Below are positions 1-64,000 of a stretch of DNA of 64,000 bases, piece by piece (within the stretch, counting starts at the first letter, position 1; the number at the start of each line of letters is the position of its first letter). Source of the DNA: an uncultured Paracoccaceae bacterium (lineage in GTDB: Bacteria; Pseudomonadota; Alphaproteobacteria; Rhodobacterales; Rhodobacteraceae); assembly GCA_947495795.1 (NCBI GenBank), contig CANMAI010000008.1, positions 62,001 to 126,000 of the forward strand. The letters run 5' to 3'. Below the pieces are notes generated by a model. That model searched no databases and had not been told where the DNA came from. It saw nothing but the letters and a program-made list of their open reading frames with translations. A program made the translations under genes and the position numbers.

Positions 1-357
1 CTTGAGAACCTTGTGGGCAACGCGATCAAGTATCACGATGGTGCGAAACCTTTACGTATTGAAGTGTCTGTAAAAGACTGTGGAAAACGCTACCGTGCTT
101 GTGTCACGGATAATGGCCCCGGGATAGAACCCCGCTTCCACGACAAGGTATTCTCCGTCTTTCAGACTTTGCGCGATGCCGGTGCGCCGGAAAGCACTGG
201 CATCGGCCTCGCTATCGTCAAGAAGACGATTGAGCATCATGGCGGTACAATCACGCTGGCTTCAAACGCTGGCAAGGGTGCGGTATTCTCTTTCGATTGG
301 CCGAAAGCCGCAGCGGACATGAGAGACGGCGCCGGTGAATTCAGGGGTGTGGCATGA
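1..357 (+). CDS. Sensor histidine kinase, C-terminal ATPase part (5' end outside window)
   Basis: This is the tail of a two-component sensor kinase, read in frame from base 1 with no start inside the window. It holds the HATPase domain only: an N-box (LENLVGNAIKYH), a G1 box (DNGPGI) and a G2 box (TGIGLAIVKK), in the order expected for the ATP-binding fold. The sensory and dimerisation domains lie upstream, so the signal cannot be named. Its stop overlaps the next start in an ATGA arrangement, so kinase and response regulator are translationally coupled and presumably partners. Family assignment is firm; specificity is unknown. Confidence 0.9.
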   Translation, partial: LENLVGNAIKYHDGAKPLRIEVSVKDCGKRYRACVTDNGPGIEPRFHDKVFSVFQTLRDAGAPESTGIGLAIVKKTIEHHGGTITLASNAGKGAVFSFDWPKAAADMRDGAGEFRGVA

Positions 358-791
358 CAAACCATTTGAACATTTTGCTGGTTGAGGACAACGAGGTGGA
401 AGCGCAGATACTGAAGCGCAGCCTTAGGAAGATTGATGTATCAAGCACGGTTATTCATGCCCGGGATGGGCTTGAGGCGTTGGAAATCCTGATCGACGAG
501 ACAGGCGGTATTGCTGTCACGGATCCCTTCGTGATCCTTCTGGACATCAACATGCCACGCATGAACGGGCATGAATTTCTTGCGGCGCTGCGGGAACGGG
601 AGGAGATCTCGAATGCCCGTGTGTTCGCGTTGACGACCTCAAACAATCCGTTGGATATCTCACGGGCCTATGAGAAAAACATCAGCGGCTACATTGTAAA
701 GCCCGATACCCCTTCCGGTTTGCTGGATGTTCTGAGCGCGCTGAAGCAGTTCTGGGAGGTGTGCGAGCCCCCGTGCGCAATCTCTGCATGA
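354..791 (+). CDS. Single-domain response regulator (receiver only)
   Basis: The 145-residue protein is a lone CheY-like receiver domain without an output domain. It has the acidic pair E11-D12, the phosphoacceptor D64 in LLDINMPRMNG, T94/T95 at the switch position and K116-P117 near the end. The spaced insertion before the phosphoacceptor strand (DETGGIAVTDPF) is typical of Rcp1-type regulators that pair with phytochrome-like or PAS kinases; that subfamily placement is inference. It overlaps the upstream kinase by 4 bases and is probably phosphorylated by it. With no DNA-binding domain it must act by protein contact or as a phosphate relay. Confidence 0.92.
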   Translation: MTNHLNILLVEDNEVEAQILKRSLRKIDVSSTVIHARDGLEALEILIDETGGIAVTDPFVILLDINMPRMNGHEFLAALREREEISNARVFALTTSNNPLDISRAYEKNISGYIVKPDTPSGLLDVLSALKQFWEVCEPPCAISA

Positions 792-877
792 GTAGTGCCG
801 CAATTTTCGTGAGCGGGCTTGCAGAGAGAAGGATTTAGCCCTGCGCAGAGGAAATCGGGCCTGCCGGATTGCTGCGC

Positions 878-900
878 TATGGCGTTTCGCCCTTGAACCT
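878..900 (+). repeat. Dispersed intergenic motif, copy 1 (GGCGTTTCG core)
   Basis: The stretch reads TATGGCGTTTCGCCCTTGAA and then CCT, between two convergent genes. Similar stretches occur in other spacers at 20251, 26677 and, inverted, at 26752, 26815 and 44485. GGCG-TTT-CGCC is itself a tiny hairpin. Function unknown. Confidence 0.4.
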
Positions 901-921
901 GGACCTTCGAAGGCGGGAGAG

Positions 922-948
922 CGCCAAGATCGCGGCTGATCTTTGGCG
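922..948. repeat. Inverted repeat between convergent genes
   Basis: Arms CGCCAAGATC and GATCTTTGGCG flank a six-base loop, with one bulged base. It lies between the response regulator and the end of the LysR gene, where a bidirectional terminator would sit. Neither side has a clear T-run, so termination is only possible, not shown. Confidence 0.4.
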
Positions 949-979
949 ATAAAACGTCTCAGGCTGAAGGCGAAGCGTT

Positions 980-1993
980 TTAAGGCAAATCGTTGGTGAA
1001 ACCGGCAGCTGCGAAACCCACGGCACTGCTCTCCTGCCAATGGCGGCTGTCAAACTCCACAAAGGCGCTGGGATGGATGAACTCATCACGGAACCACGGG
1101 AATTTGGAACCATCGAAAGAGGCGATCAGCCAGTCGATCATTGTGGCCACACGTGGCGTGCGGCGGGCGTCTGGGTGATATGTGAGCCAGATATCGATGC
1201 GGTGATGGATGCCCACATCGATAGGCACAAGATCCTGCGCGAGCGCCGAGGCGAATGTCGGCAGATCGCCAATACCTGCTGCACGCTCGATTGCGTAGAG
1301 ATGGGCGGCAGAGGAGTTTGTGCGGATACCGACAATCCCCTCGATATCATCAATCCCAAGATAGTGCGGCCACGTGCCGTTATCCTGCTTCGGCCCCACC
1401 TTATCGACAAGCCGGTGATCCATCATCTGCGCCTTGGTCTTGGGTGCGCCATACAGATCAATGTAGCGACGGGACGCATAAGGATAGACATGCAGTGACG
1501 CGAGGCGGCGGCGGACAACATGGGGGTTGTCCGGCTCTGCAAACTGCACGGCGACATCCGCCTCCATCCGACTGACATCGACAACCGCATCGGTGGCGTT
1601 CAGATCGACCACCATCATGGGATTGCTTTTCTGGAACGGGATGAGGCGGGGCATCAGCCAGAACGCGCCGAGCCCTTCGGTGGCGGCGATGCGCACGATC
1701 CCGCGCTTGTCGGGATCGAAGGTTTCGATCCGGCGTGCAAGATCGAAAGCGCCCTGCTCCAGATGTGTGGCGCTGGCCACGAGGCGCGCGCCTTCACGGG
1801 TGAGTTGAACGCCATTTGGCAACCGATCGAAGAGCTTGAAACCGAGTTCCGTTTCAAGCGAACCGATCCTTCGAACAACCGTGGAAGATGTGAGCCCGAG
1901 ACGTTTTGCAGCGGCCCGAAAGCTCAGTGTTCGGGCGCAGGCAAGGAATGTCTTCAAATCGTCCCAGGATGGATCGATTACCGCACGCTTCAT
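980..1993 (-). CDS. LysR-family transcriptional regulator
   Basis: The 337-residue protein has the LysR plan. Residues about 10-67 form the winged helix-turn-helix (DLKTFLACARTLSFRAAAKR, then the VVRRIGSLETELGFKLFDR recognition region). A linker helix and a periplasmic-binding-protein-like co-inducer domain follow to the C-terminus. I chose the ATG at 1993 because AGCGGGG lies just upstream; a TTG 15 bases earlier is possible. No metabolic gene is divergently transcribed close by, the next plus-strand gene starting 500 bases away, so its target cannot be inferred. Autoregulation from the long upstream gap is likely but unproven. Confidence 0.9.
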   Translation of the reverse strand: MKRAVIDPSWDDLKTFLACARTLSFRAAAKRLGLTSSTVVRRIGSLETELGFKLFDRLPNGVQLTREGARLVASATHLEQGAFDLARRIETFDPDKRGIVRIAATEGLGAFWLMPRLIPFQKSNPMMVVDLNATDAVVDVSRMEADVAVQFAEPDNPHVVRRRLASLHVYPYASRRYIDLYGAPKTKAQMMDHRLVDKVGPKQDNGTWPHYLGIDDIEGIVGIRTNSSAAHLYAIERAAGIGDLPTFASALAQDLVPIDVGIHHRIDIWLTYHPDARRTPRVATMIDWLIASFDGSKFPWFRDEFIHPSAFVEFDSRHWQESSAVGFAAAGFTNDLP

Positions 1994-2509
1994 TGAACCC
2001 CGCTGCAAAATCGCATCAGTCCGATGTCAAAACGATAGCCTGTCAACGCTCAGAACACCAGCTAACTTTTTAACCCAAGTGCGTGAGGCAACCGGCAACC
2101 CGATGGGCAGCCACTAATATCAAGGAACTGGAAAGTGTCAGAAGTGTTTTACATCAATGACTTATTCACTTTTCAGAATCTTCGGGTTTCGTATCTGCAA
2201 CTAATTAACAACCAAATAAGTGGCACAATTATGGAAAGTTTGTCCAAAACTTGCGCCACGCGAATGCAGCGCCATTCGAAGCAAGACTCACCCCTACAAT
2301 ACGCTGCTTCTTACCATTTCAACCACCCGGACCCAAGCCCGGGGGCACAATAATGGTTTCAGAGATACGAATTTTTTTCCCGCTGTGCATGTTGCGAGCA
2401 CTGCGGTGTGGGCGATGCCCCGGGTAGCACGTTGCTGCCGTGCTTCATCAGTTCAGGCACATGTTGTGCCATCAGTGTAATCCCCCTCAAGAAGAAGACA
2501 GGACACCCA
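1994..2509. other. Intergenic region between divergent LysR and GNAT genes
   Basis: This 516-base spacer is more AT-rich than its neighbours and carries the promoters of both flanking genes somewhere within it. At 2205-2219 it holds TTAA-N7-ATAA, one base short of a CtrA-type site. The open frames inside are short, lack good ribosome binding sites and have unconvincing composition, so I see no gene. Confidence 0.6.
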
Positions 2510-3154
2510 ATGCCCGATGGAAGTTTCGATTTCACCCCGTTAGTACAGACCAAACCACCGGTGCCGGTCGGCTCACGCAAGATGACAATCACGCATGCGC
2601 AATCCATAGAAGACATCATGAAGGTCACGGCCATCCGTGCCTCTGTTTACATGTCGGAGCAGGATTACGGTTACGATGAAGAATTCGATGGAAACGATTT
2701 CTGCGCAACCCACCTGATCGGCTGGGTCGGACAAGAGCCCGCCGCCTGTCTGCGTATCCGCTACTTCGGAGGCTTCGCGAAGGTTGAGCGTGTCGCTGTG
2801 CGCCCGCCTTACCGCAACAGCCGGATTGTCTTCACACTGGTACGGGCCGCGTTCGATCATTGCACCCGCAAGGGCTTCTCGAAGGTCGTGGGACATGCGC
2901 GGGAAGATCTCATTCCGCTCTACAAGATGTTTGGTTGCAAACTGGCCGCAAGAAGCGTGGAGAAGGGTGTCTATGCGGACGCCAACTACTCCTATGTGGA
3001 GATGATCTGGGAAGGCAGTCTGCCGCGCAACGCCATAACCCTGAATTCGGATCCCTATGCGCTGATCCGTGCAGAAGGCCAGTGGGACACGCCCGGCGCG
3101 ATGGAGCGTGTTTTGATCGATCAATCCGAACGCGCACCCATTGCTGCGGAATAG
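2510..3154 (+). CDS. GNAT-superfamily N-acyltransferase
   Basis: A 214-residue protein with a GNAT fold signature. An alpha1 region (IRASVYMSEQ) is followed by an EFDGNDFCATHLIG strand, then the strand-4 core KVERVAVRPPYR and a helix, and a later G-H-A-R-E-D-L...Y-K-M-F-G-C segment like the usual yyxkxGF. The acyl-CoA loop is degenerate: RNSRIV stands where most acetyltransferases have R/QxxGxG/A. The start at 2510 is supported by AGAAGACAGGA upstream; a longer frame from 2408 lacks this. Substrate is unknown. The degenerate loop leaves open an acyl-chain transferase related to LuxI/FeeM enzymes, but I see no decisive residues. It is followed by a good terminator, so it is probably monocistronic. 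Confidence 0.75.
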   Translation: MPDGSFDFTPLVQTKPPVPVGSRKMTITHAQSIEDIMKVTAIRASVYMSEQDYGYDEEFDGNDFCATHLIGWVGQEPAACLRIRYFGGFAKVERVAVRPPYRNSRIVFTLVRAAFDHCTRKGFSKVVGHAREDLIPLYKMFGCKLAARSVEKGVYADANYSYVEMIWEGSLPRNAITLNSDPYALIRAEGQWDTPGAMERVLIDQSERAPIAAE

Positions 3155-3186
3155 GCCGCGAAAGCATCTCCGTTGAGTTAAGAAGT

Positions 3187-3219
3187 AATGCCCGCCACCT
3201 GATCGTGGCGAGCATTTTT
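3187..3219 (+). terminator. Rho-independent terminator after the GNAT gene
   Basis: AATGC-CCGCCAC pairs with GTGGCGA-GCATT around the loop CTGATC (one mismatch), followed directly by TTT. It lies 33 bases after the GNAT stop codon, a typical terminator position. Confidence 0.75.
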
Positions 3220-3550
3220 ATGGCTGCACACGAGAGGCGATTGTGCCACCGCAGAGCGCACGCCGGTGAGAGAGTGCCCCTGTGAAAGACCGGCGAGTAT
3301 TCGCTCAACATCATACATCTGTGGTTTGAAAGGTGATTCGATTTTGCGTGCCACTCTGGGAATCACGTGGTGACAGTGGAACCATCATATGCGCCAACGA
3401 TACCATGGCGCTGCAAAAACGCAGCACCCCTTTGCGCCACGTTTCTGTCATTGATGGTTCTGAAAGGAAGCGCGTTCGGAATTACGCCGACATAGAACGA
3501 CGGACAATGATCGCTTGCGCGCCATAACAAGGCAAGGTTGACTGGTTACT
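3220..3550. other. Intergenic region, no gene recognised
   Basis: About 330 bases follow the GNAT terminator. A 64-codon frame (3333-3527, plus strand) has no good ribosome binding site and no recognisable motif. I could not identify an RNA gene or operator here. The promoter for the small gene at 3551 may lie in the last 100 bases. Confidence 0.5.
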
Positions 3551-3709
3551 ATGAAGGATATCAATGAAAAAGAGATTGATGCCATCCTACGCATGATGGT
3601 TTACCTCAAATTCGAGTTGCTGCGCAATAACCTCGAAGATGAGGCTGATTTGCTCGGGCAGGCGATAAACTCCTTCCAGGTTCGATTTCAGAAGACAATC
3701 GACGACTGA
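3551..3709 (+). CDS. Small hypothetical protein, 52 residues
   Basis: An ATG frame of 52 codons ending in TGA encodes an acidic, helix-favouring protein that starts MKDINEKEIDAILRMMVYLK and ends FQKTIDD. There are no cysteines, no signal peptide and no membrane segment. AAGG lies about 12 bases upstream, a weak ribosome binding site. The heptad-like spacing of leucine, isoleucine and methionine suggests an amphipathic helix or small helical bundle. It sits 104 bases upstream of a helix-turn-helix gene on the same strand. I do not recognise the family. Confidence 0.45.
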   Translation: MKDINEKEIDAILRMMVYLKFELLRNNLEDEADLLGQAINSFQVRFQKTIDD

Positions 3710-3813
3710 GCGGCCCCTTCGTTCATTCTGAAGTTGACCCTACGGCACCACCGTCGGGTGATGCAAATTTGCCCTTCTAGCCTCTCTGTTCAAATTCTCT
3801 AAAATAAGGAGCA

Positions 3814-4053
3814 ATGATAGGATACGGGCAGATGTACCAGGACATGGCGGCAAATTTGAGAGTTGAAATCCGGGCGCTTCGCAGAGCGCGTGAGATGTCG
3901 ATCGGACAGTTTGCAGACGCTGCGGACATTACATCTGCCGCTTTTAAAGAGTTCGAGGCTGCGGATCGCATGATCCGTTCCGATGAGTTGATGCGCATCA
4001 GTCGCGCACTGAATACCCCCTTGTTGCGCCTGTTCGGCGCGCCTGAGGGGTGA
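3814..4053 (+). CDS. Small XRE-like helix-turn-helix protein
   Basis: A 79-residue protein consisting of one Cro/C1-type DNA-binding domain: LRVEIRALRRAREMSIGQFA, then an ITSAAFKEFE recognition helix and LMRISRALNTPLLRLF, the usual five-helix layout. There is no second domain, so it would bind DNA as a small dimer. AAGGAG is only two bases before the ATG at 3814; the in-frame ATG at 3832 has AGGAT at better spacing and may be the true start, giving 73 residues. It may control itself and the small gene upstream. Solitary regulators like this often derive from phage or toxin-antitoxin units, but no partner is visible. Confidence 0.75.
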   Translation: MIGYGQMYQDMAANLRVEIRALRRAREMSIGQFADAADITSAAFKEFEAADRMIRSDELMRISRALNTPLLRLFGAPEG

Positions 4054-4062
4054 GAGACCACA

Positions 4063-4092
4063 GCTGGCCGTGTATGGGCCGGCAGGGTTTTT
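4063..4092 (+). terminator. Probable terminator after the helix-turn-helix gene
   Basis: GCTGGCC pairs with GGCCGGC (one G-T pair) across a seven-base loop; the run AGGGTTTTT follows, ten bases after the stop codon. Confidence 0.6.
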
Positions 4093-4322
4093 CGAGGTTC
4101 GGGGGGGGCTTCCGGATCGTCGATGACGGGGTGCCATTGTAAGGCACGTTCGTGGGGGGGCATGCGAAAACCGCTCTGCCCCGCAGGACGGTTGTGTACC
4201 GGAGCGCGAGTTGTGTTGCTCCTTCCTCTTCAGCCCGGGGTTTATTCCCGGAAAACTGATGATCAGAATTTGCGGGTGTGTATGGCCCGTGCAGTAGCAA
4301 GTAAAACCGTCACGTTCGACAT

Positions 4323-4354
4323 TTGGAGCTGCAGTTTCATCACTGCAGCTCCAA
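4323..4354. repeat. Perfect 12-bp inverted repeat around the pbpC stop codon
   Basis: TTGGAGCTGCAG and CTGCAGCTCCAA are exact reverse complements separated by eight bases. The pbpC stop codon (4340-4342) lies in the loop. Neither side has a T-run, so it is not a classical terminator; it may protect the transcript end or be a protein-binding site. Confidence 0.8.
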
Positions 4355-6433
4355 TCGTGTGCGGGCCGCATGTCCGCGCCCGTCGATCACCGTCACAGTC
4401 ATGAAGCCGGGTGTGCTGACCGGTACGCTCCAATCCGCGCGGCGGAGGCTGCGGCCTGCCATCTCGCCGTTCACCAGCCATGTAAAGGGGCCTTGGCCGC
4501 CCGGGCCGAGGCGGATCACGAGATCGGCGCTCTGACCTTTGGAGAGGCCGAGGGCGACGCGGGCGCCATCTGGCGGTGAGAGGATTTCAGGTCCGTCACT
4601 GACATCTGCAAGTTGCGCACGGCCCTGAAAGTGCCGGAGTGGGCGGGGAAGCTCGGAATTGGAGAGCGTGAGTGCCGCACGCGGGGGCGGTGCCGCCTCG
4701 ACCGGCGCGCCCGGTATCTTGTCGAACACATCCATCAGAAGAGGGGCCGCGTGCGCCTGCCCCGTAAGGCCGGGCACGGAACCTGCATCTGCGCGGCCAA
4801 GCCAAACACCCACCACATGCGCCCCATCGAAACCGATGGCCCAGGCATCCCGGTGGCCATAAGAGGTGCCGGTTTTGTAGGCGATGCGCCCTCTGCCGAG
4901 GCGGCCGGGAGCCTGTGCGTCGCGCAGGATATCGCCCGTGTAGTAGGCGGCAATCGGGCCAATAAGGTGATTGGGTGCAGCCGTCTCGTTTGACATATAG
5001 CTGAGAGCATGGCCCTGCCCGGCGCCTCCGAGGGCTGCATAGAGCGTTACGAGATTTTCCAGCGAGAGCCCTGCCCCGCCAAGTGCCAGCGCAAGGCCTG
5101 CGGCACTGCCGTTCGGTGTTTTCGGTGCTGCCCCAAGGCGGCGCATGCGAGCTGTCAGCTGGGCGGGGCCGACGCGCTCCAGCAACGCCACAGCGGGGAT
5201 GTTGCGCGAGGAGACGAGCGCCTGGCGGAGCGAGAGCGTGCCGCGGTATTCGCCGTCGAAATTGGTGGGCGCGTAGTCTCCGAAGCGCATGGGGCGATCA
5301 TCGATTAGGGTTTCGGGGTGGCCGATCCCGTTCTCGAAGGCCAGCGCGTAGATGAGCGGCTTGAGTGTCGAGCCCGGCGAACGGATGGCGCGGGTCATAT
5401 CGATGAAGCCCGCGCGTGTGGTGTCGGTATAGGTGGCACCGCTGGCGGTGGCCCGCACCTTTCCCGTGGCAAGCTCTGCTATGATCACTGCCCCGGTAAG
5501 CCGCCCGTTTCCGCCATCGGCGCTCCGCAGCGCTGCGCGGAGGGTTCGGGCCGCACTCATCTGAAGCTCTGCATCGAGGGTGGTTTGCAGAATGCGAGCA
5601 TTGGGGCGTGCTGCCGCCAGCCTGTCTCCGAGATGGGGTGCGCGGTTTGGCATCGGGCGGCGGCGCGTGGGCGCTGTGCTGTGCGTCGCGCGTGTGGCAT
5701 CCTCCACCGAGATATGCCCAAGATCGGCAAGGCGCTTCAGCACGCGGTTGCGACCTGCGAGCGCGGCATCTGGCGCGCGGTCCGGCCGCCGCGTTTCCGG
5801 GGCTTGCGGCAAGGCCACGAGGAACGCGGCTTCGGCCATAGTGAGGCGTTTCGGGGATTTTGAGAGATAGGCGTAGCTGGCCGCCTCCACGCCCTCGAGA
5901 TTGCCGCCGAAGGGGGCGAGCGTGAGGTAGATGGCGAGTATCTCGTCCTTGGTGAGCCGCCGTTCCAGCGCCAGCGCCACCCGCATCTGGCGCAGCTTGC
6001 CCGCCCAGCGCCCGGTGCCGGAGCCTTCGAGCAGCCGCGCCACCTGCATCGTTAACGTGGAGCCGCCCGACTGGATGCGCCCGCCTGCGAGAGTGGCCTC
6101 CCAACCTGCACGCATCAGCGCAATCGGGTCCACGCCCGGATGGTTGTAGAAGCGTTTGTCCTCATAGGCGACGAGTTGGGCGATATAGTCAGGGTCCACA
6201 TTCTCCGGCCCGGCAGGCAGACGCCAGCGGCCGTCTTCGGCAAGCGTGATGCGCAGGGTTTCTCCGTTCCGGTCCTGCACGACACCCGAGAGAGGCGCCT
6301 CAAGGCCCGGAAGCTCCGTGGAATGCACCCAGTGTTCGCCAAACCCGATCCCGCATGCGATGAAAGCCAGTGCAAACGTGCTGCGCCGGAGCCTTCGATG
6401 CGTTTTGCGCCAAACGGGGCTGAAGAGCGGCAC
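4340..6433 (-). CDS. pbpC: Penicillin-binding protein 1C, bifunctional
   Basis: This 697-residue class A penicillin-binding protein polymerises glycan strands and cross-links peptides in the periplasm. After a single N-terminal membrane anchor (residues 18-32) comes the glycosyltransferase, with E91 in AYEDKRFYNHPGVDP and the GGSTLTMQVAR motif. The transpeptidase follows: S355-T-L-K358 (SxxK), S409-R-N411 (SxN) and K520-T-G522. The last 90 residues match the PBP1C-specific C-terminal domain. All catalytic residues are present. It starts four bases after the alpha-2-macroglobulin gene stops; this pairing is a known conserved operon, in which the macroglobulin is thought to guard the envelope while PBP1C repairs peptidoglycan. 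Confidence 0.95.
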   Translation of the reverse strand: MPLFSPVWRKTHRRLRRSTFALAFIACGIGFGEHWVHSTELPGLEAPLSGVVQDRNGETLRITLAEDGRWRLPAGPENVDPDYIAQLVAYEDKRFYNHPGVDPIALMRAGWEATLAGGRIQSGGSTLTMQVARLLEGSGTGRWAGKLRQMRVALALERRLTKDEILAIYLTLAPFGGNLEGVEAASYAYLSKSPKRLTMAEAAFLVALPQAPETRRPDRAPDAALAGRNRVLKRLADLGHISVEDATRATHSTAPTRRRPMPNRAPHLGDRLAAARPNARILQTTLDAELQMSAARTLRAALRSADGGNGRLTGAVIIAELATGKVRATASGATYTDTTRAGFIDMTRAIRSPGSTLKPLIYALAFENGIGHPETLIDDRPMRFGDYAPTNFDGEYRGTLSLRQALVSSRNIPAVALLERVGPAQLTARMRRLGAAPKTPNGSAAGLALALGGAGLSLENLVTLYAALGGAGQGHALSYMSNETAAPNHLIGPIAAYYTGDILRDAQAPGRLGRGRIAYKTGTSYGHRDAWAIGFDGAHVVGVWLGRADAGSVPGLTGQAHAAPLLMDVFDKIPGAPVEAAPPPRAALTLSNSELPRPLRHFQGRAQLADVSDGPEILSPPDGARVALGLSKGQSADLVIRLGPGGQGPFTWLVNGEMAGRSLRRADWSVPVSTPGFMTVTVIDGRGHAARTRLELQ

Positions 6434-6437
6434 GTGG

Positions 6438-9400
6438 CTACTCCTCCGTGATGATCATCGTGCCCGTGGCGCTGCGCCCGCGATAAGCGGGGCGGTACAT
6501 ATCCTCTACGCTTGCCGCGGGCTGGTAGAATTTGCCGGGAGAGACGGCGCGGACCATGTAGCCAAGGCGGAACGGGTTCTTGTTGCGCCAATCCACAGCG
6601 GCGCGAAAACGATCCGTGCCAAACTCGGTATGCGTGGCGACATTGCCGAGATTGAGCCAGTCGAGCGCGCCGACATCACCGCTTGCCAGAAGGTTCGGGC
6701 TTTCGATTTCAAACCCGGCGGGCAGCGGATCATCCACCATCAGCCGGGCCTGATTGTCCCGCTCCGGTGTGACTGTGACAACGGCGACCATGCGGGTGCC
6801 CACCTTGATCTGGCTCGGATCAATCAGATTGCCTTCCAGATCGAAAAGCTCCCGATCCACGCGGTAGCCGTTGCCGCCTGCAGGTTCCGGCTCCGTAGGC
6901 TGGCCAAACACAGTGAGGACGGCCAGTGTTTCCCGGGGGCTCTGGTTGGTGATTGTCACCGGATTGGTGGCGAGATCGCCGTCCACCATATTCTCCACCA
7001 GCGGGCCGTCGACCGGGATGCCGTTGCGCGTAAGATCCGTGACGCTGGAATCCTTGATCAGCGCACGGGCGGCGAGAAGAGCCCAGACCTTGTCCTGCGT
7101 GGAGCGGTAGGGTTTGGCGCTGAGCGCGCGGCCCATCTCCTGCCCGAGAGCTGCACTGTCGATCACCTCGCTGCCCGCCTCCGCGGCGAGGGTCAGGACG
7201 GCGGCACGATCGCGAAAATGGCTGCCATAGTCGCTGCGCCAACCACGATCACTGCCATTGCCGAGAATGTTGGAGGCGAGGCGGAACATGCGATCTGCCC
7301 GCGTCTGATCCCCATATGAAGCAAGGGCTGCCCCGATCTGCGCCCGCGCGAGCGGCGTAGAGAAGGTGCCGCCTCGCGCATCGGCATAGTAGCGAAGATC
7401 GCCGATGGCCGCGCGGCCTTCGCGGGCCAGAACATAGAGCGCATAGGCCAGCCCCTGCCCGCCCTTCTCGAAATCGGGATGCGCATTCACCCGGTTCTGA
7501 AGATTGTTGAACGCGGATCTGAGCGCCTGATCCGGCACGGTATATCCTTCCGCCCGCACGCGGGACAGGAAATCGGTGACATAGGCTTCGAGCCAGAGAT
7601 CGCCGTAGCCATTGGCAGACCAGAGGCCGAAGCCGCCGTTGCGCGATTGCCGCGCGAGTACGCTTTCCACCGCTTCCTCGATGCGCTTCTGGATGTTCTT
7701 GCGCTGGGTCAGGCCGAGGCCCGCCGCCACTTCGGAGAAGTAGAGAAGCGGCAGGGCGCGGGACGTCACCTGCTCCGTACAGCCATAGGGGTAGACATCG
7801 AGTGCCGTGAGAAGGCCCGGCACATCGAACTGCGCCAGTGGCCCGGCTGCCAGAACGGCATGGCTGGTGCCCGGCGCAAGGCCCGCGAAAACCTCCGCAT
7901 CCAGCGTGATCGCACCTGTGCCTGCTGCGAGGTTGAACCGGCTTTGGCGGGAGATTACGGGATCGTTCCGGCGGATGCCGAGCGTCAGGTTCTTGGTAAG
8001 CACCGTGCCATTGCCGAGCGTGGTGGTAACGGTGATCTTGGCGTCCCCTACGTCTTGGGGGAGCAGCGCGAGTGTGATCCGTTCCTTCGCGCCCTTGCGG
8101 AGCGCGAGGGTGCGCGTTTCGGAAAGCGCTATGCCGGTGGCAGATACGGCTACCGTCATCGGGCTTTCGGGCCCTGTGACATTGGCGAGATCGAGCGAGA
8201 GGCTGGCCTGATCGCCGGGAGCGAGAAAGCGCGGCATCGCAGCAGAGACGACGACCGGATCGCGCACAAGCACATCCTGACTGGCAGCCCCCACGCCTTC
8301 GGCCGACCAGACGATGGCCGCCACGCGCACGGTGCCGTTGAAATCGGGCATCGCGAAGGCCGTGCGCACAACACCATCATCCCCCACGCGCAGCGGGCCG
8401 GAGAAGAAGGCGACAAGCGCTTCCGTGGGCGGCGGCGATTTGAGGCCATTGCCCTTCTCCTCATCACCGCCAGAGCGGATTGCGCCGGGTGTGCCGAGGG
8501 AGGCATCAATAAGGCGGCCATAGAGATCGCGCATCTCGAGCCCCAGGCGACGCTGGCCGAGGTAGTGGCCCTGCGGGTCCGGCACCTTGTGGCCGGTGAG
8601 GTTGAGGATGCCGAGATCGGTTGCGGCAATCGTGGCCCAAACCTCTGTGCCCGCAGGCGCATCGACCTTTAGCCCCACCTCCATAAGCTCACGCGGGGCG
8701 GCTTCGGGCGGTGTGATGAAGCTTGTACCGATGGCGGCAGCGCCCGGCTCCAGCCCAACCCAGCCGAGGCCAAGCGCACGCACAGGCGCGCGGGTGCCGG
8801 GGCTATCCAGCGGGCGGATGAGCGTGGCGGTGACATAGGCACCGGGATGCCATGCGTCGGAAACGGAAAGTTCCACCTCGCCGGAGCCTTGTGTAACCTC
8901 CAGCGTTTTCATCTCGATCAGACGGTCACTGGCGACGGTGACGAGAAGCTGGCCGTCGGTTTCAGCGGTGTAGCGCAGGCGAGCCGTATCACCCGGGGCG
9001 TATTGTGGCTGATCAAGTGCCACTTCCAACCTGTCGGGCGTATCGGTGGAGCCACCTACCGCGTACCAACCCGCGCTGAAGGGGAGTGTGGTGACGATGA
9101 AATCTCCGGTTTCCGAAGAGACGGTGAGCTGGTATTCGCCCCAGTCCACGGGCATCTCCAGCAGAGCTTCCGTATCCGTCCCCAGCGGCACAGTGCCATT
9201 GGCCACCTGCTCGCGCCGAATGATGGAATCGTAGCGCCAGCGGCCGTTCACCTCGTACCACTGATAGCGATGCTCTATGCGTTCGAGCTGCCACGGAACA
9301 TCACCGAGATCTGTGCGCGCGCCATTGCCATCAAGGGCGATCACGTTGAAGCGGGCGAAGCCCCCTTCGGGCAGACTGCCCTCAAAGAGCGGGCGGATGC

Positions 9401-11843
9401 CGATAAGCTGGCCATTTGGCGCGACGGAGCGCTTGAGGCTGCGTTCCACCACGCGGCGGCTGGCATCGGAGAGGCGGACATTGGCCTGCATCTCGAAGGG
9501 GCCGAGCGCCTCTCCGGGTGTGCCGAGGGGAAGGTTGAGGGAGGCCTTGCCCTCGCTATCGGTGCGCGGCTGGCCCTCAATGCCTGCAAAGATCGGCGCA
9601 CGGCTCACATCATGTGGGCCGAAGCTGTAGCCCTGCCAATCGGGCAAGGTCTGCACAGCGCGAAGACGCGTTTCGCCTTCTATCAATAGGTCCGCGCCCG
9701 GTGCGCCGTAAAGGTAACGCGCATCAATGGTGAGAAGCGGGCTGTCGCCGATGCGGATGGGCGCTTCGGGCAATGAAAGCTCAAAATCTATGCGTTCGGG
9801 CACGAAGTCTTCCACCAAAAAGCTGGCGGTGGTGAGCGAGGGCTCCTCGGGATCAGCGTAGAGTGAGACCTGCCAGCTGCCACGCTGCGCGGCACCGGGG
9901 AGGGTGAGGGAGAAGACGCGGCCACCTGCACCCTCATCGGTCAACACCTCCCGCTTGTGCTCCACTCCATCGGGGCGGCGGGTGATGGCTGTGAGGGGCA
10001 GGCCCTGAACAGCATCGGCACGGCTGTCACGGGCGAGGATCGTGGCGAAAACACTCTCGCCCGGGCGGTAAACGCCGCGATCCGTGGCCACGAAGAGATC
10101 AAGCGGTGGCGGGGAGGCACGGCCATCCACGCCCCTGTCGGAAAGGTCAAAACCGGCCTCCGTAAGGGAGAGATAGGCGTAATCCTCTTCGCCTTCCTGC
10201 ACTTCCACAAGTGCGGGCGCGGAACCGCCGAGGCCGCGAGCAAGGGCGGCATCGAAGGCGGCATAACCATCGGCATTCGTCTCTGCTTCACCCAGCAGGG
10301 CATTGTTGCGGGCCACCAGCTTCACGCGGATGCCCGCCTTGGGAGTAGCCTTGCCAAGGCTGCGCACGAAGACATGCACGCCGTCTGTGCCACTCATCGT
10401 GGCAACACCGAGATCGGTGACGATGAACCACTGCGTTGCCAGCGTTTGCTGACGCGCGCCGGGGATGGCGGCCGTAAGCGCGTAGACGCCGGGCTTGAAG
10501 GCAGGCAGCGCCTCGCTCAGCGGCAGCGATGTGGTGACATCGGCATTCAGCTCGCGCGCCACTTCGCCCGTACCGGACCATACCTCGCTCCCCATCTGCG
10601 AGGGAATACGGTTGGCCTTGTAGCGCTGAAGCGGTGCGCTGACGAGGCCATCACGGACAGCGGAGACGATGTTGCGGTCATCCACATGATAGATGGTGAG
10701 GTCCACCTCATCGGTGTTGACCGTTACGATGGGCACAGATGCCTCGGCACTGCGGGCCAGCACATAGGTGCGGCCAAGGAAACGCACGGTAGGCTCGCGA
10801 TCCTTGATGTAGAAGGTCTGGTCGATTGAGGCCTCCAGCACCTCCTCCGATTGCGAAGGCAGGCCCTTGCGAAGCGTGAAAGAAAGCTCGCTGCCGTGCG
10901 GAGCCCCGACAATGCATAGATCCTTGTCCGTCGCCTCGACGGCCAGATCGCCCTCAGGCAGACGCACATAGGGTGCGTAATCGAAACCCGTATCGCGGAG
11001 CGGCTCTGAGAAGGTGACGCAGACGCGGGGTGTTTCGGCGTTGCTATCCACCCGGCTGTCGAGCACGCGGAAGCCATAGAGGCGCACGAAGCGCTCCAGC
11101 GCAAAGGCCGCACTTTCCGTATCGGCGGTGGCAGCGGCAAGGCGCAGCACCGGAATGCCCTCGCGCCCCTGCCCCTTCTTCTCCATCGCGCGGGCAACAA
11201 CCACAAGCGCGTTGCTGGCGACATTCAGATCCTCTGCCCGTAGATAGGCGTTGATGCCGCCATATATCGCGAGATCCCGCGCATAGCGCCGCGTTGAATA
11301 CGTATTGCTATCACTGCTTTGCAGCCCGGCCTGAGCGGCGCGAAGCCAGCTTATCGCTGCGTCATCTCTTGTTGCCGTCTGTAGGGCTGTTCGTGCGGCG
11401 CTGTTCACGCCGTACCGGCCATAGCCTGTCTCCAGTGTCAGAGCCAACTGGTAGGCAGAGGTGATCGCGCTCCCCGGCAGCATGCTCAGGTTAGCGGCGC
11501 GCGCCTCACTGCGGGCCACAACGCCCGGTGCACGCTCTTCGATCTGTGCGGAGCGTGCGCCGACAAATGTCTCGCGTTGGGAAATCTCGCGCTTCAGAAA
11601 GCAAGCCCGCGCGCTGGTATTGTAGGTAAATCCGGCGCAGGAGCCCTCGATCCGGCAGCTGCGGGCACAGAGCTCGGGAGAGGTATCGAAAATCGAGCGC
11701 AGATCGCCCCCGAAGAAATCCACACCGTTCTCGTAGGTCAATCGCCTTTCGGGAATCGGGGATTGCTCTTTCAGGCCCTGGGCCAGTGCCGGAATGGCCC
11801 CAAAAAGCACTATGACCACGAGCAGAAGAGAGGAGACGCGCAT
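6438..11843 (-). CDS. Bacterial alpha-2-macroglobulin with N-terminal PAN domain
   Basis: This 1801-residue exported protein belongs to the bacterial alpha-2-macroglobulins, which trap proteases through an internal thioester. The thioester motif is intact: Cys1355-Thr-Glu-Gln1358 in YPYGCTEQ, followed by the helical thioester domain and a C-terminal receptor-like domain. The signal peptide (MRVSSLLLVVIVLFGAIPAL) has no lipobox cysteine, so the product should be soluble in the periplasm, unlike the E. coli YfhM lipoprotein. Residues about 35-105 look like a PAN/Apple domain with spaced cysteines (LCARSCRIEGSCAGFTYN...ACFLK). I chose the ATG at 11843 because AAAGGAA lies seven bases upstream. 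It is co-transcribed with pbpC. Confidence 0.93.
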   Translation of the reverse strand: MRVSSLLLVVIVLFGAIPALAQGLKEQSPIPERRLTYENGVDFFGGDLRSIFDTSPELCARSCRIEGSCAGFTYNTSARACFLKREISQRETFVGARSAQIEERAPGVVARSEARAANLSMLPGSAITSAYQLALTLETGYGRYGVNSAARTALQTATRDDAAISWLRAAQAGLQSSDSNTYSTRRYARDLAIYGGINAYLRAEDLNVASNALVVVARAMEKKGQGREGIPVLRLAAATADTESAAFALERFVRLYGFRVLDSRVDSNAETPRVCVTFSEPLRDTGFDYAPYVRLPEGDLAVEATDKDLCIVGAPHGSELSFTLRKGLPSQSEEVLEASIDQTFYIKDREPTVRFLGRTYVLARSAEASVPIVTVNTDEVDLTIYHVDDRNIVSAVRDGLVSAPLQRYKANRIPSQMGSEVWSGTGEVARELNADVTTSLPLSEALPAFKPGVYALTAAIPGARQQTLATQWFIVTDLGVATMSGTDGVHVFVRSLGKATPKAGIRVKLVARNNALLGEAETNADGYAAFDAALARGLGGSAPALVEVQEGEEDYAYLSLTEAGFDLSDRGVDGRASPPPLDLFVATDRGVYRPGESVFATILARDSRADAVQGLPLTAITRRPDGVEHKREVLTDEGAGGRVFSLTLPGAAQRGSWQVSLYADPEEPSLTTASFLVEDFVPERIDFELSLPEAPIRIGDSPLLTIDARYLYGAPGADLLIEGETRLRAVQTLPDWQGYSFGPHDVSRAPIFAGIEGQPRTDSEGKASLNLPLGTPGEALGPFEMQANVRLSDASRRVVERSLKRSVAPNGQLIGIRPLFEGSLPEGGFARFNVIALDGNGARTDLGDVPWQLERIEHRYQWYEVNGRWRYDSIIRREQVANGTVPLGTDTEALLEMPVDWGEYQLTVSSETGDFIVTTLPFSAGWYAVGGSTDTPDRLEVALDQPQYAPGDTARLRYTAETDGQLLVTVASDRLIEMKTLEVTQGSGEVELSVSDAWHPGAYVTATLIRPLDSPGTRAPVRALGLGWVGLEPGAAAIGTSFITPPEAAPRELMEVGLKVDAPAGTEVWATIAATDLGILNLTGHKVPDPQGHYLGQRRLGLEMRDLYGRLIDASLGTPGAIRSGGDEEKGNGLKSPPPTEALVAFFSGPLRVGDDGVVRTAFAMPDFNGTVRVAAIVWSAEGVGAASQDVLVRDPVVVSAAMPRFLAPGDQASLSLDLANVTGPESPMTVAVSATGIALSETRTLALRKGAKERITLALLPQDVGDAKITVTTTLGNGTVLTKNLTLGIRRNDPVISRQSRFNLAAGTGAITLDAEVFAGLAPGTSHAVLAAGPLAQFDVPGLLTALDVYPYGCTEQVTSRALPLLYFSEVAAGLGLTQRKNIQKRIEEAVESVLARQSRNGGFGLWSANGYGDLWLEAYVTDFLSRVRAEGYTVPDQALRSAFNNLQNRVNAHPDFEKGGQGLAYALYVLAREGRAAIGDLRYYADARGGTFSTPLARAQIGAALASYGDQTRADRMFRLASNILGNGSDRGWRSDYGSHFRDRAAVLTLAAEAGSEVIDSAALGQEMGRALSAKPYRSTQDKVWALLAARALIKDSSVTDLTRNGIPVDGPLVENMVDGDLATNPVTITNQSPRETLAVLTVFGQPTEPEPAGGNGYRVDRELFDLEGNLIDPSQIKVGTRMVAVVTVTPERDNQARLMVDDPLPAGFEIESPNLLASGDVGALDWLNLGNVATHTEFGTDRFRAAVDWRNKNPFRLGYMVRAVSPGKFYQPAASVEDMYRPAYRGRSATGTMIITEE

Positions 11844-12072
11844 GATCAAATTCCTTTTTCAAAGCCCGGGGATGGGCATTTGGCGGCATCCTGCCCGCTG
11901 CTTCGATTCCCCGCAACAGAGGGCAGGGAAGGTTTTTGAAAATGTGTTGCCGCAGATGGGAGAGACGTGCAGGGGCGGACTGCGTTCGGACGCTCTTCCC
12001 AGCTGAAAAGTCCACGCGTGCGTGCACCTGTGCATCGTGGAGTGAAGCCTGCGTGTGTGCGGGCCGCCTGCC

Positions 12073-12651
12073 CTATTGCCGCCTGTAGATATTCATCACC
12101 ACGCCATCAGAACCCGGCTCGCTTTTCACGAGTTCCAGTGTTCGTGCGGGCCCGCCTGGCTCAAACAGCCGCTTTCCGCCCCCTGCAACCACAGGGAAGA
12201 TCCAGAGACGGAACTCATCCACGAGATTGTGGCGCAGAAGCGTCTGGATGAGGTTGCCGCTGCCATGCACCTGCAAGAGAGGGCCGTTCTGTTCCTTGAG
12301 CTTGCCGATTGCGCGAGGAACATCCCCGGAGATGAGATGCGAATTGCGCCAGCTCAGATCTTTGAACGTGTTGGAGACCACATATTTCCGCGCGGCGTTC
12401 ATCATGTCGGAAATCGGGTTCGGGTCCGCTTTGGGCCAGTGGCCTGCGAACGCTTCATACGTCTTCCGGCCAAACAGCATGTCGTAAGGGGTGGCCATCG
12501 CCTCGCGCTGCACCTGCTCCATAACCCCTTCCCAGTAGGGCGCTGCCCAGCCGCCCTGATCAAACCCGCCGGATTGATCTTCTTCCGGCATACTTGGGGC
12601 CTGCATCACCCCGTCAAGCGTCAGGAATGTCAGTATCGCAAGGTTCCTCAT
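12073..12651 (-). CDS. Dihydrofolate reductase-like (RibD C-terminal domain) protein
   Basis: The 192-residue protein belongs to the DHFR/RibD-C superfamily of NADPH-dependent reductases. It opens with the LTFLTLDGVMQAP strand, has the nucleotide-contact GRKTYEAFAGHWP segment, the LLQVHGSGNLIQTLL segment and the late WIFPVVAGGGKRLFEPG motif. Proteins of this YyaP/YwjB-like type are common next to ArsR and SRPBCC genes, and their substrates are not established. It overlaps the upstream SRPBCC gene by 38 bases, so it is the third gene of a three-gene operon. A role in classical folate synthesis is not implied. Confidence 0.87.
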   Translation of the reverse strand: MRNLAILTFLTLDGVMQAPSMPEEDQSGGFDQGGWAAPYWEGVMEQVQREAMATPYDMLFGRKTYEAFAGHWPKADPNPISDMMNAARKYVVSNTFKDLSWRNSHLISGDVPRAIGKLKEQNGPLLQVHGSGNLIQTLLRHNLVDEFRLWIFPVVAGGGKRLFEPGGPARTLELVKSEPGSDGVVMNIYRRQ

Positions 12652-13105
12652 CCGAAATGCTCCTTTGGATGAATTGGCTGAGAACGGCGAGTGTGCCGTT
12701 CCAGCTCTGTTCGTGAATTGTGCAGGCCGTATTCGACGGGATGCCGCGATGTGTGACTGTCACCTCCGTGGTCAGACGCTTTGCGCGCAACGTGAAAGAG
12801 ACATGCATCGGCACGCCTTCGAGAGGATCCGGCGCTTCCCAAACCCATGAGAACGCTATCCGGGAGGGGCGATTGATTGTCTCGAACACACCGCCCACAA
12901 CCGGATGCCGCCCATCCGGCAACGTGTATCTCAGACGAAAGCTGCCCTCAGGCACAAACCGGTATTCCAGCACGTCGACCGCCACCTCCGGGCCCGGTGT
13001 GAACCATTGGGACAGACGCTCGGACAAGCGGAACGCATCAAATATCCGTTCCGGCGGGGCGGGGATGAGGCGGCGCACGACAAGTGGGATTGCCTCGGTC
13101 GTCAT
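12614..13105 (-). CDS. SRPBCC/START-like (AHSA1-type) domain protein
   Basis: A 163-residue protein of the START-like helix-grip fold. It begins with the typical VVRRLIPAPPERIFDAF strand-helix, then LSQWFTPGP, a GSFRLRYTLPDG hairpin and a long C-terminal helix near HEQSWNGTLAVLSQF. The fold encloses a hydrophobic ligand; the ligand is unknown. Its start overlaps the ArsR stop by four bases, and its end overlaps the reductase-like gene. ArsR plus SRPBCC pairs are widespread, and the regulator probably controls the pair. Confidence 0.87.
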   Translation of the reverse strand: MTTEAIPLVVRRLIPAPPERIFDAFRLSERLSQWFTPGPEVAVDVLEYRFVPEGSFRLRYTLPDGRHPVVGGVFETINRPSRIAFSWVWEAPDPLEGVPMHVSFTLRAKRLTTEVTVTHRGIPSNTACTIHEQSWNGTLAVLSQFIQRSISDEEPCDTDIPDA

Positions 13106-13452
13106 GTCTCACCCTCCTCTTTATCGGGGGCGCAGACAAAGGCCTCCAAACGGGCGAGGGTGCCTTCCCAGAAGCTGCGATGCAGTGAAATCCAGTCCTC
13201 CGCCTCTCTCAGCGCGGCATCTTCTATGTGGAATCGGTGCACCCGCCCGCTTACCTCTCGGCGAACCAGCCCTGCCTTTTCCAGCACCTTGATGTGTTTG
13301 GATATCGTCGGCTGGGCGGCATCAAACGGCGCATGCAGCTCCGCTGCGGAGAGCGTGCCCTGCCGGGCGAGCATTGCCAGCATCTGCCGCCGCGTGCCAT
13401 CGCCCAATGCATGAAATCTGCGATCGAGTGGTGTTCTATAATTAATAGCCAT
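13102..13452 (-). CDS. ArsR-family winged-helix repressor
   Basis: A 116-residue ArsR-type regulator: LDRRFHALGDGTRRQMLAML, then the recognition segment AAQPTISKHIKVLEKAGLVR and a wing ending RVHRF. The metal-binding ELCVCDL motif is absent (TLSAAELHAPF instead), so it is unlikely to sense arsenic or another metal through that site. The start codon lies at the centre of a palindrome, and no Shine-Dalgarno sequence is seen upstream, so the message may be leaderless. It heads an operon with the SRPBCC and DHFR-like genes and probably represses its own promoter. Confidence 0.9.
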   Translation of the reverse strand: MAINYRTPLDRRFHALGDGTRRQMLAMLARQGTLSAAELHAPFDAAQPTISKHIKVLEKAGLVRREVSGRVHRFHIEDAALREAEDWISLHRSFWEGTLARLEAFVCAPDKEEGET

Positions 13453-13466
13453 TTGGCTATTTAATT
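13441..13466. promoter_or_regulatory. Palindrome over the ArsR start codon, likely operator
   Basis: TAGCCA-TT-TGGCTA is a perfect inner palindrome (13446-13459). It extends to AATTAA on one side and TTTAATT on the other with one extra base. The ATG lies inside it (complement at 13450-13452). This is the size and symmetry expected of an ArsR-family dimer site. Confidence 0.65.
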
Positions 13467-13579
13467 TGATCTGAACATTGCGTCAATGCCTTCGGCGGGC
13501 TGAAAATCGCCGATCCTCTGGCGCGGCCGTGTCTCTGAAAGCCGCAGGACACGCCTGGCAGCCCGCCACCACCGGTGAT

Positions 13580-13597
13580 TGTGGCAGGATTTGGACA
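13580..13597. promoter_or_regulatory. TGT-N12-ACA motif upstream of the cobalamin-binding regulator
   Basis: TGT, twelve bases, ACA matches the PpsR/CrtJ recognition pattern. It sits about 70 bases before the AerR/PpaA-like gene. About 16 matches are expected by chance in a window this size, so position, not the match, makes it notable. Confidence 0.35.
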
Positions 13598-13663
13598 ACT
13601 TCTTTTTACTTGTCGCGATAAACCTGTTACCGTCACGTCAGGCCGAATGGCCAGCTTTGCGGA

Positions 13664-14503
13664 TTGGAATACCACGTGACATCAGACCGGCAGGACCAGG
13701 AAACTGGATCGGCCAGTGATGCGCTCTCAGGCGAGCGACGGCATTGGCCACGCATAAGACAGATCATCGAACAGAAGATCGTGCCATCCTTGGTGGTGCC
13801 GACCCAATCGGTGATGGAGCCTACAGACAGGTGGCACGCGGAGGATGAAGCCTCGGACGCAATGGTCGCCCTTGCGTTGCAGGGCCGCGAGGATCAGGCG
13901 AAGGAGAATATTCGTGCCCTTTCCGAGAAGGGCGTCTCGTTCGAGCGACTTCAGCTTGGGCTGCTGGCACCGGCTGCCAAGAAGATTGGAGTTCTCTGGG
14001 AAGAGGACAATCTGAGCTTTGTTGATGTGAACCTTGCCGTGGGAACACTCCAACGGCTTATGCACTTCATTGCGCTAGATTTGCATAAGGAACCCCTTTT
14101 CGGAATGAGCCCGAAATCGATTTGCATCTTTCCCGAACCGGGTGCACAGCACATCCTCGGGGCCTCAATGGCTGCGCGATTCTTCCAACATGCGGGCTGG
14201 CAGGTGGATTTTCTGCCCTCCCCCACAGAGAGTGACCTGCGCCGGATTGTCGCAGGCAGGCATATCGATGCGATCGGCATATCTGTGAACCGGATTGAGA
14301 CGGCGGAAGAAAGCGGTGCGCTTGTGCGGAGGATTGTGAAGGAAAGCCGTAACCGCGAGATGGTGACGATCGGCGGCGGCTCTGCGATCAGCCGTTCGCC
14401 GGAGCTTATCGAGCAGCTGGGGATCGATGCCGTCTTTGCGGCTGTTGAATTTGCGCCGCAGCAGGCCAATCGCCTGATCAAGGAACGAGAATCAAGCTCC
14501 TGA
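13664..14503 (+). CDS. AerR/PpaA-like cobalamin-binding regulator
   Basis: The 279-residue protein has an N-terminal helical part (HWPRIRQIIEQKIVPSLV), a four-helix cap (LWEEDNLSFVDVNLAVGTLQ) and a Rossmann B12-binding domain. The cobalamin-ligand histidine is present, H163 in PGAQHILG; the aspartate of the classical DxHxxG triad is replaced by alanine. The layout matches AerR/PpaA, the light-sensitive cobalamin proteins that antagonise PpsR/CrtJ in Rhodobacterales. No photosynthesis genes are visible here. It may therefore serve stress or light control outside that cluster, or the cluster may lie elsewhere. The TTG at 13664 is taken as start; GTG at 13676 is an alternative. Confidence 0.8.
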   Translation: MEYHVTSDRQDQETGSASDALSGERRHWPRIRQIIEQKIVPSLVVPTQSVMEPTDRWHAEDEASDAMVALALQGREDQAKENIRALSEKGVSFERLQLGLLAPAAKKIGVLWEEDNLSFVDVNLAVGTLQRLMHFIALDLHKEPLFGMSPKSICIFPEPGAQHILGASMAARFFQHAGWQVDFLPSPTESDLRRIVAGRHIDAIGISVNRIETAEESGALVRRIVKESRNREMVTIGGGSAISRSPELIEQLGIDAVFAAVEFAPQQANRLIKERESSS

Positions 14504-14679
14504 TCTGCTTTCGCACTCTCTGCGACGAAAGACCTCTGGGCGACATAAGACAATGCACTCGGATAGAGGCCCGCAAGATGGCGGTGCCCCGGATCTCGAT
14601 GCAGCGCCCGGCCTTGACATGTTCCATCTTCCAACACCCCGCGTCCCTCGCTAAGCTTTCGCCTTGAAAAGGGGATTGC

Positions 14680-15306
14680 ATGGGCTCTGTTATCAGTTTC
14701 GCGCAACAAAAGGGTGGCGCCGGGAAGACGACGCTTCTCATACATCTGGCGGAAGCCTGGAGGCAGGCGGGCAAGAGCGTGGCGCTGGTGGATCTCGACC
14801 CGCAGCGCACATTGGCGCATTGGTGGGGGCTTCAGCCGCGCGTGGGTATCGAGTGCCTCGAAAGCGCTGGCTGGCGCGCGGGGAGCGACGTGAAGGATAT
14901 GGCGCGCAACTCGGATGTCACGCTCGTCGATTGCCCGGGCAATGCCTCCAATCTGCTGGAGGCGGCATTGCGGGAAAGCGATCTTGTGCTGGTGCCCTGC
15001 CAGCCCACGGGGCCGGATGTGTGGGCCACATCGGCTCTCTTGAAGATGGCCGCGAAGGAAAAAACGCCTGCGCGTGTTGTAATGAACCGCGTACCTGCAC
15101 GGGGTGGCGCGGTGGAGGAGAGCGTGGCTGCGTTGAAAGAGGGCGGAGCGGAGCTTTTGAAGGCGCGGGTGGGCAACCGCGTCGCTTTTTTCACGCATCT
15201 TATGTCTGGCGGCACGGCGCTTGGTGGGCGCAAGAGCCTTGCGACAAGTGAGGTCACGGCACTGCGAAAGGAACTGGACAGACTGCTGAAGAAGCTCGCG
15301 GCATAA
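14680..15306 (+). CDS. ParA/MinD-type ATPase, solitary
   Basis: A 208-residue ParA-family ATPase. It starts almost directly with the deviant Walker A motif QQKGGAGKTT (residues 9-18), then VALVDLDPQRT (switch I/A') and VTLVDCPGNA (Walker B). Short ParA proteins without an N-terminal helix-turn-helix usually position cargo on the nucleoid or membrane. No ParB or parS is nearby, so it is not a plasmid partition pair. It ends three bases before the deacetylase-like gene, and the two look co-transcribed. Its cargo is unknown. The ATG has AAAGGGG upstream. Confidence 0.88.
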   Translation: MGSVISFAQQKGGAGKTTLLIHLAEAWRQAGKSVALVDLDPQRTLAHWWGLQPRVGIECLESAGWRAGSDVKDMARNSDVTLVDCPGNASNLLEAALRESDLVLVPCQPTGPDVWATSALLKMAAKEKTPARVVMNRVPARGGAVEESVAALKEGGAELLKARVGNRVAFFTHLMSGGTALGGRKSLATSEVTALRKELDRLLKKLAA

Positions 15307-15309
15307 GGG

Positions 15310-16413
15310 ATGGAAAAGCAAACGGCCTTTTTCTGGGATGAGAGATGCTTCTGGCATGCTGGCGGCAATTACGTGCTTACGGCACCTGTGGGGGGGCTGG
15401 TGCAGCCACCCGCGGCCGGGGGCCTGCCGGAAAGCCCGGAGACGAAGCGGCGTTTCAAGAACCTGATCGATGTGACGGGGCTGAGCGCCGAACTGGCATG
15501 CGGCACGGCGCCAGCGGCCACCCGCGAGGATCTGCTGCGTGTCCATCCCGCAAGCTACCTTGATGCTTTCAAGGCCAAATCCGATGCGGGTGGAGGAGAG
15601 CTGGGCCTGCGCACGCCTTTCGGGCCGGGTGCCTACGAGATTGCCGGCCTTTCCACCGGGCTTGTGATCGGCGCGGTTGAGGCTGTGCTGAAAGGGAATG
15701 TGGCCAACGCCTACGCACTCTCGCGCCCGCCGGGTCACCATTGCCTGCCCAATCATCCCAACGGTTTCTGCCTGTTCAACAATATTGCCGTGGCGATCCA
15801 CGCGGCCCGTGCAGCCGGGCTGGCGGAGCGTTTTGCAGTGCTGGATTGGGATGTGCACCACGGGAACGGAACGGAAGCCATTTTCTATGAAGATCCGGAT
15901 GTTCTGACGATCTCTCTGCATCAGGAGCGTAATTATCCGCTGGATACTGGCGGTGCAGCGGATCGCGGGAAAGGTGCCGGAGAAGGTGCCAACCTCAATA
16001 TCCCCCTGCCTCCCGGCGGCGGGCACGATCTCTACCTTCACGCGATGGAGCGCTGGGTAGAGCCTGCACTTATGGCCTTCAGACCAGATATCATCATCGT
16101 TGCCTGCGGCTTCGATGCCTCGGGTGTCGATCCACTCTCGCGCATGCTTGCAGGCTCCGAAACCTTCCGTCTGATGGCCCGCCACACGCTGGAAATGGCC
16201 GCAAGCCTGTGTGAAGGCCGCGTGGCGATGGCGCATGAGGGGGGATATTCCGAACTGCATGTGCCGTTTTGCGGACATGCGGTATTGGAGGAAATGGCCG
16301 GAAGTGGTATAGAAGCTGCGGACCCTTTACTGGCGCGTATTTCCGGCCAGCAGCCGAGCCAAGCGCTCAATAGTTTGTATCGTACATATTTAGACAGTCA
16401 GATGCTCGCCTGA
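15310..16413 (+). CDS. Class II histone deacetylase-like amidohydrolase
   Basis: The 367-residue protein belongs to the zinc-dependent HDAC/acetylpolyamine amidohydrolase family, which removes acetyl groups from amines or lysines. Charge-relay histidines H143-H144 are in RPPGHH. The likely zinc ligands are D181 and H183 in DWDVHHGNGT and D269 in CGFDAS. The transition-state tyrosine is in EGGYSE. All catalytic residues are intact and the length is usual for the bacterial class II branch. It follows the ParA-like gene after three bases. Acetylpolyamine, acetyl-lysine protein and other acylamine substrates are all possible; the sequence does not decide. Confidence 0.92.
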   Translation: MEKQTAFFWDERCFWHAGGNYVLTAPVGGLVQPPAAGGLPESPETKRRFKNLIDVTGLSAELACGTAPAATREDLLRVHPASYLDAFKAKSDAGGGELGLRTPFGPGAYEIAGLSTGLVIGAVEAVLKGNVANAYALSRPPGHHCLPNHPNGFCLFNNIAVAIHAARAAGLAERFAVLDWDVHHGNGTEAIFYEDPDVLTISLHQERNYPLDTGGAADRGKGAGEGANLNIPLPPGGGHDLYLHAMERWVEPALMAFRPDIIIVACGFDASGVDPLSRMLAGSETFRLMARHTLEMAASLCEGRVAMAHEGGYSELHVPFCGHAVLEEMAGSGIEAADPLLARISGQQPSQALNSLYRTYLDSQMLA

Positions 16414-16526
16414 TTGTGGCAATTGATACATTTTTACGCCGCGTTTCTAGTGTACCGAACTCTGGACATAGTGCGCTGGTGCTGTAGTTTACGCATTCAA
16501 CTCACTGAATTTAATAAGGATTCCCT

Positions 16527-17135
16527 ATGCGGTTTGCCTGCCTTCATACGTCGATCACAAACATCGCAGTGTTCGAAGCGGCTTGCCCCGAAGACGTTGC
16601 CCTGACCCATCATGTGGACGCGGATCTGCTGAAACGGGCGAACGAGGGCCTGACATCAGCCATCGTTGCGGAGACGCGTGCAGAACTCGCGCGGCTGGAC
16701 GCCGGGGTGGATGCGGTCGTTCTGACATGCTCCACATTGCGCCCGGCCGTGCAGAAGCCAGCCTTCTCGGCCGATCAGATCCTTGCCGAGGAAGTTGGCA
16801 AGCGGGGCAAGGGCAAATCGGTGGAAGTGTTTTACACCAATCCCGGTACGGAACACGCGACAACCGCGCTCTTTTCCGGGCTGAACGGGCTGAAAAGCCT
16901 GCAGGTCCGCATCATACCCGAGGCGTGGAATGCCTTCATGGAAGGCCGGGCGACGGACTATTATACGGCAATCCAGGCGGCGGCCATGAAATCGGAGGCG
17001 GATCTGATCGTCCTCGCTCAGGCCTCCATGGCGCCTGCCATCGCGCCGGATGATCGGGTCATGTCCTGTCCGTCCGTTGGCCTGAAACGCGTGCGCGACA
17101 TCGTTTCCGCGAGACAATCCTCTCTCTCTGCTTGA
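16527..17135 (+). CDS. Asp/Glu racemase superfamily protein
   Basis: A 202-residue protein with the two half-sites of the Asp/Glu/hydantoin racemase fold: LTCSTLRPA in the N-terminal half, with a cysteine at the catalytic position, and LAQASMAPA in the C-terminal half, where serine replaces the second catalytic cysteine. The missing second cysteine argues against ordinary two-base racemisation. It is more like decarboxylase, isomerase or uncharacterised members of the family. AAGGA precedes the ATG at good spacing. Neighbours are the deacetylase-like gene upstream and the CoA-transferase genes downstream on the same strand, but no shared pathway is evident. Confidence 0.75.
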   Translation: MRFACLHTSITNIAVFEAACPEDVALTHHVDADLLKRANEGLTSAIVAETRAELARLDAGVDAVVLTCSTLRPAVQKPAFSADQILAEEVGKRGKGKSVEVFYTNPGTEHATTALFSGLNGLKSLQVRIIPEAWNAFMEGRATDYYTAIQAAAMKSEADLIVLAQASMAPAIAPDDRVMSCPSVGLKRVRDIVSARQSSLSA

Positions 17136-17191
17136 CCTCCCAGCCGCGCTTGCCTTTAAGGAAGGAGAGAGCGTCATGATGGGAGAAGCGG

Positions 17192-17887
17192 ATGCGGAAG
17201 GTCTACGAGAATGCGGGTGCCGCGCTGGATGGGGTGCTGTTTGACGGCATGCTGATCGCAGCGGGCGGCTTTGGCCTGTGTGGCATTCCGGAGCTTCTGA
17301 TCGCAGCTATTCGCGACGCTGGCACCAAGGATCTGGCCGTTGCATCCAACAATGCGGGCGTGGATGATTTCGGGCTGGGCGTGTTGCTGCAAACCAAGCA
17401 GGTGAAGAAGATGATCTCGTCCTATGTGGGCGAGAATGCCGAATTCATGCGCCAATATCTTTCCGGTGAGCTGGAGCTGGAATTCAACCCGCAGGGCACT
17501 CTGGCGGAGCGGATGCGGGCAGGCGGTGCTGGCATTCCCGGTTTCTATACGAAAACAGGCGTGGGCACGGTGATTGCCGAGGGCAAGGAGCACAAGGATT
17601 TCCGCGGAGAGACATATATTCTCGAAGAGGGCATCTTCGCCGATCTTTCCATCGTGAAGGCATGGAAAGGCGACGCGCAGGGCAACCTGCTTTACCGCAA
17701 AACGGCACGCAACTTTAACCCCAATGCCGCCGCCTGCGGGAAGGTCTGCATCGCCGAGGTGGAGGAGATCGTGCCTGTGGGCAGCCTTGATCCCGACAAC
17801 ATCCACACCCCCGGCATTTTTGTCGACAGGATCATACAGGGCACCCACGAGAAACGCATCGAACAGCGCACCGTGAGGGCAGCGTGA
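17192..17887 (+). CDS. scoA: 3-oxoacid CoA-transferase, subunit A
   Basis: The 231-residue alpha subunit of a succinyl-CoA:3-ketoacid CoA-transferase, which moves CoA from succinyl-CoA to acetoacetate or a related oxoacid. Family signatures are [10 protein letters not shown] near the N-terminus, [19 protein letters not shown] in the middle and [14 protein letters not shown] near the end. GGGAGAAGCGG precedes the ATG. The beta subunit follows after 31 bases with its own Shine-Dalgarno sequence (GGAGG). In Rhodobacterales such enzymes serve ketone-body use and the turnover of polyhydroxybutyrate; substrate preference cannot be read from sequence. Confidence 0.93.
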
Positions 17888-17918
17888 TGAACACTCATAT
17901 CGTGAAGGAGGCACGCTG

Positions 17919-18548
17919 ATGCCCTGGGATCGCAACCAAATGGCAGCAAGGGCTGCGCAGGAATTGCAGGATGGGATGTATGTGAACCTCGGGATCGGGA
18001 TCCCGACGCTCGTTTCCAACTACATTCCCGACGGCATCGACGTGACGCTGCAATCGGAGAACGGGATGCTGGGTATGGGCCCCTTCCCGACCGAGGAGAA
18101 TATCGATGCGGACCTGATCAATGCTGGCAAGCAGACGATCACCGAGCTTGACCGGACGAGCTATTTCTCTTCCGCCGACAGTTTTTCCATGATCCGGGGA
18201 GGGCATATCGATATGGCGATCCTCGGGGCGATGGAAGTGGCCGAGAACGGTGATCTGGCCAACTGGATGATCCCCGGCAAGCTGGTGAAGGGCATGGGCG
18301 GTGCGATGGATCTGGTGGCGGGTGTAAAGCGCGTGATCGTGATCATGGATCACACCAACAAGGCGGGAGAAACCAAGCTTCTGCGCGAGTGCACCCTGCC
18401 GCTGACGGGCAAATCCGTTGTGCACCGGATCATCACGGGGCTTGGCGTTTTCGATGTGGTGGAGGGCGGCTTGAAGGTGGTGGAGACAGCACCGGACGTG
18501 ACGCTGGGCGAGATCCGCGAGAAGACAGAAGCGGCACTCGTGACATGA
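17919..18548 (+). CDS. scoB: 3-oxoacid CoA-transferase, subunit B
   Basis: The 209-residue beta subunit carries the catalytic glutamate, E47 in [11 protein letters not shown], which forms the glutamyl-CoA thioester intermediate. Other family marks are [13 protein letters not shown] at the N-terminus, [14 protein letters not shown] and the [12 protein letters not shown] region. The length is normal. GGAGG precedes the start. Its stop overlaps the start of a small acetyltransferase-like gene (ATGA), so the three genes form one transcription unit. Confidence 0.94.
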
Positions 18549-18835
18549 GCGAGGCCGCAATCCGCCGGGAAGAGGCGGGGAGCAAGGGCCGCTATGTGCT
18601 GGAGCAGGATGGCGCGGAGGCGGAGCTGACTTTCTCCATTCTCTCGCCCAGCACGATCATCGCGGATCATACCGATGTGCCCGATGCCTTGCGCGGCACA
18701 GGTGCAGGCCGGGCGCTCGCCGCGCGGCTGGTGGAAGACGCACTTAGGGACGGCGTGAAAATCATCCCCCTCTGCCCCTTCGTGAATGCCGAACGGCGCA
18801 AACATCCCGAATGGGCAGACGCGTTTCAGGTGTGA
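18545..18835 (+). CDS. Small GNAT-like (YjdJ-type) acetyltransferase
   Basis: A 96-residue single-domain protein of the short N-acetyltransferase family. It has [20 protein letters not shown], the acetyl-CoA loop [14 protein letters not shown] and the terminal cysteine-bearing strand [18 protein letters not shown]. These minimal GNATs lack the first strands of full-length enzymes. It overlaps scoB by four bases. A CoA-ester-using enzyme placed behind a CoA-transferase is consistent with a shared acyl-CoA theme, but its substrate is not known. Confidence 0.88.
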
Positions 18836-18843
18836 GGGCACGC

Positions 18844-18872
18844 CTTCAATCTGCGCTTCGCGCAGGCTGAAG
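18844..18872. repeat. 13-bp hairpin after the CoA-transferase operon
   Basis: CTTCAATCTGCGC pairs with GCGCAGGCTGAAG across the three-base loop TTC, with one mismatch and one G-T pair. It starts nine bases after the operon's last stop. No T-run follows, so it may stabilise the 3' end rather than terminate. Confidence 0.55.
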
Positions 18873-18942
18873 TGCACCCCATTGTGATTCCCGGAAAGAT
18901 CCTGGACCGGTGTGGCGAAAATCTCATTGCGACCCGATCAGG

Positions 18943-18957
18943 TTAATCATCTGTTAA
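18943..18957. promoter_or_regulatory. CtrA-type box upstream of the Hint-domain gene
   Basis: TTAA-TCATCTG-TTAA followed by C is an exact match to the TTAA-N7-TTAAC consensus of CtrA. The flanks make a symmetric AGGTTAA / TTAACCT pair. It lies about 80 bases upstream of the gene start, and more TTAA half-sites occur near 19010. Confidence 0.55.
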
Positions 18958-19035
18958 CCTGAAGGGTTGCCACAAAGCGGCCACATATTGTATCCGGGCT
19001 TATCTGATTTAACGTTAACGAGTTAGGGAGTCGCC

Positions 19036-20025
19036 GTGCCGATCTTTGCGAATGCAATCGTGATCGACAGCCTTGTATCGGAACCGGGTGGCGTTTTTGC
19101 CACTTTGGGCGAAACCATCGATTTTGATCCCAACGATGACCAGCACCTCAATAACGGTGAGCCTGTCCGGTTTGAAGATGGCTCGTTGGCGAGCGACATC
19201 ATCGGGCCGCGCAACATTGCCGTCGTCACCGGCAAGGTCACATATGAGGATGGCAGCGAGGAGACGTTCACCAATCTGGTGTTGATGACGCTGAACAATG
19301 GGCAAACCATCGTATTTGCGCAAGCTTCCCCTGCTGCTGCGACGGCACCAGTGCCGAGCACCGGCCTTTCGCCTGCCAGCATCGAAATCAACCCGTTTTC
19401 CTTCGGTTTTCGAAGCTATGGCGATCTGGAAGATGCGCCTCCCATTGATCTGGGCGATGGCGACGCAGCCCCCTGCTTCACGGAAGGTACGCTTATCCGC
19501 ACGCCGGGTGGTGACGTGCCGGTAGAGGCATTGCGCGAAGGCGATCCTGTAATCACGCAGGATCACGGGCCACAGGTAATCCGCTGGATCGGCAGGCGCG
19601 CCATTTCTGCAGAAACCCTATCGGCGGATCCCACACTCCACCCGATCCGGATTGCAGAGGGCACGCTCGGCAACTCTCGCGATCTTGTCGTCTCGCCTAT
19701 GCACAAGATGCTGGTATCGGGCTGGCGGGCAGAGGTGCTGATGGGCGCGGCGGAGGTGCTGATTGCGACGCGGGATATGGTGAATGATGAAACGATCCGC
19801 GTACAGGCGGGCACGCGCGGCGTTACCTATTTCCACATTCTTCTGGATCGCCACGAGATCATCTTTGCCGAAAGTGCGCCGACGGAAAGCCTGAACCCCA
19901 ATATAAAGGCGCTGGATGCTGCCACGCGCCGGGAAATCCTGGCACTGTTTCCGGAACTGGAAGGCCGACAATCGCCTGCGGCCCGCATGGTTCTGAACAG
20001 CCGCGCGGCCGCTGCCTTTCTCTGA
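19036..20025 (+). CDS. Hint-domain protein (Rhodobacterales type)
   Basis: A 329-residue protein. The first 140 residues are acidic, beta-rich and of unknown function (DFDPNDDQHLNNGE, TYEDGSEETF). A Hint domain begins at C147 in PCFTEGTLIRTPGGDVPVEA and runs through WIGRR, a VVSPMHKML block and VTYFHILLDRHEIIF. Hint domains self-process at the leading cysteine in inteins and Hedgehog proteins. Here no C-terminal extein follows, so it is not an intein. Such proteins are numerous in roseobacters and are often exported by type I systems; export here is inference. The GTG start has AGGGAG upstream. A CtrA-type box suggests cell-cycle or motility-linked control. Confidence 0.85.
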   Translation: MPIFANAIVIDSLVSEPGGVFATLGETIDFDPNDDQHLNNGEPVRFEDGSLASDIIGPRNIAVVTGKVTYEDGSEETFTNLVLMTLNNGQTIVFAQASPAAATAPVPSTGLSPASIEINPFSFGFRSYGDLEDAPPIDLGDGDAAPCFTEGTLIRTPGGDVPVEALREGDPVITQDHGPQVIRWIGRRAISAETLSADPTLHPIRIAEGTLGNSRDLVVSPMHKMLVSGWRAEVLMGAAEVLIATRDMVNDETIRVQAGTRGVTYFHILLDRHEIIFAESAPTESLNPNIKALDAATRREILALFPELEGRQSPAARMVLNSRAAAAFL

Positions 20026-20176
20026 CGTCTTTGCCGCTTAACCGATGCGGCGCCAGAGGGCGGTGCCTCCGGGCAGCAGGAAACCGGCGAGAGCCGACAC
20101 AAGAACGAGATCCGAATAGCCGCACTGTAGCATGAGCAATCCTCGCCGACCTCATCCACGCCAACACATCCCGTAG

Positions 20177-20193
20177 GGTGGGTGAAACCCACC
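20177..20193. repeat. REP-like palindrome GGTGGGT-GAA-ACCCACC
   Basis: A perfect 7-bp stem with a three-base loop, within CCGTAGGGTGGGTGAAACCC and following bases. Palindromes of this GTAGGGTGGG type are scattered through many bacterial genomes, so this is probably one member of a dispersed family. Confidence 0.6.
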
Positions 20194-20250
20194 ATCCTCC
20201 CGAACCACAATCACACCACAAGCCGTGCGACCAAACACCGAACGAGCGGA

Positions 20251-20275
20251 CTACGGCGTTTCGCCCCTAACATGA
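20251..20275 (+). repeat. Dispersed intergenic motif, copy 2
   Basis: CTACGGCGTTTCGCCCCTAA and then CATGA resembles the copy at 878-900 closely across the GGCGTTTCGCCC core. Noncoding here too. Confidence 0.4.
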
Positions 20276-20474
20276 GGCGCTTTACCGCAGAAAGTCAGGG
20301 AATGTACGAAAATTTCCCTCTTTGAAATTGTAGCAAATTCCCCGTTTCCCTGCAGCATTGGTGCCAAACGGCACAGCGCGGTGCGCATGCTTTGTGCCCT
20401 TCTCTTGCCACACGACTAAAGAATTGTAGGGTTCGCAACGTAATGATTCCCACCTCACCAAGGCACTGATCCGT

Positions 20475-21464
20475 ATGGCCCTTACCGCAGCCTCGCCCGC
20501 GCAGGAGCGCTGGAATCGCTGGATCATGATCGGCCTTGTGGCCATCGTGGTGATCAGCCTCGGGCTTTTGGCCGCTGCAACAGGGTGGGAGGAGACATGG
20601 GCCTCGCTTTCGGCGCTGACGATGGGCCAGGTCCTCTTCCTCCTCTTCCTCTCCACGTGGAACTACGTGATGCGGGGCATCCGCTGGTTTCTCTATCTGA
20701 GGGTGCTTGGTGTGCCGCTCACCTTTATGGCGGGCATGCGCCACTACCTTGCAGGTTTCGCGATGACGGTAACACCCGGGCGGCTGGGAGAACTGGTGCG
20801 GCTCCGCTGGATCCATCAGGAAACCGGTTTTTCCTATGAACGCGCCGCACCGATCATATTGGTGGATCGCGCCGCCGATCTTGCGGCAATCGGCCTTCTG
20901 ATGGCCATGGCCTTTGTGCTTTCGGCAGCAGGCTCAGCATCCGGCCTTCTACCCGTGGCGCTGATCTCTGTTTTCGTTGCAATTCTCTTTACCCGCCAGT
21001 CGCTCGCCCTTGCCGGGATCACACTTCTCTGGCGCATTGTAGGCCGATGGCCCGCGCTGTTCGCACGCCTCCGCCGGGCTGCGCGAACGCTCGGCCCCTT
21101 CTCGCACCCTACGATCATCCTGCCTGCGCTGGTGCTCGGCGGGATCGGCTGGTTTGCCGAAGGGCTTTCCTTTTACTATCTCCTTGTCTGGCTCGGGGCC
21201 GATATCGGCCTCTGGCCCGCCGTCGGCATCTTCCTTCTGGCGATGGTAACGGGCGGCGCCACAGGTGCGCCCGGCGGGCTCGGCGGGGCGGAGGCGGCGA
21301 TGGTCGGCCTTCTCGCACTTCAGGGCGTGCCGCTGGAAGTCGCCATCCCCGCAACAGTGATCATTCGCCTCACCACACTCTGGTTTGCCATTGCAATCGG
21401 AGTTGGTGTATTCCCCATCGCGACGCATTTTGCCAACAAAGGCCAGCAACTCCGTGAAACATGA
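20475..21464 (+). CDS. Flippase-like (UPF0104 / LPG-synthase membrane domain) protein
   Basis: A 329-residue inner-membrane protein with about eight hydrophobic segments. It has the family marks NYVMRGIRWFLYL, the TVTPGRLGELVR loop and GATGAPGGLGGAEAAMVGL. It corresponds to the membrane domain of lysylphosphatidylglycerol synthase without the catalytic C-terminal domain, and such stand-alone proteins are annotated as flippase-like. Its last 11 bases overlap the dprE1-like gene, so the two are coupled. I infer a role in moving the polyprenyl-linked sugar made by the next two enzymes across the membrane. Direct proof is lacking, and a lipid-modifying role is an alternative. Confidence 0.85.
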   Translation: MALTAASPAQERWNRWIMIGLVAIVVISLGLLAAATGWEETWASLSALTMGQVLFLLFLSTWNYVMRGIRWFLYLRVLGVPLTFMAGMRHYLAGFAMTVTPGRLGELVRLRWIHQETGFSYERAAPIILVDRAADLAAIGLLMAMAFVLSAAGSASGLLPVALISVFVAILFTRQSLALAGITLLWRIVGRWPALFARLRRAARTLGPFSHPTIILPALVLGGIGWFAEGLSFYYLLVWLGADIGLWPAVGIFLLAMVTGGATGAPGGLGGAEAAMVGLLALQGVPLEVAIPATVIIRLTTLWFAIAIGVGVFPIATHFANKGQQLRET

Positions 21465-22755
21465 TACCTATTCCGGCTGGGGCCGGGTGCTGAAAGCAAC
21501 GGGCGATATCGCCCGCCCGGAGCGCGCAAGCGCTTCCCTGCCCGCAGCACCGGCCATCGGCAACCTCCGCGCTTACGGCGATGCCGCGCTCAACTCCAAT
21601 GGCCCCGTTGTGAACATGACGCGGATGGACAGGCTTCTGGCCTTCGATCCCGAAACCGGTGTGTTGCAGGCCGAAGCAGGCGTGACAATCGCAGAGCTGA
21701 TGCGGATTTTCGCACCGCGCGGCTGGATGCCAGCAGTAATGCCCGGCACGGCATATGCCACGCTGGGCGGGGCGATTGCCGCGGATGTGCATGGCAAGAA
21801 CCACGAAAGTGCGGGCAGCTTCGGTGGCCATGTCAAGGAAATCTCCCTTCGCGGCGCGGACAGCGAGATCACCACCGTGACACCCGAAATGCCGCTCTTC
21901 GCGGCGACGCTGGGTGGCATGGGGCTAACGGGCCGGATTGAGGCGGCGACGATCCAGCTTTCTCCTTGCCCTGCCACTGTCATGGATGTGCAGGAAACGC
22001 GCGCGCCCAACCTCGCTGCCTTTCTGGCCGCCTTCGACGATATCGCAGAGCCCTATTCCGTGGGTTGGATAGACGCGACAGCTCAGGGGGAGGCGCTTGG
22101 GCGTGGCATTCTGGAGAAGGCCAGCTTTGCTGTGCGCGACTTTGCGTTTGAGCCGAAGGGAAAGCCTGCCAAGGCAATCCCATTCGATGCACCGGGCTTC
22201 GCGCTTTCCGCACCCGTCGTTCGCACATTTAACAGCCTTTACTATCACCGTGTGCCTAAGGCGGGCCGGAAGCGGAATCGCAACCTGCGTCAGTTCTTCT
22301 TCCCGCTGGATCATCTTTCCAACTGGAACAGGCTTTACGGCAAACGCGGCTTTCACCAGTTTCAATGCGTTCTGCCGCACCGTACGGCAGCAATGGTGCT
22401 GGATGCGATGCTGCGCGATATCGCCAAGGCGGGGCTCGCATCACCGCTTGCCGTGCTCAAGCGGCTTGGACCGGGGCGTTCGGGCCTCATGTCTTTCCCG
22501 ATGGAGGGTTATACACTCGCCGTTGATCTGCCCAATCGCGCAGGCGTCGAAGCATTGGTTTCGCGGCTTACCGCACAAACGGTGGAGGCGGAGGGCCGCG
22601 TCTACCTCGCCAAGGATGCCCTGACGGATGCAGAGAGCCTCTCGAACATGTATCCGGAGCTTCCCGCGTTTCGCGAAGCGATCCGCAAGGCGGATCCGGA
22701 GGGTGTGTTCGAGACAGATCTCGCCCGCCGCCTGAACCTGCGGGGAGATGCGTGA
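21454..22755 (+). CDS. dprE1: DprE1-like FAD-dependent decaprenylphosphoryl-ribose 2'-oxidase
   Basis: This 433-residue enzyme aligns along its length with mycobacterial DprE1, which oxidises polyprenylphosphoryl-ribose to the 2'-keto form using FAD. Matching parts are GWGR at the N-terminus, the FAD-binding ADVHGKNHESAGSFGGHV (H113 corresponds to the FAD-contact histidine), ATLGGMGLTG, FFFPLDHLSNWNRLYG, and the catalytic lysine K387 in VYLAKDAL. The cysteine that benzothiazinones attack in M. tuberculosis (C387, in VCVDFP) is alanine here, A356 in YTLAVDLP. I use the GTG at 21454, within the end of the flippase-like gene, because homologues begin near GWGR. DprE2 follows with a one-base overlap. 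Confidence 0.9.
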   Translation: MKHDTYSGWGRVLKATGDIARPERASASLPAAPAIGNLRAYGDAALNSNGPVVNMTRMDRLLAFDPETGVLQAEAGVTIAELMRIFAPRGWMPAVMPGTAYATLGGAIAADVHGKNHESAGSFGGHVKEISLRGADSEITTVTPEMPLFAATLGGMGLTGRIEAATIQLSPCPATVMDVQETRAPNLAAFLAAFDDIAEPYSVGWIDATAQGEALGRGILEKASFAVRDFAFEPKGKPAKAIPFDAPGFALSAPVVRTFNSLYYHRVPKAGRKRNRNLRQFFFPLDHLSNWNRLYGKRGFHQFQCVLPHRTAAMVLDAMLRDIAKAGLASPLAVLKRLGPGRSGLMSFPMEGYTLAVDLPNRAGVEALVSRLTAQTVEAEGRVYLAKDALTDAESLSNMYPELPAFREAIRKADPEGVFETDLARRLNLRGDA

Positions 22756-23492
22756 TGGCTGATCTTTGGCTTATTCTCGGTGCCAGTTCCGCCATGGCCC
22801 GTGCCTTTGCCCGTCTTCAGGCGGAAGCGGGTGCTGCGATCACCCTTGCGGGTCGCGACAGGGATGATCTGGAGCGGAGCGCGGAGGATCTGCGACTGCG
22901 CGGTGCCGCAGATGTGCGCATCGCGCTTGTTGATCTGCGAGACAGCGCGAGTTTCACCCCCCTGCTGGAGCAGGCGGAGATGCATGACGGCATGGTAAAT
23001 GCTGCGATTTTCGCAGGCTCCATGCCGCCGCAGGAAGATGTGCAGGATGATCCGGCACTCTTCGCACCCATGGTCGTGGATAATTTCACCGGCAGCGCAG
23101 AGTTCCTTCTGGCGCTGGCGCCTGAGCAGATCAAGCGGGGCGCTGGCGAAGTGGTGGGTGTAAGTTCTGTGGCCGGGGATCGCGGGCGATTTTCCAACTA
23201 TGCCTACGGTTCGGCCAAGGCAGGCTTTCAGACTTTTCTGTCCGGCCACCGCAACCGCATGGCACGGGACGGTGTGCATGTGATGACGGTCAAGCCTGGT
23301 TTCGTGGATACGGCGATGACATGGGGCCTGCCCGGCCTTTTCCTGATCGCCAGCCCCGCGGATGTGGCGGTCGACATTGCAAAGGGGCTGCGCAAGAAGC
23401 GCAACGTGATCTACACGCCGGCCTTCTGGATACTGATCATGACGATCATCCGCACTGTGCCGGAACGCATCTTCAAGAAGCTCTCGATGTAG
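22755..23492 (+). CDS. dprE2: DprE2-like short-chain reductase
   Basis: A 245-residue short-chain dehydrogenase/reductase with the NAD(P) motif LILGASSAMARAF, the VSSVAGDRGRFSNYAYGSAKAG active-site region containing the S...YxxxK triad, and a hydrophobic C-terminal segment (FWILIMTIIRTV) ending in basic residues, typical of membrane-associated DprE2. It would reduce the keto intermediate made by DprE1 to polyprenylphosphoryl-D-arabinose. Start and upstream stop overlap as TGATG. The strict gene order dprE1-dprE2 supports the assignment over a generic SDR. Confidence 0.9.
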   Translation: MADLWLILGASSAMARAFARLQAEAGAAITLAGRDRDDLERSAEDLRLRGAADVRIALVDLRDSASFTPLLEQAEMHDGMVNAAIFAGSMPPQEDVQDDPALFAPMVVDNFTGSAEFLLALAPEQIKRGAGEVVGVSSVAGDRGRFSNYAYGSAKAGFQTFLSGHRNRMARDGVHVMTVKPGFVDTAMTWGLPGLFLIASPADVAVDIAKGLRKKRNVIYTPAFWILIMTIIRTVPERIFKKLSM

Positions 23493-23493
23493 C

Positions 23494-23715
23494 TCAGTTT
23501 TCGCGGGCGCGGCCGCCTGGCTGCTGCGCTGCGCGAAAACCTTTCAACTCGCGCTCGAACCGGCGTGCCGTAAGCGTATCCGATTGCGCTTCCGCCGCAC
23601 GAATATGCGCTTCCTGTGCCGCGCATTGCCAGTCTACCCAGCACTGGCCTTCCAGAATATTCCAAATACCCCGGGTATCAAAATTGTCGCCATCCTTGGA
23701 AATCGACAAAACCAC
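23494..23715 (-). CDS. Hypothetical small protein, 73 residues
   Basis: A frame from a GTG at 23715 encodes a charged protein with a tryptophan/cysteine patch (GQCWVDWQCAAQEAHIRAAE) and a basic C-terminus. Codon use looks like its neighbours and it ends one base from the convergent dprE2 stop, which suggests a real gene. It would be the second gene after the SET-domain gene. Its ribosome binding site (GAAGGGGGG) lies inside a hairpin. No family is recognised. Confidence 0.45.
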   Translation of the reverse strand: MVLSISKDGDNFDTRGIWNILEGQCWVDWQCAAQEAHIRAAEAQSDTLTARRFERELKGFRAAQQPGGRAREN

Positions 23716-23716
23716 C

Positions 23717-23741
23717 CCCCCTTCTCGTTATCGAGAGGGGG
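23717..23741. repeat. G/C-rich hairpin between the SET gene and the small gene
   Basis: CCCCCTTCTCG and CGAGAGGGGG pair around TTAT with one bulged T. On the minus strand it falls between the SET gene and the small downstream frame and includes that frame's purine-rich leader, so it could be a weak terminator or block translation. Confidence 0.55.
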
Positions 23742-23782
23742 TAGTGATAATGTGTTAACAAACTGCAAACAAGGTGGCAGGA

Positions 23783-24259
23783 TCAGGCTGCACGTGCATC
23801 CTTTTCCAGAGACATCAGAAACTCCAGGTGGCCCGGGCAGAAATCCGCATAGAGTTTGTAGAGCCAATGATCCTTCGCAAGGCCGTGAACGGACCAGAAG
23901 CGGTAATCCTCTGTAAGCTCCTCACCCACCTCGATATCTCTCAGCGCAGTGCAATTGTCTTCCTCCAGCGCTGTCCACTCCGTAATACCGATATTGGCGT
24001 TCGGGGCAGCGGCGTGGTTCACAAACTCCTGCCCGTCGCGGTACCACACAAATTTCTGGGTGGGATGATGGAGAAATCCGCCGTGCAGCGCATAGTGCAG
24101 GTCTTCCCGGCTCAAAGCCGCAAGATCCGCCAGATCGCAGACATGCATGCTGTCGTCAAAGGCCCAGACCTTGGTTCCCTTTGCAATCGGCTGTCTCGCA
24201 AATACTCCGGTTCCGTGGAGGGTGCTCTTCTTGAACACCACATCAACATTCCATCCCAT
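23783..24259 (-). CDS. SET-domain protein (putative protein-lysine methyltransferase)
   Basis: The 158-residue protein is nearly all SET domain. It has the HGTGVFARQPIAKGTKVW entry strand, the cofactor-binding FVNHAAAPNANI segment (N81-H82 ... P86-N87) and the ALRDIEVGEELTEDYRFW end with catalytic Y119. No pre-SET or post-SET cysteine clusters are present. SET enzymes use S-adenosylmethionine to methylate lysines and are much less common in bacteria than in eukaryotes. The substrate is unknown; ribosomal proteins or other basic proteins are possible. The stretch DLADLAALSREDLHYALHGG is a linker insertion. Confidence 0.88.
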   Translation of the reverse strand: MGWNVDVVFKKSTLHGTGVFARQPIAKGTKVWAFDDSMHVCDLADLAALSREDLHYALHGGFLHHPTQKFVWYRDGQEFVNHAAAPNANIGITEWTALEEDNCTALRDIEVGEELTEDYRFWSVHGLAKDHWLYKLYADFCPGHLEFLMSLEKDARAA

Positions 24260-24351
24260 AATACACCTCTTCTGGGTTTCACTTCACAAATTGGTAAATA
24301 GAACGTTAAAGGCGAGTTTCGCAAAAAAACTTCACCCTAAACGATAATTTT

Positions 24352-24369
24352 TGTCTAAAAGTTTAGACA
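24352..24369. promoter_or_regulatory. 18-bp perfect palindrome upstream of the GGDEF-EAL gene
   Basis: TGTCTAAAAGTTTAGACA is fully self-complementary and lies about 75 bases before the start codon in an AT-rich region. It looks like a dimeric regulator's operator; the regulator is unknown. Confidence 0.6.
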
Positions 24370-24444
24370 TTGCAGTCTGGATGTTTTCGGACTGGTAAGG
24401 GTTTTCGCGCAAGAGAGGGCTGTGTAGTCGAAGGAACGCGTGTT

Positions 24445-26640
24445 ATGAGCCGGACAAATCTATCCCGCAGTATCTCTGCGCTGATGATCTCAACCATCAT
24501 ACTGTTTCTCGTCACCATCGGCGGCACAACGTATTGGTTGTCTGCCCAGCTGGATAAGCGGGCGAATGAGGATTCGGTCAGAATGATCGCGGCAGCGATT
24601 GAAGCGCTCGAAGGCCAGCTCAACGTCACGGCGCTAGATTACAGCAAATGGGATACTGCCTTCGCTGCGATGATAGAGCAGGATCCGGAGGTTATTCACG
24701 AAACCTATGCCAGCGGGGCGACGGATGGCACCGTAATGCAGCTTCTGGCCCTCACAGACGGGCCTTTTGACGGCGTACAGTCCTGGGAGGCGGATGGATC
24801 TTACGACCCTGTGCCAGATCTTGTACCGGAAGAAGTTATAGATGCGATGCGCCGTCAGGTTTCGGAAAAGGAAATCGGAGACTATGAGACACGCAATTTT
24901 TCGGCCTTCGCAAACGGCAACCTCCATATCTTCTCCGGCACATGGATCGAGCCGGAGGATGCCACCCTACACCCCGACCTGAAAAAGGAAGAACTGACAC
25001 TCGCAATCCTCGGCTACAGACTGGATGCGGATGAATTGGCAAAAATGGGCGCCAATTTTCTGATAGAGGGCCTGACCATTACAGGGGAACCTGATGCGGG
25101 CAAGCCGTTCGTGGCGCTCACCGGACCGGATGGTGCGCCTTCCGCCTATCTGGCCTGGCCCGTGCAGCGGCCGGGGACGGCCCTCGTCAAAAAACTGCTG
25201 ATCCCGCTTTCCTTTGTGGCCGCGTTCTTCACCGCAGCCGCCCTTGCCACAACGCTGATTGCCCGAAAGAGCGCAGCGGAGTTGATCCGCCAGGAAGCAC
25301 GGGCATCACTGGCGGCACGCACTGATCACCTTACCAAACTGCCCAATCGTTTTGCGTTGGGAGCCACGTTTGAGGCACTTGCGGAAAAGGGTATGCAGGA
25401 GCTTTCTGTACTCTTTCTCGATGTGAACGGATTCAAGACCGTAAATGATACCACCGGCCATGATGGAGGAGACTATCTTGTCTCTCAATTGGCTGATCGT
25501 CTGCGCTCGGCCTTGGGTGCAGGAGATATGCTTGCACGCGTCGGCGGAGACGAGTTTCTGGTTCTGACCCCCGGAGAGGGTGCAGCAGAGAGAACGCAGC
25601 AGCTTGGCCACCAGATCGAGCAAAGCCTGCGTATGCCTTTCCTCGTGAAAGGGCGCAGGTTTCATATCGGTGTCTCAATGGGGTATGCGCACAGAGACCG
25701 CGACGATATCAAACCTGCGGAATTGGTTCGGCAGGCGGATTTGGCAATGTATCATGCCAAAAAGCGCGGCACTTCGGAGCTCATTGAATACGATAGCCGG
25801 ATTGAGACCGATGCTGATGAGCGCAAACAAATCGAGGAGGCTCTGCGCGCCGCGATTTCCGAGCCGGATGAGTTTACGATCAACTACCAGCCAATCCACG
25901 ATGCCATTCTGGGTGAGATCGTAAAATTCGAGGCACTTGCGAGGTGGACCTCCGGGATCATCGGCCCGATCCGGCCCGATCTCTTTATCTCCGTTGCGGA
26001 AGAAACCGGCCTGATTGTGGAAGTAGGTGAAATTCTTTTTAAGAAAATCTGTACCGATCTGCAAAACCATCCGGATCTTCGGGTGAGCATAAATATTTCA
26101 CCTGCGCAGTTGGAAAATGCCAATTTCACCAAAAACATTATCGGCACGTTGAAAGAGGCAAACGTCAGCGCAAGCAGGATCGAGATCGAGTTGACGGAGA
26201 GTATTGTCGTCGAAAGCCCGGAACTGGCTGCCTTCAAGCTCGACATGCTTAAAGAGGCGGGTTTCTCAACGTCGCTCGATGATTTCGGGACGGGATATTC
26301 CTCCATCGAGTATCTAAGGCGCTTGCCGTTTGACACATTGAAGATCGATAAATCCTTCATCGACAAATTTCCGGGCTGCAAGCAGGATCACAGCCTCGTT
26401 CAGGCAATTGTGATTCTCGGGCACGCCCTCAATCAGAAGATTGTCTGCGAGGGTGTGGAAACGGAAGAGCAGATGCGCGCGCTTCAATCTCTGGGCTGCG
26501 ATCAGCTGCAGGGCTACTATTTCTCCAAGCCAATGCCGATCGGCGATTTACCAGACTATGTGGCTCAGTCGCACTTCCAAAAATTCGCCGATGAAGCAAC
26601 GATCTCCAACCTGAGCGCCATGCCGCGAGGGAGCGCCTAA
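24445..26640 (+). CDS. Membrane GGDEF-EAL protein with CHASE4-like sensor
   Basis: A 731-residue c-di-GMP enzyme. TM1 (residues 11-33) and TM2 (about 251-273) bracket a periplasmic domain with ALDYSKWDTAF, as in CHASE4 sensors. The GGDEF domain has an intact GGDEF (367-371) but GAGD where the RxxD inhibitory I-site would be, so product inhibition is probably absent. The EAL domain keeps E496-A-L, DDFGTGYSS and the late CEGVET motif, so it should hydrolyse c-di-GMP. Both activities are possible, and the balance may depend on the periplasmic signal. The start is the ATG at 24445, with GAAGGAACG upstream. It may tune pilus or surface behaviour, but the link to the nearby Tad genes is inference. 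Confidence 0.95.
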   Translation: MSRTNLSRSISALMISTIILFLVTIGGTTYWLSAQLDKRANEDSVRMIAAAIEALEGQLNVTALDYSKWDTAFAAMIEQDPEVIHETYASGATDGTVMQLLALTDGPFDGVQSWEADGSYDPVPDLVPEEVIDAMRRQVSEKEIGDYETRNFSAFANGNLHIFSGTWIEPEDATLHPDLKKEELTLAILGYRLDADELAKMGANFLIEGLTITGEPDAGKPFVALTGPDGAPSAYLAWPVQRPGTALVKKLLIPLSFVAAFFTAAALATTLIARKSAAELIRQEARASLAARTDHLTKLPNRFALGATFEALAEKGMQELSVLFLDVNGFKTVNDTTGHDGGDYLVSQLADRLRSALGAGDMLARVGGDEFLVLTPGEGAAERTQQLGHQIEQSLRMPFLVKGRRFHIGVSMGYAHRDRDDIKPAELVRQADLAMYHAKKRGTSELIEYDSRIETDADERKQIEEALRAAISEPDEFTINYQPIHDAILGEIVKFEALARWTSGIIGPIRPDLFISVAEETGLIVEVGEILFKKICTDLQNHPDLRVSINISPAQLENANFTKNIIGTLKEANVSASRIEIELTESIVVESPELAAFKLDMLKEAGFSTSLDDFGTGYSSIEYLRRLPFDTLKIDKSFIDKFPGCKQDHSLVQAIVILGHALNQKIVCEGVETEEQMRALQSLGCDQLQGYYFSKPMPIGDLPDYVAQSHFQKFADEATISNLSAMPRGSA

Positions 26641-26654
26641 GCGCTTCTCCCTCG
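26626..26654. repeat. Hairpin with the GGDEF-EAL stop codon in its loop
   Basis: CGAGGGAGCGC pairs with GCGCTTCTCCCTCG around CTAA, three bases bulged; the TAA stop lies in the loop. Same arrangement as at the pbpC end. No T-run follows. Confidence 0.55.
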
Positions 26655-26676
26655 ATCTGAGACATGCTTATCACCC

Positions 26677-26700
26677 ATGGCGTTTCGACGTTAACTTGAG
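26677..26700 (+). repeat. Dispersed intergenic motif, copy 3
   Basis: GGCGTTTCGACGTTAACTTG, with matches to reverse copies downstream. Noncoding. Confidence 0.4.
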
Positions 26701-26751
26701 ACACCCCTCATCGCTTTTCGCATTCGAGCCAAAGGCGAGAGGCCACGAAGA

Positions 26752-26777
26752 GCGATTCAAGTTTAAGTGGAAACGCT
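26752..26777 (-). repeat. Dispersed intergenic motif, inverted copy
   Basis: Read on the minus strand it gives AGCGTTTCCACTTAAACTTG, close to the plus-oriented copy at 26677. It aligns with 18 of 26 bases to the next copy at 26815. Confidence 0.45.
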
Positions 26778-26814
26778 TACAGTGTTGAAATCTATCATTT
26801 TCAGGTCGCGATGG

Positions 26815-26840
26815 GCGATTTAGATTTAAAGCAGAACGCT
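26815..26840 (-). repeat. Dispersed intergenic motif, second inverted copy
   Basis: On the minus strand it gives AGCGTTCTGCTTTAAATCTA and then AATCGC. The ends GCGATT and GAACGCT match those of the copy at 26752 in the same orientation. Confidence 0.4.
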
Positions 26841-26874
26841 GCAGTGCGTTTCCGGTTCAGTCTGAAACCTGTTG

Positions 26875-26917
26875 AAAGGCATTTCGTTGCCCAGAAAGGA
26901 AACAACGAAATGCCTTT
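26875..26917. repeat. Perfect 15-bp stem-loop in gene-free region
   Basis: AAAGGCATTTCGTTG and CAACGAAATGCCTTT are exact reverse complements with a 13-base loop. The right arm is followed by TTGCCTTT. This is the most stable simple hairpin I noticed in the window; it could end a small RNA or a long 3' leader of the GGDEF-EAL message. Confidence 0.75.
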
Positions 26918-27296
26918 TGCCTTTACACCCAAACACTTTGGCGGTGCGCCATTCCGGGATCAGCCCCTTTTGGAAAGACAGCATGATCAAACGGTTTCAT
27001 TATCAGGATGCTCTTTATACGATCCACTCCCGCCCTTTCCGCGAAGGGAGGAGCCAGCGGTGGCGATAATTTTCCACAGTTTCGCAGCTTACCTGAAACA
27101 GATCCATCTGGCTTCGCCACATCCCAGATGTGAACTCAACCTCCGATCAAACGCGAGGCACCAAAGCGCTTTCACTCTCTGCTAAAATGCGAATCGCTGC
27201 CGCTCCGCACAAAGCCCGCACGCGTCTTTCATCAAAAGATGGCTCAAACAAAAGTCGAAACGCCAGAGCGTGTTCAAAACCCCACATCACTTGGTC

Positions 27297-28739
27297 TCAA
27301 CCTATGGCCGGAGTTCCGACGGTCGCGACGACCAAGAGCACCAGAGCGCTCGCGATCAGGCTCAGGCCCCAGGGATCGCGGAGCGCAAAGACAATCGGAT
27401 CATAGGCCTGCCTGCCCTTCCACCCCGTCCAGATCATCCGCGCCTGCCACGCCATCAGCGGCACAACCACTAGCCAGAGCCAGACACGCGAATTGTAGAG
27501 CAGCTCTGCCGTCTCGGAAAACGTGTAACCCACGAAGACACCACCCGCGCCAAGAGATGAGACAATACCGATGTTGAGCAAATCGTCGCGGTTGAGACGC
27601 GTATAGGCCCGCCCCGGCAAAGGCCCGTCTGTTGTTGCCTTGGCCAGTTCCGTCAGCCGCTTTACGCAGGCGAGGGTGAGAAAAATGGGGAAGACAAAGC
27701 CAATAATCCAGCCCGAAGTCTCCACTTGCGCTGCAACAGCCCCTGCGACAACGCGCAAAGTATAGAGCGCACCGAGCGTTGCCACATCAGCCCAGCGCAC
27801 ACGTTTGATCCGCAGGGAGTAGGCAAGCGTCGTGACGATATAGACAAGTATCACGACCAGCATCGACCAGCTCAGCACTGCCGCGAGCAACAGAGCAAAG
27901 GTGCCAAGGGCAAGGCTGAGCGCCATGCCGATCTTGATGGGTGCGCGCCCCGCAGCGAAAGCACGGTTCTTCTTTGTCTCATGCACGCGGTCCGCACTCA
28001 GATCCGTCAGATCATTTACGATGTAAATCGCCGAAGCCGCTGCAGAAAAGGATATGACGCCGATTATCACATTCAGAATGGAAAGCGGTTCGAAATTATG
28101 CGCCGCCAGCAACGGCAGGAACAAAAGGATATTCTTCACCCACTGATGCGGGCGGATCCCTTTCAGAAGATCCTTCCAAGCCCAGCTCTCGCCTATTTCC
28201 TCACTGTCCAGCCCCGCGGCTGCAATCTTCGCGCGAATGCCCCTCCGAGGCCGGGCGACATAGGCCTTGCGAGCCACCTTCCAGATCGCAACATCCTTGC
28301 CCGTATCGCCAACGTAATCGAACCCGGCCTCGCCGAACTCGGCAACCAGCCTATCTGCCTTCGCCTGCCCGGTGAGATTGGTGGTGCCTTCCGTGCCAAT
28401 CACGAGATCAAAAAGATCTTCGTCGGAAGCCGAAACGATATCATCCAGCAGTTTTTGCGGAGACGCGCTGGCCAGCACGACCGGACGCCCCTCTGCCTTG
28501 GCCGAAAGGCAGAGCGCCTTCACGTCGGCGTCTACCGGCAGAACGGAAAGATCCACAAGGCCCTGTGCCGCAAGCGCCTCTTTCAGGGCCGTGCGCTTCC
28601 AGATATTGCGCAGCACCAGCCGCACGGTACCCACAGGATCCGCCCCCATACCGTGCCAGAAGCCTTCGTAAAGCATATCCGTGCGCAGATATGTGTCGTC
28701 CAGATCCACAACCAGTGGCACAGGCGCGGCACTGCTCAT
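27297..28739 (-). CDS. HAD phosphatase - UbiA prenyltransferase fusion (phosphoribosyl-polyprenol synthase type)
   Basis: The 480-residue protein joins two domains. Residues 1-190 are a HAD phosphatase: D12-L-D14-D-T motif I, S91 region in VLASASPQK and GDTGKD (144-149) as the metal-binding end motif. Residues 191-480 are a UbiA-type membrane enzyme with the two aspartate motifs NDLTDLSAD (242-250) and YSLRIKRVRWAD (307-318). The UbiA part most resembles Rv3806c, which moves 5-phosphoribose from PRPP to polyprenyl phosphate. The HAD part would then remove the 5-phosphate. With DprE1 and DprE2 at 21.5-23.5 kb this completes a polyprenylphosphoryl-D-arabinose route. It follows a lytic transglycosylase gene after six bases. 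Confidence 0.88.
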   Translation of the reverse strand: MSSAAPVPLVVDLDDTYLRTDMLYEGFWHGMGADPVGTVRLVLRNIWKRTALKEALAAQGLVDLSVLPVDADVKALCLSAKAEGRPVVLASASPQKLLDDIVSASDEDLFDLVIGTEGTTNLTGQAKADRLVAEFGEAGFDYVGDTGKDVAIWKVARKAYVARPRRGIRAKIAAAGLDSEEIGESWAWKDLLKGIRPHQWVKNILLFLPLLAAHNFEPLSILNVIIGVISFSAAASAIYIVNDLTDLSADRVHETKKNRAFAAGRAPIKIGMALSLALGTFALLLAAVLSWSMLVVILVYIVTTLAYSLRIKRVRWADVATLGALYTLRVVAGAVAAQVETSGWIIGFVFPIFLTLACVKRLTELAKATTDGPLPGRAYTRLNRDDLLNIGIVSSLGAGGVFVGYTFSETAELLYNSRVWLWLVVVPLMAWQARMIWTGWKGRQAYDPIVFALRDPWGLSLIASALVLLVVATVGTPAIG

Positions 28740-28745
28740 GATACG

Positions 28746-29597
28746 TTACTCCGAGGCAACCCGGAGCGTTGCGAAAAGGCATCCATCGGTGGCCCGCTCC
28801 GGCGGGCGCAGGCAGGTTTGCCGTGCACTGGCCCAGGCAGCCACCACTTTGGGGACATACCCCCGCGTTTCCTTGAACTCCGGAACACCCTCATACCGAT
28901 CCACCGCTCCCTCACCCGCGTTATAAGCGGCGAGCGCAAGCAGTGCATCCCCTTTGAAACGATTGAGAAGAAAAGAAAGATATTTTACGCCCCCACCGAT
29001 ATTCTCTGCCGGATCGTTGAGCTTCTTCACGCCAAAGCGCTCCGCTGTTGCCGGCATGAGCTGCATCAACCCCCGCGCGCCCGCGCTGCTTTTCGCAGCA
29101 GCCTTGCCCGCGCTTTCGGTTGCAATCACCGCCACCACCAAAGCAGGAGAAATCTCTGTGCCTAAAGTCGCCTTCAAAATCTCAGCCCCATAACTGGAGA
29201 CAATCTGCTGTATCACCGCATCGCTGGGAGTGATTTTTGCTACTTCATCGGGATTTTTCTCCAGCACACGCATGGCCTTGGCCAGTTTGCCATATCCGGC
29301 ATCCGCAACGCGCGGCGACATGGCCCCCCAGAACCACCGATCAGACGTGGCGACATCGACAGGCGCCTTGGGCGCTTCCTTGCGCTCGCGCAATTCCGGT
29401 AGCTCGATCACATGATCGAGCGCACGGGTGGTAACTGCCGGTGGCGGAACATGAATGGTGATGAGTTTCTTTGCCCCCGATACCGGCGGCTTTACGCGCT
29501 TGAAGGTAAAAGACGACGTCCCGCCTTCATCAGCCACTGCTCCACCAGCCCCAAGCGCTGCCACAAGCAACGCGGCCCAAAGTTTTGAATACTGCAT
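28746..29597 (-). CDS. Exported SLT-type lytic transglycosylase
   Basis: A 283-residue secreted enzyme that cleaves peptidoglycan between MurNAc and GlcNAc. The signal peptide (MQYSKLWAALLVAALGAGGA) has no lipobox cysteine. Catalytic E161 is in VIATESAG, followed by GARGLMQLMPATAERFGV and the ALAAYNAGEGAVDRY motif. A basic linker occupies residues 30-85. I start at the ATG at 29597 because it gives a clean signal peptide; a longer frame starts at 29618. It lies directly upstream of the HAD-UbiA gene and divergent from the Flp pilin, so it may open the wall for pilus assembly; that role is inferred from position. Confidence 0.9.
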   Translation of the reverse strand: MQYSKLWAALLVAALGAGGAVADEGGTSSFTFKRVKPPVSGAKKLITIHVPPPAVTTRALDHVIELPELRERKEAPKAPVDVATSDRWFWGAMSPRVADAGYGKLAKAMRVLEKNPDEVAKITPSDAVIQQIVSSYGAEILKATLGTEISPALVVAVIATESAGKAAAKSSAGARGLMQLMPATAERFGVKKLNDPAENIGGGVKYLSFLLNRFKGDALLALAAYNAGEGAVDRYEGVPEFKETRGYVPKVVAAWASARQTCLRPPERATDGCLFATLRVASE

Positions 29598-29971
29598 CTG
29601 CCTCGCTCGATCATACACTCTCTGGTGTCGTTGAATTTGATTCTAAAGCAACGGCAGAATCGCGCAAGACAGGGCTAATTTTAACGATTCCAATGGGATA
29701 TCGAGCAACACTTGGCAGGCAACGACAACAATTTTGCGCTGCAGCAAGGTTTTTGAAGCCGAAAAACATAATAAAATCAGAATGTTGAATGGGGTGAGCG
29801 GAATTCCACCTATTGGTCACAATCCCCGCCCAATTCCTGCCCGATTTGCAGGTTGTTATGGCTTTGGTCGCTAGAGTAACTCTGTGACTGGTTTGGGAAG
29901 CATTGGTGGTGTTCCACCCAAATCCGTCGAAACGTGACAAACTTTAATTTTTTCCTTGGAGGGAAATCAAA
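29598..29971. other. Intergenic region between divergent transglycosylase and Flp pilin genes
   Basis: A 374-base AT-rich spacer carrying the promoters for both directions. No full CtrA-type box is found here, although TTTTAACGATTCC is a half-match. Open frames in it are short and unconvincing. The final 20 bases contain TTGGAGGG, the strong ribosome binding site of the pilin. Confidence 0.6.
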
Positions 29972-30157
29972 ATGAAAATGCTGAAACTCAAGAACATCTT
30001 CACAAAAGAAGAAGACGGCGCCGTGACTGTAGACTGGGTTGTACTGACAGCTGCCATCGTTGGCGTATCCGTTCTCCTCATGCTCTTCGTTCGCGCTGGT
30101 GTTAACAACGCCGCTTCCGCGATCCTGGAAGAGCTGACATCTGCGATCAACGGCTGA
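29972..30157 (+). CDS. flp: Flp/Fap-type pilin subunit
   Basis: The 61-residue prepilin has a basic leader (MKMLKLKNIFTKEEDG), cut after the glycine by the prepilin peptidase, then a hydrophobic helix (AVTVDWVVLTAAIVGVSVLL) and a short C-terminal part with serines and a threonine (SAILEELTSAING). In place of the classical Flp E+5/Y+6 it has D-W, as in many Rhodobacterales pilins. This is the only pilin gene seen. A strong ribosome binding site (GGAGGG) and a terminator right after the gene fit an abundant, separately transcribed message. The C-terminal Ser/Thr residues are the candidate sites if the pilin is glycosylated. Confidence 0.92.
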   Translation: MKMLKLKNIFTKEEDGAVTVDWVVLTAAIVGVSVLLMLFVRAGVNNAASAILEELTSAING

Positions 30158-30220
30158 TCCAGCCTGATCCGTCTGCCGATTACGGGTTGAATGCAACCTC
30201 TTGGCAGACAAGTGTTTTGG

Positions 30221-30252
30221 ACGGCCCCGTGACGGGGCCGTTCGCTTTTTTG
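30221..30252 (+). terminator. Rho-independent terminator after flp
   Basis: ACGGCCCC pairs with GGGGCCGT around GTGAC, followed by TCGCTTTTTT. It ends the pilin transcript and would limit readthrough into cpaB, setting pilin levels above those of the assembly proteins. Confidence 0.9.
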
Positions 30253-30517
30253 GTGTATGGGTGCGCTTGAGCTCAGACCCCAGGCCGGAAAGCACAGGGC
30301 TTGGTCGGGCAAGATTCAACGCGCAAGGATATCGCTGGAAACAGAAGAGCAGGTCTATCGGGAATGTTTTCCGTTTTGTAAGACTTCCTTTATATACCAG
30401 ACCAGCAGGAAAATTTTGCCCGGGCAGATTGATGATGCCCTCGGCCTGAACTAAAGTGTTGTCGATGTGGCTTCCGGAAAGCCGCGCCAGACGCCATACC
30501 AGAGGGGTAGACCTTTA

Positions 30518-31357
30518 ATGCGCATCATCTTCGCACTCGTTTTCTTGGTGGGTATCGGGATTGCCGGCTTTGCCGCCTTTCTCGCGATGGATCAGTTCAA
30601 AGTTCTCCAGGCTCAGAACAGCGCCCTGAAAATTCGGGCTGCCAAGGTTGTGGATGTAACCCCCGTAATTCTCGCCAAGGCACCCCTTCGCTACGGGCAA
30701 GAGCTGCGCCGTGAGCACGCCTATGAGGTGAGCTTCCCAGCCGATGCCGTCCCCAAGAACGCCTTCACCTCAATGGAAGAGCTCTTTGGCCCCGAGAAGG
30801 ATACGCCTTCCCGCGCTATCCTGCGGCGGATCGAACCCGGTGAAATTATCAGCGCAACAAAGGTAACACGGTTTGGCCAGCCAGCCGGAGTGGGCTCCAT
30901 GCTCAACAAGGGAATGCGGGCCTTTACCATTCGGGTCGATGTTCTCACCGGCGTGTCCGGCTTTCTCCAGCCCGGAGACAAGGTAGACGTGTTCTGGTCC
31001 AGTACACAGAACGGAAGAACGGTTACAAAACAGTTGCTGGAAGGTGTGGATATCATCGCAATCGACCAGAATGCGGATGAGGATACGAACCGCCCTGTTA
31101 TTGCGCGCACCGTGACCGTGGAGGTAACACCACTGATCGTCGCCACGCTTGCACAGGCTCAGTCTCAGGGTCGCCTCTCCCTCGCACTTCGGGGAACAGA
31201 GGACACCACAATCATGGGCGCAGTTCTGGAAGTCACACAGGAAGACCTGCTTGGCATTGAAGAGGCCCCGGAGGAAGTGGAAGCCAAGGTTTGCACTCAG
31301 TCGATCATGCGTGCCGGTCAGCGGACCACGATCACCGTACCCTGCCCCGACGAATAG
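30518..31357 (+). CDS. cpaB: Flp pilus assembly protein CpaB (RcpC)
   Basis: A 279-residue protein of the CpaB family with an N-terminal membrane segment (RIIFALVFLVGIGIAGFAAF), a SAF-like domain (APLRYGQELRREH ... PGEIISATKV) and the central GVSGFLQPGDKVDVFW motif. It is thought to steady the secretin channel in the periplasm. I start at the ATG at 30518, preceded by AGAGGGG; a longer frame from 30467 lacks a good site. It has its own promoter region after the flp terminator and leads into cpaC. Confidence 0.92.
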   Translation: MRIIFALVFLVGIGIAGFAAFLAMDQFKVLQAQNSALKIRAAKVVDVTPVILAKAPLRYGQELRREHAYEVSFPADAVPKNAFTSMEELFGPEKDTPSRAILRRIEPGEIISATKVTRFGQPAGVGSMLNKGMRAFTIRVDVLTGVSGFLQPGDKVDVFWSSTQNGRTVTKQLLEGVDIIAIDQNADEDTNRPVIARTVTVEVTPLIVATLAQAQSQGRLSLALRGTEDTTIMGAVLEVTQEDLLGIEEAPEEVEAKVCTQSIMRAGQRTTITVPCPDE

Positions 31358-31536
31358 GGGCAGGAGCACCTGAATTTTCAGGCAAATTCACGCAGGTGTG
31401 ACTTATCCACATCAATTCTCGCCCATAACATACTGATTATTGTGTTTTTTTAGATTTCCTCGCATCCTCTCTCTTGCATTGGGCGCGCCATGTACGCGTC
31501 CGAGCATATCATTGTGGTTTTGAGAGGCAGGAAATC

Positions 31537-32931
31537 ATGACTTGGACTCGTTTGATCAAAGCAGGCCTGATCGGCTGTGTTTTGTCAGCGCCTTTGGTAA
31601 CGCAGGCAAATGCGCAAAGTGTGCTGAAAGTTCTTCGGGGGGCAACCTCCAACAATATCTCCGTAGCGGTGAACAGGGCCGTGGTGATGGAAGCAGATCG
31701 CCCCTTCGGCGAGCTTTCCGTGGCCAACCCCAGCATCGCGGATATCGCCACGCTGGGTGAGCGCACGATCTATGTGCTCGGCAAGGCACCGGGGCGTACC
31801 ACACTCACCATTCTCGGTGAAGATGGCAGCCTGGTAACCAACGTGGATGTTCGGGTCAGCCCCGATCTTGCAGAGTTCAAAGAGCGTCTGCGCGATATCC
31901 TCCCTTCCGAACAGATCGAGGTTCGCACCGCAAATGACGGTATCGTCCTTTCCGGTCGCATCTCGGGCGCACGCAAGCTATCGCGCGCAATCGAACTGGC
32001 AGAGCGTTATGCGCCAGGCCGGGTCACCAATCTTATGGTTGTCGGTGGTACACAGCAGGTCATGCTGAAGGTTCGCTTCGCCGAGATGGAGCGGTCCGTT
32101 GCCAAGAGTTTCTCGAGCCAGTTGGGCTTGAACTATAACGGCGGAAGCGGCGATTTGGTCGGAGCTGGTGGTCAGGGAGGAGTGCTCGACAATCTTGGGC
32201 TCAATACCCCCGGAGAAGTCGGCGACCTGACCTTTAGCGATACACCAATCGGCATAGCCGGACTGGCATTGGATCTCGGCGACATCGCAATTGGATCCGT
32301 GCTTGAGGCGCTTGAAACAAAGGGTGTTGTTCGGACGCTGGCAGAACCAAACCTCGTAGCGATCTCTGGTGAGGAAGCATCCTTCCTGGCCGGTGGCGAG
32401 ATTGGTATTCCGATCCGCACAGACGACACAACGACCGTTCAGTTCCGGGAGTTTGGTGTACGCCTCAACTTCCAGCCCTTCGTGATCGATGATGATCTGG
32501 TCAAGCTGATCCTGGAGACGGAAGTGTCCTCGATTGACGTTTCCGACATCACTACAGGGGTTACCCTGGATGTCCGCCGGGCTTCGACCAGCGTAGAAAT
32601 GCGTGACGGACAGAGCTTTGCAATTGCCGGGCTGCTGCGTGATGACTTCAACGATAGCGTTGGGCAGGTTCCCTGGTTGGGTGATATTCCCATCCTCGGC
32701 GCGCTTTTCAGGTCCACAAGTTATCAGCGTGAGCAGAGCGAATTGGTGATCATCGTGACACCTCACCTCGTGACGCCCACGGATGGCTCGACCCTGGCTT
32801 TGCCAACGGATCGCATGCGCATCCCGAGTGAACTGGAACTTTTCGCAAACGGCCAGACGGTTGGAACTCAAGCCGTGCAGGATATCGCACAGCAGGATTT
32901 CCAGGGCTCCTACGGCTACGTGATGGAGTGA
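31537..32931 (+). CDS. cpaC: Type II/IV secretin CpaC (RcpA)
   Basis: The 464-residue outer-membrane secretin of the Flp pilus. It has a signal peptide ending ...TQANAQ, an N-terminal pilus-type domain (ATSNNISVAVNRAVVMEADR), a BON-like region (LPSEQIEVRTANDGIVLSG) and the secretin core with VRTLAEPNLVAISGEEASFL and the VPWLGDIPILGALFRS signature. A glycine-rich stretch (GGSGDLVGAGGQGG) lies before the core. The ATG at 31537 follows GAGAGGCAGGA. The OmpA-like lipoprotein gene begins five bases after its stop. Confidence 0.95.
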   Translation: MTWTRLIKAGLIGCVLSAPLVTQANAQSVLKVLRGATSNNISVAVNRAVVMEADRPFGELSVANPSIADIATLGERTIYVLGKAPGRTTLTILGEDGSLVTNVDVRVSPDLAEFKERLRDILPSEQIEVRTANDGIVLSGRISGARKLSRAIELAERYAPGRVTNLMVVGGTQQVMLKVRFAEMERSVAKSFSSQLGLNYNGGSGDLVGAGGQGGVLDNLGLNTPGEVGDLTFSDTPIGIAGLALDLGDIAIGSVLEALETKGVVRTLAEPNLVAISGEEASFLAGGEIGIPIRTDDTTTVQFREFGVRLNFQPFVIDDDLVKLILETEVSSIDVSDITTGVTLDVRRASTSVEMRDGQSFAIAGLLRDDFNDSVGQVPWLGDIPILGALFRSTSYQREQSELVIIVTPHLVTPTDGSTLALPTDRMRIPSELELFANGQTVGTQAVQDIAQQDFQGSYGYVME

Positions 32932-32936
32932 GACTG

Positions 32937-33551
32937 ATGAAAAGCATTCTTCTCAAAACGTCCCCCCTGCTGCTCGCGATTGCAGTATCAGGGTGCGACA
33001 CCACCGCCTTGCTCAACACAGCGGGTGAAACGGATGCGGCGTCCAAAGCTTTCGGCAGCGCCTCAGCTAACAACGTGGTGGCACAGTCGGCTTACCTGAA
33101 GGGGGGTATCCTCGCGGATCTTTCCAACAGTTTCCGCGCCGCCACACCGGATATGATCAACTTTGCCTTCAACAGCACGGTTCTGGATACTGAGGCTCGT
33201 GCCATCCTTGATCGTCAGGCAGCATGGATCAGCGCCAACCCGGCCATCCGGTTCCGCGTGTATGGACACACCGACAAGGTGGGATCCAACAGCTACAACC
33301 AGCGCCTCGGCCTTCGCCGCGCGCAGGCTGCAGTTAACTACATGGTTGCCCGCGGTGTACCACGCGCCAAGCTGGAAGCCGTATCCTCTTTCGGGGAAAC
33401 GCGGCCTCTGGTGGATACACAAAACCGTGAGCGTCTGAACCGGCGCACAGTGACGGAAGTTGTTGGATTTGCGCGAGGTTTCGTCGGCGACGATCTCGAC
33501 GGAAAATACGCCAACGGCTTCTACCTTGGATACGTCTCAGGCGGTCTGTAA
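32937..33551 (+). CDS. OmpA-like lipoprotein of the Flp pilus locus
   Basis: A 204-residue outer-membrane lipoprotein. The lipobox AVSGC follows a hydrophobic signal, and a C-terminal OmpA/Pal domain contains the peptidoglycan-binding segments NFAFNSTVLDTEARAIL and YGHTDKVGSNSYNQRLGLRRA. Placed right behind the secretin, it probably anchors the channel to the cell wall, the job done by pilotin or TadG-like parts elsewhere. I use the ATG at 32937 (GGAGTGAG upstream); the GTG nine bases earlier is less likely. A terminator follows, closing the first assembly transcript. Confidence 0.9.
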   Translation: MKSILLKTSPLLLAIAVSGCDTTALLNTAGETDAASKAFGSASANNVVAQSAYLKGGILADLSNSFRAATPDMINFAFNSTVLDTEARAILDRQAAWISANPAIRFRVYGHTDKVGSNSYNQRLGLRRAQAAVNYMVARGVPRAKLEAVSSFGETRPLVDTQNRERLNRRTVTEVVGFARGFVGDDLDGKYANGFYLGYVSGGL

Positions 33552-33580
33552 GCACAAAAAGAATCAAAGCCACTTACCTT

Positions 33581-33608
33581 ACCGCCGGGTTTCCCCCGGC
33601 GGTTTTTT
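33581..33608 (+). terminator. Rho-independent terminator after the OmpA-like gene
   Basis: ACCGCCGGG and CCCGGCGGT form a strong stem with loop TTTCC, followed by TTTTT. It separates the cpaB-cpaC-ompA unit from the cpaE unit. Confidence 0.92.
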
Positions 33609-33655
33609 CGTTTATGGTCAGGGCGACACTCATCGAAAGATGGTGATTGAAGCAT

Positions 33656-33670
33656 TTAACTCGCCCTTAA
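33656..33670. promoter_or_regulatory. CtrA-type box upstream of cpaE
   Basis: TTAA-CTCGCCC-TTAA followed by C matches the CtrA consensus exactly. It lies 220 bases before cpaE, just after the preceding terminator, where the promoter of the cpaE-cpaF-tadBC unit must be. The 282-base gap from 33609 to 33890 holds no gene. Confidence 0.6.
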
Positions 33671-33890
33671 CGATATTAGTTGATGCAAGCTTTCAACGCT
33701 TGTCTCACTTTCGACACTTTTTTTGCGCAAAACTCATTTGTTTTACACGACTTGTGAAACCGATTAAGTGTATGCTTCGGGTTTGGTATGGTTGCCATGC
33801 AGAGTACGCGCAAAGCCGGAACCGAGATGAGCATGCAATGCACGCACCAGACCCGGCGGGCGAGGGAGTGTAAGAAATGAGGCACGAACG

Positions 33891-35117
33891 ATGGGATTAT
33901 TGAAGGCAAAACCTGAAGAGGTTGAGGTATTCGCAATCGCGCGGAACCACGCCGACTTCCCTGATATGACGATCGGCCTGAACACGGTGATCGCCGGGCG
34001 CTGGGCTCCGCTGGAGCTTGATAATGGCGAGGCCACGATCAAGGCGGGTGTCGGGCCGGATCTGGAGATCGCGATTGTTGCAGTCTCATCGGATGATGAG
34101 AGCAATCTCACGCCGGTCACCAAAGTTATCCAGACCGCGCGCGATCACGGCCTGAAAGTGCTGCTGATCGCAAAGGATCTTTCACCGGCTGGTTTGCATC
34201 AGCTTCTCCGCGTCGGTGCTGATGATTTTGCGCCCTACCCTCTTCCGGAAGGCGCGCTGAGCGATGCGATCACGCGGCTGCGCAGTTCCTTCGAACAAAA
34301 GCCGACAGAGGCGAAAAGCAACGGCCAACGCAACCGACGCGGCATTATCATGCCTGTTTACGGTGTTGCAGGCGGTGTGGGCGCGACGACATTCGCTGTA
34401 AATATCGCGTGGGAGCTTTCGCTTCTCAGCAAGAAAACAGATAAGCGCGTTTGCCTTCTGGATTTCAATTTCCAGTTCGGCTCCGTATCCACTTTTCTTG
34501 ATTTGCCGCGTCGCGAGGCAATCTACGAGCTGATCTCGGATCCCGACGCAATTGATCACGATTCGCTAAGTCAGGCGCTGACCTCCTACAAAACGCGCCT
34601 CGCCGTTCTCACGGCTCCGATGGACGCTTTGCCACTTGATATTATAGCGCCTGAAGATATCTCCAAACTGCTCGAAATCGCCCAGGCATCCTATGATTTC
34701 GTTGTGGTGGATATGCCTCAGGCACTCGTTCACTGGTCCGATAATGTGCTTCGCATGGCCGAAACCTACTTCGCCGTGATGGAAATCGATATGCGATCGG
34801 CGCAAAACTGCCTACGCTTCCTGCGTGCCTTGAAGGCCGAAGATCTGCCCTACGAGAAGGTGCAGTTTGCCCTGAACAGATCCCCCGGTTTCACTGATAT
34901 TAACGGAAAAGCGCGCGCAAAACGTCTGGCAGAAAGCCTTGGTGTCGAGATCAATATCATGCTGCCCGATGGTGGTAAATCCGTGCTCGCGGCAGGCGAT
35001 GAAGGCACGCCTCTTGCGGAAAGCGCCCCAAAAAATGCACTTCGTAAAGAGTTCAAGAGCATAGCTCAGTCCATCTTCGATGCCGTGGTGGCCGATAAAG
35101 CCGCCGTCGTTCAATAA
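33891..35117 (+). CDS. cpaE: Pilus localisation ATPase-like protein CpaE (TadZ)
   Basis: A 408-residue MinD/ParA-related protein. The N-terminal 130 residues resemble a receiver fold without the phosphoacceptor. The ATPase part has a variant Walker A GVAGGVGATT (residues 158-167) in which the usual lysines are missing, as is common for TadZ, then VCLLDFNFQFGSVSTFLDL and VVVDMPQ (Walker B). It marks the pole where the pilus machine assembles. It is the first gene of the second assembly operon, behind a CtrA-type box. Confidence 0.93.
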   Translation: MGLLKAKPEEVEVFAIARNHADFPDMTIGLNTVIAGRWAPLELDNGEATIKAGVGPDLEIAIVAVSSDDESNLTPVTKVIQTARDHGLKVLLIAKDLSPAGLHQLLRVGADDFAPYPLPEGALSDAITRLRSSFEQKPTEAKSNGQRNRRGIIMPVYGVAGGVGATTFAVNIAWELSLLSKKTDKRVCLLDFNFQFGSVSTFLDLPRREAIYELISDPDAIDHDSLSQALTSYKTRLAVLTAPMDALPLDIIAPEDISKLLEIAQASYDFVVVDMPQALVHWSDNVLRMAETYFAVMEIDMRSAQNCLRFLRALKAEDLPYEKVQFALNRSPGFTDINGKARAKRLAESLGVEINIMLPDGGKSVLAAGDEGTPLAESAPKNALRKEFKSIAQSIFDAVVADKAAVVQ

Positions 35118-35134
35118 AGCCGAGGAACTTACGC

Positions 35135-36562
35135 ATGTTTCGTCGCTATCAACGTAATCAGGAAGCCCCCACTCCTCCCAAGATTGAGGCGGCGCCCGAA
35201 GAAATTGCATTCAAGCAGCGTCAGCGCCAGGAGCGCGACAAGAAGAAGATGTCGCAATCCGAGATTGCGGATGTCCAACGCGAATCCAAACGTCAGGACA
35301 AGCTCCTTGATGTGCGGATGGAACTGCACAAGCGTCTCCTCGAAACACTGAACCTTGCGGTGCTCGACAAAGCGACCGAGCAGGAACTGCGTCAGGAAAT
35401 CACGATTATCACGCGGGAAGGCCTGCGCGATGCGGGCGTTGTGTTGAACGGCTCCGAACTGGAGCAGATCAACCAGGATCTCTTTGATGAGGTCACAGGC
35501 CTTGGCCCGCTGGAAATTCTGCTGAAAGATCCGTCGGTTAACGATATTTTGGTCAACGGTCCATTGCAGGTTTTCGTGGAGCGTAACGGTAAGCTGGAGC
35601 TCACGAGTGTGCGCTTCAAGGATGATCGCCACCTCCTTCGGATCATCGATAAAATCGTCTCCGCTGTCGGTCGTCGTGTGGATGAGAGCCATCCGTATGT
35701 GGATGCGCGGCTTGCCGATGGTTCCCGTTTCAACGCGATGGTTCCCCCGTGTGCGGTGGATGGCGCGCTCGTTTCAATTCGTAAGTTTTCCAAGGAAAAG
35801 CTCAGTATCGATGAGTTGGTGGAATTCGGCGCTTTCACGGAAGAGATGGCAGCCTACCTTCAGGCCGCCGTGGCGACCCGGCTCAATATCGTCGTCTCCG
35901 GCGGTACGGGTTCCGGCAAAACCACAACGCTCAATGCGCTTTCCAGCTTTATCGACGATTCAGAGCGGATCGTGACGATCGAGGATACAGCCGAACTTCA
36001 GCTTCAGCAGATCCATGTGGGCCGGATGGAAAGCCGCCCGCCAAACGTGGAAGGCAAGGGTGAGGTTTCGCAGCGCATCCTCCTCAAGAACGCTCTGCGT
36101 ATGCGGCCAGACAGAATTATCGTGGGGGAGACGCGTGGCGAGGAAGTGATCGATATGCTTCAGGCCATGAACACGGGCCACGATGGCTCCATGACGACGA
36201 TCCACGCCAACTCCGCACGAGATGCCGTAAGCCGCCTTGAGAACATGGTTGCAATGGCCGGGATCGAGATGCCGCTCAAGGCTGTGCGTCAGCAAATCGC
36301 CTCGGCTGTAAACCTCATGGTGCAGGTCAGTCGTCTGCAGGATGGCTCACGTCGTATGGTTTCCATCACGGAGATCACTGGCATGGAAGGCGAGATCATT
36401 TCCATGCAGGAAGTGTTCAAGTTCAAGCGTGAACGGATCGGCGAGGGTGGCAAGATCCACGGCCGCTTCGTCGCTACCGGCCTTCGCTCGCACTATGCGG
36501 AACGCTATCGCCAGTGGGGCTACGATCTGCCCGCTTCCATTTATGTGGAACAAGCCGGCTGA
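35135..36562 (+). CDS. cpaF: Secretion ATPase CpaF (TadA)
   Basis: This 475-residue hexameric ATPase powers Flp pilus assembly and perhaps retraction. A charged N-terminal region (residues 20-60) is followed by the conserved N-domain and the motor, with Walker [10 protein letters not shown] (256-264), an aspartate box (IEDTAELQL), Walker [12 protein letters not shown] and the [12 protein letters not shown] histidine box. All are intact. It starts 17 bases after cpaE with GAGGAACTTACGC upstream. Confidence 0.96.
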
Positions 36563-36607
36563 TGCAGGTTTCTCCACTTAAAATCGACATCCGGGAGGCC
36601 GTTCACA

Positions 36608-37570
36608 ATGCTCGTTGAACCAATCATCTACGCTCTGATCTTCGTTGGCGTATTTTTCATGGTTGAGGGCATCTATCTGGTTGTCTTCGGGAAATCCGTG
36701 CGGCTGGAAAGCAAGGTCAACCGGCGGCTGGAGCTTCTGGAAAAGGGCGAAAGCCCCGAAAGCGTGCTGAATACGCTGCGCAAAGAGCGTGAGCAGCACA
36801 AAGAGAACATGGGGCTGCCTATCGTAGCCCCACTGAGCGATAAAGCAGCTCAAGCCAATATCGCCTTCAGCCCAGTTGCATTGATCGTGGTTATGGTCGT
36901 GCTCGGCATCACCAGTTTCCTTGCCCTCACCTTCTTTACTGGTGCAGGCGTGCTTGTCCGGCTCTGTGTATCGATCATCATGGGCTACGGCGCTGTATAT
37001 GTATGGCTGAACAACAAGGCCAAGAAGCGGCTGGCGCTTTTTGAGGAGCAATTGCCGGATGCAGTGGAGCTGATCGTGCGAAGCCTGCGCGTCGGGCATC
37101 CGTTTTCCTCGGCAATCAACATCGTGGCCCAGGAAATGCCGGATCCGCTTGGCACAGAGTTCGGGATGATCGCTGATGAGGCGACATACGGCATGGAAGT
37201 GACGGAAAGCCTTGATAAAATGGCCCGCCGGATCGACCTTCAGGATGTAAAGTTCCTCTCCGTGGCCGTCACAATCCAAAGCACATCAGGTGGTAACCTC
37301 GCAGAGATCCTCGATGGCCTTGCCAAGGTGATCCGGGCGCGGTTCAAGCTGTTCCGCAAGGTTAAGGCGATCACGGCGGAGGCGCGCTGGTCCGGCTGGT
37401 TCCTGTCCATCTTCCCGATTGGCGCCCTGATCATGATCCAGGTCATTGATCCGAAGTATTACGACTCCGTGAAGGAAACGTCTGCATTCGTACCTGCGGC
37501 GATCGTTGTGGGGATCTTCCTCTTTGTGAACGTGATCTTCATGCGCCTAATGGTTGATATAAAAGTCTAA
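36608..37570 (+). CDS. tadB: Flp pilus inner-membrane platform protein TadB
   Basis: A 320-residue type II secretion F-domain protein with membrane segments near residues 1-20, 95-135 and at the C-terminus, and the F-domain between them (QLPDAVELIVRSLRVGHPFS ... VTIQSTSGGNLAEILDGL). With TadC it forms the platform that couples the CpaF motor to pilin polymerisation. GGGAGG precedes the start, 45 bases after cpaF. Length and order are standard. Confidence 0.95.
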   Translation: MLVEPIIYALIFVGVFFMVEGIYLVVFGKSVRLESKVNRRLELLEKGESPESVLNTLRKEREQHKENMGLPIVAPLSDKAAQANIAFSPVALIVVMVVLGITSFLALTFFTGAGVLVRLCVSIIMGYGAVYVWLNNKAKKRLALFEEQLPDAVELIVRSLRVGHPFSSAINIVAQEMPDPLGTEFGMIADEATYGMEVTESLDKMARRIDLQDVKFLSVAVTIQSTSGGNLAEILDGLAKVIRARFKLFRKVKAITAEARWSGWFLSIFPIGALIMIQVIDPKYYDSVKETSAFVPAAIVVGIFLFVNVIFMRLMVDIKV

Positions 37571-37593
37571 GAGAGAGCTCGGAGAAACAACAC

Positions 37594-38568
37594 ATGGAAC
37601 AGCTCCGTTTCGGTTGGGAATTCATCAACGCAGCACTTGGCCCCCTCGGGCCATTCTATATGCTCGCCTTCATCGGCGTCCTGATGATCCTTCTCTCCGC
37701 CCCATTGGCGTTCCGCACCAAGCCTGATCCACTGAACCGGCTCAAGGGTTCTGGCGTGGTAATGCCGAAAGCGGAAGACGGAGCGCCTGTTCGGCTGCGC
37801 TATGACGGAGGTGGCAGCCGCCAGCTTGAGCGGTTCAAGCCGCTTCTGGAGCCGCAGAACGAGAAAGAGTTTTCTGCCACCAAATTGAAGCTGATGCAGG
37901 CCGGGTATCGCGGCCGCAACGCTGTTTCCAACTATCACCTTTTGCGCTTTGTGCTGGGTGTTCTGGCGCTGGCCATCGGCACGCTTTCCGTGCTTGTGCG
38001 CAGCGACGAACCAAGCCTAATGGCCGTGATTGCCAGTGTGCTCTTCCCGGGCCTCATCGGCTACTATCTTCCAGACTACTGGGTAGAGCGCCGCCGCCAG
38101 ACCCGGCAGGAAGAAATCACCAACGGTTTCCCGGATGCGCTCGATCTCATGCTTGTGTGTGTGGAAGCAGGCCAATCCCTCGATCAGTCCATCCTGCGCG
38201 TCGCCACAGAGATCAAGAACGGCTATCCAGCGCTGGCCGAGGAATTCGAGATGGTTTCCAACGAAATGCGGGCCGGTAAGGACCGCGTTACCGTTCTGCG
38301 CGATATGGGCGAACGCTGCGGCGTGCCCGATATCTCGGCCTTCGTAACCGTGCTGATCCAATCCGCCACTTTCGGTACGTCCGTCGCTGACGCGCTGCGC
38401 GTCTATGCCTCCGAAATGCGCGACAAGCGCGTGATGCGGGCCGAGGAAAAGGCCAACAAGCTGCCCACCAAGTTGACCTTGGGCACCATGATGTTCACAG
38501 TGCCGCCACTGTTGATCATCCTGATTGGACCTTCCGTTTATGGTATCGCCCAAACGCTTGGCCGCTAA
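37594..38568 (+). CDS. tadC: Flp pilus inner-membrane platform protein TadC
   Basis: A 324-residue partner of TadB with the same F-domain (GFPDALDLMLVCVEAGQSLD ... VLIQSATFGTSVADALRVYA) and membrane segments at residues 20-40, 110-155 and the end. GGAG precedes the start, 23 bases after tadB. Its last 29 bases overlap the following TPR lipoprotein gene, so the platform and that protein are made together. Confidence 0.95.
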   Translation: MEQLRFGWEFINAALGPLGPFYMLAFIGVLMILLSAPLAFRTKPDPLNRLKGSGVVMPKAEDGAPVRLRYDGGGSRQLERFKPLLEPQNEKEFSATKLKLMQAGYRGRNAVSNYHLLRFVLGVLALAIGTLSVLVRSDEPSLMAVIASVLFPGLIGYYLPDYWVERRRQTRQEEITNGFPDALDLMLVCVEAGQSLDQSILRVATEIKNGYPALAEEFEMVSNEMRAGKDRVTVLRDMGERCGVPDISAFVTVLIQSATFGTSVADALRVYASEMRDKRVMRAEEKANKLPTKLTLGTMMFTVPPLLIILIGPSVYGIAQTLGR

Positions 38569-39133
38569 CCGCCCGACGCGCCGCGCCATTGTCCTCGGTG
38601 CAGCGGCTCTGGCCGCTTGCAGCCCGAGAGATCCCGATGCTCTCATCAACGATCGGGTGGGCCTCCCCACACGATTTGGCACACGTGCGCCGCAAGCTCC
38701 CGACGGGCTGGAAGTGGGCCACAGACTGATGGATGCGGGCGAATACGAACTGGCGCTGAGGGCCTATTATCGCGCTGCGAACGAAAAAGGCTTCACCGTA
38801 GATGTCCTCAGCGCCGTCGGATCGGCAAATCTCCGCCTAGGGCGCCTGAAGCAGGCCGAAAAGATCTTGCGGGTAGCAATTGCTCAGGATGAGAAGTTTG
38901 TGCCCGCGCTCAACAACCTCGGAGTGGTCCTGAACGCCAAGAACGAAATAGGCGAAGCGCGGGAATTGTTCCGCGTCGCTTTCGCGCTCGATAGCGGCCA
39001 ATCCATCGAAATACGCGATAACTTGCGTCTTTTGAACGCCAGATTGCAAAATATTGATCCCGATGTCGCCGAAACCGAAGATTTTCGCTTGGTCAGAAGG
39101 GGCAATGGGCAGTATCTTCTCCTCGGACAATAA
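38540..39133 (+). CDS. TadD-like TPR lipoprotein (first copy)
   Basis: A 197-residue protein. A basic N-region (SPKRLAANRPTRR) precedes a short hydrophobic signal and lipobox AALAAC. Tetratricopeptide repeats follow (GEYELALRAYYRAANEKG, RLKQAEKILRVAIAQD, NEIGEARELFRVAFALD). TadD proteins are thought to help place or stabilise the secretin. The ATG at 38540 gives a proper lipoprotein signal; it lies inside the end of tadC. A second TPR lipoprotein gene follows after 48 bases, so the locus has two. Confidence 0.88.
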   Translation: MVSPKRLAANRPTRRAIVLGAAALAACSPRDPDALINDRVGLPTRFGTRAPQAPDGLEVGHRLMDAGEYELALRAYYRAANEKGFTVDVLSAVGSANLRLGRLKQAEKILRVAIAQDEKFVPALNNLGVVLNAKNEIGEARELFRVAFALDSGQSIEIRDNLRLLNARLQNIDPDVAETEDFRLVRRGNGQYLLLGQ

Positions 39134-39181
39134 AAAAATAAGTCCGAGCAGAACGATATAAAAAGACAGAGGTACAGGCAT

Positions 39182-40048
39182 ATGACAATCAGGGGTACCC
39201 ACCTGAAGGCGGTAGCGATTCTGGCGGTGTTCGGGCTTTCCGCCTGCAGCGATCCAGAAGCGGACAGAGAGGCTATCGAAAGCCTCGACGGGCTGAACGT
39301 GATCGACGAAAGCGGCCTCAACGATGTGATGCTGAATTTCGCGGATCCCAATGCAGCCGCAAACTATTTCCGCAACGCACTCAACAATGATCCATCCCGT
39401 ACCGATTTCAAGCGCGGCTATGCCCGCTCTCTCGTGCGCGCGCGCCGGTCTGCCGAGGCCGTGCTGGCCTATGACCAGATGAACGATTCAGGTGAGCTGA
39501 ACAATGCCGACAGGCTGTCCTACGCCGAGGCCCTTCTCCAGAACGGAGACTGGGACAAGGCTGAGGCGCAGCTCAACGCGATCCCTCCCACCATCGAGAC
39601 ATATGATCGCTACCGGCTGGAAGCCATGATCTCCGACTACCGCAAGCAGTGGAAACGGTCCGATAGCTTCTACGAGACCGCCCGCAACCTCACCACACGG
39701 CCTGCTCCGATACTGAATAACTGGGGCATCTCCAAAATGCAGCGGAAGGATTTCAAGGGCGCGGAGAAGAAGTTCCTTCAAGCGGTCAGCTTCGACCCCA
39801 AGCTCTTCAGCGCCAAGAACAACCTCGCGATCAGCCGCGCCAATCGCCGCGTCTATGATCTGCCCGGCATTCCGATGACGAGTGTGGAACGCGCCGAGCT
39901 TCTTCACAACATCGCCCTTCAGGCTATCCGCAACGGTGATGTCGCTCGGGGCAAAGGTCTGCTGGAAGAGGCCATCGATACACACCCACAACACTTCGCA
40001 GAAGCGACGCGCAAGCTTGCGGCGCTGGATGCGAACGTGCAGCGCTAA
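39182..40048 (+). CDS. tadD: TadD-like TPR lipoprotein (second copy)
   Basis: A 288-residue lipoprotein with lipobox GLSAC and several TPR units (AAANYFRNALNNDPSRTDFK, GDWDKAEAQLNAIPPT, KDFKGAEKKFLQAVSFDPK). It corresponds to the usual TadD of Rhodobacterales. Together with the preceding TPR protein it probably guides the assembly of the secretin or holds pilus parts in the periplasm. The prepilin peptidase gene follows after 118 bases with its own ribosome binding site. Confidence 0.9.
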   Translation: MTIRGTHLKAVAILAVFGLSACSDPEADREAIESLDGLNVIDESGLNDVMLNFADPNAAANYFRNALNNDPSRTDFKRGYARSLVRARRSAEAVLAYDQMNDSGELNNADRLSYAEALLQNGDWDKAEAQLNAIPPTIETYDRYRLEAMISDYRKQWKRSDSFYETARNLTTRPAPILNNWGISKMQRKDFKGAEKKFLQAVSFDPKLFSAKNNLAISRANRRVYDLPGIPMTSVERAELLHNIALQAIRNGDVARGKGLLEEAIDTHPQHFAEATRKLAALDANVQR

Positions 40049-40166
40049 ACCGCTTTTCGCAGCGTGGCCCGCTCCGTACCTTGGTGGGCCACACCGCAAA
40101 CCGGCAGGGATAAAACAGAGGGGCTGGCCAGCAATGGCCCGCCCTTTCCTTTGGAGGGATGCCATC

Positions 40167-40661
40167 ATGAGTGCTGACTGGGCGTTTTTTCTGGTAGCCC
40201 TGCCCTTCCTCTTCATCGCGGCCTACACCGATCTACGCTACATGCTCATCAAGAACTGGATGAACCTCGCGATGGCGGTGGCTTTTCTGATCCCCGCGCT
40301 GATCTATCTGCCCTTTTCAGAAATCGGGTTTCGCATCGGCATCGCCTTCGTCGTGCTCGTTGTTCTCATCCTGCTCGCCGCCTTCGATGCGTTCGGCGGG
40401 GGCGATGCCAAATATCTGGCCGCCCTAGCGCTCTATATCCCGCCAACCGATTATATGGCCTTCATCTTCATTCTCTCGTTCACCAACCTTCTGGCACTGG
40501 TGATCCACCGCGTCGCACGCCGCCAGCGCTGCGTGCGGGCCATCGCCCCAAGGTGGAAAAGCTGGCGCGTGCGCAAGTTCCCGATGGGCTACGCAATCAG
40601 CGGCGCAGCCCTTCTTTTCCTCGGTCTTAGGGCCGTCAACGGGCCGGTTTTACTAGGATAA
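40167..40661 (+). CDS. cpaA: Prepilin peptidase CpaA (TadV)
   Basis: This 164-residue membrane aspartyl protease cuts the leader from the Flp prepilin. Its catalytic aspartates are in AAYTDLRYMLIKN and GGGDAKYLA, both on the cytosolic side of a five-segment membrane protein. TTTGGAGGGATGCC precedes the start. Its last 26 bases overlap the end of the convergent GT-C-like gene on the other strand. It closes the Tad gene run. No TadE, TadF or TadG gene is found in the window. Confidence 0.93.
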   Translation: MSADWAFFLVALPFLFIAAYTDLRYMLIKNWMNLAMAVAFLIPALIYLPFSEIGFRIGIAFVVLVVLILLAAFDAFGGGDAKYLAALALYIPPTDYMAFIFILSFTNLLALVIHRVARRQRCVRAIAPRWKSWRVRKFPMGYAISGAALLFLGLRAVNGPVLLG

Positions 40662-42258
40662 AGAGGTCTGTGCGCAGCACTTCCTCAAGCGCCCAGCCTG
40701 CCTCCGCCATCCAGTCCAGTCTGGCCTGTCGTGCTGCAGTCGAAAGAGGGCAGAGCGGCACCAGAATGTAATCCGCCGCCGAAAAGCCCGCCTCCCCGCC
40801 ATAGTACCACGGTGCCCCACCCGCTGCCCGCTCAAACGGCCCGAAAAGCCAGAGCGCATCCAAGAGGTCCGCGGTCATCACCGTCTGGCCAACAGCCTCT
40901 TCCACCGCCCCCAATTGGGCCGCCACCTGATGCTGCCATCCCACCAGCCCCGTCTGTGCGTTACAATCAGGCAGGCGCTCTCCGTTCAGCATATGCTTTG
41001 GCGTCTGGTCAGCTTCCTCCCCTGTCGTCTCAGCCTCGTAACTTTCGCCAAACACAATACCCTCCAGCACGCCGCGCGTGCGCGGTGCCCGATGCGTGGA
41101 AATCCGCACCCGGATGTCATCGCGGCTGAGATCCGTGAAGAGCGGCGCAAAGCCCTCGCTGCTCATCGCCAGATGCCGGTAGGGGCTGGAGGCGAGGTTT
41201 ATCAGGCTCGGCGCAATCATCACCAGCGCCGCCACGGCCAGCACTTGCCCGAAGGCGCGCGCTGGCACCCGCAGGAACGCCTGCGCCCCCTCCGGGTTGG
41301 GCCGTGCCAACAGAAGTACGGCCAGCAGTGCGAGCCATTTCGGGTCATTTCCCCAGTTCTGATAAGTGATATAGATCAGCCCTGGCCCGAGGATCAGCAG
41401 AAAAAGTCCCTCCCGCGCCAGCCGCGTCTTCCGCCAGTAAACAATGGTGAGCAGCAACAATGCCGTGCCGGGCAAGAAGGCAGGCTTTGCCAAAAGGCTC
41501 GCGAAGGTCTCGCCCGGCTGGGGCCGTAACGCACTGGTCGCGGTTAGAAGCAGATCCCCGAGATAGCCCTTCCAATAGGCAAATCCTCCCAGAACGATGC
41601 TCGCGAGCGCAAGGCAGACCAGCCCCGCGAGACCCGCCATCAGCAGCACCTTCCCACGCCGGTCATGCGCCAACGCCACAAGCACAAAAGGCGCAAGCGC
41701 CAGCACATATGTCGCCTTGATCAGAACCAGAGCAGCCCCGCAGACGCCAAGCACAACTCCATCAAGCAGGGCTCCCCAACCGCCCTCTACCCGGCTCGGC
41801 AGGAACAGCACCACCACAATCAGGCTCGCAAGCACCCAGGCCCAACGGTTGTAGTACATGGAAAGCGAGATGCTCGGCACATCTCCGCCAAACACCAGCG
41901 CCGTGCAAAGCAAAACAAGCCCGCCCGCAAAGGCAAACCGCAGCACACCCTCAAGCCGACTGACCGAAACCCACCAGATCATCGGAAGAAAGGCCGTGCA
42001 CATCGCGACCGCCGCCAGCCGCACCGCACGCCCCGGCGGAAAGCCCGCTTCCACAAACACCGCAATCGGCCAGATCGTCAGCACGCCCAGCGGTGTCATC
42101 GTCTCGATATGCTGCCTGTCGCCCGCCGCCATGCGGTAAACAAGATCCATCGTGTGAATCAGATCACCCTCATGCCCGGTGATCAACAGGTACTCCGGCG
42201 CCATCAGCACAGCAAAAGAGAGAAGGCTTATCGCCAGCAAACCTGCCAAAAAACGCAT
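40636..42258 (-). CDS. Polytopic membrane protein, GT-C glycosyltransferase-like
   Basis: A 540-residue protein with about ten hydrophobic segments in the first 370 residues and a soluble C-terminal domain. The first extracytoplasmic loop carries acidic residues in GHEGDLIHTMDLVYRMAAGD followed by TPLGVL, the arrangement of GT-C enzymes that use polyprenyl-linked sugars. The C-terminal part (about 390-540) has a paired WxYGG...DYILVP stretch and no recognised motif. The ATG at 42258 has GGAGG upstream. It meets the prepilin peptidase gene tail-to-tail with a 26-base overlap. It could attach arabinofuranose from the 21-28 kb pathway to a periplasmic acceptor. Family placement rests on topology and loop residues only. 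Confidence 0.5.
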   Translation of the reverse strand: MRFLAGLLAISLLSFAVLMAPEYLLITGHEGDLIHTMDLVYRMAAGDRQHIETMTPLGVLTIWPIAVFVEAGFPPGRAVRLAAVAMCTAFLPMIWWVSVSRLEGVLRFAFAGGLVLLCTALVFGGDVPSISLSMYYNRWAWVLASLIVVVLFLPSRVEGGWGALLDGVVLGVCGAALVLIKATYVLALAPFVLVALAHDRRGKVLLMAGLAGLVCLALASIVLGGFAYWKGYLGDLLLTATSALRPQPGETFASLLAKPAFLPGTALLLLTIVYWRKTRLAREGLFLLILGPGLIYITYQNWGNDPKWLALLAVLLLARPNPEGAQAFLRVPARAFGQVLAVAALVMIAPSLINLASSPYRHLAMSSEGFAPLFTDLSRDDIRVRISTHRAPRTRGVLEGIVFGESYEAETTGEEADQTPKHMLNGERLPDCNAQTGLVGWQHQVAAQLGAVEEAVGQTVMTADLLDALWLFGPFERAAGGAPWYYGGEAGFSAADYILVPLCPLSTAARQARLDWMAEAGWALEEVLRTDLFILVKPAR

Positions 42259-42399
42259 AAAGCCTGCCTCCACCTTGATTATTAAGGGTTTCTTTTCCGA
42301 AAGGTGGCGCTTTTTTTAAGGACCCGCAACGCAGAAAAGCCTTTTTTGCGCCATGCTCGTCCGCTAACTTGCATCAGCACGCAGAGCGGAGAGCCCGAT

Positions 42400-43704
42400 A
42401 TGAACGATATGGCCAATCATCCTGACAGTGGATTCGCGCCCAAAGCGCCGGTCAACCTCGAAGAAACGGGGCTGGAGGCTGTGCTGATGCGCGACATCTT
42501 GCTCAAAACGATGTTCCGCCGCTCGCTCACCAGCCTCTCCGATATTGCCAAGGCCCTCTGCGTCGTGCCGCCGCTGGCGCAGGAGCTTGTGGATATCGCC
42601 CGCGAGGAAAATCTGATCGAAACGCTCGGTGCACGCGGCGCATCGCCCACGGCGGCGCTCCGCTATCAGCTTACAGAAAGCGGCCGCGCCCGTGCACTCG
42701 ATGCGCTTACGCAATCGGAATACTACGGCGCACTGCCCGTACCGCTGGAGCAATACTGGAAGCAGACAGCCCGCCAGCAGATCGGCGATGCCGTGATCAG
42801 TCAGGAGCGGCTGGAAAAATCCATGTCCCACCTCGTGCTGCCCGCAGGCATGCTGGATAAGCTCGGGCCTGCGGTGAATTCCGGGCGCTCGGTTCTGCTC
42901 TACGGCCCGCCGGGCACCGGTAAATCCTCCATCTCCAACGGGATCCGCGATGCATTGGGCGATAACATCTTCGTCCCTCAGTTCCTCGAATACGGCGGCC
43001 AGGTCATCTCCGTCTACGATCCCATCGTACACACGCTCGCCAAGGTGGGCGCGGAAAACCCGAACTCGCTTCGCCGTGCGGGTGCTACGCATGATGCCCG
43101 CTACGTACTCTGCCGCCGCCCCTCCGTGATGACGGGTGGTGAACTCACGCTCGACATGCTCGATCTCAACTACAACAAGGTCAGCCGCACCTATCAGGCC
43201 CCTCTCCAGCTCAAGGCCACCGGGGGCGTCTTCATCATCGACGATCTCGGCCGACAGTCAGAGCCGCCGCAGGCGCTGATCAACCGCTGGATCGTTCCGA
43301 TGGAAGCCAGCTTCGATATTCTCAGTCTCCAGTCGGGCCAGAAATTCATGGTGCCGTTCGACACGTTGGTGATCTTCTCCACCAACTTCGCCCCCACGGA
43401 AATGTTCGATGGCGCGGCCCTTCGCCGGATCTACTACAAGATCAAGGTAGATAACCCAAATCGCGACGATTTCATCAAGGTCTTCGTGAAAACCTCTCGC
43501 CACTACAAGATCAAACCGGACGAGGCGATCCTCACATATCTCCTCAAGGAGAAATACCCCACCTGCGACAACCAGTTCGCCAACTATCACGCGCCCTTCC
43601 TGATCGATCAGATCCTCTCGATCTGCGATTACGAGGGTCTGCCAAAACAGTTGACACCTGCACTTATTGATCGCGCCTGGGAAAACCTGTTCCTCGACGA
43701 ATAA
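42400..43704 (+). CDS. AAA-type ATPase with N-terminal winged-helix-like domain
   Basis: A 434-residue ATPase. Residues about 25-105 look like a winged helix (LTSLSDIAKALCVVPPLAQE ... YQLTESGRARALDAL). The motor has Walker A GPPGTGKSS (169-177), Walker B VFIIDDL (277-283), sensor-1 asparagine in FSTN and an arginine pair (LRR) near 342. The end shows a further helical domain. It starts with GCGGAGAG upstream, 141 bases from the divergent GT-C-like gene. ATPases of this kind sit next to Tad genes in several roseobacters, so a pilus-linked role is plausible; the substrate is unknown. Confidence 0.8.
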   Translation: MNDMANHPDSGFAPKAPVNLEETGLEAVLMRDILLKTMFRRSLTSLSDIAKALCVVPPLAQELVDIAREENLIETLGARGASPTAALRYQLTESGRARALDALTQSEYYGALPVPLEQYWKQTARQQIGDAVISQERLEKSMSHLVLPAGMLDKLGPAVNSGRSVLLYGPPGTGKSSISNGIRDALGDNIFVPQFLEYGGQVISVYDPIVHTLAKVGAENPNSLRRAGATHDARYVLCRRPSVMTGGELTLDMLDLNYNKVSRTYQAPLQLKATGGVFIIDDLGRQSEPPQALINRWIVPMEASFDILSLQSGQKFMVPFDTLVIFSTNFAPTEMFDGAALRRIYYKIKVDNPNRDDFIKVFVKTSRHYKIKPDEAILTYLLKEKYPTCDNQFANYHAPFLIDQILSICDYEGLPKQLTPALIDRAWENLFLDE

Positions 43705-43708
43705 TGCC

Positions 43709-43784
43709 AAGGCAAGGCTGGCGGGTGGGCCGGTGAGGGTGCGCGCAGCGCAGCCGAGCTCGGGGCCCCGCAAAGTCTTGCCTT
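43709..43784. repeat. GC-rich imperfect inverted repeat
   Basis: AAGGCAAGGCT pairs with AGTCTTGCCTT (one G-T pair) across about 54 bases that contain GGGGCCCC and GCGCGCAGCGC. It lies between the ATPase gene and the exported-protein gene and looks like a REP-type element rather than a terminator. Confidence 0.45.
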
Positions 43785-43820
43785 CCTCAGGCAATCAAAC
43801 CAAGTGAGCAAGATGGACGC

Positions 43821-44492
43821 ATGCTGAAAACCATACGCAGCATCCTCGTGGCTGCAGGGCTCATTGGTTCCCCTCAAACCGCGATGGCGAATGAGGGCAA
43901 TAAATCGGCCCAGGATACCGTCCGCTTATTCGCCGAAACCTTCCTGAGCCCAGAAGCCGCCGCTCGCCTGCGCAATCCAATCACAACCAACTACGAAGTG
44001 CTTGACCTGATGGAGGTTGATACCTCCGCCCATCCGGATCAATTGGAGGATAGCGTCTGTGGCCAGGTCCTTCTGGACGAAATGCTCAATTACTCAAACC
44101 GCGCCGTCTGGCTGGATTGGAAATACAACATTCTCACCCTCATTCGGGATGACGCTTGGGATGATCAACTCGGGCTCGTTTTCGAGATGAACACCCTCGC
44201 TCCCCTCACGCCTGAAGAACGCGCCCCCATTCTCGAAAAGGCTCTCAAGGAGCACGGCGAGAGGCCCGAGGTCATGATGTTTCCGGATCTCCAGCCCCTC
44301 GCCGAAAAACGCGGTTACCGCCTGATGATCTTTGAAAACCGCTCGGATGGTCTCGGCCTCTTCGCCTTGCCAGCAGATCAGGCCGCCGCGTGGCATATGA
44401 CGCATCTCGGCGACGTGCTGATCATTGATGCCGCAGCAGGCTCCGTGGCCGATCCACGCTCCAACGGCCGGATCAATCAACTCACAAATTGA
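43821..44492 (+). CDS. Exported protein of unknown function
   Basis: A 223-residue protein with a signal peptide (MLKTIRSILVAAGLIGSPQT, then AMA cleavage site) and an acidic, mostly alpha/beta mature part. It has a single cysteine in SVCGQVLL and no recognised domain. It follows the AAA ATPase gene after 116 bases on the same strand, and it may belong to the same unit. The stop codon overlaps a copy of the dispersed GCGTTTCG motif. I do not know the function. Confidence 0.7.
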   Translation: MLKTIRSILVAAGLIGSPQTAMANEGNKSAQDTVRLFAETFLSPEAAARLRNPITTNYEVLDLMEVDTSAHPDQLEDSVCGQVLLDEMLNYSNRAVWLDWKYNILTLIRDDAWDDQLGLVFEMNTLAPLTPEERAPILEKALKEHGERPEVMMFPDLQPLAEKRGYRLMIFENRSDGLGLFALPADQAAAWHMTHLGDVLIIDAAAGSVADPRSNGRINQLTN

Positions 44493-44503
44493 ACGCGAAA
44501 CGC
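44485..44503 (-). repeat. Dispersed intergenic motif, inverted copy at a stop codon
   Basis: On the minus strand it gives GCGTTTCGCGTTCAATTTG, matching the copy at 26677 in most positions. It overlaps the end of the exported-protein gene. Confidence 0.35.
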
Positions 44504-44577
44504 TTTAGCGCAGAATTACCCTGCCGCTGAAGTCGATTCCCCCTCAACATCCCCGCTCAAATCCTTACGCTCGGCCC

Positions 44578-45366
44578 ATGAGAATCGGAGTAGCAGGCTG
44601 CGGCGCCATGGGCCGCCCCATGGCAGAGGCGATGCTGGCAGGCGGCGCAGAGCTTCAGGCTTTCGACATTCGCCCCGCAGCCGAATTCGGCTCCTTCGCC
44701 GCGCATCTCACGGGCCTCAACACCTTCCGCGGCGTAGAAACCCTCTTCTCCATCGTTCGCGATATCCCGCAAACCGAAGAACTCCTCTTCGGCATGCAAA
44801 ACATGGCAGAAGCGCCCAACCTTCGCTCCCTCATCATCTCTTCCACCCTCGCGCCCAGCTACATCCGCGCACTCCGCCAACGCCTGCCGGGTCACATCAC
44901 CCTCATCGATGCTCCCATGTCCGGCGCCCCCATAGCTGCACGGGAGCGTCGCCTTGCCTTCATGCTCGGCGGAGAGGCTACCGATATCGCCCCTCTCATG
45001 CCGCTCTTCCGCGCCATGGGCACCAACATCCACCATATGGGCCCCCTCGGCGCGGGCATGGTGATGAAAGTCCTCAACAACATGGTCGCCGCAAGTTCCG
45101 TCGTCACCACCCGTCTCGCGCTCGATTGGGCCGCCAAAGCAGGCATTGAAGGGCAACGCTTCCGCGAAGTGGCGGAAGACAGTTCGGGCCAGACATGGTT
45201 CTCCCGCAACTTCGATGCTATCGATTGGGCTGCCGAGCCCTTCGACCCGGCCAACACGATGGGCATCCTCGTCAAGGATGTCACCAGCGCGCTCGATGCC
45301 GCACCGGAAGGCGAAGCCCTTGATCTTCCAAAAGAAATCATAGCGGCGCTCCAACGCCTCACATGA
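44578..45366 (+). CDS. 3-hydroxyisobutyrate dehydrogenase-family oxidoreductase
   Basis: A 262-residue beta-hydroxyacid dehydrogenase. It opens with the NAD(P) loop GVAGCGAMGRPMAEAM, has the substrate signature IDAPMSGAP and the catalytic lysine in GAGMVMKVLNN. The C-terminal helical domain is complete. Such enzymes oxidise 3-hydroxyisobutyrate, tartronate semialdehyde or similar acids; the sequence does not pick one. Its stop overlaps the start of the helicase gene (ATGA), a coupling that looks accidental in function. Confidence 0.9.
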   Translation: MRIGVAGCGAMGRPMAEAMLAGGAELQAFDIRPAAEFGSFAAHLTGLNTFRGVETLFSIVRDIPQTEELLFGMQNMAEAPNLRSLIISSTLAPSYIRALRQRLPGHITLIDAPMSGAPIAARERRLAFMLGGEATDIAPLMPLFRAMGTNIHHMGPLGAGMVMKVLNNMVAASSVVTTRLALDWAAKAGIEGQRFREVAEDSSGQTWFSRNFDAIDWAAEPFDPANTMGILVKDVTSALDAAPEGEALDLPKEIIAALQRLT

Positions 45367-47756
45367 GCCTGCTCCCCGAACGCTTTCAGAACTGGTTCAC
45401 CAAGCGTGGCTGGCAGGCCCATCCCCACCAGCTCGCCCTGCTGGAGCGTCGCGAAGATCCGGCAACCCTCCTCATCGCGCCCACGGGCGGCGGCAAAACC
45501 CTCGCGGGCTTCCTCCCCACGCTCGTCGAACTGGCAGAGCGGCCCCACGAGGGCATGCACACACTCTACATCTCCCCGCTCAAAGCCCTCGCCGCAGACA
45601 TCAAACGCAACCTCCACGCACCCGTGGAAGAACTCGGCCTCGATATTCGCATCGAGGATCGCACCGGCGATACCAAGCAGGCCGCCCGCCAGCGCCAACG
45701 CCGCGATCCCCCTCATATCCTCCTCACCACGCCCGAGTCCCTCGCCCTCCTCCTATCCTACGAAGATGCTCCCCGCATCTTCGCGGGCCTCCGCCGCGTG
45801 GTGGTAGACGAGATCCACGCGCTCGCCGAATCCAAGCGCGGCGATCAGTTGATGCTCTGCCTCTCCCGCCTGCAAACGCTCAGCCCCGGCCTCTCCCGCA
45901 TCGGCCTGTCCGCCACGGTCGATAATCCCCCCCAGCTTGCCGAATATCTCGCCCCCGGCATGGCCAAGATCGTCAAGGCAGACCCTGGCCCCAAGGCCGA
46001 TATTCGCCTTCTCGAAACTGTTGAGGCCCCACCCTGGGCGGGCTCCGGCGGCCGCCACGCCGCACGCGCTGTGATGGAGGAGATCCGCAAAGCCGATACT
46101 ACGCTCGTCTTCATCAACACCCGCGCCACGGCCGAGCTCTTCTTTCAGGAGCTCTGGGCGCTCAATCCCGAAAATCTGCCCATTGCGCTCCACCACGGCT
46201 CCCTCTCCCGCGAAGCCCGCGAAAAGGTGGAGCAGGCGATGGTGGCGGGTGATCTCAAGGCCATCGTCTGCACCGGCTCTCTCGATCTCGGGATTGATTG
46301 GGGCGATGTCGATCTCGTCATCCAGATCGGCGCACCAAAAAACATCAAACGCCTCGTCCAGCGTATTGGCCGGGCCGGACATCGCTACAATACCCCCTCC
46401 CGCGCGCTCCTTGTGCCCGCCAACCGTTTCGAGGTTGTCGAGTGCCGCGCCGCACTGGAAGCTGTCAATGCCGGAGATTTGGACCGAACGGTCAAAAATG
46501 ATGGCCCTCTGGATGTACTCTGCCAACACATCATGTTGCGTGCCTGCTCCGGCCCCTTCTACGCGGAAGATCTGTTTGCAGAGATCCTGAACACCGGCCC
46601 ATACCAAAACCATACCAAACCGGTACTAAACCAAGCTTTGGATTTTTGTGCCACCGGCGGCTACGCGCTGCGCGCCTACGACAGGTGGCAAAGGCTCGTG
46701 GAGCGCGATGGAAAGTGGCAGCTTCGCGATCCCCGCACAGCCCGTGCGCTGCGCATGAATATCGGCACCATCATTCAGGCCGAAACGCTTTCCGTCCGCA
46801 TGCGCGGCCGCGGCGGCAAACCTTTGGGCGAGGTGGAGGAAGACTTCGCGGCAACGCTCGTCCCGGGCGATACCTTCCTCATCGGCGGCCAGACAGTGCG
46901 CTACGAAGGTCTCCGCGAGATGACAATCGAGGTCTCCAAACAGCCATCCAAACAACCGAAAATCGCTGTCTTCGGCGGTTACCGCATGTCCACCTCGCTG
47001 GAGCTTTCGCACCGCGTCGTAGACATTCTCAGCACCCCCACCCGCTGGAAGAACCTCCCCGCCCACACAGCGGATTGGCTTGAACTGCAACGCCAGATCT
47101 CCACACTGCCCCAACCCGGCGGCCTTCTTTCAGAGGCTTTCTGGCGGGCGGATCGCGCCTATCTCTGCCTCTATTCTTTCGCGGGCCGCAACGCAAACCA
47201 AACGCTCGGTCTCCTCCTCACCCGGCGCATGGAAGAGGCAGGCCTGAACCCTACCGGTTTCGTCGCAAACGACTATGCGCTCCTCGTCTGGGGCCTCGAT
47301 CTCGTGAAGGATATCCGCCCCCTCATCACACCCGAGGGCCTGCGCGACGGGCTGGAGACATGGCTCGCGGAAAACGCCGTGATGAAGCGCACCTTCCGCG
47401 CCTCCGCCACTATCGCAGGCCTGATAGAACGCAACCTTCCAGGCCGCCGCAAGACAGGCCGCCAAGCCACCTTCTCCTCCGATATCTTGTATGACACACT
47501 CCGAAAATACGACCCTGACCACCTCATGTTGCGAATCACCAAGGAAGAGGCTGCACGTGGTCTTGTCGATTTCGAGAGGATTGAAGAGATGCTGAGCCGC
47601 GCAAAAAATACAACCCACATCCTCGCACCACACGTCACTCCCCTCGCCGCACCCCTCCTTCTGGAGATGGGACGCGTGCCAATAAAGGGCGCTGCGGCCG
47701 ATACTGCACTGGAAGAAGAGGCCACGCGGATGATGCAGGAAGCGGGCCTCGCGTGA
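45363..47756 (+). CDS. Ligase-associated DEXH-box DNA helicase (Lhr family)
   Basis: A 797-residue superfamily 2 helicase. Motif I is APTGGGKT (39-46), motif II DEIH, motif III SAT in GLSATVD, motif VI QRIGRAGH, followed by the winged-helix and the Lhr core. Length and end match the ligase-associated DNA damage response helicases that usually sit with an ATP-dependent ligase, an exonuclease-like protein and PdeM. Here only the PdeM gene follows. It should move 3' to 5' on DNA and act in repair. Confidence 0.93.
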   Translation: MSLLPERFQNWFTKRGWQAHPHQLALLERREDPATLLIAPTGGGKTLAGFLPTLVELAERPHEGMHTLYISPLKALAADIKRNLHAPVEELGLDIRIEDRTGDTKQAARQRQRRDPPHILLTTPESLALLLSYEDAPRIFAGLRRVVVDEIHALAESKRGDQLMLCLSRLQTLSPGLSRIGLSATVDNPPQLAEYLAPGMAKIVKADPGPKADIRLLETVEAPPWAGSGGRHAARAVMEEIRKADTTLVFINTRATAELFFQELWALNPENLPIALHHGSLSREAREKVEQAMVAGDLKAIVCTGSLDLGIDWGDVDLVIQIGAPKNIKRLVQRIGRAGHRYNTPSRALLVPANRFEVVECRAALEAVNAGDLDRTVKNDGPLDVLCQHIMLRACSGPFYAEDLFAEILNTGPYQNHTKPVLNQALDFCATGGYALRAYDRWQRLVERDGKWQLRDPRTARALRMNIGTIIQAETLSVRMRGRGGKPLGEVEEDFAATLVPGDTFLIGGQTVRYEGLREMTIEVSKQPSKQPKIAVFGGYRMSTSLELSHRVVDILSTPTRWKNLPAHTADWLELQRQISTLPQPGGLLSEAFWRADRAYLCLYSFAGRNANQTLGLLLTRRMEEAGLNPTGFVANDYALLVWGLDLVKDIRPLITPEGLRDGLETWLAENAVMKRTFRASATIAGLIERNLPGRRKTGRQATFSSDILYDTLRKYDPDHLMLRITKEEAARGLVDFERIEEMLSRAKNTTHILAPHVTPLAAPLLLEMGRVPIKGAAADTALEEEATRMMQEAGLA

Positions 47757-47841
47757 CGCGAAAGGCACCGCTTGTGAGAAACCCAACAAAGCGCCACACA
47801 ACCCCCTTGCCAGCGCCACAATGTTCCGGTTTTGTATCATC

Positions 47842-48519
47842 ATGACGAGTACAAATTTCCAGCTGCAAGATGCTCGCCTGACGGCCCGGGGTTCCGGGGC
47901 GCTTTGGTGGGAAGATGCGCGGCTCTTGTGTGTAAGTGATCTTCATCTCGGCAAGTCCGAAAGGCTCGCCCGCCGTGGCGGCACACTGCTGCCGCCCTAC
48001 GATACGCGCGAAACCCTTGCGCGGCTCGACAGTGAGCTTTCAGAGCTCAATCCCCAAACCGTGATCTGCCTCGGCGACAGCTTCGATGACAGCCTCGCCG
48101 CCGAGCATATTGACGAGACGGACAGGCTCCAGATAACCAACATGATGGCGGGCAGGCGCTGGTTCTGGGTCGAGGGCAATCACGATCCAGGCGATCTCGG
48201 CCTTGGCGGCACCGCCGTGCAGGAACTGGAACGTGGCCCTCTCACCTTCCGCCACATCGCGCAATCAAACGCGGGCGCTGGCGAGATTTCAGGTCATTTC
48301 CACCCAAAAATCGGCGTGCCAACACGCGCAGGCCACATAACCCGCCCGTGTTTCGTTTACGATACCCGCCGCCTGATCCTGCCAGCATACGGCGCCTATA
48401 CAGGTGGCCTCTCAGCCAACGATCCGGCGCTCAACACGCTCTTTGGCAATGATGCCTGCTGTATCCTAACTGGCTCGAAAACAAGCACAATCCCGCTGTC
48501 TGCACGCCTTTCCGCGTGA
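47842..48519 (+). CDS. pdeM: Ligase-associated metallophosphoesterase PdeM
   Basis: A 225-residue calcineurin-like phosphoesterase. Metal sites are CVSDLHLGKSE, CLGDSFDD, VEGNHDPG and GEISGHFHPK, in the right order for two metal ions. It is the usual partner of the ligase-associated helicase and may have nuclease activity on damaged DNA. I use the ATG at 47842, which matches family starts; one at 47821 is also possible. It lies 85 bases after the helicase gene. Confidence 0.9.
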   Translation: MTSTNFQLQDARLTARGSGALWWEDARLLCVSDLHLGKSERLARRGGTLLPPYDTRETLARLDSELSELNPQTVICLGDSFDDSLAAEHIDETDRLQITNMMAGRRWFWVEGNHDPGDLGLGGTAVQELERGPLTFRHIAQSNAGAGEISGHFHPKIGVPTRAGHITRPCFVYDTRRLILPAYGAYTGGLSANDPALNTLFGNDACCILTGSKTSTIPLSARLSA

Positions 48520-48574
48520 GTCTGGCCTGGAGCTGACAAGCAACTGCCCGGCAGACATGCGGGGCAGTTGGAGA

Positions 48575-49465
48575 CTAAACCGTAAGCCCCTCCGGCTCAT
48601 CCAGCCCATTCGCCCGGCAGCAGGCCGTCACGGTATTGGCCAAAAGGCAGGCAATCGTCATCGGCCCAACCCCGCCCGGCACTGGCGTAATCGCCCCGGC
48701 TACCTCGGCGCAATCCGCATAATCGCAATCACCAACCAGCTTGGTCTTCTCGCCATTGGGTACTCGATTGATACCCACATCAATCACGGTCGCACCGGGT
48801 TTCACCCAGTTCCCCGTCACCATTTCCGGCCGCCCCACAGCCGCAACAAGAATGTCAGCGTTCCGGCAAACCGCCTCGATATCCTTTGTCCGGCTATGCG
48901 CAATCGTCACCGTGCAACTCTCGCCCAGCAACAGTTGCGCCATCGGCTTGCCCACAATGTTGGAGCGCCCGATCACCACCGCATTGAGCCCGGAAAGACT
49001 GCCCAACCGGTCCCGCAGCATCATCAGGCACCCAAGGGGTGTGCAAGGCACCATGCTTTTCTGCCCTGTGCCCAACAGCCCGACATTGGAGATGTGAAAG
49101 CCGTCCACATCCTTGGCCGGATCAATGGCGTTGATCACCAGATCTGCATTCAGATGCTCAGGCAAAGGCAGCTGCACTAGGATCCCGTGGATCGCAGGAT
49201 CCGCGTTCAACTGCTCTACCATCGCCAGCAGATCCGCCTCGGAAACACCCCTGTCCATCCGATGCTCCACCGAGTGCATGCCCGCCTCAACTGTCTGCTT
49301 GCCCTTGTTGCGCACATAAACCTGGCTCGCAGGATCCTCTCCCACCAGCACCACGGCCAGCCCGGGCGTGATACCGTGATCCGCCTTCAGCCGCGCCACA
49401 TGCTCAGCAACTTTGCCCCGTACAGCGGCGGCAAAGGCTTTTCCATCAATCACATCTGCAACCAT
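48575..49465 (-). CDS. folD: Methylenetetrahydrofolate dehydrogenase/cyclohydrolase FolD
   Basis: A 296-residue bifunctional enzyme that oxidises 5,10-methylene-THF and hydrolyses the methenyl form to 10-formyl-THF. It starts [10 protein letters not shown] with AAGGA at good spacing; a longer frame from 49492 is unlikely. Y50 and K54 in [10 protein letters not shown] are the catalytic pair. The NADP loop is [14 protein letters not shown], and the end has [17 protein letters not shown]. fhs lies upstream in the same direction, so the two C1-folate enzymes are neighbours that together convert formate and methylene-THF. Confidence 0.96.
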
Positions 49466-49590
49466 CTCGCCGATCCTTATAGCGTTTTCCATTTTGCCTG
49501 ACGCAGATCTACCGGAATGCGCCCGCCTCTGAAGTAGATACCATTCTAATCTGTCGCAAACGCTCCGAATTCAGGGCGCGCGCGGAGGCG

Positions 49591-49627
49591 GCGGGCGAGG
49601 CGGGGCTCAATGCCGCGCCTTGCCCGC
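49591..49627. repeat. 12-bp hairpin between fhs and folD
   Basis: GCGGGCGAGGCG and CGCCTTGCCCGC pair fully with one G-T pair around a 13-base loop. It lies 14 bases after the fhs stop. No T-run; it may be a REP-type element or a stabilising hairpin. Confidence 0.65.
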
Positions 49628-49640
49628 ACACCATCAAACG

Positions 49641-51317
49641 TCAGAACAATCCTTCGATCTGGCCCGCCTCATTCAGCATGATCGCCTCAGCTGAGGGTAC
49701 ACGTGGCAGGCCAGGCATCGTCATGATCTCTCCGCAGATCGCCACAACGAACCCGGCGCCTGCCGAAAGCCGCACTTCGCGGATCGGCAGCGAAAAGCCC
49801 GTGGGCGCACCGCGCTCATTCGGATCCGTGCTGAAGGAATACTGCGTTTTGGCCATGCAGACAGGCAGGCTTCCGTAGCCCGCCTCCTCCCAGGCCGCCA
49901 GTTGATCGCGTATTTTCTTGTCCGCAATCACCTCATCAGCACGGTAGATCTTCTTGGCAATCGTCTCGATCTTCTCCATCAGTGGCATCTCATCGGGATA
50001 AATCGGCGCGAAATCAGCCGTGCCGCCATCCGCCAGCGCCACCACCTTCTCCGCCAGATCCCTGATCCCCTCAGAACCATGTGCCCAATGCTTGCAAAGC
50101 ACTGCCTCCGTGCCCTGTCCGGCCACATAGGCCTTCACGGCTTCCACTTCCGCGTCTGTATCCGTCACAAAATGGTTGATCGCAACGATCACCGGAACAC
50201 CGAAGGACTTTACGTTTTCGATATGGCGGCCAAGGTTCGCACAACCGGCCTCCACAGCACCCACGTTCTCCGCGCCAAGATCCGCCTTGGCCACGCCGCC
50301 GTTCATCTTCATGGCGCGCACCGTTGCCACCAAAACCACCGCATCCGGCGCAATTCCCGCCTTCCGGCATTTGATGTTCATGAACTTCTCGGCCCCGAGA
50401 TCAGCCCCGAAGCCCGCTTCCGTTACCACGTAGTCCGCAAGCTTCAGCGCTGTCTTGGTTGCCACAACAGAGTTGCACCCATGCGCGATATTGGCAAATG
50501 GGCCGCCATGCACGAAAGCCGGGTTGTTTTCGAGCGTTTGCACCAGATTGGGCTGCATCGCCTGCGCCAGCAGCACCGTCATCGCCCCATCCGCCTTGAT
50601 ATCGCGGCAATAAATCGGCTTCCGCTCGCGCGTATAGGCCACAATGATGTTGCCCAGCCGTTCTTTCAAATCGTCAAGATTATTTGCAAGGCAGAGGATC
50701 GCCATCACTTCGGAAGCGACAGTGATATCAAACCCCGCCTCGCGCGGGAAACCATTGGCCACTCCGCCCAGCGAGGCCGTGATCTGGCGCAGCGCACGAT
50801 CGTTCATATCCATCACCCGCCGCCACACTACGCGGCGAATGTCGATCTCCAGCGCATTTCCCCAGTAGATATGGTTGTCTATCATTGCGGAGAGAAGATT
50901 GTGAGCAGAGGTGATCGCGTGGAAATCACCCGTGAAGTGGAGGTTCATCTCCTCCATCGGCACCACCTGTGCATGTCCCCCGCCGGCCGCTCCACCCTTC
51001 ATCCCGAAACAGGGGCCGAGCGAAGCTTCCCGAATACAGATCGCCGCCTTCTTGCCAATCGCGTTCAACCCATCGCCCAGACCCACCGTCGTTGTTGTCT
51101 TCCCCTCACCCGCAGGCGTCGGGTTGATCGCCGTCACGAGGATCAGTTTGCCATCGGGCTTGCCAGCCTGCGCCGCGATGAACTCCGCCGAAACCTTGGC
51201 CTTGTCATGTCCGAAGGGCAGAAGGTCCTCATTCGGGATGCCCAGGCGATCGCCGATCTCTTGAATGGGCTTTTTCGATGCCTCGCGGGCAATCTCGATA
51301 TCGGTTTTGAAGGCCAT
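49641..51317 (-). CDS. fhs: Formate-tetrahydrofolate ligase
   Basis: A 558-residue enzyme that makes 10-formyl-THF from formate, THF and ATP. The P-loop [12 protein letters not shown] is at residues 67-78, and the [19 protein letters not shown] and [10 protein letters not shown] blocks are intact. I start at the ATG at 51317 (AAGGATC upstream), which gives the normal family length. In marine Rhodobacterales this enzyme is linked to use of C1 units from methylated compounds. It precedes folD on the same strand. Confidence 0.97.
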
Positions 51318-51437
51318 CGGCGCGATCCTTTTCGGAGTGAGTCTGTCGCGCCATAGGGCAGGTAAATCACGCTGCAGACTAGATGCTTTCCGACATCCTG
51401 TGCCGCGAATTCGACGGCATGCTAGGGCCACCACTTC

Positions 51438-52019
51438 TCAGGCGTGAGGCCAGATCCGCTGCGGTGGAATATGCAGCCGAAGCCGTGCTCCAACTGTGAG
51501 GTCTCCCTCTCGCTCCACCCAGGCTGTAACCCCGCGCCGCCCCTTCGCGGCGGGCTTGTAGCCCTTGCCAAACCCGGGATGCTCCGCCTCGATTTCTTTG
51601 GCAGGGTATTGGCAAGGCGCGTTCTCCATGTCCACCGTCACGCTCGTTCCATTTTCCGCGATCAGGCGAGAGGAGGGCGGGATCTGTGTGAAATCGGGGA
51701 TGCCACGCACGATCACAGTCGCGCCCACCCATTCCGGCCTCAACGCGGCCAAACCCATCCGTTTGGCCGTCGCCGCCAGTTCCTCCTCGGAAAGAATGCT
51801 CAGTTGGCGCACATTGCGGATCTCGGTTGCTTCGGGGTACTGCGATGCAACCCGGCTGCAGGAGGCCCGGGTCTCCCCGCTATGATACTCCCCTTCCACC
51901 CCTCCAAAGCGCAGGTTCAACGTATCGAACGGCGCGGCCCGAAGGGAAACCTCGCGGTCCGCCACCCGGCCAAGCCATGTGATCTCCCCATAGATATCGG
52001 TGGGCATCAAAATGGGCAT
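51438..52019 (-). CDS. MOSC-domain protein
   Basis: A 193-residue MOSC (molybdenum-cofactor sulfurase C-terminal) protein with the LNLRFGGVEGEYHSGET start, RNVRQLSILSEEEL and the conserved cysteine in VDMENAPCQYPA. MOSC proteins bind and carry sulfur or the molybdenum cofactor. AGGAG lies eight bases before the ATG. No molybdoenzyme is next to it, so its partner is unknown. Confidence 0.9.
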   Translation of the reverse strand: MPILMPTDIYGEITWLGRVADREVSLRAAPFDTLNLRFGGVEGEYHSGETRASCSRVASQYPEATEIRNVRQLSILSEEELAATAKRMGLAALRPEWVGATVIVRGIPDFTQIPPSSRLIAENGTSVTVDMENAPCQYPAKEIEAEHPGFGKGYKPAAKGRRGVTAWVEREGDLTVGARLRLHIPPQRIWPHA

Positions 52020-52164
52020 TCTTGCGACTCCTTCCCTGCTTCAGGGTTCAGGCACAACACAAGACCCTGTTTTTACGTATATGAAGCCCTTGAGTTCCAC
52101 TCAAACGAAAGCCCGTGATGGGCTGCATCACGGGCTTCGAATGTCGATTGAATTCAGTCTGTCC

Positions 52165-54093
52165 TCAAACGCTGGGCTCAGGCTCCAGCCCCGGGTCCGC
52201 GCTCGGCTTACGGCGCGGCTTGCCTGTTTTGGGAATGGCCACAACGCCGGACGCATCGCCGCCGGAGCTTGGCACATCATCATCGTCAGAGCCCCGGTTC
52301 AGCGGCTCTCCGCGGATCACCTTGCCAATCTCTGGGCCTGTCAGCGTCTCATACTCCAGCAAACCCTGGGCCAATCGGTGCAGATCATCGCTCTTCTCGG
52401 TCAGGATTTCCCTGGCACGCGCATAGCCTTCATCCACCAGCTTGCGCACTTCGCTGTCGATCACTTCATGCGTCTCCGGGCCGGCATTCACACCACCGCC
52501 CTGAGGGCCAAGATAAGTCATCTGCTCATTGGCATAGTCAATGTTACCCAGCGTGTCAGACATGCCGAACTGCGTCACCATCGCCCGCGCAATTCGCGAT
52601 ACCTGCTGGATGTCGGAGGACGCGCCGGAGGTCACGTTCTCCGGTCCGAAGATCAGCTCTTCAGCCACCTTTCCACCCATCGCCATCGCGATCTTGGATT
52701 TGTACTTCGTCTTGGTCACGGAAAGCTGATCGCGCTCCGGAAGGCTCAGCACAAGGCCAAGCGCCCGCCCGCGCGGAATGATCGTGGCCTTGTGGATCGG
52801 ATCATGCTGCGGCACATTGATCCCCACAATCGCATGCCCTGCCTCATGGTAGGCCGTCAGCTTGCGCTCCTCATCCGTCATCACCATCGAGCGACGCTCA
52901 GCACCCATCATAACCTTGTCTTTGGCGTTCTCGAAATCTTCCATCGTCACGAATCGCTTGCCCGTGCGCGCAGCCATCAACGCCGATTCGTTCACAAGGT
53001 TGGCAAGATCAGCGCCCGAGAAACCGGGTGTTCCGCGTGCGATGATCCGCAAATCCACGTCCGGCCCAAGCCGGATTTTGCGCGAATGCACTTCGAGGAT
53101 CTTGGTGCGCCCTTTGATATCGGGGTTTGTCACCTGTACCTGCCGGTCAAAACGGCCAGGCCGCAGCAGTGCCGGGTCCAGCACATCCGGGCGGTTGGTG
53201 GCGGCCAGAAGGATCACGCCCTCATTAGCCTCGAAACCGTCCATTTCCACCAGAAGCTGGTTTAGCGTCTGTTCGCGCTCGTCATTACCGCCGCCATATC
53301 CGGCACCACGGTGGCGACCAACGGCATCAATTTCATCGATAAACACAATGCATGGCGCATTCTTCTTCGCCTGCTCGAACATGTCGCGCACACGGGAAGC
53401 CCCCACACCGACAAACATCTCCACAAAGTCCGAACCAGAGATCGTGAAGAACGGCACACCGGCCTCACCTGCAATCGCACGTGCCAGAAGCGTTTTACCC
53501 GTACCCGGAGGGCCCACAAGCAGAGCACCTTTGGGGATCTTGCCGCCAAGACGACTGAATTTCTGCGGATCCCGCAGAAAATCCACAATCTCTTCAAGCT
53601 CTTCCTTGGCTTCATCAATTCCGGCCACATCGTCAAACGTCACCTTGCCGGATTTCTCCGTCAGCATCTTGGCCTTGGATTTGCCAAAGCCCATCGCACC
53701 GCCGCGGCCGCCGCCCTGCATCCGGTTCATGAAGAAGATCCATACCCCGATGAGAAGCAGAATGGGCAACCACATGCCGATCAGTGTCATCAGGCCCGAT
53801 TGTTCCTGCGGCACGGCATCAATCGCAACGCCCGCTTCCCGCAGGGTGGCCACCAGATCACCGTCGCGCGGCTGGATCGTCTGCGTTTTACTGCCATCCG
53901 AACCGGTGATGTAAACATTCTCGCCATCCAGCTCTACCGAGCTTACCTGGCCCGCTGCCACCCGCTCAAGGAACTGGGAATATGTCACCTCGGAAGAGCC
54001 ACCATTCGGCCCCGCCGTGCTGAACACCTGAAACAACGCGCCAAGCAGAACAATCAATATCAGCCAGAACGCAATGTTTTTGGAATTGCCCAC
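52165..54093 (-). CDS. ftsH: ATP-dependent zinc metalloprotease FtsH
   Basis: A 642-residue membrane protease that removes misassembled membrane proteins and controls regulators such as heat-shock factors. Two membrane segments (8-26 and 106-124) flank a periplasmic domain. The AAA part has Walker A GPPGTGKT (194-201), Walker B in [12 protein letters not shown], the RPGRFDRQ arginine fingers and the zinc site HEAGH (416-420). It follows tilS by 76 bases, the usual order. Confidence 0.97.
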
Positions 54094-54169
54094 AAGTAGT
54101 CTCCCAATATATCCGGCAGGGCCTTGCCGCCGGTTTCAGAACCATAACATATGTGCGGTTACCGAGGTT

Positions 54170-55417
54170 TCAACGTGTCGTGAGGGACAGGAAAAAAGCG
54201 TCTGGGTCAACAGCCAACGCAGCATCGCACTCTTTTGAGGCGTTTGCAAAGGGTGCGGCAAAGAGCGCGCCGTCTTTATAGAAGGCCGGTGCAGCCAAAA
54301 GTGACGTGCGTGGATGGCCAAGGCTGCGCCAATCAGGCAGCTCTTTCAGCCCCTCTTCCCCCAGTGCCGCAACGCGCACACCGCCAGGCCCCCGTGTTTT
54401 CCAGCGCCCGTCCCAGATTTCGCCTGCCACCACTGGCCCTCCCGCCCGCGCCGGCTCGCGGCAGAGCAGAATTTCTTCTCCGTGTCGCTCAATCTGCACG
54501 CCATGCAGGGTTTGGCCCGAGGATCGGGAATCCAGCATTGTGCACGTCATCGCCTTCAGGGCGCTCAGGCGTGGGCGATAGCTGGCACCGCCCACCCAGT
54601 TCAACGCAGCCGCCATCAGGCGCAGGCGCGTCTCCTCGGCAAGGGCTGCCAGCGGGGCCGGATCAAGCCACATGTAGCCCAAAGGATGGGGGCGAAAGAT
54701 CTCTTCAGCCGCGTCTGCAGCAACCTGCGCCAATGCCCGCTGCGCCATTTCCATCCGATCGGCCGTAGCGGCAAGCCGCTCCGGCCAAAGCCCCAGGTCC
54801 TGCAGAAGCGGCATGGCCTTGCGGATCTTGATCCTGTCGAACCGCTCATCCTCATTGCTTGGGTCGTCCGCCCAGGCGATGCCCTTGGCACTCAGGTAGG
54901 CCTGTAAATCCTCTCGCCGCGTGTGCAGCAGGGGCCGCAACCACACGGTTCCCTCCGCCTCGCGCCGCATCCGCATCGCCGAAAGCCCGTCCACGCCGGA
55001 TCCGCGCGCGAGGCGCAGAAGAAACGTTTCCGCCTGATCATCCAGCGTGTGCCCAAGCGCAATCCCGGAGAGGCCGCGACTCAAGGCCCATTTCCCAAGC
55101 AAATGGCGCCGCGCAGTGCGGGCAGCATCCTGAAGGTTGCCGCTTCCGCTCCAGCCGTTCCATTCAAGGGTTTCATGGGAAAGCCCAAGCGCCACAGCCA
55201 TTTCCGCCACAGCCTCGGCCTCTGCCCTTGCCTCGGGCCGTAGCCCATGATCCACCGTGGCAACCGCAAGGCCGCGCCCCGGCGCCTTCGCCCAATCGTG
55301 CATAAGGTGGAGAAGTGCGAGCGAATCGCCGCCCCCCGACACGGCGACCCCCAAGGGGCCATCCGGCGCATCAGCCAGCCCAAACCTCAGAGCTGCGCCA
55401 AGCGCCTCCGGTTCCAT
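54170..55417 (-). CDS. tilS: tRNA(Ile)-lysidine synthase TilS
   Basis: A 415-residue enzyme that changes the wobble C34 of tRNA-Ile(CAU) to lysidine, so that it reads AUA. The PP-loop SGGGDS (27-32) and the LGHTLDDQAETFLLRLARGS motif are present, followed by a C-terminal substrate-binding part. Codon AUA decoding depends on it. It sits between cpoB (gap eight bases) and ftsH in the Tol-Pal gene run. Confidence 0.94.
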   Translation of the reverse strand: MEPEALGAALRFGLADAPDGPLGVAVSGGGDSLALLHLMHDWAKAPGRGLAVATVDHGLRPEARAEAEAVAEMAVALGLSHETLEWNGWSGSGNLQDAARTARRHLLGKWALSRGLSGIALGHTLDDQAETFLLRLARGSGVDGLSAMRMRREAEGTVWLRPLLHTRREDLQAYLSAKGIAWADDPSNEDERFDRIKIRKAMPLLQDLGLWPERLAATADRMEMAQRALAQVAADAAEEIFRPHPLGYMWLDPAPLAALAEETRLRLMAAALNWVGGASYRPRLSALKAMTCTMLDSRSSGQTLHGVQIERHGEEILLCREPARAGGPVVAGEIWDGRWKTRGPGGVRVAALGEEGLKELPDWRSLGHPRTSLLAAPAFYKDGALFAAPFANASKECDAALAVDPDAFFLSLTTR

Positions 55418-55425
55418 ACCTTTGC

Positions 55426-56394
55426 CTAACTGCAGCCGAGCGTTTGCCGGTCCGCGTTCACACGGGCCACCACGTCCTGCGAAGCATCTGGGTAACGGTT
55501 AAACACTTCCTGCAAAGTCTGGCAGGCCTCCGCCGTCCGGCCCAACTGGCCAAGGCTGCGGCCCACATTATAAAGCGCCTCTGCCGCTCTCGCCCCCTGC
55601 GGAGCACCGCTGAACGTATCCAGATAAGCCCGTGTCGCGCTCGCCCAATCCCCGGAACGGGCAAAAGCCTCGCCGCGCAGGAACATCGCCTCGTCCGTCA
55701 GCGGGCCGCCGGGAAAATCCATGAGAAATTTGGCAAACAACGCAGCCGCGTTTGTATTATCTCCCGCATCAAACGCAGCCTTGGCCCTGTCAAAAGCCTC
55801 CCGCTCCGAGATTGCCAGTTCAGGCCCGGTCTCCGGCACAGGCACCACGGGGGTAACGGGCGCAGGGTCCGTGATGGGTGTCGTTCCGGCGGTGGTATCA
55901 AAGCCGGTTGCGGGCGTGCTCGCAGCGTCTCCCGTTCGCAGGCGTGGCCGCACCGTACCATCCACAGGCACCGCAGAACCACCAGCACTCGCTGGCGGTG
56001 TACTCGGCGTGGCATCCTGCGTGCCAAGCTGCGGCGTATCCGAAATACCGCTCAGGCTCCCGCCCTCCAGCTCTGTCAGCCGGAACTTGAGATCATCCAC
56101 ACGGTTCGTTCCATCGGCCACCACACGGTCCAGCCGAAAGCGCAGCTTCTCCACCTCGCCCGTCACGCGCACCATCTCGGCTTCCAGAAGCTGGATGCGC
56201 TCCAGCACCGGGGCCGCATTCACGATGCCGCTATCCGCGCCGCCCGATTGCTGCAACTCCAGCCGCAAGCCGCTGATCATGCCATCAAGCGTTTCCAGAT
56301 CCTTGCGGATATCCGCCAACCTGTCGCCTGCTCCTGCCTGAGCAAACGCTCCGGTAGGCAGAAGGCACAGCACGAAAATTGCAATAAACCGCAT
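55426..56394 (-). CDS. cpoB: Tol-Pal system protein CpoB (YbgF)
   Basis: A 322-residue periplasmic protein. After a signal peptide (RFIAIFVLCLLPTGAFAQA) comes a trimerising coiled coil (residues 25-105), a proline/threonine-rich linker and three C-terminal TPRs (DRAKAAFDAGDNTNAAALFA, the SGDWASATRAYLDTF unit and RTAEACQTLQEVF). CpoB ties Tol energy to peptidoglycan synthesis. It starts 37 bases after pal. Confidence 0.93.
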   Translation of the reverse strand: MRFIAIFVLCLLPTGAFAQAGAGDRLADIRKDLETLDGMISGLRLELQQSGGADSGIVNAAPVLERIQLLEAEMVRVTGEVEKLRFRLDRVVADGTNRVDDLKFRLTELEGGSLSGISDTPQLGTQDATPSTPPASAGGSAVPVDGTVRPRLRTGDAASTPATGFDTTAGTTPITDPAPVTPVVPVPETGPELAISEREAFDRAKAAFDAGDNTNAAALFAKFLMDFPGGPLTDEAMFLRGEAFARSGDWASATRAYLDTFSGAPQGARAAEALYNVGRSLGQLGRTAEACQTLQEVFNRYPDASQDVVARVNADRQTLGCS

Positions 56395-56431
56395 CTGTAT
56401 CTCCCCCAGATACTGGCGTCCGATAGGGGCC

Positions 56432-56971
56432 TCAGGCCCCCGGGAAGCCCGTCACAACCGTCACAGCACGCCGGTTTTTCTGATAACAGCTCTCGTTCGA
56501 GCAGACTTCAAGCGGGCGCTCCTTGCCGAATGGTATAATCGAAAGCCGCGCATCGGGCAGGCCTTTCGCCACGAGATAATCCCGCACGGCAGCAGCCCGC
56601 CTGTTGGAAAGCGCAATGTTGTAATCCCGCGTGCCCTGCTCATCCGCATGGCCTTCGATTGTGATCTGGCCGCCCGGGTTCTGCAAAAGCCATGTTGATT
56701 GGCCATCAAGGGTCGTGCGCGCCTCAGCCGTCAGCTGGTGCTGATCCACCGGGAAAAGCACCCGGTCGCCGATCACTTGCGCAAAATATGCGGGGCTTGC
56801 CGGGTTCAGCGGGCGACCATCAGGGCCCAGCACGCTGCCAGCACCACCGGGGCCAAAGTTATCATCCAGCGAGCCTCCGCTGCCGCCAAAAAGCCCACCT
56901 GCGTCCTCACCACGGCTACATGCCGAGGCGAGAAGGACCACGCCCAATAGTAGAATATGTGAAAGTCTCAT
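56432..56971 (-). CDS. pal: Peptidoglycan-associated lipoprotein Pal
   Basis: A 179-residue outer-membrane lipoprotein with lipobox LASAC (C18), a glycine-rich linker (GGLFGGSGGSLDDNFGPGG) and an OmpA domain with the peptidoglycan contacts TIEGHADEQGTRDYNIALS and NRRAAAV. I use the ATG at 56971, not the GTG twelve bases before, because the lipoprotein signal starts there. It binds TolB and the wall. Confidence 0.95.
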   Translation of the reverse strand: MRLSHILLLGVVLLASACSRGEDAGGLFGGSGGSLDDNFGPGGAGSVLGPDGRPLNPASPAYFAQVIGDRVLFPVDQHQLTAEARTTLDGQSTWLLQNPGGQITIEGHADEQGTRDYNIALSNRRAAAVRDYLVAKGLPDARLSIIPFGKERPLEVCSNESCYQKNRRAVTVVTGFPGA

Positions 56972-57082
56972 GCCTGTTACCACCTTCCGGATGCCTGCTC
57001 GGCTGTTGTTTTATACGAGCCGTTTTTCCGGCTCTTACAGCACTTTTAGCATGTTTATCCGGCTTCGCCTACTGCGAAGCGC

Positions 57083-58426
57083 TTACGGCAGCAAGCCAGA
57101 CCAGCCGGGATCGGAGGCAAAGCTCGGCGTTGGCAGCCGCTTGAGGTTCCGCCCGGTGATATCCACCGTCCAGAGGCTCGGCGCACCGCCCTCACCCGCG
57201 GTTTCACGGAAGAATGTCAGCACACGGCCATTCGGCGCCCAGCTTGGCGCCTCATCCAGAAAACTCGCCGTCAAAAGCCGCTCATTGGAACCGTCCGTGC
57301 GCATCACGCCAATATGAAACCGCCCGGCATTGATCTTGGTGAACGCAATCAGATCCCCGCGCGGAGACCAGACAGGCGTGCCGTATTTGCCGTTGCCAAA
57401 GCTGATCCGCGTGCCCTCGCCACCCGTTGCGGGCATCACGTAAAGCTGCTGCGAACCGGAGCGATCACTCTCAAAGACGATCTGGCTGCCATCGGGGGAA
57501 AAGCTCGGCGCTGTCTCAATCGCAGGCGAAGACGTCAGCCGCTGCCGCTGGCCGCTCGCGATATCGATCACATAGATATCTGTGTTCGCACCCTCATTCA
57601 GCGAAAGCACAACCCGCTGCCCATCGGGCGAAAAGCGGGGCGCAAAGGCCACCTGCCCGATATTGCCGAAGGCACGCGTCTCCAGCGTCTGTACATCCAG
57701 CACCCGCACCTCGGGCTGGCCGCTGGCATAGCTTGTATAAATCACGTTCCGATCATCCGGAGACCAGCGGGGGGCAAGCACCAGCGTGCTGTCATCGGTC
57801 AGATACGTCACCCGCGCACCATCCTGATCCATCACCGCAATCCGCTTCTTGCGGTCCGATTTGGGGCCTGTCTCGGAAACGAAAACGATCCGGCTATCAA
57901 AATACCCGGCCTCACCCGTCAGCCGCGAGTAAACCTGATCTGAAACCTTGTGCGCCATCCGCCGCCACGTGCCCACCGGCCCCGCAAACTGCTGGCCAGC
58001 GCCAAGCTCGCGCTGCAATTCCACATCCCAAAGGCGGAATTTCACAACCACACGGCCATCCGAAGTGGTGGCAACCGAACCGGTCAGCAACGCCAGGGAT
58101 TCGTCGCTGATCGGCGACCAATCCGTAAACCGCACCGGTGCGTCAAAGTTGGTGATCTGCCCGATATATCCCGCCGGATCCAGATGCCGGAAAAGGCCGG
58201 AGCCCCCGAGATCCGCAACTACAAGATCCGTCAGCTGTTGCGCCAGATCGGCAGCGCCCGGGTTCTCAGCCACAAAAATGGGCGCCGCGAGAGGCAATGG
58301 CTTCACGGAGAAGCTGTCAATCGTCCCGCAGATCGTATTTTCGTCCGGGCAATTCACCTGCGCCAATACCGGTGCCGGAAGAAGCCAAGCCAGAGCCATC
58401 AGCCCCGCTGCCAATACCTGTCTCAT
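57083..58426 (-). CDS. tolB: Tol-Pal translocation protein TolB
   Basis: A 447-residue periplasmic protein with a signal peptide ([20 protein letters not shown]), an N-terminal domain and a six-bladed beta-propeller of repeated units ([56 protein letters not shown]). It binds Pal and, through its N-terminus, TolA. The ATG at 58426 fits the signal peptide; a longer frame does not. It starts 28 bases after tolA. Confidence 0.95.
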
Positions 58427-58454
58427 AACATCCCCACTCTCTCTCTTGGCGCGA

Positions 58455-59981
58455 TTACCAGGAAAGCGCCTTTTTCCGCGGATCAAATGTCACGCGTGCT
58501 TTTTGCCACCGCCCGTATTTCTCGCGCGGCAGGATCATGTTTTCGTTTCCGCAGCGGGCAATTGCGCGCTGCGCGGTTGTAACGGCCTGCTGCAAACCCG
58601 GCTTCTGCCAATCGGTGGGCGAAACAACGGTGATGGAGCCATCCACAGTGCTGCCATCCGGGTTCAGCGCAAATTCGATCGTGAAGACGATATCTCCGGC
58701 CCCGGCTGTACCCGGATCAAACACCCAGCATTCGGCGATGCGGGCAAAGAACGCTCCGCTTTCGGCCGATGTGATTGCAGGCCCAAGCGGTACATCGCGG
58801 CCTTCTTCCGTGGTTTCCGCAGCAGCGGCTTCTTCCAGTGCTGCGGCAATGGCTGCCGCTTCCTCATCGGCCTGCCGCTGCGCTTCCTCTTCAGCCGCCT
58901 TCAGCTCGGCTTCCGCAGCAGCCTTCCGCTCCGCCTCGGCAGCGGCTTCCTCGGCTGCAACGCGTTCGGCCTCTGCCTTCGCTTCGGCCTCCACCAACTC
59001 CTGCTCCGCCTTCAGACGGGCCGCCTCGGCCGCAATGGCAGCCACCTGTTCTTCCGCAGCAGCCCTTGCTGCTTCCTGCTCTGCCTGTTTGGCCTGCTCG
59101 ATCTCCCGCGCCTCCACGACTTCCTGAAAATCACGGGGTTTCACCTGTGGACGCACGGATGCAAGCGCCTGCAATGCCAATTCCTCGGGTGTCAGCTCAA
59201 CCGGCTCTTCCGGTGTCTCCTCGGCAACCTCCGTCGCGTCCTCAGGCGCAGGCTCCTCCGTCGGCGTCTCTTCCGCCACAGGCGTCTCTTCTACAGGCGT
59301 TTCCTCGGCCGCAGCTTCCTCAACTGGTGCTTCTTCCACCGGTGTTTCCTCAACCGGCACCTCGGCAACTTCGGTCGCCTCTTCCGCAGGCGTTTCCTCT
59401 GCGGGCGTGTCGGAAGACGTATCAATCGCGGGTGGTTTCTGGCGGTTAGGCGGCGGCAGAGCCTGCGCGCTCAAAGGTGCGTCCCGGCCCCCAAGTGTCG
59501 GCAGCCCGGGGGATGGACGAGACGGCGCACTCGGCCGGGAAAGGCCGGAAGGTGCCGGCGCCGCCGGGGCAAACGCGCCAGACGTATCCGGCGCCTCGTC
59601 AATACCACCAACCTCGACAGCAACCTCGGGCTGCGCCAAAGCTTCAATAAGGGCGGAGAGATCCGCAGCCTTGTCCTGCTCTGAAGGATCCTCAACATAA
59701 TCCTTCTCGGCAATCTCGGGCGCAATCTCTTCATCCGGTGCTTCAACATCAATATCTTCGCCCAGCGAAGGCATCATCATCGCTTCACTCTCGGCAAAGA
59801 TATCCGGGGCCACTTCAGGCGCACTTTCCGGCGGCTTGTTGAAATCCTCCACCGAAATAAGCTCAACCTGCGTTACGGTCTCAGAGACCTCTTCTCGCGG
59901 CGACATAAACGGCAGGCCAAAGGCCGCAACCAACAAGAATGCCGCGTGAGCCCCCCCGGAAATCGCAAGCCCTGTCTTCAT
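58455..59981 (-). CDS. tolA: TolA-like energy-transducing protein with long Glu/Pro/Thr repeat
   Basis: A 508-residue protein. The N-terminal membrane segment (residues 4-26) is followed by a proline-rich region, a Glu-Thr-Pro-Val repeat region (192-263), an Ala/Glu/Lys coiled coil (about 285-390) and a C-terminal TolA/TonB-like domain with CWVFDPGT and [13 protein letters not shown]. It spans the periplasm and transmits TolQR force to TolB and Pal. Length is above that of enterobacterial TolA (about 420), mainly through the repeat. It lies between tolR (six bases) and tolB. Confidence 0.92.
59193..59408 (-). repeat. Degenerate repeat encoding ETPVEE-type units in tolA
   Basis: Residues 192-263 of TolA repeat the pattern E-E-T/A-P-V-E/A with units such as [20 protein letters not shown]. 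The DNA is a degenerate short tandem repeat, so length change by slippage is likely between strains. Confidence 0.7.
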
Positions 59982-59987
59982 ACCAAA

Positions 59988-60479
59988 CTACTGCCCGTCT
60001 CCATTGGCAGGGGCCGCGCCATCCAGCGTCGGGCCTCCACCATCTGTTACCAAACCAATATTCCGATAGCCCGCCGCATTGAGCGCACCCATCACCACCG
60101 CAATCTCACCATAAGGCAGGGTCGTATCACCCCGCAGAAAAATCTTGTCGTCCTGCCGCTCGGAAATCACGGCGCGCAACAGGGGCAACAGCCGCTCCCT
60201 GTCCACCGCCGTTTCCTGCACCATAATCACGCCATCAGCCTGCAACGTAATCGTCAGCGGCTCCTCGCTCTCCTGCTCAAGCGTCCGCGCCGCCGTCTCT
60301 GGCAGTTGTACCGGCACACCAACCGTCAGAAGCGGTGCCGCCACCATGAATATGATCAGCAAAACCAGCATCACATCCACAAAAGGCGTCACGTTGATCT
60401 CGGACATCGGCTTGTTGCGCGAACGCCCGCGCATCCGCCTGCTGCCGCCGCCCTGCTTGGCCAGAGTTCCTGCGCCCAC
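59988..60479 (-). CDS. tolR: Tol-Pal proton-motive protein TolR (ExbD family)
   Basis: A 163-residue protein with one N-terminal membrane helix (PFVDVMLVLLIIFMVAAPLL) containing the proton-path aspartate in FVDVM, then a periplasmic domain. A basic head (RGRSRNKPMSEINVTP) precedes the helix. It works with TolQ. The gap to tolQ is three bases, to tolA six. Confidence 0.95.
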   Translation of the reverse strand: MGAGTLAKQGGGSRRMRGRSRNKPMSEINVTPFVDVMLVLLIIFMVAAPLLTVGVPVQLPETAARTLEQESEEPLTITLQADGVIMVQETAVDRERLLPLLRAVISERQDDKIFLRGDTTLPYGEIAVVMGALNAAGYRNIGLVTDGGGPTLDGAAPANGDGQ

Positions 60480-60482
60480 GGC

Positions 60483-61187
60483 TCAGCCCTCCGCCGTTTC
60501 GATCTGACGGGACAGGATCATTGAGAACTCATCCGCAAAGGCCTCATGCCGCGCCGTCAGCCTGTCTGCATCGCCAGAAAGCTTGTTGTAGAACACAACC
60601 GCCGGAATGGCCGCCAAAAGGCCAAGCGCCGTCGCCAGCAGGGCCTCCGCAATACCGGGCGCCACAACGGCAAGGTTCGTCGATTGCTGGATCGCAATCT
60701 CCTCAAATGCGTATTTGATGCCCCAAACGGTTCCAAACAGCCCGACAAAAGGAGAGATCGCACCCACTGTCGCCAGCACGCCCAGGCCTTTGTTGATATC
60801 ATCCGATTCCCGCGCAATCGCCACGTTCATCGCCCGGTCAATCCGCGCCTCGGCACCCGCGATCATCCGCGCATCCGTGTGAAGAGAGCGGCGCCATTCC
60901 TTCATGCCTGCCACGAAAACCTTCTCAGATCCGCCACGCGGATCATCGCTGATTTCCTCATACACCTGATCCAGCGCCTGGCCAGACCAGAAGGCATCCT
61001 CAAACCCCTCGGCATCGCGCTTTGCACGCCGATAGTTGATATGTTTCTGAAAAATGATGGCCCAAGACCATACTGATGCAAGGATCAGTACCACCATCAC
61101 GATTTTTACGGTGATCGTCGCCCGCATGAAAAGCGCCAAAAGCGAAAAATCAAGTTCGCTCGCTGCGCCGAGTGCTTCCGTTTCCAT
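60483..61187 (-). CDS. tolQ: Tol-Pal proton channel protein TolQ (ExbB family)
   Basis: A 234-residue three-helix membrane protein with LLALFMRATITVKIVMVVLI, the conserved GLGVLATVGAISPFVGLFGTVWG helix and PGIAEALLATALGLLAAIPAV. It forms the channel with TolR that drives TolA. I start at the ATG at 61187, preceded by GAGCAGGCAG; a longer frame is less likely. ybgC lies 136 bases upstream. Confidence 0.95.
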   Translation of the reverse strand: METEALGAASELDFSLLALFMRATITVKIVMVVLILASVWSWAIIFQKHINYRRAKRDAEGFEDAFWSGQALDQVYEEISDDPRGGSEKVFVAGMKEWRRSLHTDARMIAGAEARIDRAMNVAIARESDDINKGLGVLATVGAISPFVGLFGTVWGIKYAFEEIAIQQSTNLAVVAPGIAEALLATALGLLAAIPAVVFYNKLSGDADRLTARHEAFADEFSMILSRQIETAEG

Positions 61188-61323
61188 TCTGCCTGCTCTT
61201 TCGCGTACTGCCGCAACGCCGGTCATTATGCCGACTTGGGGCACATATTAGCCTACTAAATCTGGTTTGTGTCGAAAATACGCTGTGATGTCCATATTCC
61301 GGTCATCAACAAGGGGTGTTGGC

Positions 61324-61731
61324 TCATTCCGTCGGGAGAAGTGTTGCCAGTTTCTGGCGAATTTCCGCCGGAAGCCGCGCAGGCCTGCCCTCAAGCGTCA
61401 TCATCGCTACCCGCACATCCGCCTCCACAATCAGCGTATCCTCCCGCCAGACACGCTGCGGCATCACCATCGTCGCACCGCCCAGCTTGGCAGTTTCCGT
61501 CTCCACCACCAGCACATCATCCATCCGCGCCGGTGCCCGGTAGTCAATTTCCACCCGCCGCACCACAAAAACGATCCCCAAACGGTCCCGCATATCCAGC
61601 TGATCACACCCGACCTCCCGCACGGCATCGGAGCGTCCCCGCTCCAGAAACCGCAGGTAATTGGCGTAATACACAATCCCGGCCATATCCGTGTCCTCAT
61701 AATAGACACGCAAACTCATCCGATGCGTCAT
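61324..61731 (-). CDS. ybgC: Acyl-CoA thioesterase YbgC
   Basis: A 135-residue hot-dog thioesterase with the DTD motif in RVYYEDTDMAGIVYYANYL and the R-S-D-A helix that follows. YbgC heads Tol-Pal operons in proteobacteria and acts on short acyl-CoAs or ACP-bound acids. GGAGG precedes the ATG at 61731 at seven bases; a longer frame to 61878 has no support. The length is standard. Confidence 0.95.
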   Translation of the reverse strand: MTHRMSLRVYYEDTDMAGIVYYANYLRFLERGRSDAVREVGCDQLDMRDRLGIVFVVRRVEIDYRAPARMDDVLVVETETAKLGGATMVMPQRVWREDTLIVEADVRVAMMTLEGRPARLPAEIRQKLATLLPTE

Positions 61732-61829
61732 GTGGTGGCCTCCAAATTGTGCAAAAGCATCCTGCCAAAGACAAGGGAAGAACGGTAGGCTCGTCAAGAC
61801 GGAGCCACCAGACTCGAGCAATCCAAGCC

Positions 61830-61990
61830 GAGCAACGCAAGCCGCGCGGCGCCTGCCCGTGGGATGGCGTTTCAACATTGGTTTATCTCACTTTATGCCA
61901 ACCAATGTCTCCAATTTCATTCCTTGTGCTGTCCTCGACAAAGCGCCAGCCCGTCGGGACGGGCAGGCGCTACGCGGCGGCTTCGCCTCG
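61830..61990. repeat. Pair of inverted REP-like elements in the ybgC upstream gap
   Basis: The left copy (61830-61860) ends GGCGCCTGCCCGT; the right copy (61959-61990) reads the same on the minus strand, with AAGCCG/AAGCCGCC flanks also shared. Within the right half, GCGCCAGCCCGTC and GACGGGCAGGCGC (61943-61970) form a 13-bp imperfect palindrome. The 298-base gap holds no gene. Confidence 0.65.
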
Positions 61991-62029
61991 ATTCCGCGCG
62001 GGCATGTTGAGCAAGCGCAGCAAACACCC

Positions 62030-62677
62030 TCACCCCAGATCGCCCAACAAGAGCCCCGCCCGCGCCGCCAGCCGATGCGCATGTGCAGGGTCATCACTTA
62101 TGTCCGGCAAAACCTTGTCATATGCCGCCCGGATGATCGCCGCGATCTCCGGCGCCACAATCGTCTGCCCCTCCCCCACCTTCGCCAGAGGGCTCTCCGC
62201 CCGGAAAGCCGTGTCGGACCAGAGAAGCAGGCTTTGTGCTGTCTGCAACTGCGCCAAGGTCTGCGCAGGCACGGCAATCAGCTCCGCATCCATCTTCAAC
62301 AACACCACACAAAGCCTGATCGCACCGGAAGGCTCAAACGCAAAACTCCGATACTGGTTCGCGCCCGCTTGGCTGAGACGGTCCAACAAAGCCTCAAACT
62401 CCGGCAACAACCGATCCAGATTGGGCACCTCCCGCAACTCGCCCCAGTCCTCGCAAAAGAAAAACAGAAAGTTGGCCCCCAACTCCGGATCCGTATCCAC
62501 AAGCGCCAGATCCGCAAGCGAAGCCGTCACCCGGATCGCATCCTTCAGGATACCCAGAGAGGCATCATCCGTCCCGAACACCACAGGTGCCAACGGCCTG
62601 CCCCACCGCGCAAACCGAAACGCCCCATCCGACCGCGTAAAAAGCGAGGCAACCCGCTCGAGCGTCATCTCAGTCAT
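62030..62677 (-). CDS. Conserved hypothetical protein, 215 residues
   Basis: A soluble, mostly alpha/beta protein without signal peptide or membrane segment. Features include the start RVASLFTRSDGAFRFARWGR, a central LGANFLFFFCEDWGELREVP and a GAIRLCVVLLKMDAELIAVP strand. Codon use is like that of the housekeeping genes around it. It precedes ybgC on the same strand but is separated by the repeat region. I do not recognise a characterised family. Confidence 0.7.
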   Translation of the reverse strand: MTEMTLERVASLFTRSDGAFRFARWGRPLAPVVFGTDDASLGILKDAIRVTASLADLALVDTDPELGANFLFFFCEDWGELREVPNLDRLLPEFEALLDRLSQAGANQYRSFAFEPSGAIRLCVVLLKMDAELIAVPAQTLAQLQTAQSLLLWSDTAFRAESPLAKVGEGQTIVAPEIAAIIRAAYDKVLPDISDDPAHAHRLAARAGLLLGDLG

Positions 62678-62698
62678 TCGGCGCGCCTCTCAAACCGC

Positions 62699-63610
62699 TC
62701 ACCCGCAATCCCAAGTTACGTAGGCCTTTTGAAAGTCCCGTTGTAACAGGGCTTCACGGCTGATCATGACGTTTAATTCGCCAGCATCTCCAATACTGAT
62801 GTCCTTGTCGCAGCCCAGATGAAACAAAACCCGATCCAAATGGCGCAACTCCGGGAAATCATCACGAACGTCACCTTGCACAAAGCCAGGATGTCCACCC
62901 ACCCAGTGAGTTCCGTAGGCATCAACGATCCGGTCGCTTCGATCTTCCCAGTCGTTCAAGATCGCAGCCACCTCGTCGTTCTCGGGAAGGCGGTTCTCAA
63001 GAAATACATTATGCTCTTCATAGGGCCAATTGAACGGGTTCCCCAAAGCAACCCCGGACTCAAACACCAAAGGCAATCCCAACCGTCGCGTCCTTTCTGA
63101 AAAGGCGCGCGTATCTCTCGTGGTCTTCACTATCTTCTCAGGGATTTCGAGCAGTTGGTCGGTTTGCGGATCGGGTTCCCATCGGATCACATGTTCGCAC
63201 GAGTTCAAGTCGTCAATAGTGTCGAAGGACGAAAAAATCTGGAGAATTCCAAGCGTTGGAAAATCCTCCATTGGCGGAACTTCAGCAAAATTGATTTGTG
63301 CAACAAGTGCCATTGGAGAACCTTCATCGGCACTTCGCGGCCAAGAGATGTCATCGCAAATTGCGAGTGGTGCGCCACCGATCCGGCTTTCCGTCGACAT
63401 CCGGGGCGCGCGCTCCTGGACCTTAGCCTTCGCAATCGGTAAGGCGTCCTTTTCAATCGCTCCCCAGAACTGCTGCACTTCGTCAAGCGTAATGCGCGGT
63501 GCCGCTTCCGCCTCTCGCTTGCGCTGCGGTCCCCAGACAAGTTTATCAAGTATATAAACAATAATAATAGTAAAAATTACTAATATAAAAATAAAAGCTA
63601 CCGTACTCAT
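62699..63610 (-). CDS. Membrane-anchored DUF1963 (YwqG-like) protein
   Basis: A 303-residue protein with an N-terminal membrane helix (STVAFIFILVIFTIIIVYIL) and a DUF1963 domain: SRIGGAPLAICDDISWP, ALVAQINFAEVPPMEDFP, LGILQIF, HWVGGHPGFVQGD and the late LFHLGCDKDISIGDAGELNV. The function of the family is unknown; members are often found in polymorphic-toxin or accessory contexts. The gene and especially its upstream spacer are AT-richer than the surroundings, which suggests acquisition between ruvB and the Tol-Pal cluster. Confidence 0.85.
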   Translation of the reverse strand: MSTVAFIFILVIFTIIIVYILDKLVWGPQRKREAEAAPRITLDEVQQFWGAIEKDALPIAKAKVQERAPRMSTESRIGGAPLAICDDISWPRSADEGSPMALVAQINFAEVPPMEDFPTLGILQIFSSFDTIDDLNSCEHVIRWEPDPQTDQLLEIPEKIVKTTRDTRAFSERTRRLGLPLVFESGVALGNPFNWPYEEHNVFLENRLPENDEVAAILNDWEDRSDRIVDAYGTHWVGGHPGFVQGDVRDDFPELRHLDRVLFHLGCDKDISIGDAGELNVMISREALLQRDFQKAYVTWDCG

Positions 63611-63774
63611 TTGACCTTCCTCACAAAATTTAAATCCGTACGCGTCTCTTTAGCAATAGCTCGACGCCCCCTTTTTAAGATTGAAATGCAACCCCATTCC
63701 TAAATCTGTGATCGAACGCAGTTCTCTTCTCATAAAACCTCACCAAAATTAAACCCACCCCTCAAAATCCCCGC

Positions 63775-64000
63775 CTAATCCGGCTCAAAAAGCTGCCCCT
63801 GCCCCGGTACTTTCGGGGCGTCGAGCCCCAGATGCACCCATGCTTTCTGCCCCAGCATCCGCCCACGGGGCGTTCGCAGGATCAATCCCTGTTGCAACAA
63901 GTATGGCTCGATGACCTCCTCGATCGCATCCCGCGCCTCGCTCAAGGCCGCCGCGATTGTCTCCACACCCACCGGTCCGCCGCCATAATTCTCCGCCAAT
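63775..64000 (-). CDS. ruvB: Holliday-junction helicase RuvB, C-terminal part (cut by window end)
   Basis: The last 74 residues and stop of RuvB are present. The sequence [20 protein letters not shown] and the [24 protein letters not shown] winged-helix end are diagnostic. RuvB drives branch migration at Holliday junctions together with RuvA. The ATPase core lies outside the window. Its place upstream of ybgC-tol fits the common alphaproteobacterial order. Confidence 0.95.

Follow-up and report, generated by a model that had tools for sequence, protein, structure and literature searches.

A HAD-UbiA fusion gene of Rhodobacteraceae belongs to a gene module that brackets the Tad locus and may serve arabinosylation of the pilus

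The HAD-UbiA fusion gene at 27297 to 28739 of the window (the whole stretch of 64,000 nucleotides from an uncultured Paracoccaceae bacterium analysed here) turned out to be one piece of a larger feature, overlooked in the sequence-only reading of this DNA, namely a gene module bracketing a Tad locus. What is new is this setting in Rhodobacteraceae, since this type of fusion had already been shown in 2024. We propose, with a probability of roughly 0.6, that the module makes polyprenyl-phosphate-arabinofuranose and that a GT-C enzyme decorates the Tad pilus with it, the donor being suggested by homology and the acceptor by linkage. The fused protein would make polyprenyl-phosphate-ribofuranose, its UbiA part adding phosphoribose and its HAD part removing the 5-phosphate, and the DprE1-like and DprE2-like enzymes would convert ribose to arabinofuranose. 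A flippase, perhaps the LPG_synthase_TM protein, might carry the lipid across the membrane, and the GT-C enzyme would attach the sugar to the Tad pilus; linkage suggests as its most likely target the Flp-like pilins, whose genes lie between the module halves. The layout is flippase candidate, DprE1-like, DprE2-like and HAD-UbiA genes on one side, the pilin and tad genes in the middle, and the GT-C-fold gene on the other side:

20475 to 21464, plus strand: membrane protein of the LPG_synthase_TM family, candidate lipid-sugar flippase (family matches, synteny)
21385 to 22755, plus strand: DprE1-like oxidase, bounds of the ORF (NF053785, PDB sequence matches)
22752 to 23492, plus strand: DprE2-like SDR reductase (PRK07102, NF053786)
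27297 to 28739, minus strand: HAD-UbiA fusion (480 aa), a predicted polyprenyl-phosphate 5-phosphoribosyltransferase that carries its own 5-phosphatase
28182 to 28739, minus strand: HAD (SerB-like) domain of the fusion, about residues 1-186, boundary approximate (D12, D14, S91, K127, D145, D149)
27300 to 28181, minus strand: UbiA-fold transferase domain of the fusion, about residues 187-480 (N242, D243, D246, D250, R361, E364)
28746 to 29618, minus strand: lytic transglycosylase (SLT), directly upstream of the fusion
29972 to 30157, plus strand: Flp-like pilin, 61 aa (EEDGAVTVDWVVLTAAIVG), proposed acceptor (relatives; Pfam Flp1_like E=0.06, below cut-off)
30467 to 40048, plus strand: Tad genes, with CpaB at 30467, CpaC at 31474, OmpA-like at 32928, CpaE at 33891, CpaF at 35135, TadB at 36608, TadC at 37594, and TPR (TadD-like) at 38525 and 39182
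40636 to 42258, minus strand: GT-C-fold membrane protein, 540 aa (ORF to 42273), predicted from its fold as a lipid-sugar-dependent arabinofuranosyltransferase

Among the Tad proteins, the Pfam scan covered CpaB (RcpC), the OmpA-like protein, CpaE (AAA) and both TPR proteins; the names CpaC, CpaF, TadB and TadC are presumed from recall and synteny. The lytic transglycosylase we consider a companion of the Tad locus and not a part of the module, because it was found in all 25 covered Tad loci without GT-C. The true start of the DprE1-like gene is probably a GTG near 21454. In addition, a Hint_2-domain protein lies just 5' of the flippase gene (19036-20025), a small SET-domain protein of 158 aa at 23783-24259, and a GGDEF-EAL protein with a weak CHASE4 match, which might connect the pilus with c-di-GMP, between the module halves (24370-26640). 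Right behind the pilin gene there is a terminator-like hairpin of 12 pairs followed by a T run (30218-30244).

The fusion gene starts with ATG, has GGAG 9 nt 5' of it, and is separated by 6 bases from the lytic transglycosylase gene. Its product matches NCBIfam NF006088 (PRK08238, 'UbiA family prenyltransferase') over residues 3-474 with 467.3 bits, above the cut-off of 351, and Pfam UbiA covers residues 211-359; because of these two matches the ORF is, judging by sequence, a real gene and not a chance one, and an overlapping plus-strand ORF of 479 aa (27726-29165) was taken as antisense noise. For the HAD part no Pfam family was found at E<=0.001. The structure model of the full chain, built from 25 aligned proteins, reached a mean pLDDT of 92.5 and a pTM of 0.88, with a HAD domain at the N-terminus, for which Foldseek returned SerB-like and other HAD proteins, and a UbiA fold at the C-terminus; model and alignment place catalytic residues in both parts. 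The claim of the sequence-only reading that a HAD phosphatase and a UbiA domain are joined in one chain, for which it had suggested this very prediction as a check, was thus borne out, and the motifs that it quoted are in place: DLD at residues 12-14 (within D12-L-D14-D-T16), GDTGKD at 144-149 and NDLTDLSAD at 242-250, along with YSLRIKR at 307-313. Residues N242, D243, D246, D250, R361 and E364 are invariant in the 25 aligned proteins, the window's own included. Homology to tested proteins makes the predicted role of the fused enzyme highly probable, and channelling between the putative HAD and UbiA activities is possible.

We asked to which branch of the superfamily the UbiA part belongs. 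Its best PDB sequence match is 8j8j, the DPPR synthase of M. tuberculosis (E 3.3e-24, residues 191-470), which is also the top Foldseek result for the fusion model (E 1.5e-11, TM 0.88 by target length), followed by other UbiA enzymes, and the N-D..D...D active site of 8j8j is retained. The DPPR synthase/PRK12324 equivalog models gave 135.6, 114 and 104.8 bits, all under their cut-offs of 207, 474 and 234; the UbiA part is, by these scores, a relative of DPPR synthase and not a member of its equivalog families. Results of a 48-row tree placed it with DPPR synthases and their relatives (Rhodococcus, M. tuberculosis, Marivivens, Lactococcus), across a branch supported at 100/99 from the heme o synthase, 4-hydroxybenzoate octaprenyltransferase and chlorophyll synthase of the source genome and their relatives. 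The order within the DPPR/HAD-UbiA side is unsure, as the program flagged long branches and the HAD-UbiA rows form one group in 42% of bootstrap trees. NCBIfam named the other UbiA proteins of the source genome heme o synthase and chlorophyll synthase above the cut-offs, with a 4-hydroxybenzoate fragment just under. Family models, the 8j8j match, fold and tree all agree with the phosphoribosyltransferase type assigned beforehand, and the phylogeny that had been called for showed no grouping with haem or quinone enzymes. An identity as a haem, quinone or chlorophyll prenyltransferase, which has nothing in its favour beyond the common UbiA superfamily, is ruled out by the 100/99 split, with 8j8j as the best solved structure pointing the same way, and we regard it as extremely improbable.

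The fusion itself is not new, as the NCBI model PRK08238 exists and ORF15 of Citrobacter youngae O1 has been characterised biochemically. As the accessible portion of that work reports (PMC11127046, PNAS 2024), ORF15 is a demonstrated enzyme with HAD followed by a UbiA-type domain in one chain, ORF15 membranes convert PRPP to farnesyl-phosphate-ribose (an ion near m/z 435), and once the HAD nucleophile is mutated (D18A) the product keeps its 5-phosphate (m/z 513), apart from a little that is dephosphorylated. The earlier view of the HAD domain as the likely 5-phosphatase fits the D18A result, while its standing as a first identification is lost, since ORF15 came earlier; likewise, synthesis of an arabinose donor agrees with the DPPR-type UbiA part and the DprE1-like and DprE2-like genes at the locus, the novelty of the fusion being the part that fell. 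One could also take the HAD part for a regulatory or vestigial domain and not the 5-phosphatase of the pathway. In 3 of the 25 aligned proteins the HAD part is truncated and its catalytic residues are gone while the UbiA part is intact, as seen in the alignment:

L144, 5778-7016: fusion gene with degenerate HAD part
L150, 5847-7070: fusion gene with degenerate HAD part
L151, 5815-7062: fusion gene with degenerate HAD part

These three count against a strict need of the fused HAD; a second HAD-UbiA is present in the L144 genome and none in the genomes of L150 and L151. Moreover, 7 of the 25 proteins carry N at the position of the first aspartate of motif IV. Against a vestigial domain stand the conservation of D12 in 23, of D14 in 22, of K127 (or R) in 22 and of the last motif-IV aspartate in 22 of the 25, the 5-phosphorylated product of the ORF15 nucleophile mutant (PMC11127046), and Lactococcus, where a separate HAD-IB gene follows the transferase gene; a HAD part without the phosphatase role thus seems quite improbable. 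Elsewhere the phosphatase partner varies: a PAP2 gene adjoins the transferase gene in Rhodococcus and Marivivens, and in Azospirillum a fused HAD is followed by GtrA, FAD oxidoreductase and SDR genes.

As for the steps that would follow, the DprE1-like oxidase scored 380.3 bits with NF053785, below the cut-off of 500, and DprE1 accounts for the best 9 of its 12 PDB matches (E 2e-76 to 1e-70), followed by a match at 1e-5. The DprE2-like protein scored 261.8 bits with PRK07102 (cut-off 267) and 157.3 bits with NF053786 DprE2 (cut-off 250). Such scores under the curated cut-offs count against an arabinose pathway. In DprE1 a cysteine is the residue attacked by benzothiazinone drugs, and our alignment has an alanine at its position in the window's protein. 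The LPG_synthase_TM protein might be the flippase, a guess from its family and synteny.

The GT-C-fold protein has no Pfam family and no PDB sequence match. Its model (pLDDT 89.5) was closest in structure comparison to ArnT, with a Z of 12.9, just short of the value of about 13 under which the tool advises caution with helical models, then to Pmt4 (11.9) and the AftA arabinosyltransferase (11.8), and Foldseek gave ArnT at E 1.9e-4 and AftA at 2.3e-3 with a TM of only about 0.4. By title, rows 1-41 of the structure comparison are GT-C enzymes or complexes holding one, two GPI transamidase rows being counted on what we take to be the fold of a subunit. The modelled structure is consistent with assigning a GT-C fold to this protein. 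D32 is the same in all 30 aligned proteins; judging by the helix list of the model, it is the acidic residue of the first periplasmic loop, following membrane helix 1. A relative in G058 (hhalign probability 99.3, 222 columns) follows HAD-UbiA, DprE1 and DprE2 genes away from tad. Of 289 genomes sampled from the class, with just four of the window's family among them, the source genome alone gave a high GT-C score; two further matches were weak and partial, and no Tad-type GT-C outside the family was found in that sample.

We then looked at the layout in 20 stretches from 19 genomes, which were chosen by matches and show layout, not frequency. The order UbiA, transglycosylase, tad genes, GT-C and AAA gene holds in 15 of the 19 genomes, and flippase, DprE1 and DprE2 genes are also in the stretch in 13 of those 15; G106 and G146 have DprE1 on another contig. 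Among the other four, G074 carries HAD-UbiA with DprE1/E2 and no tad genes in the stretch, G082 has HAD and UbiA split, also with no tad genes in the stretch, G052 has no UbiA in the stretch, and most of the locus is missing in G055. The G055 locus (L056, 11773-18752) resembles a deletion scar: genes for the flippase, DprE1 and a shortened DprE2 stand next to a single TPR gene and the GT-C and AAA genes, the stretch lacks UbiA, the transglycosylase and the rest of the tad genes, and HAD-UbiA was not found in the genome.

A scan for the CpaC family returned at least 80 Tad loci, most of them labelled Rhodobacteraceae or genera of it; 48 of the 80 were fully covered, and the 32 too short on one side were excluded from the two-by-two counts and the tree. 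GT-C and UbiA occurred together in 19 of the 48, GT-C only in 4, UbiA only in 1 and neither in 24; for GT-C and DprE1 the counts were 18, 5, 0 and 25, and the Fisher values for both comparisons ignore kinship. The module is nearly all-or-none in these loci. Named marine relatives in which the locus is complete include Oceanibium sediminis (L075), Neptunicoccus sediminis (L082) and Nereida sp. (L123). Where a GT-C locus had no DprE1 in the stretch (five cases: L088, L091, L097, L100, L121), the gene was found elsewhere in the genome, which brings DprE1 to 23 of 23 GT-C-positive genomes (18 times at the locus and 5 times outside it). HAD-UbiA or its UbiA part is present in 21 of the 23, L100 and L096 having HAD-UbiA elsewhere in the genome and not at the GT-C locus. 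The one UbiA locus without GT-C (L154) has both GT-C (672 bits) and DprE1 elsewhere, so that DprE1 was found elsewhere in all six genomes tested whose Tad locus has UbiA or GT-C and no DprE1 in the stretch. Of the 24 loci with neither gene, 9 were searched genome-wide, and in all nine GT-C and a DprE1-like gene were absent and no HAD-UbiA exceeded 20 bits (one match at 19 bits).

A tree of five Tad proteins with 49 rows, the window included, requires 5 changes of the GT-C label, all of them enforced by branches with good support. At four of them (L112, L137, L143 and a clade of 21 rows) GT-C, UbiA and DprE1 are jointly absent and the tad genes are kept, and the fifth involves L154. This joint change of genes on both sides of retained tad genes points to a joint function. 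Genome counts agree: in the order sample of 149 genomes, a DprE1-like gene accompanies GT-C in 30 of 30 genomes and the UbiA protein does so in 28 of 30, one of the 30 (G058) being a weak match away from tad, and among the 55 genomes that carry a DprE1-like gene 53 also have a UbiA protein. These counts score G035, G082 and G126 (UbiA part alone or split gene) as UbiA-positive, and the samples overlap, G052 and L094 being one species record; G064/L082 and G126/L151 also look like identical records.

Some loci depart from the pattern. L094 (Kangsaoukella) and L103 (Silicimonas) keep the DprE1/E2-like, flippase and GT-C genes, and in both HAD-UbiA was not found in a genome-wide search, nor was a UbiA seen by eye in the ORFs upstream of and around the flippase gene; L110, for which we have the locus only, shows the same pattern. 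The genome-wide search for UbiA returned three proteins in L094, two in L103 and two in G055, and NCBIfam named them heme o synthase, 4-hydroxybenzoate octaprenyltransferase (one match over the cut-off, two just under) and, in L094, chlorophyll synthase. A replacement UbiA phosphoribosyltransferase in L094 and L103 was rejected, as all UbiA proteins found there are assigned to other types and no spare one is left; decay or a different replacement phosphoribosyltransferase are the candidate readings. We also compared the Ser/Thr fraction of the pilin tail, which averaged 0.28 in 68 pilins of GT-C-positive loci and 0.22 in 55 of negative ones, kinship being uncorrected; as proof of the acceptor this was set aside, the difference being weak.

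In the order sample, all from the window's family, PRK08238 matched above cut-off in 59 of 149 genomes, and in a phylum sample it did so in 43 of 349, 4 of the 43 with the UbiA part alone. Plasmid records gave 98 matches below 60% identity, and among the 25 listed those with annotation are mostly called 'UbiA family prenyltransferase'. At L069 (G133, 16571-17421) the UbiA part lies in two overlapping pieces in different frames, a possible frameshift. Nine UbiA-positive genomes of the order sample (G039, G046, G056, G082, G101, G111, G127, G128, G148) have HAD-UbiA, fused or split, and lack a DprE1-like gene; their sugar may be ribose or a different pentose.

The final sugar of the module itself could likewise be ribofuranose or another pentofuranose, with the oxidoreductase pair idle or otherwise engaged. 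The sub-threshold DprE1-like and DprE2-like scores would be expected then, and versions of the system for Ribf and Xylf have been described (PMC11127046). Nevertheless we consider this unlikely, given the DprE1 matches that lead the oxidase's PDB results by such a distance, the DprE1-like gene in every GT-C genome of the order sample, and its recovery elsewhere in all six genomes that lack it at the UbiA or GT-C locus. A more serious competitor, still improbable in our judgement, keeps the donor pathway and has the GT-C enzyme decorate a surface polysaccharide (LPS or exopolysaccharide), the Tad locus being a shared genomic address only. The C. youngae system indeed modifies an O-polysaccharide (PMC11127046), and other HAD-UbiA genes adjoin glycosyltransferase or GtrA/DprE1/DprE2 genes with no tad in the fetched stretch. 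Yet a mere address sits poorly with GT-C loci that carry UbiA in 19 of 23 cases and DprE1 in 18 of 23 across the tad genes, and with G014 and G100, which keep GT-C at the tad end and have HAD-UbiA and DprE1 on another contig. For arabinosylation of the Tad pilus, linkage together with two precedents, the pilin of P. paraeruginosa and Flp1 of Aggregatibacter, suggests the pilus as the acceptor.

Should the pili indeed be the acceptor, single gene deletions would allow a direct test of how these bacteria adhere and how sensitive they are to phages. The module is a concrete, testable gene set for glycosylation of the Tad pilus, it ties the pili of a large bacterial family to an arabinose pathway of mycobacterial type, and its candidate transferase is a GT-C-fold protein for which Pfam has no family. 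We give even odds to the broader proposal that a dedicated module, inherited as a set, lets many Rhodobacteraceae cover their Tad (Flp) pili with arabinofuranose; such a coat may shield the pili from pilus-binding phages. No title or abstract opening joining Tad/Flp pili with an arabinose pathway was found in a search that left subscription papers mostly outside, and the accessible part of a Rhodobacterales Tad paper (PMC8383342) holds no mention of glycosylation, UbiA, arabinose, prenyl or DprE.

The module can be compared with several known systems. Arabinosylation genes are known as noeCHOP for the Nod factors of Azorhizobium. The NF006088/PRK08238 model matches the fusion at full length above its cut-off, and its name goes no further than UbiA. 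The M. tuberculosis DPPR synthase Rv3806c (8j8j) has fold and active-site residues in common with the window's UbiA part; it is without a HAD domain, its phosphatase being a separate protein unrelated to HAD, according to the accessible text of PMC11127046. ORF15 of C. youngae O1 shares the HAD and UbiA-type order as well as the N-D..D...D and R..E spacing, its N247, D248, D251, D255, R366 and E369 being spaced as N242, D243, D246, D250, R361 and E364 of the window. The partners differ: ORF15 works with the MATE flippase ORF14, the GT136 enzyme ORF12 acting on O-polysaccharide and the ORF13 epimerase for Xylf (PMC11127046, available portion), and the window has DprE1/DprE2-like, LPG_synthase_TM and GT-C genes bracketing a Tad locus, a comparison made by architecture and residue spacing. 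Of the three-component pentofuranose addition system, the donor synthase, DprE1/E2-like and GT-C proteins are present, the flippase being a guess from family and synteny.

On the pilus side, P. paraeruginosa (PSPA7_6245-6251, TfpW) likewise has a pathway for a D-arabinofuranose donor and a transferase that modifies a type IV pilin, and arabinosylation of this pilin gives resistance to pilus-specific phages; its pilin is of type IVa, and the donor genes lie in the genomic island RGP80, away from the pilin cassette (PMC12369383, accessible part). TfpW and the window's GT-C protein were set side by side from descriptions of function. RcpC has been implicated in Flp glycosylation in the part available of PMC12307814. 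Finally, Flp1 of Aggregatibacter is a Tad pilin reported to be glycosylated, as the window's pilins may be, and the accessible text of that report names no arabinose pathway (PMC6182317), which is what the module bracketing the Tad locus of Rhodobacteraceae would bring in.
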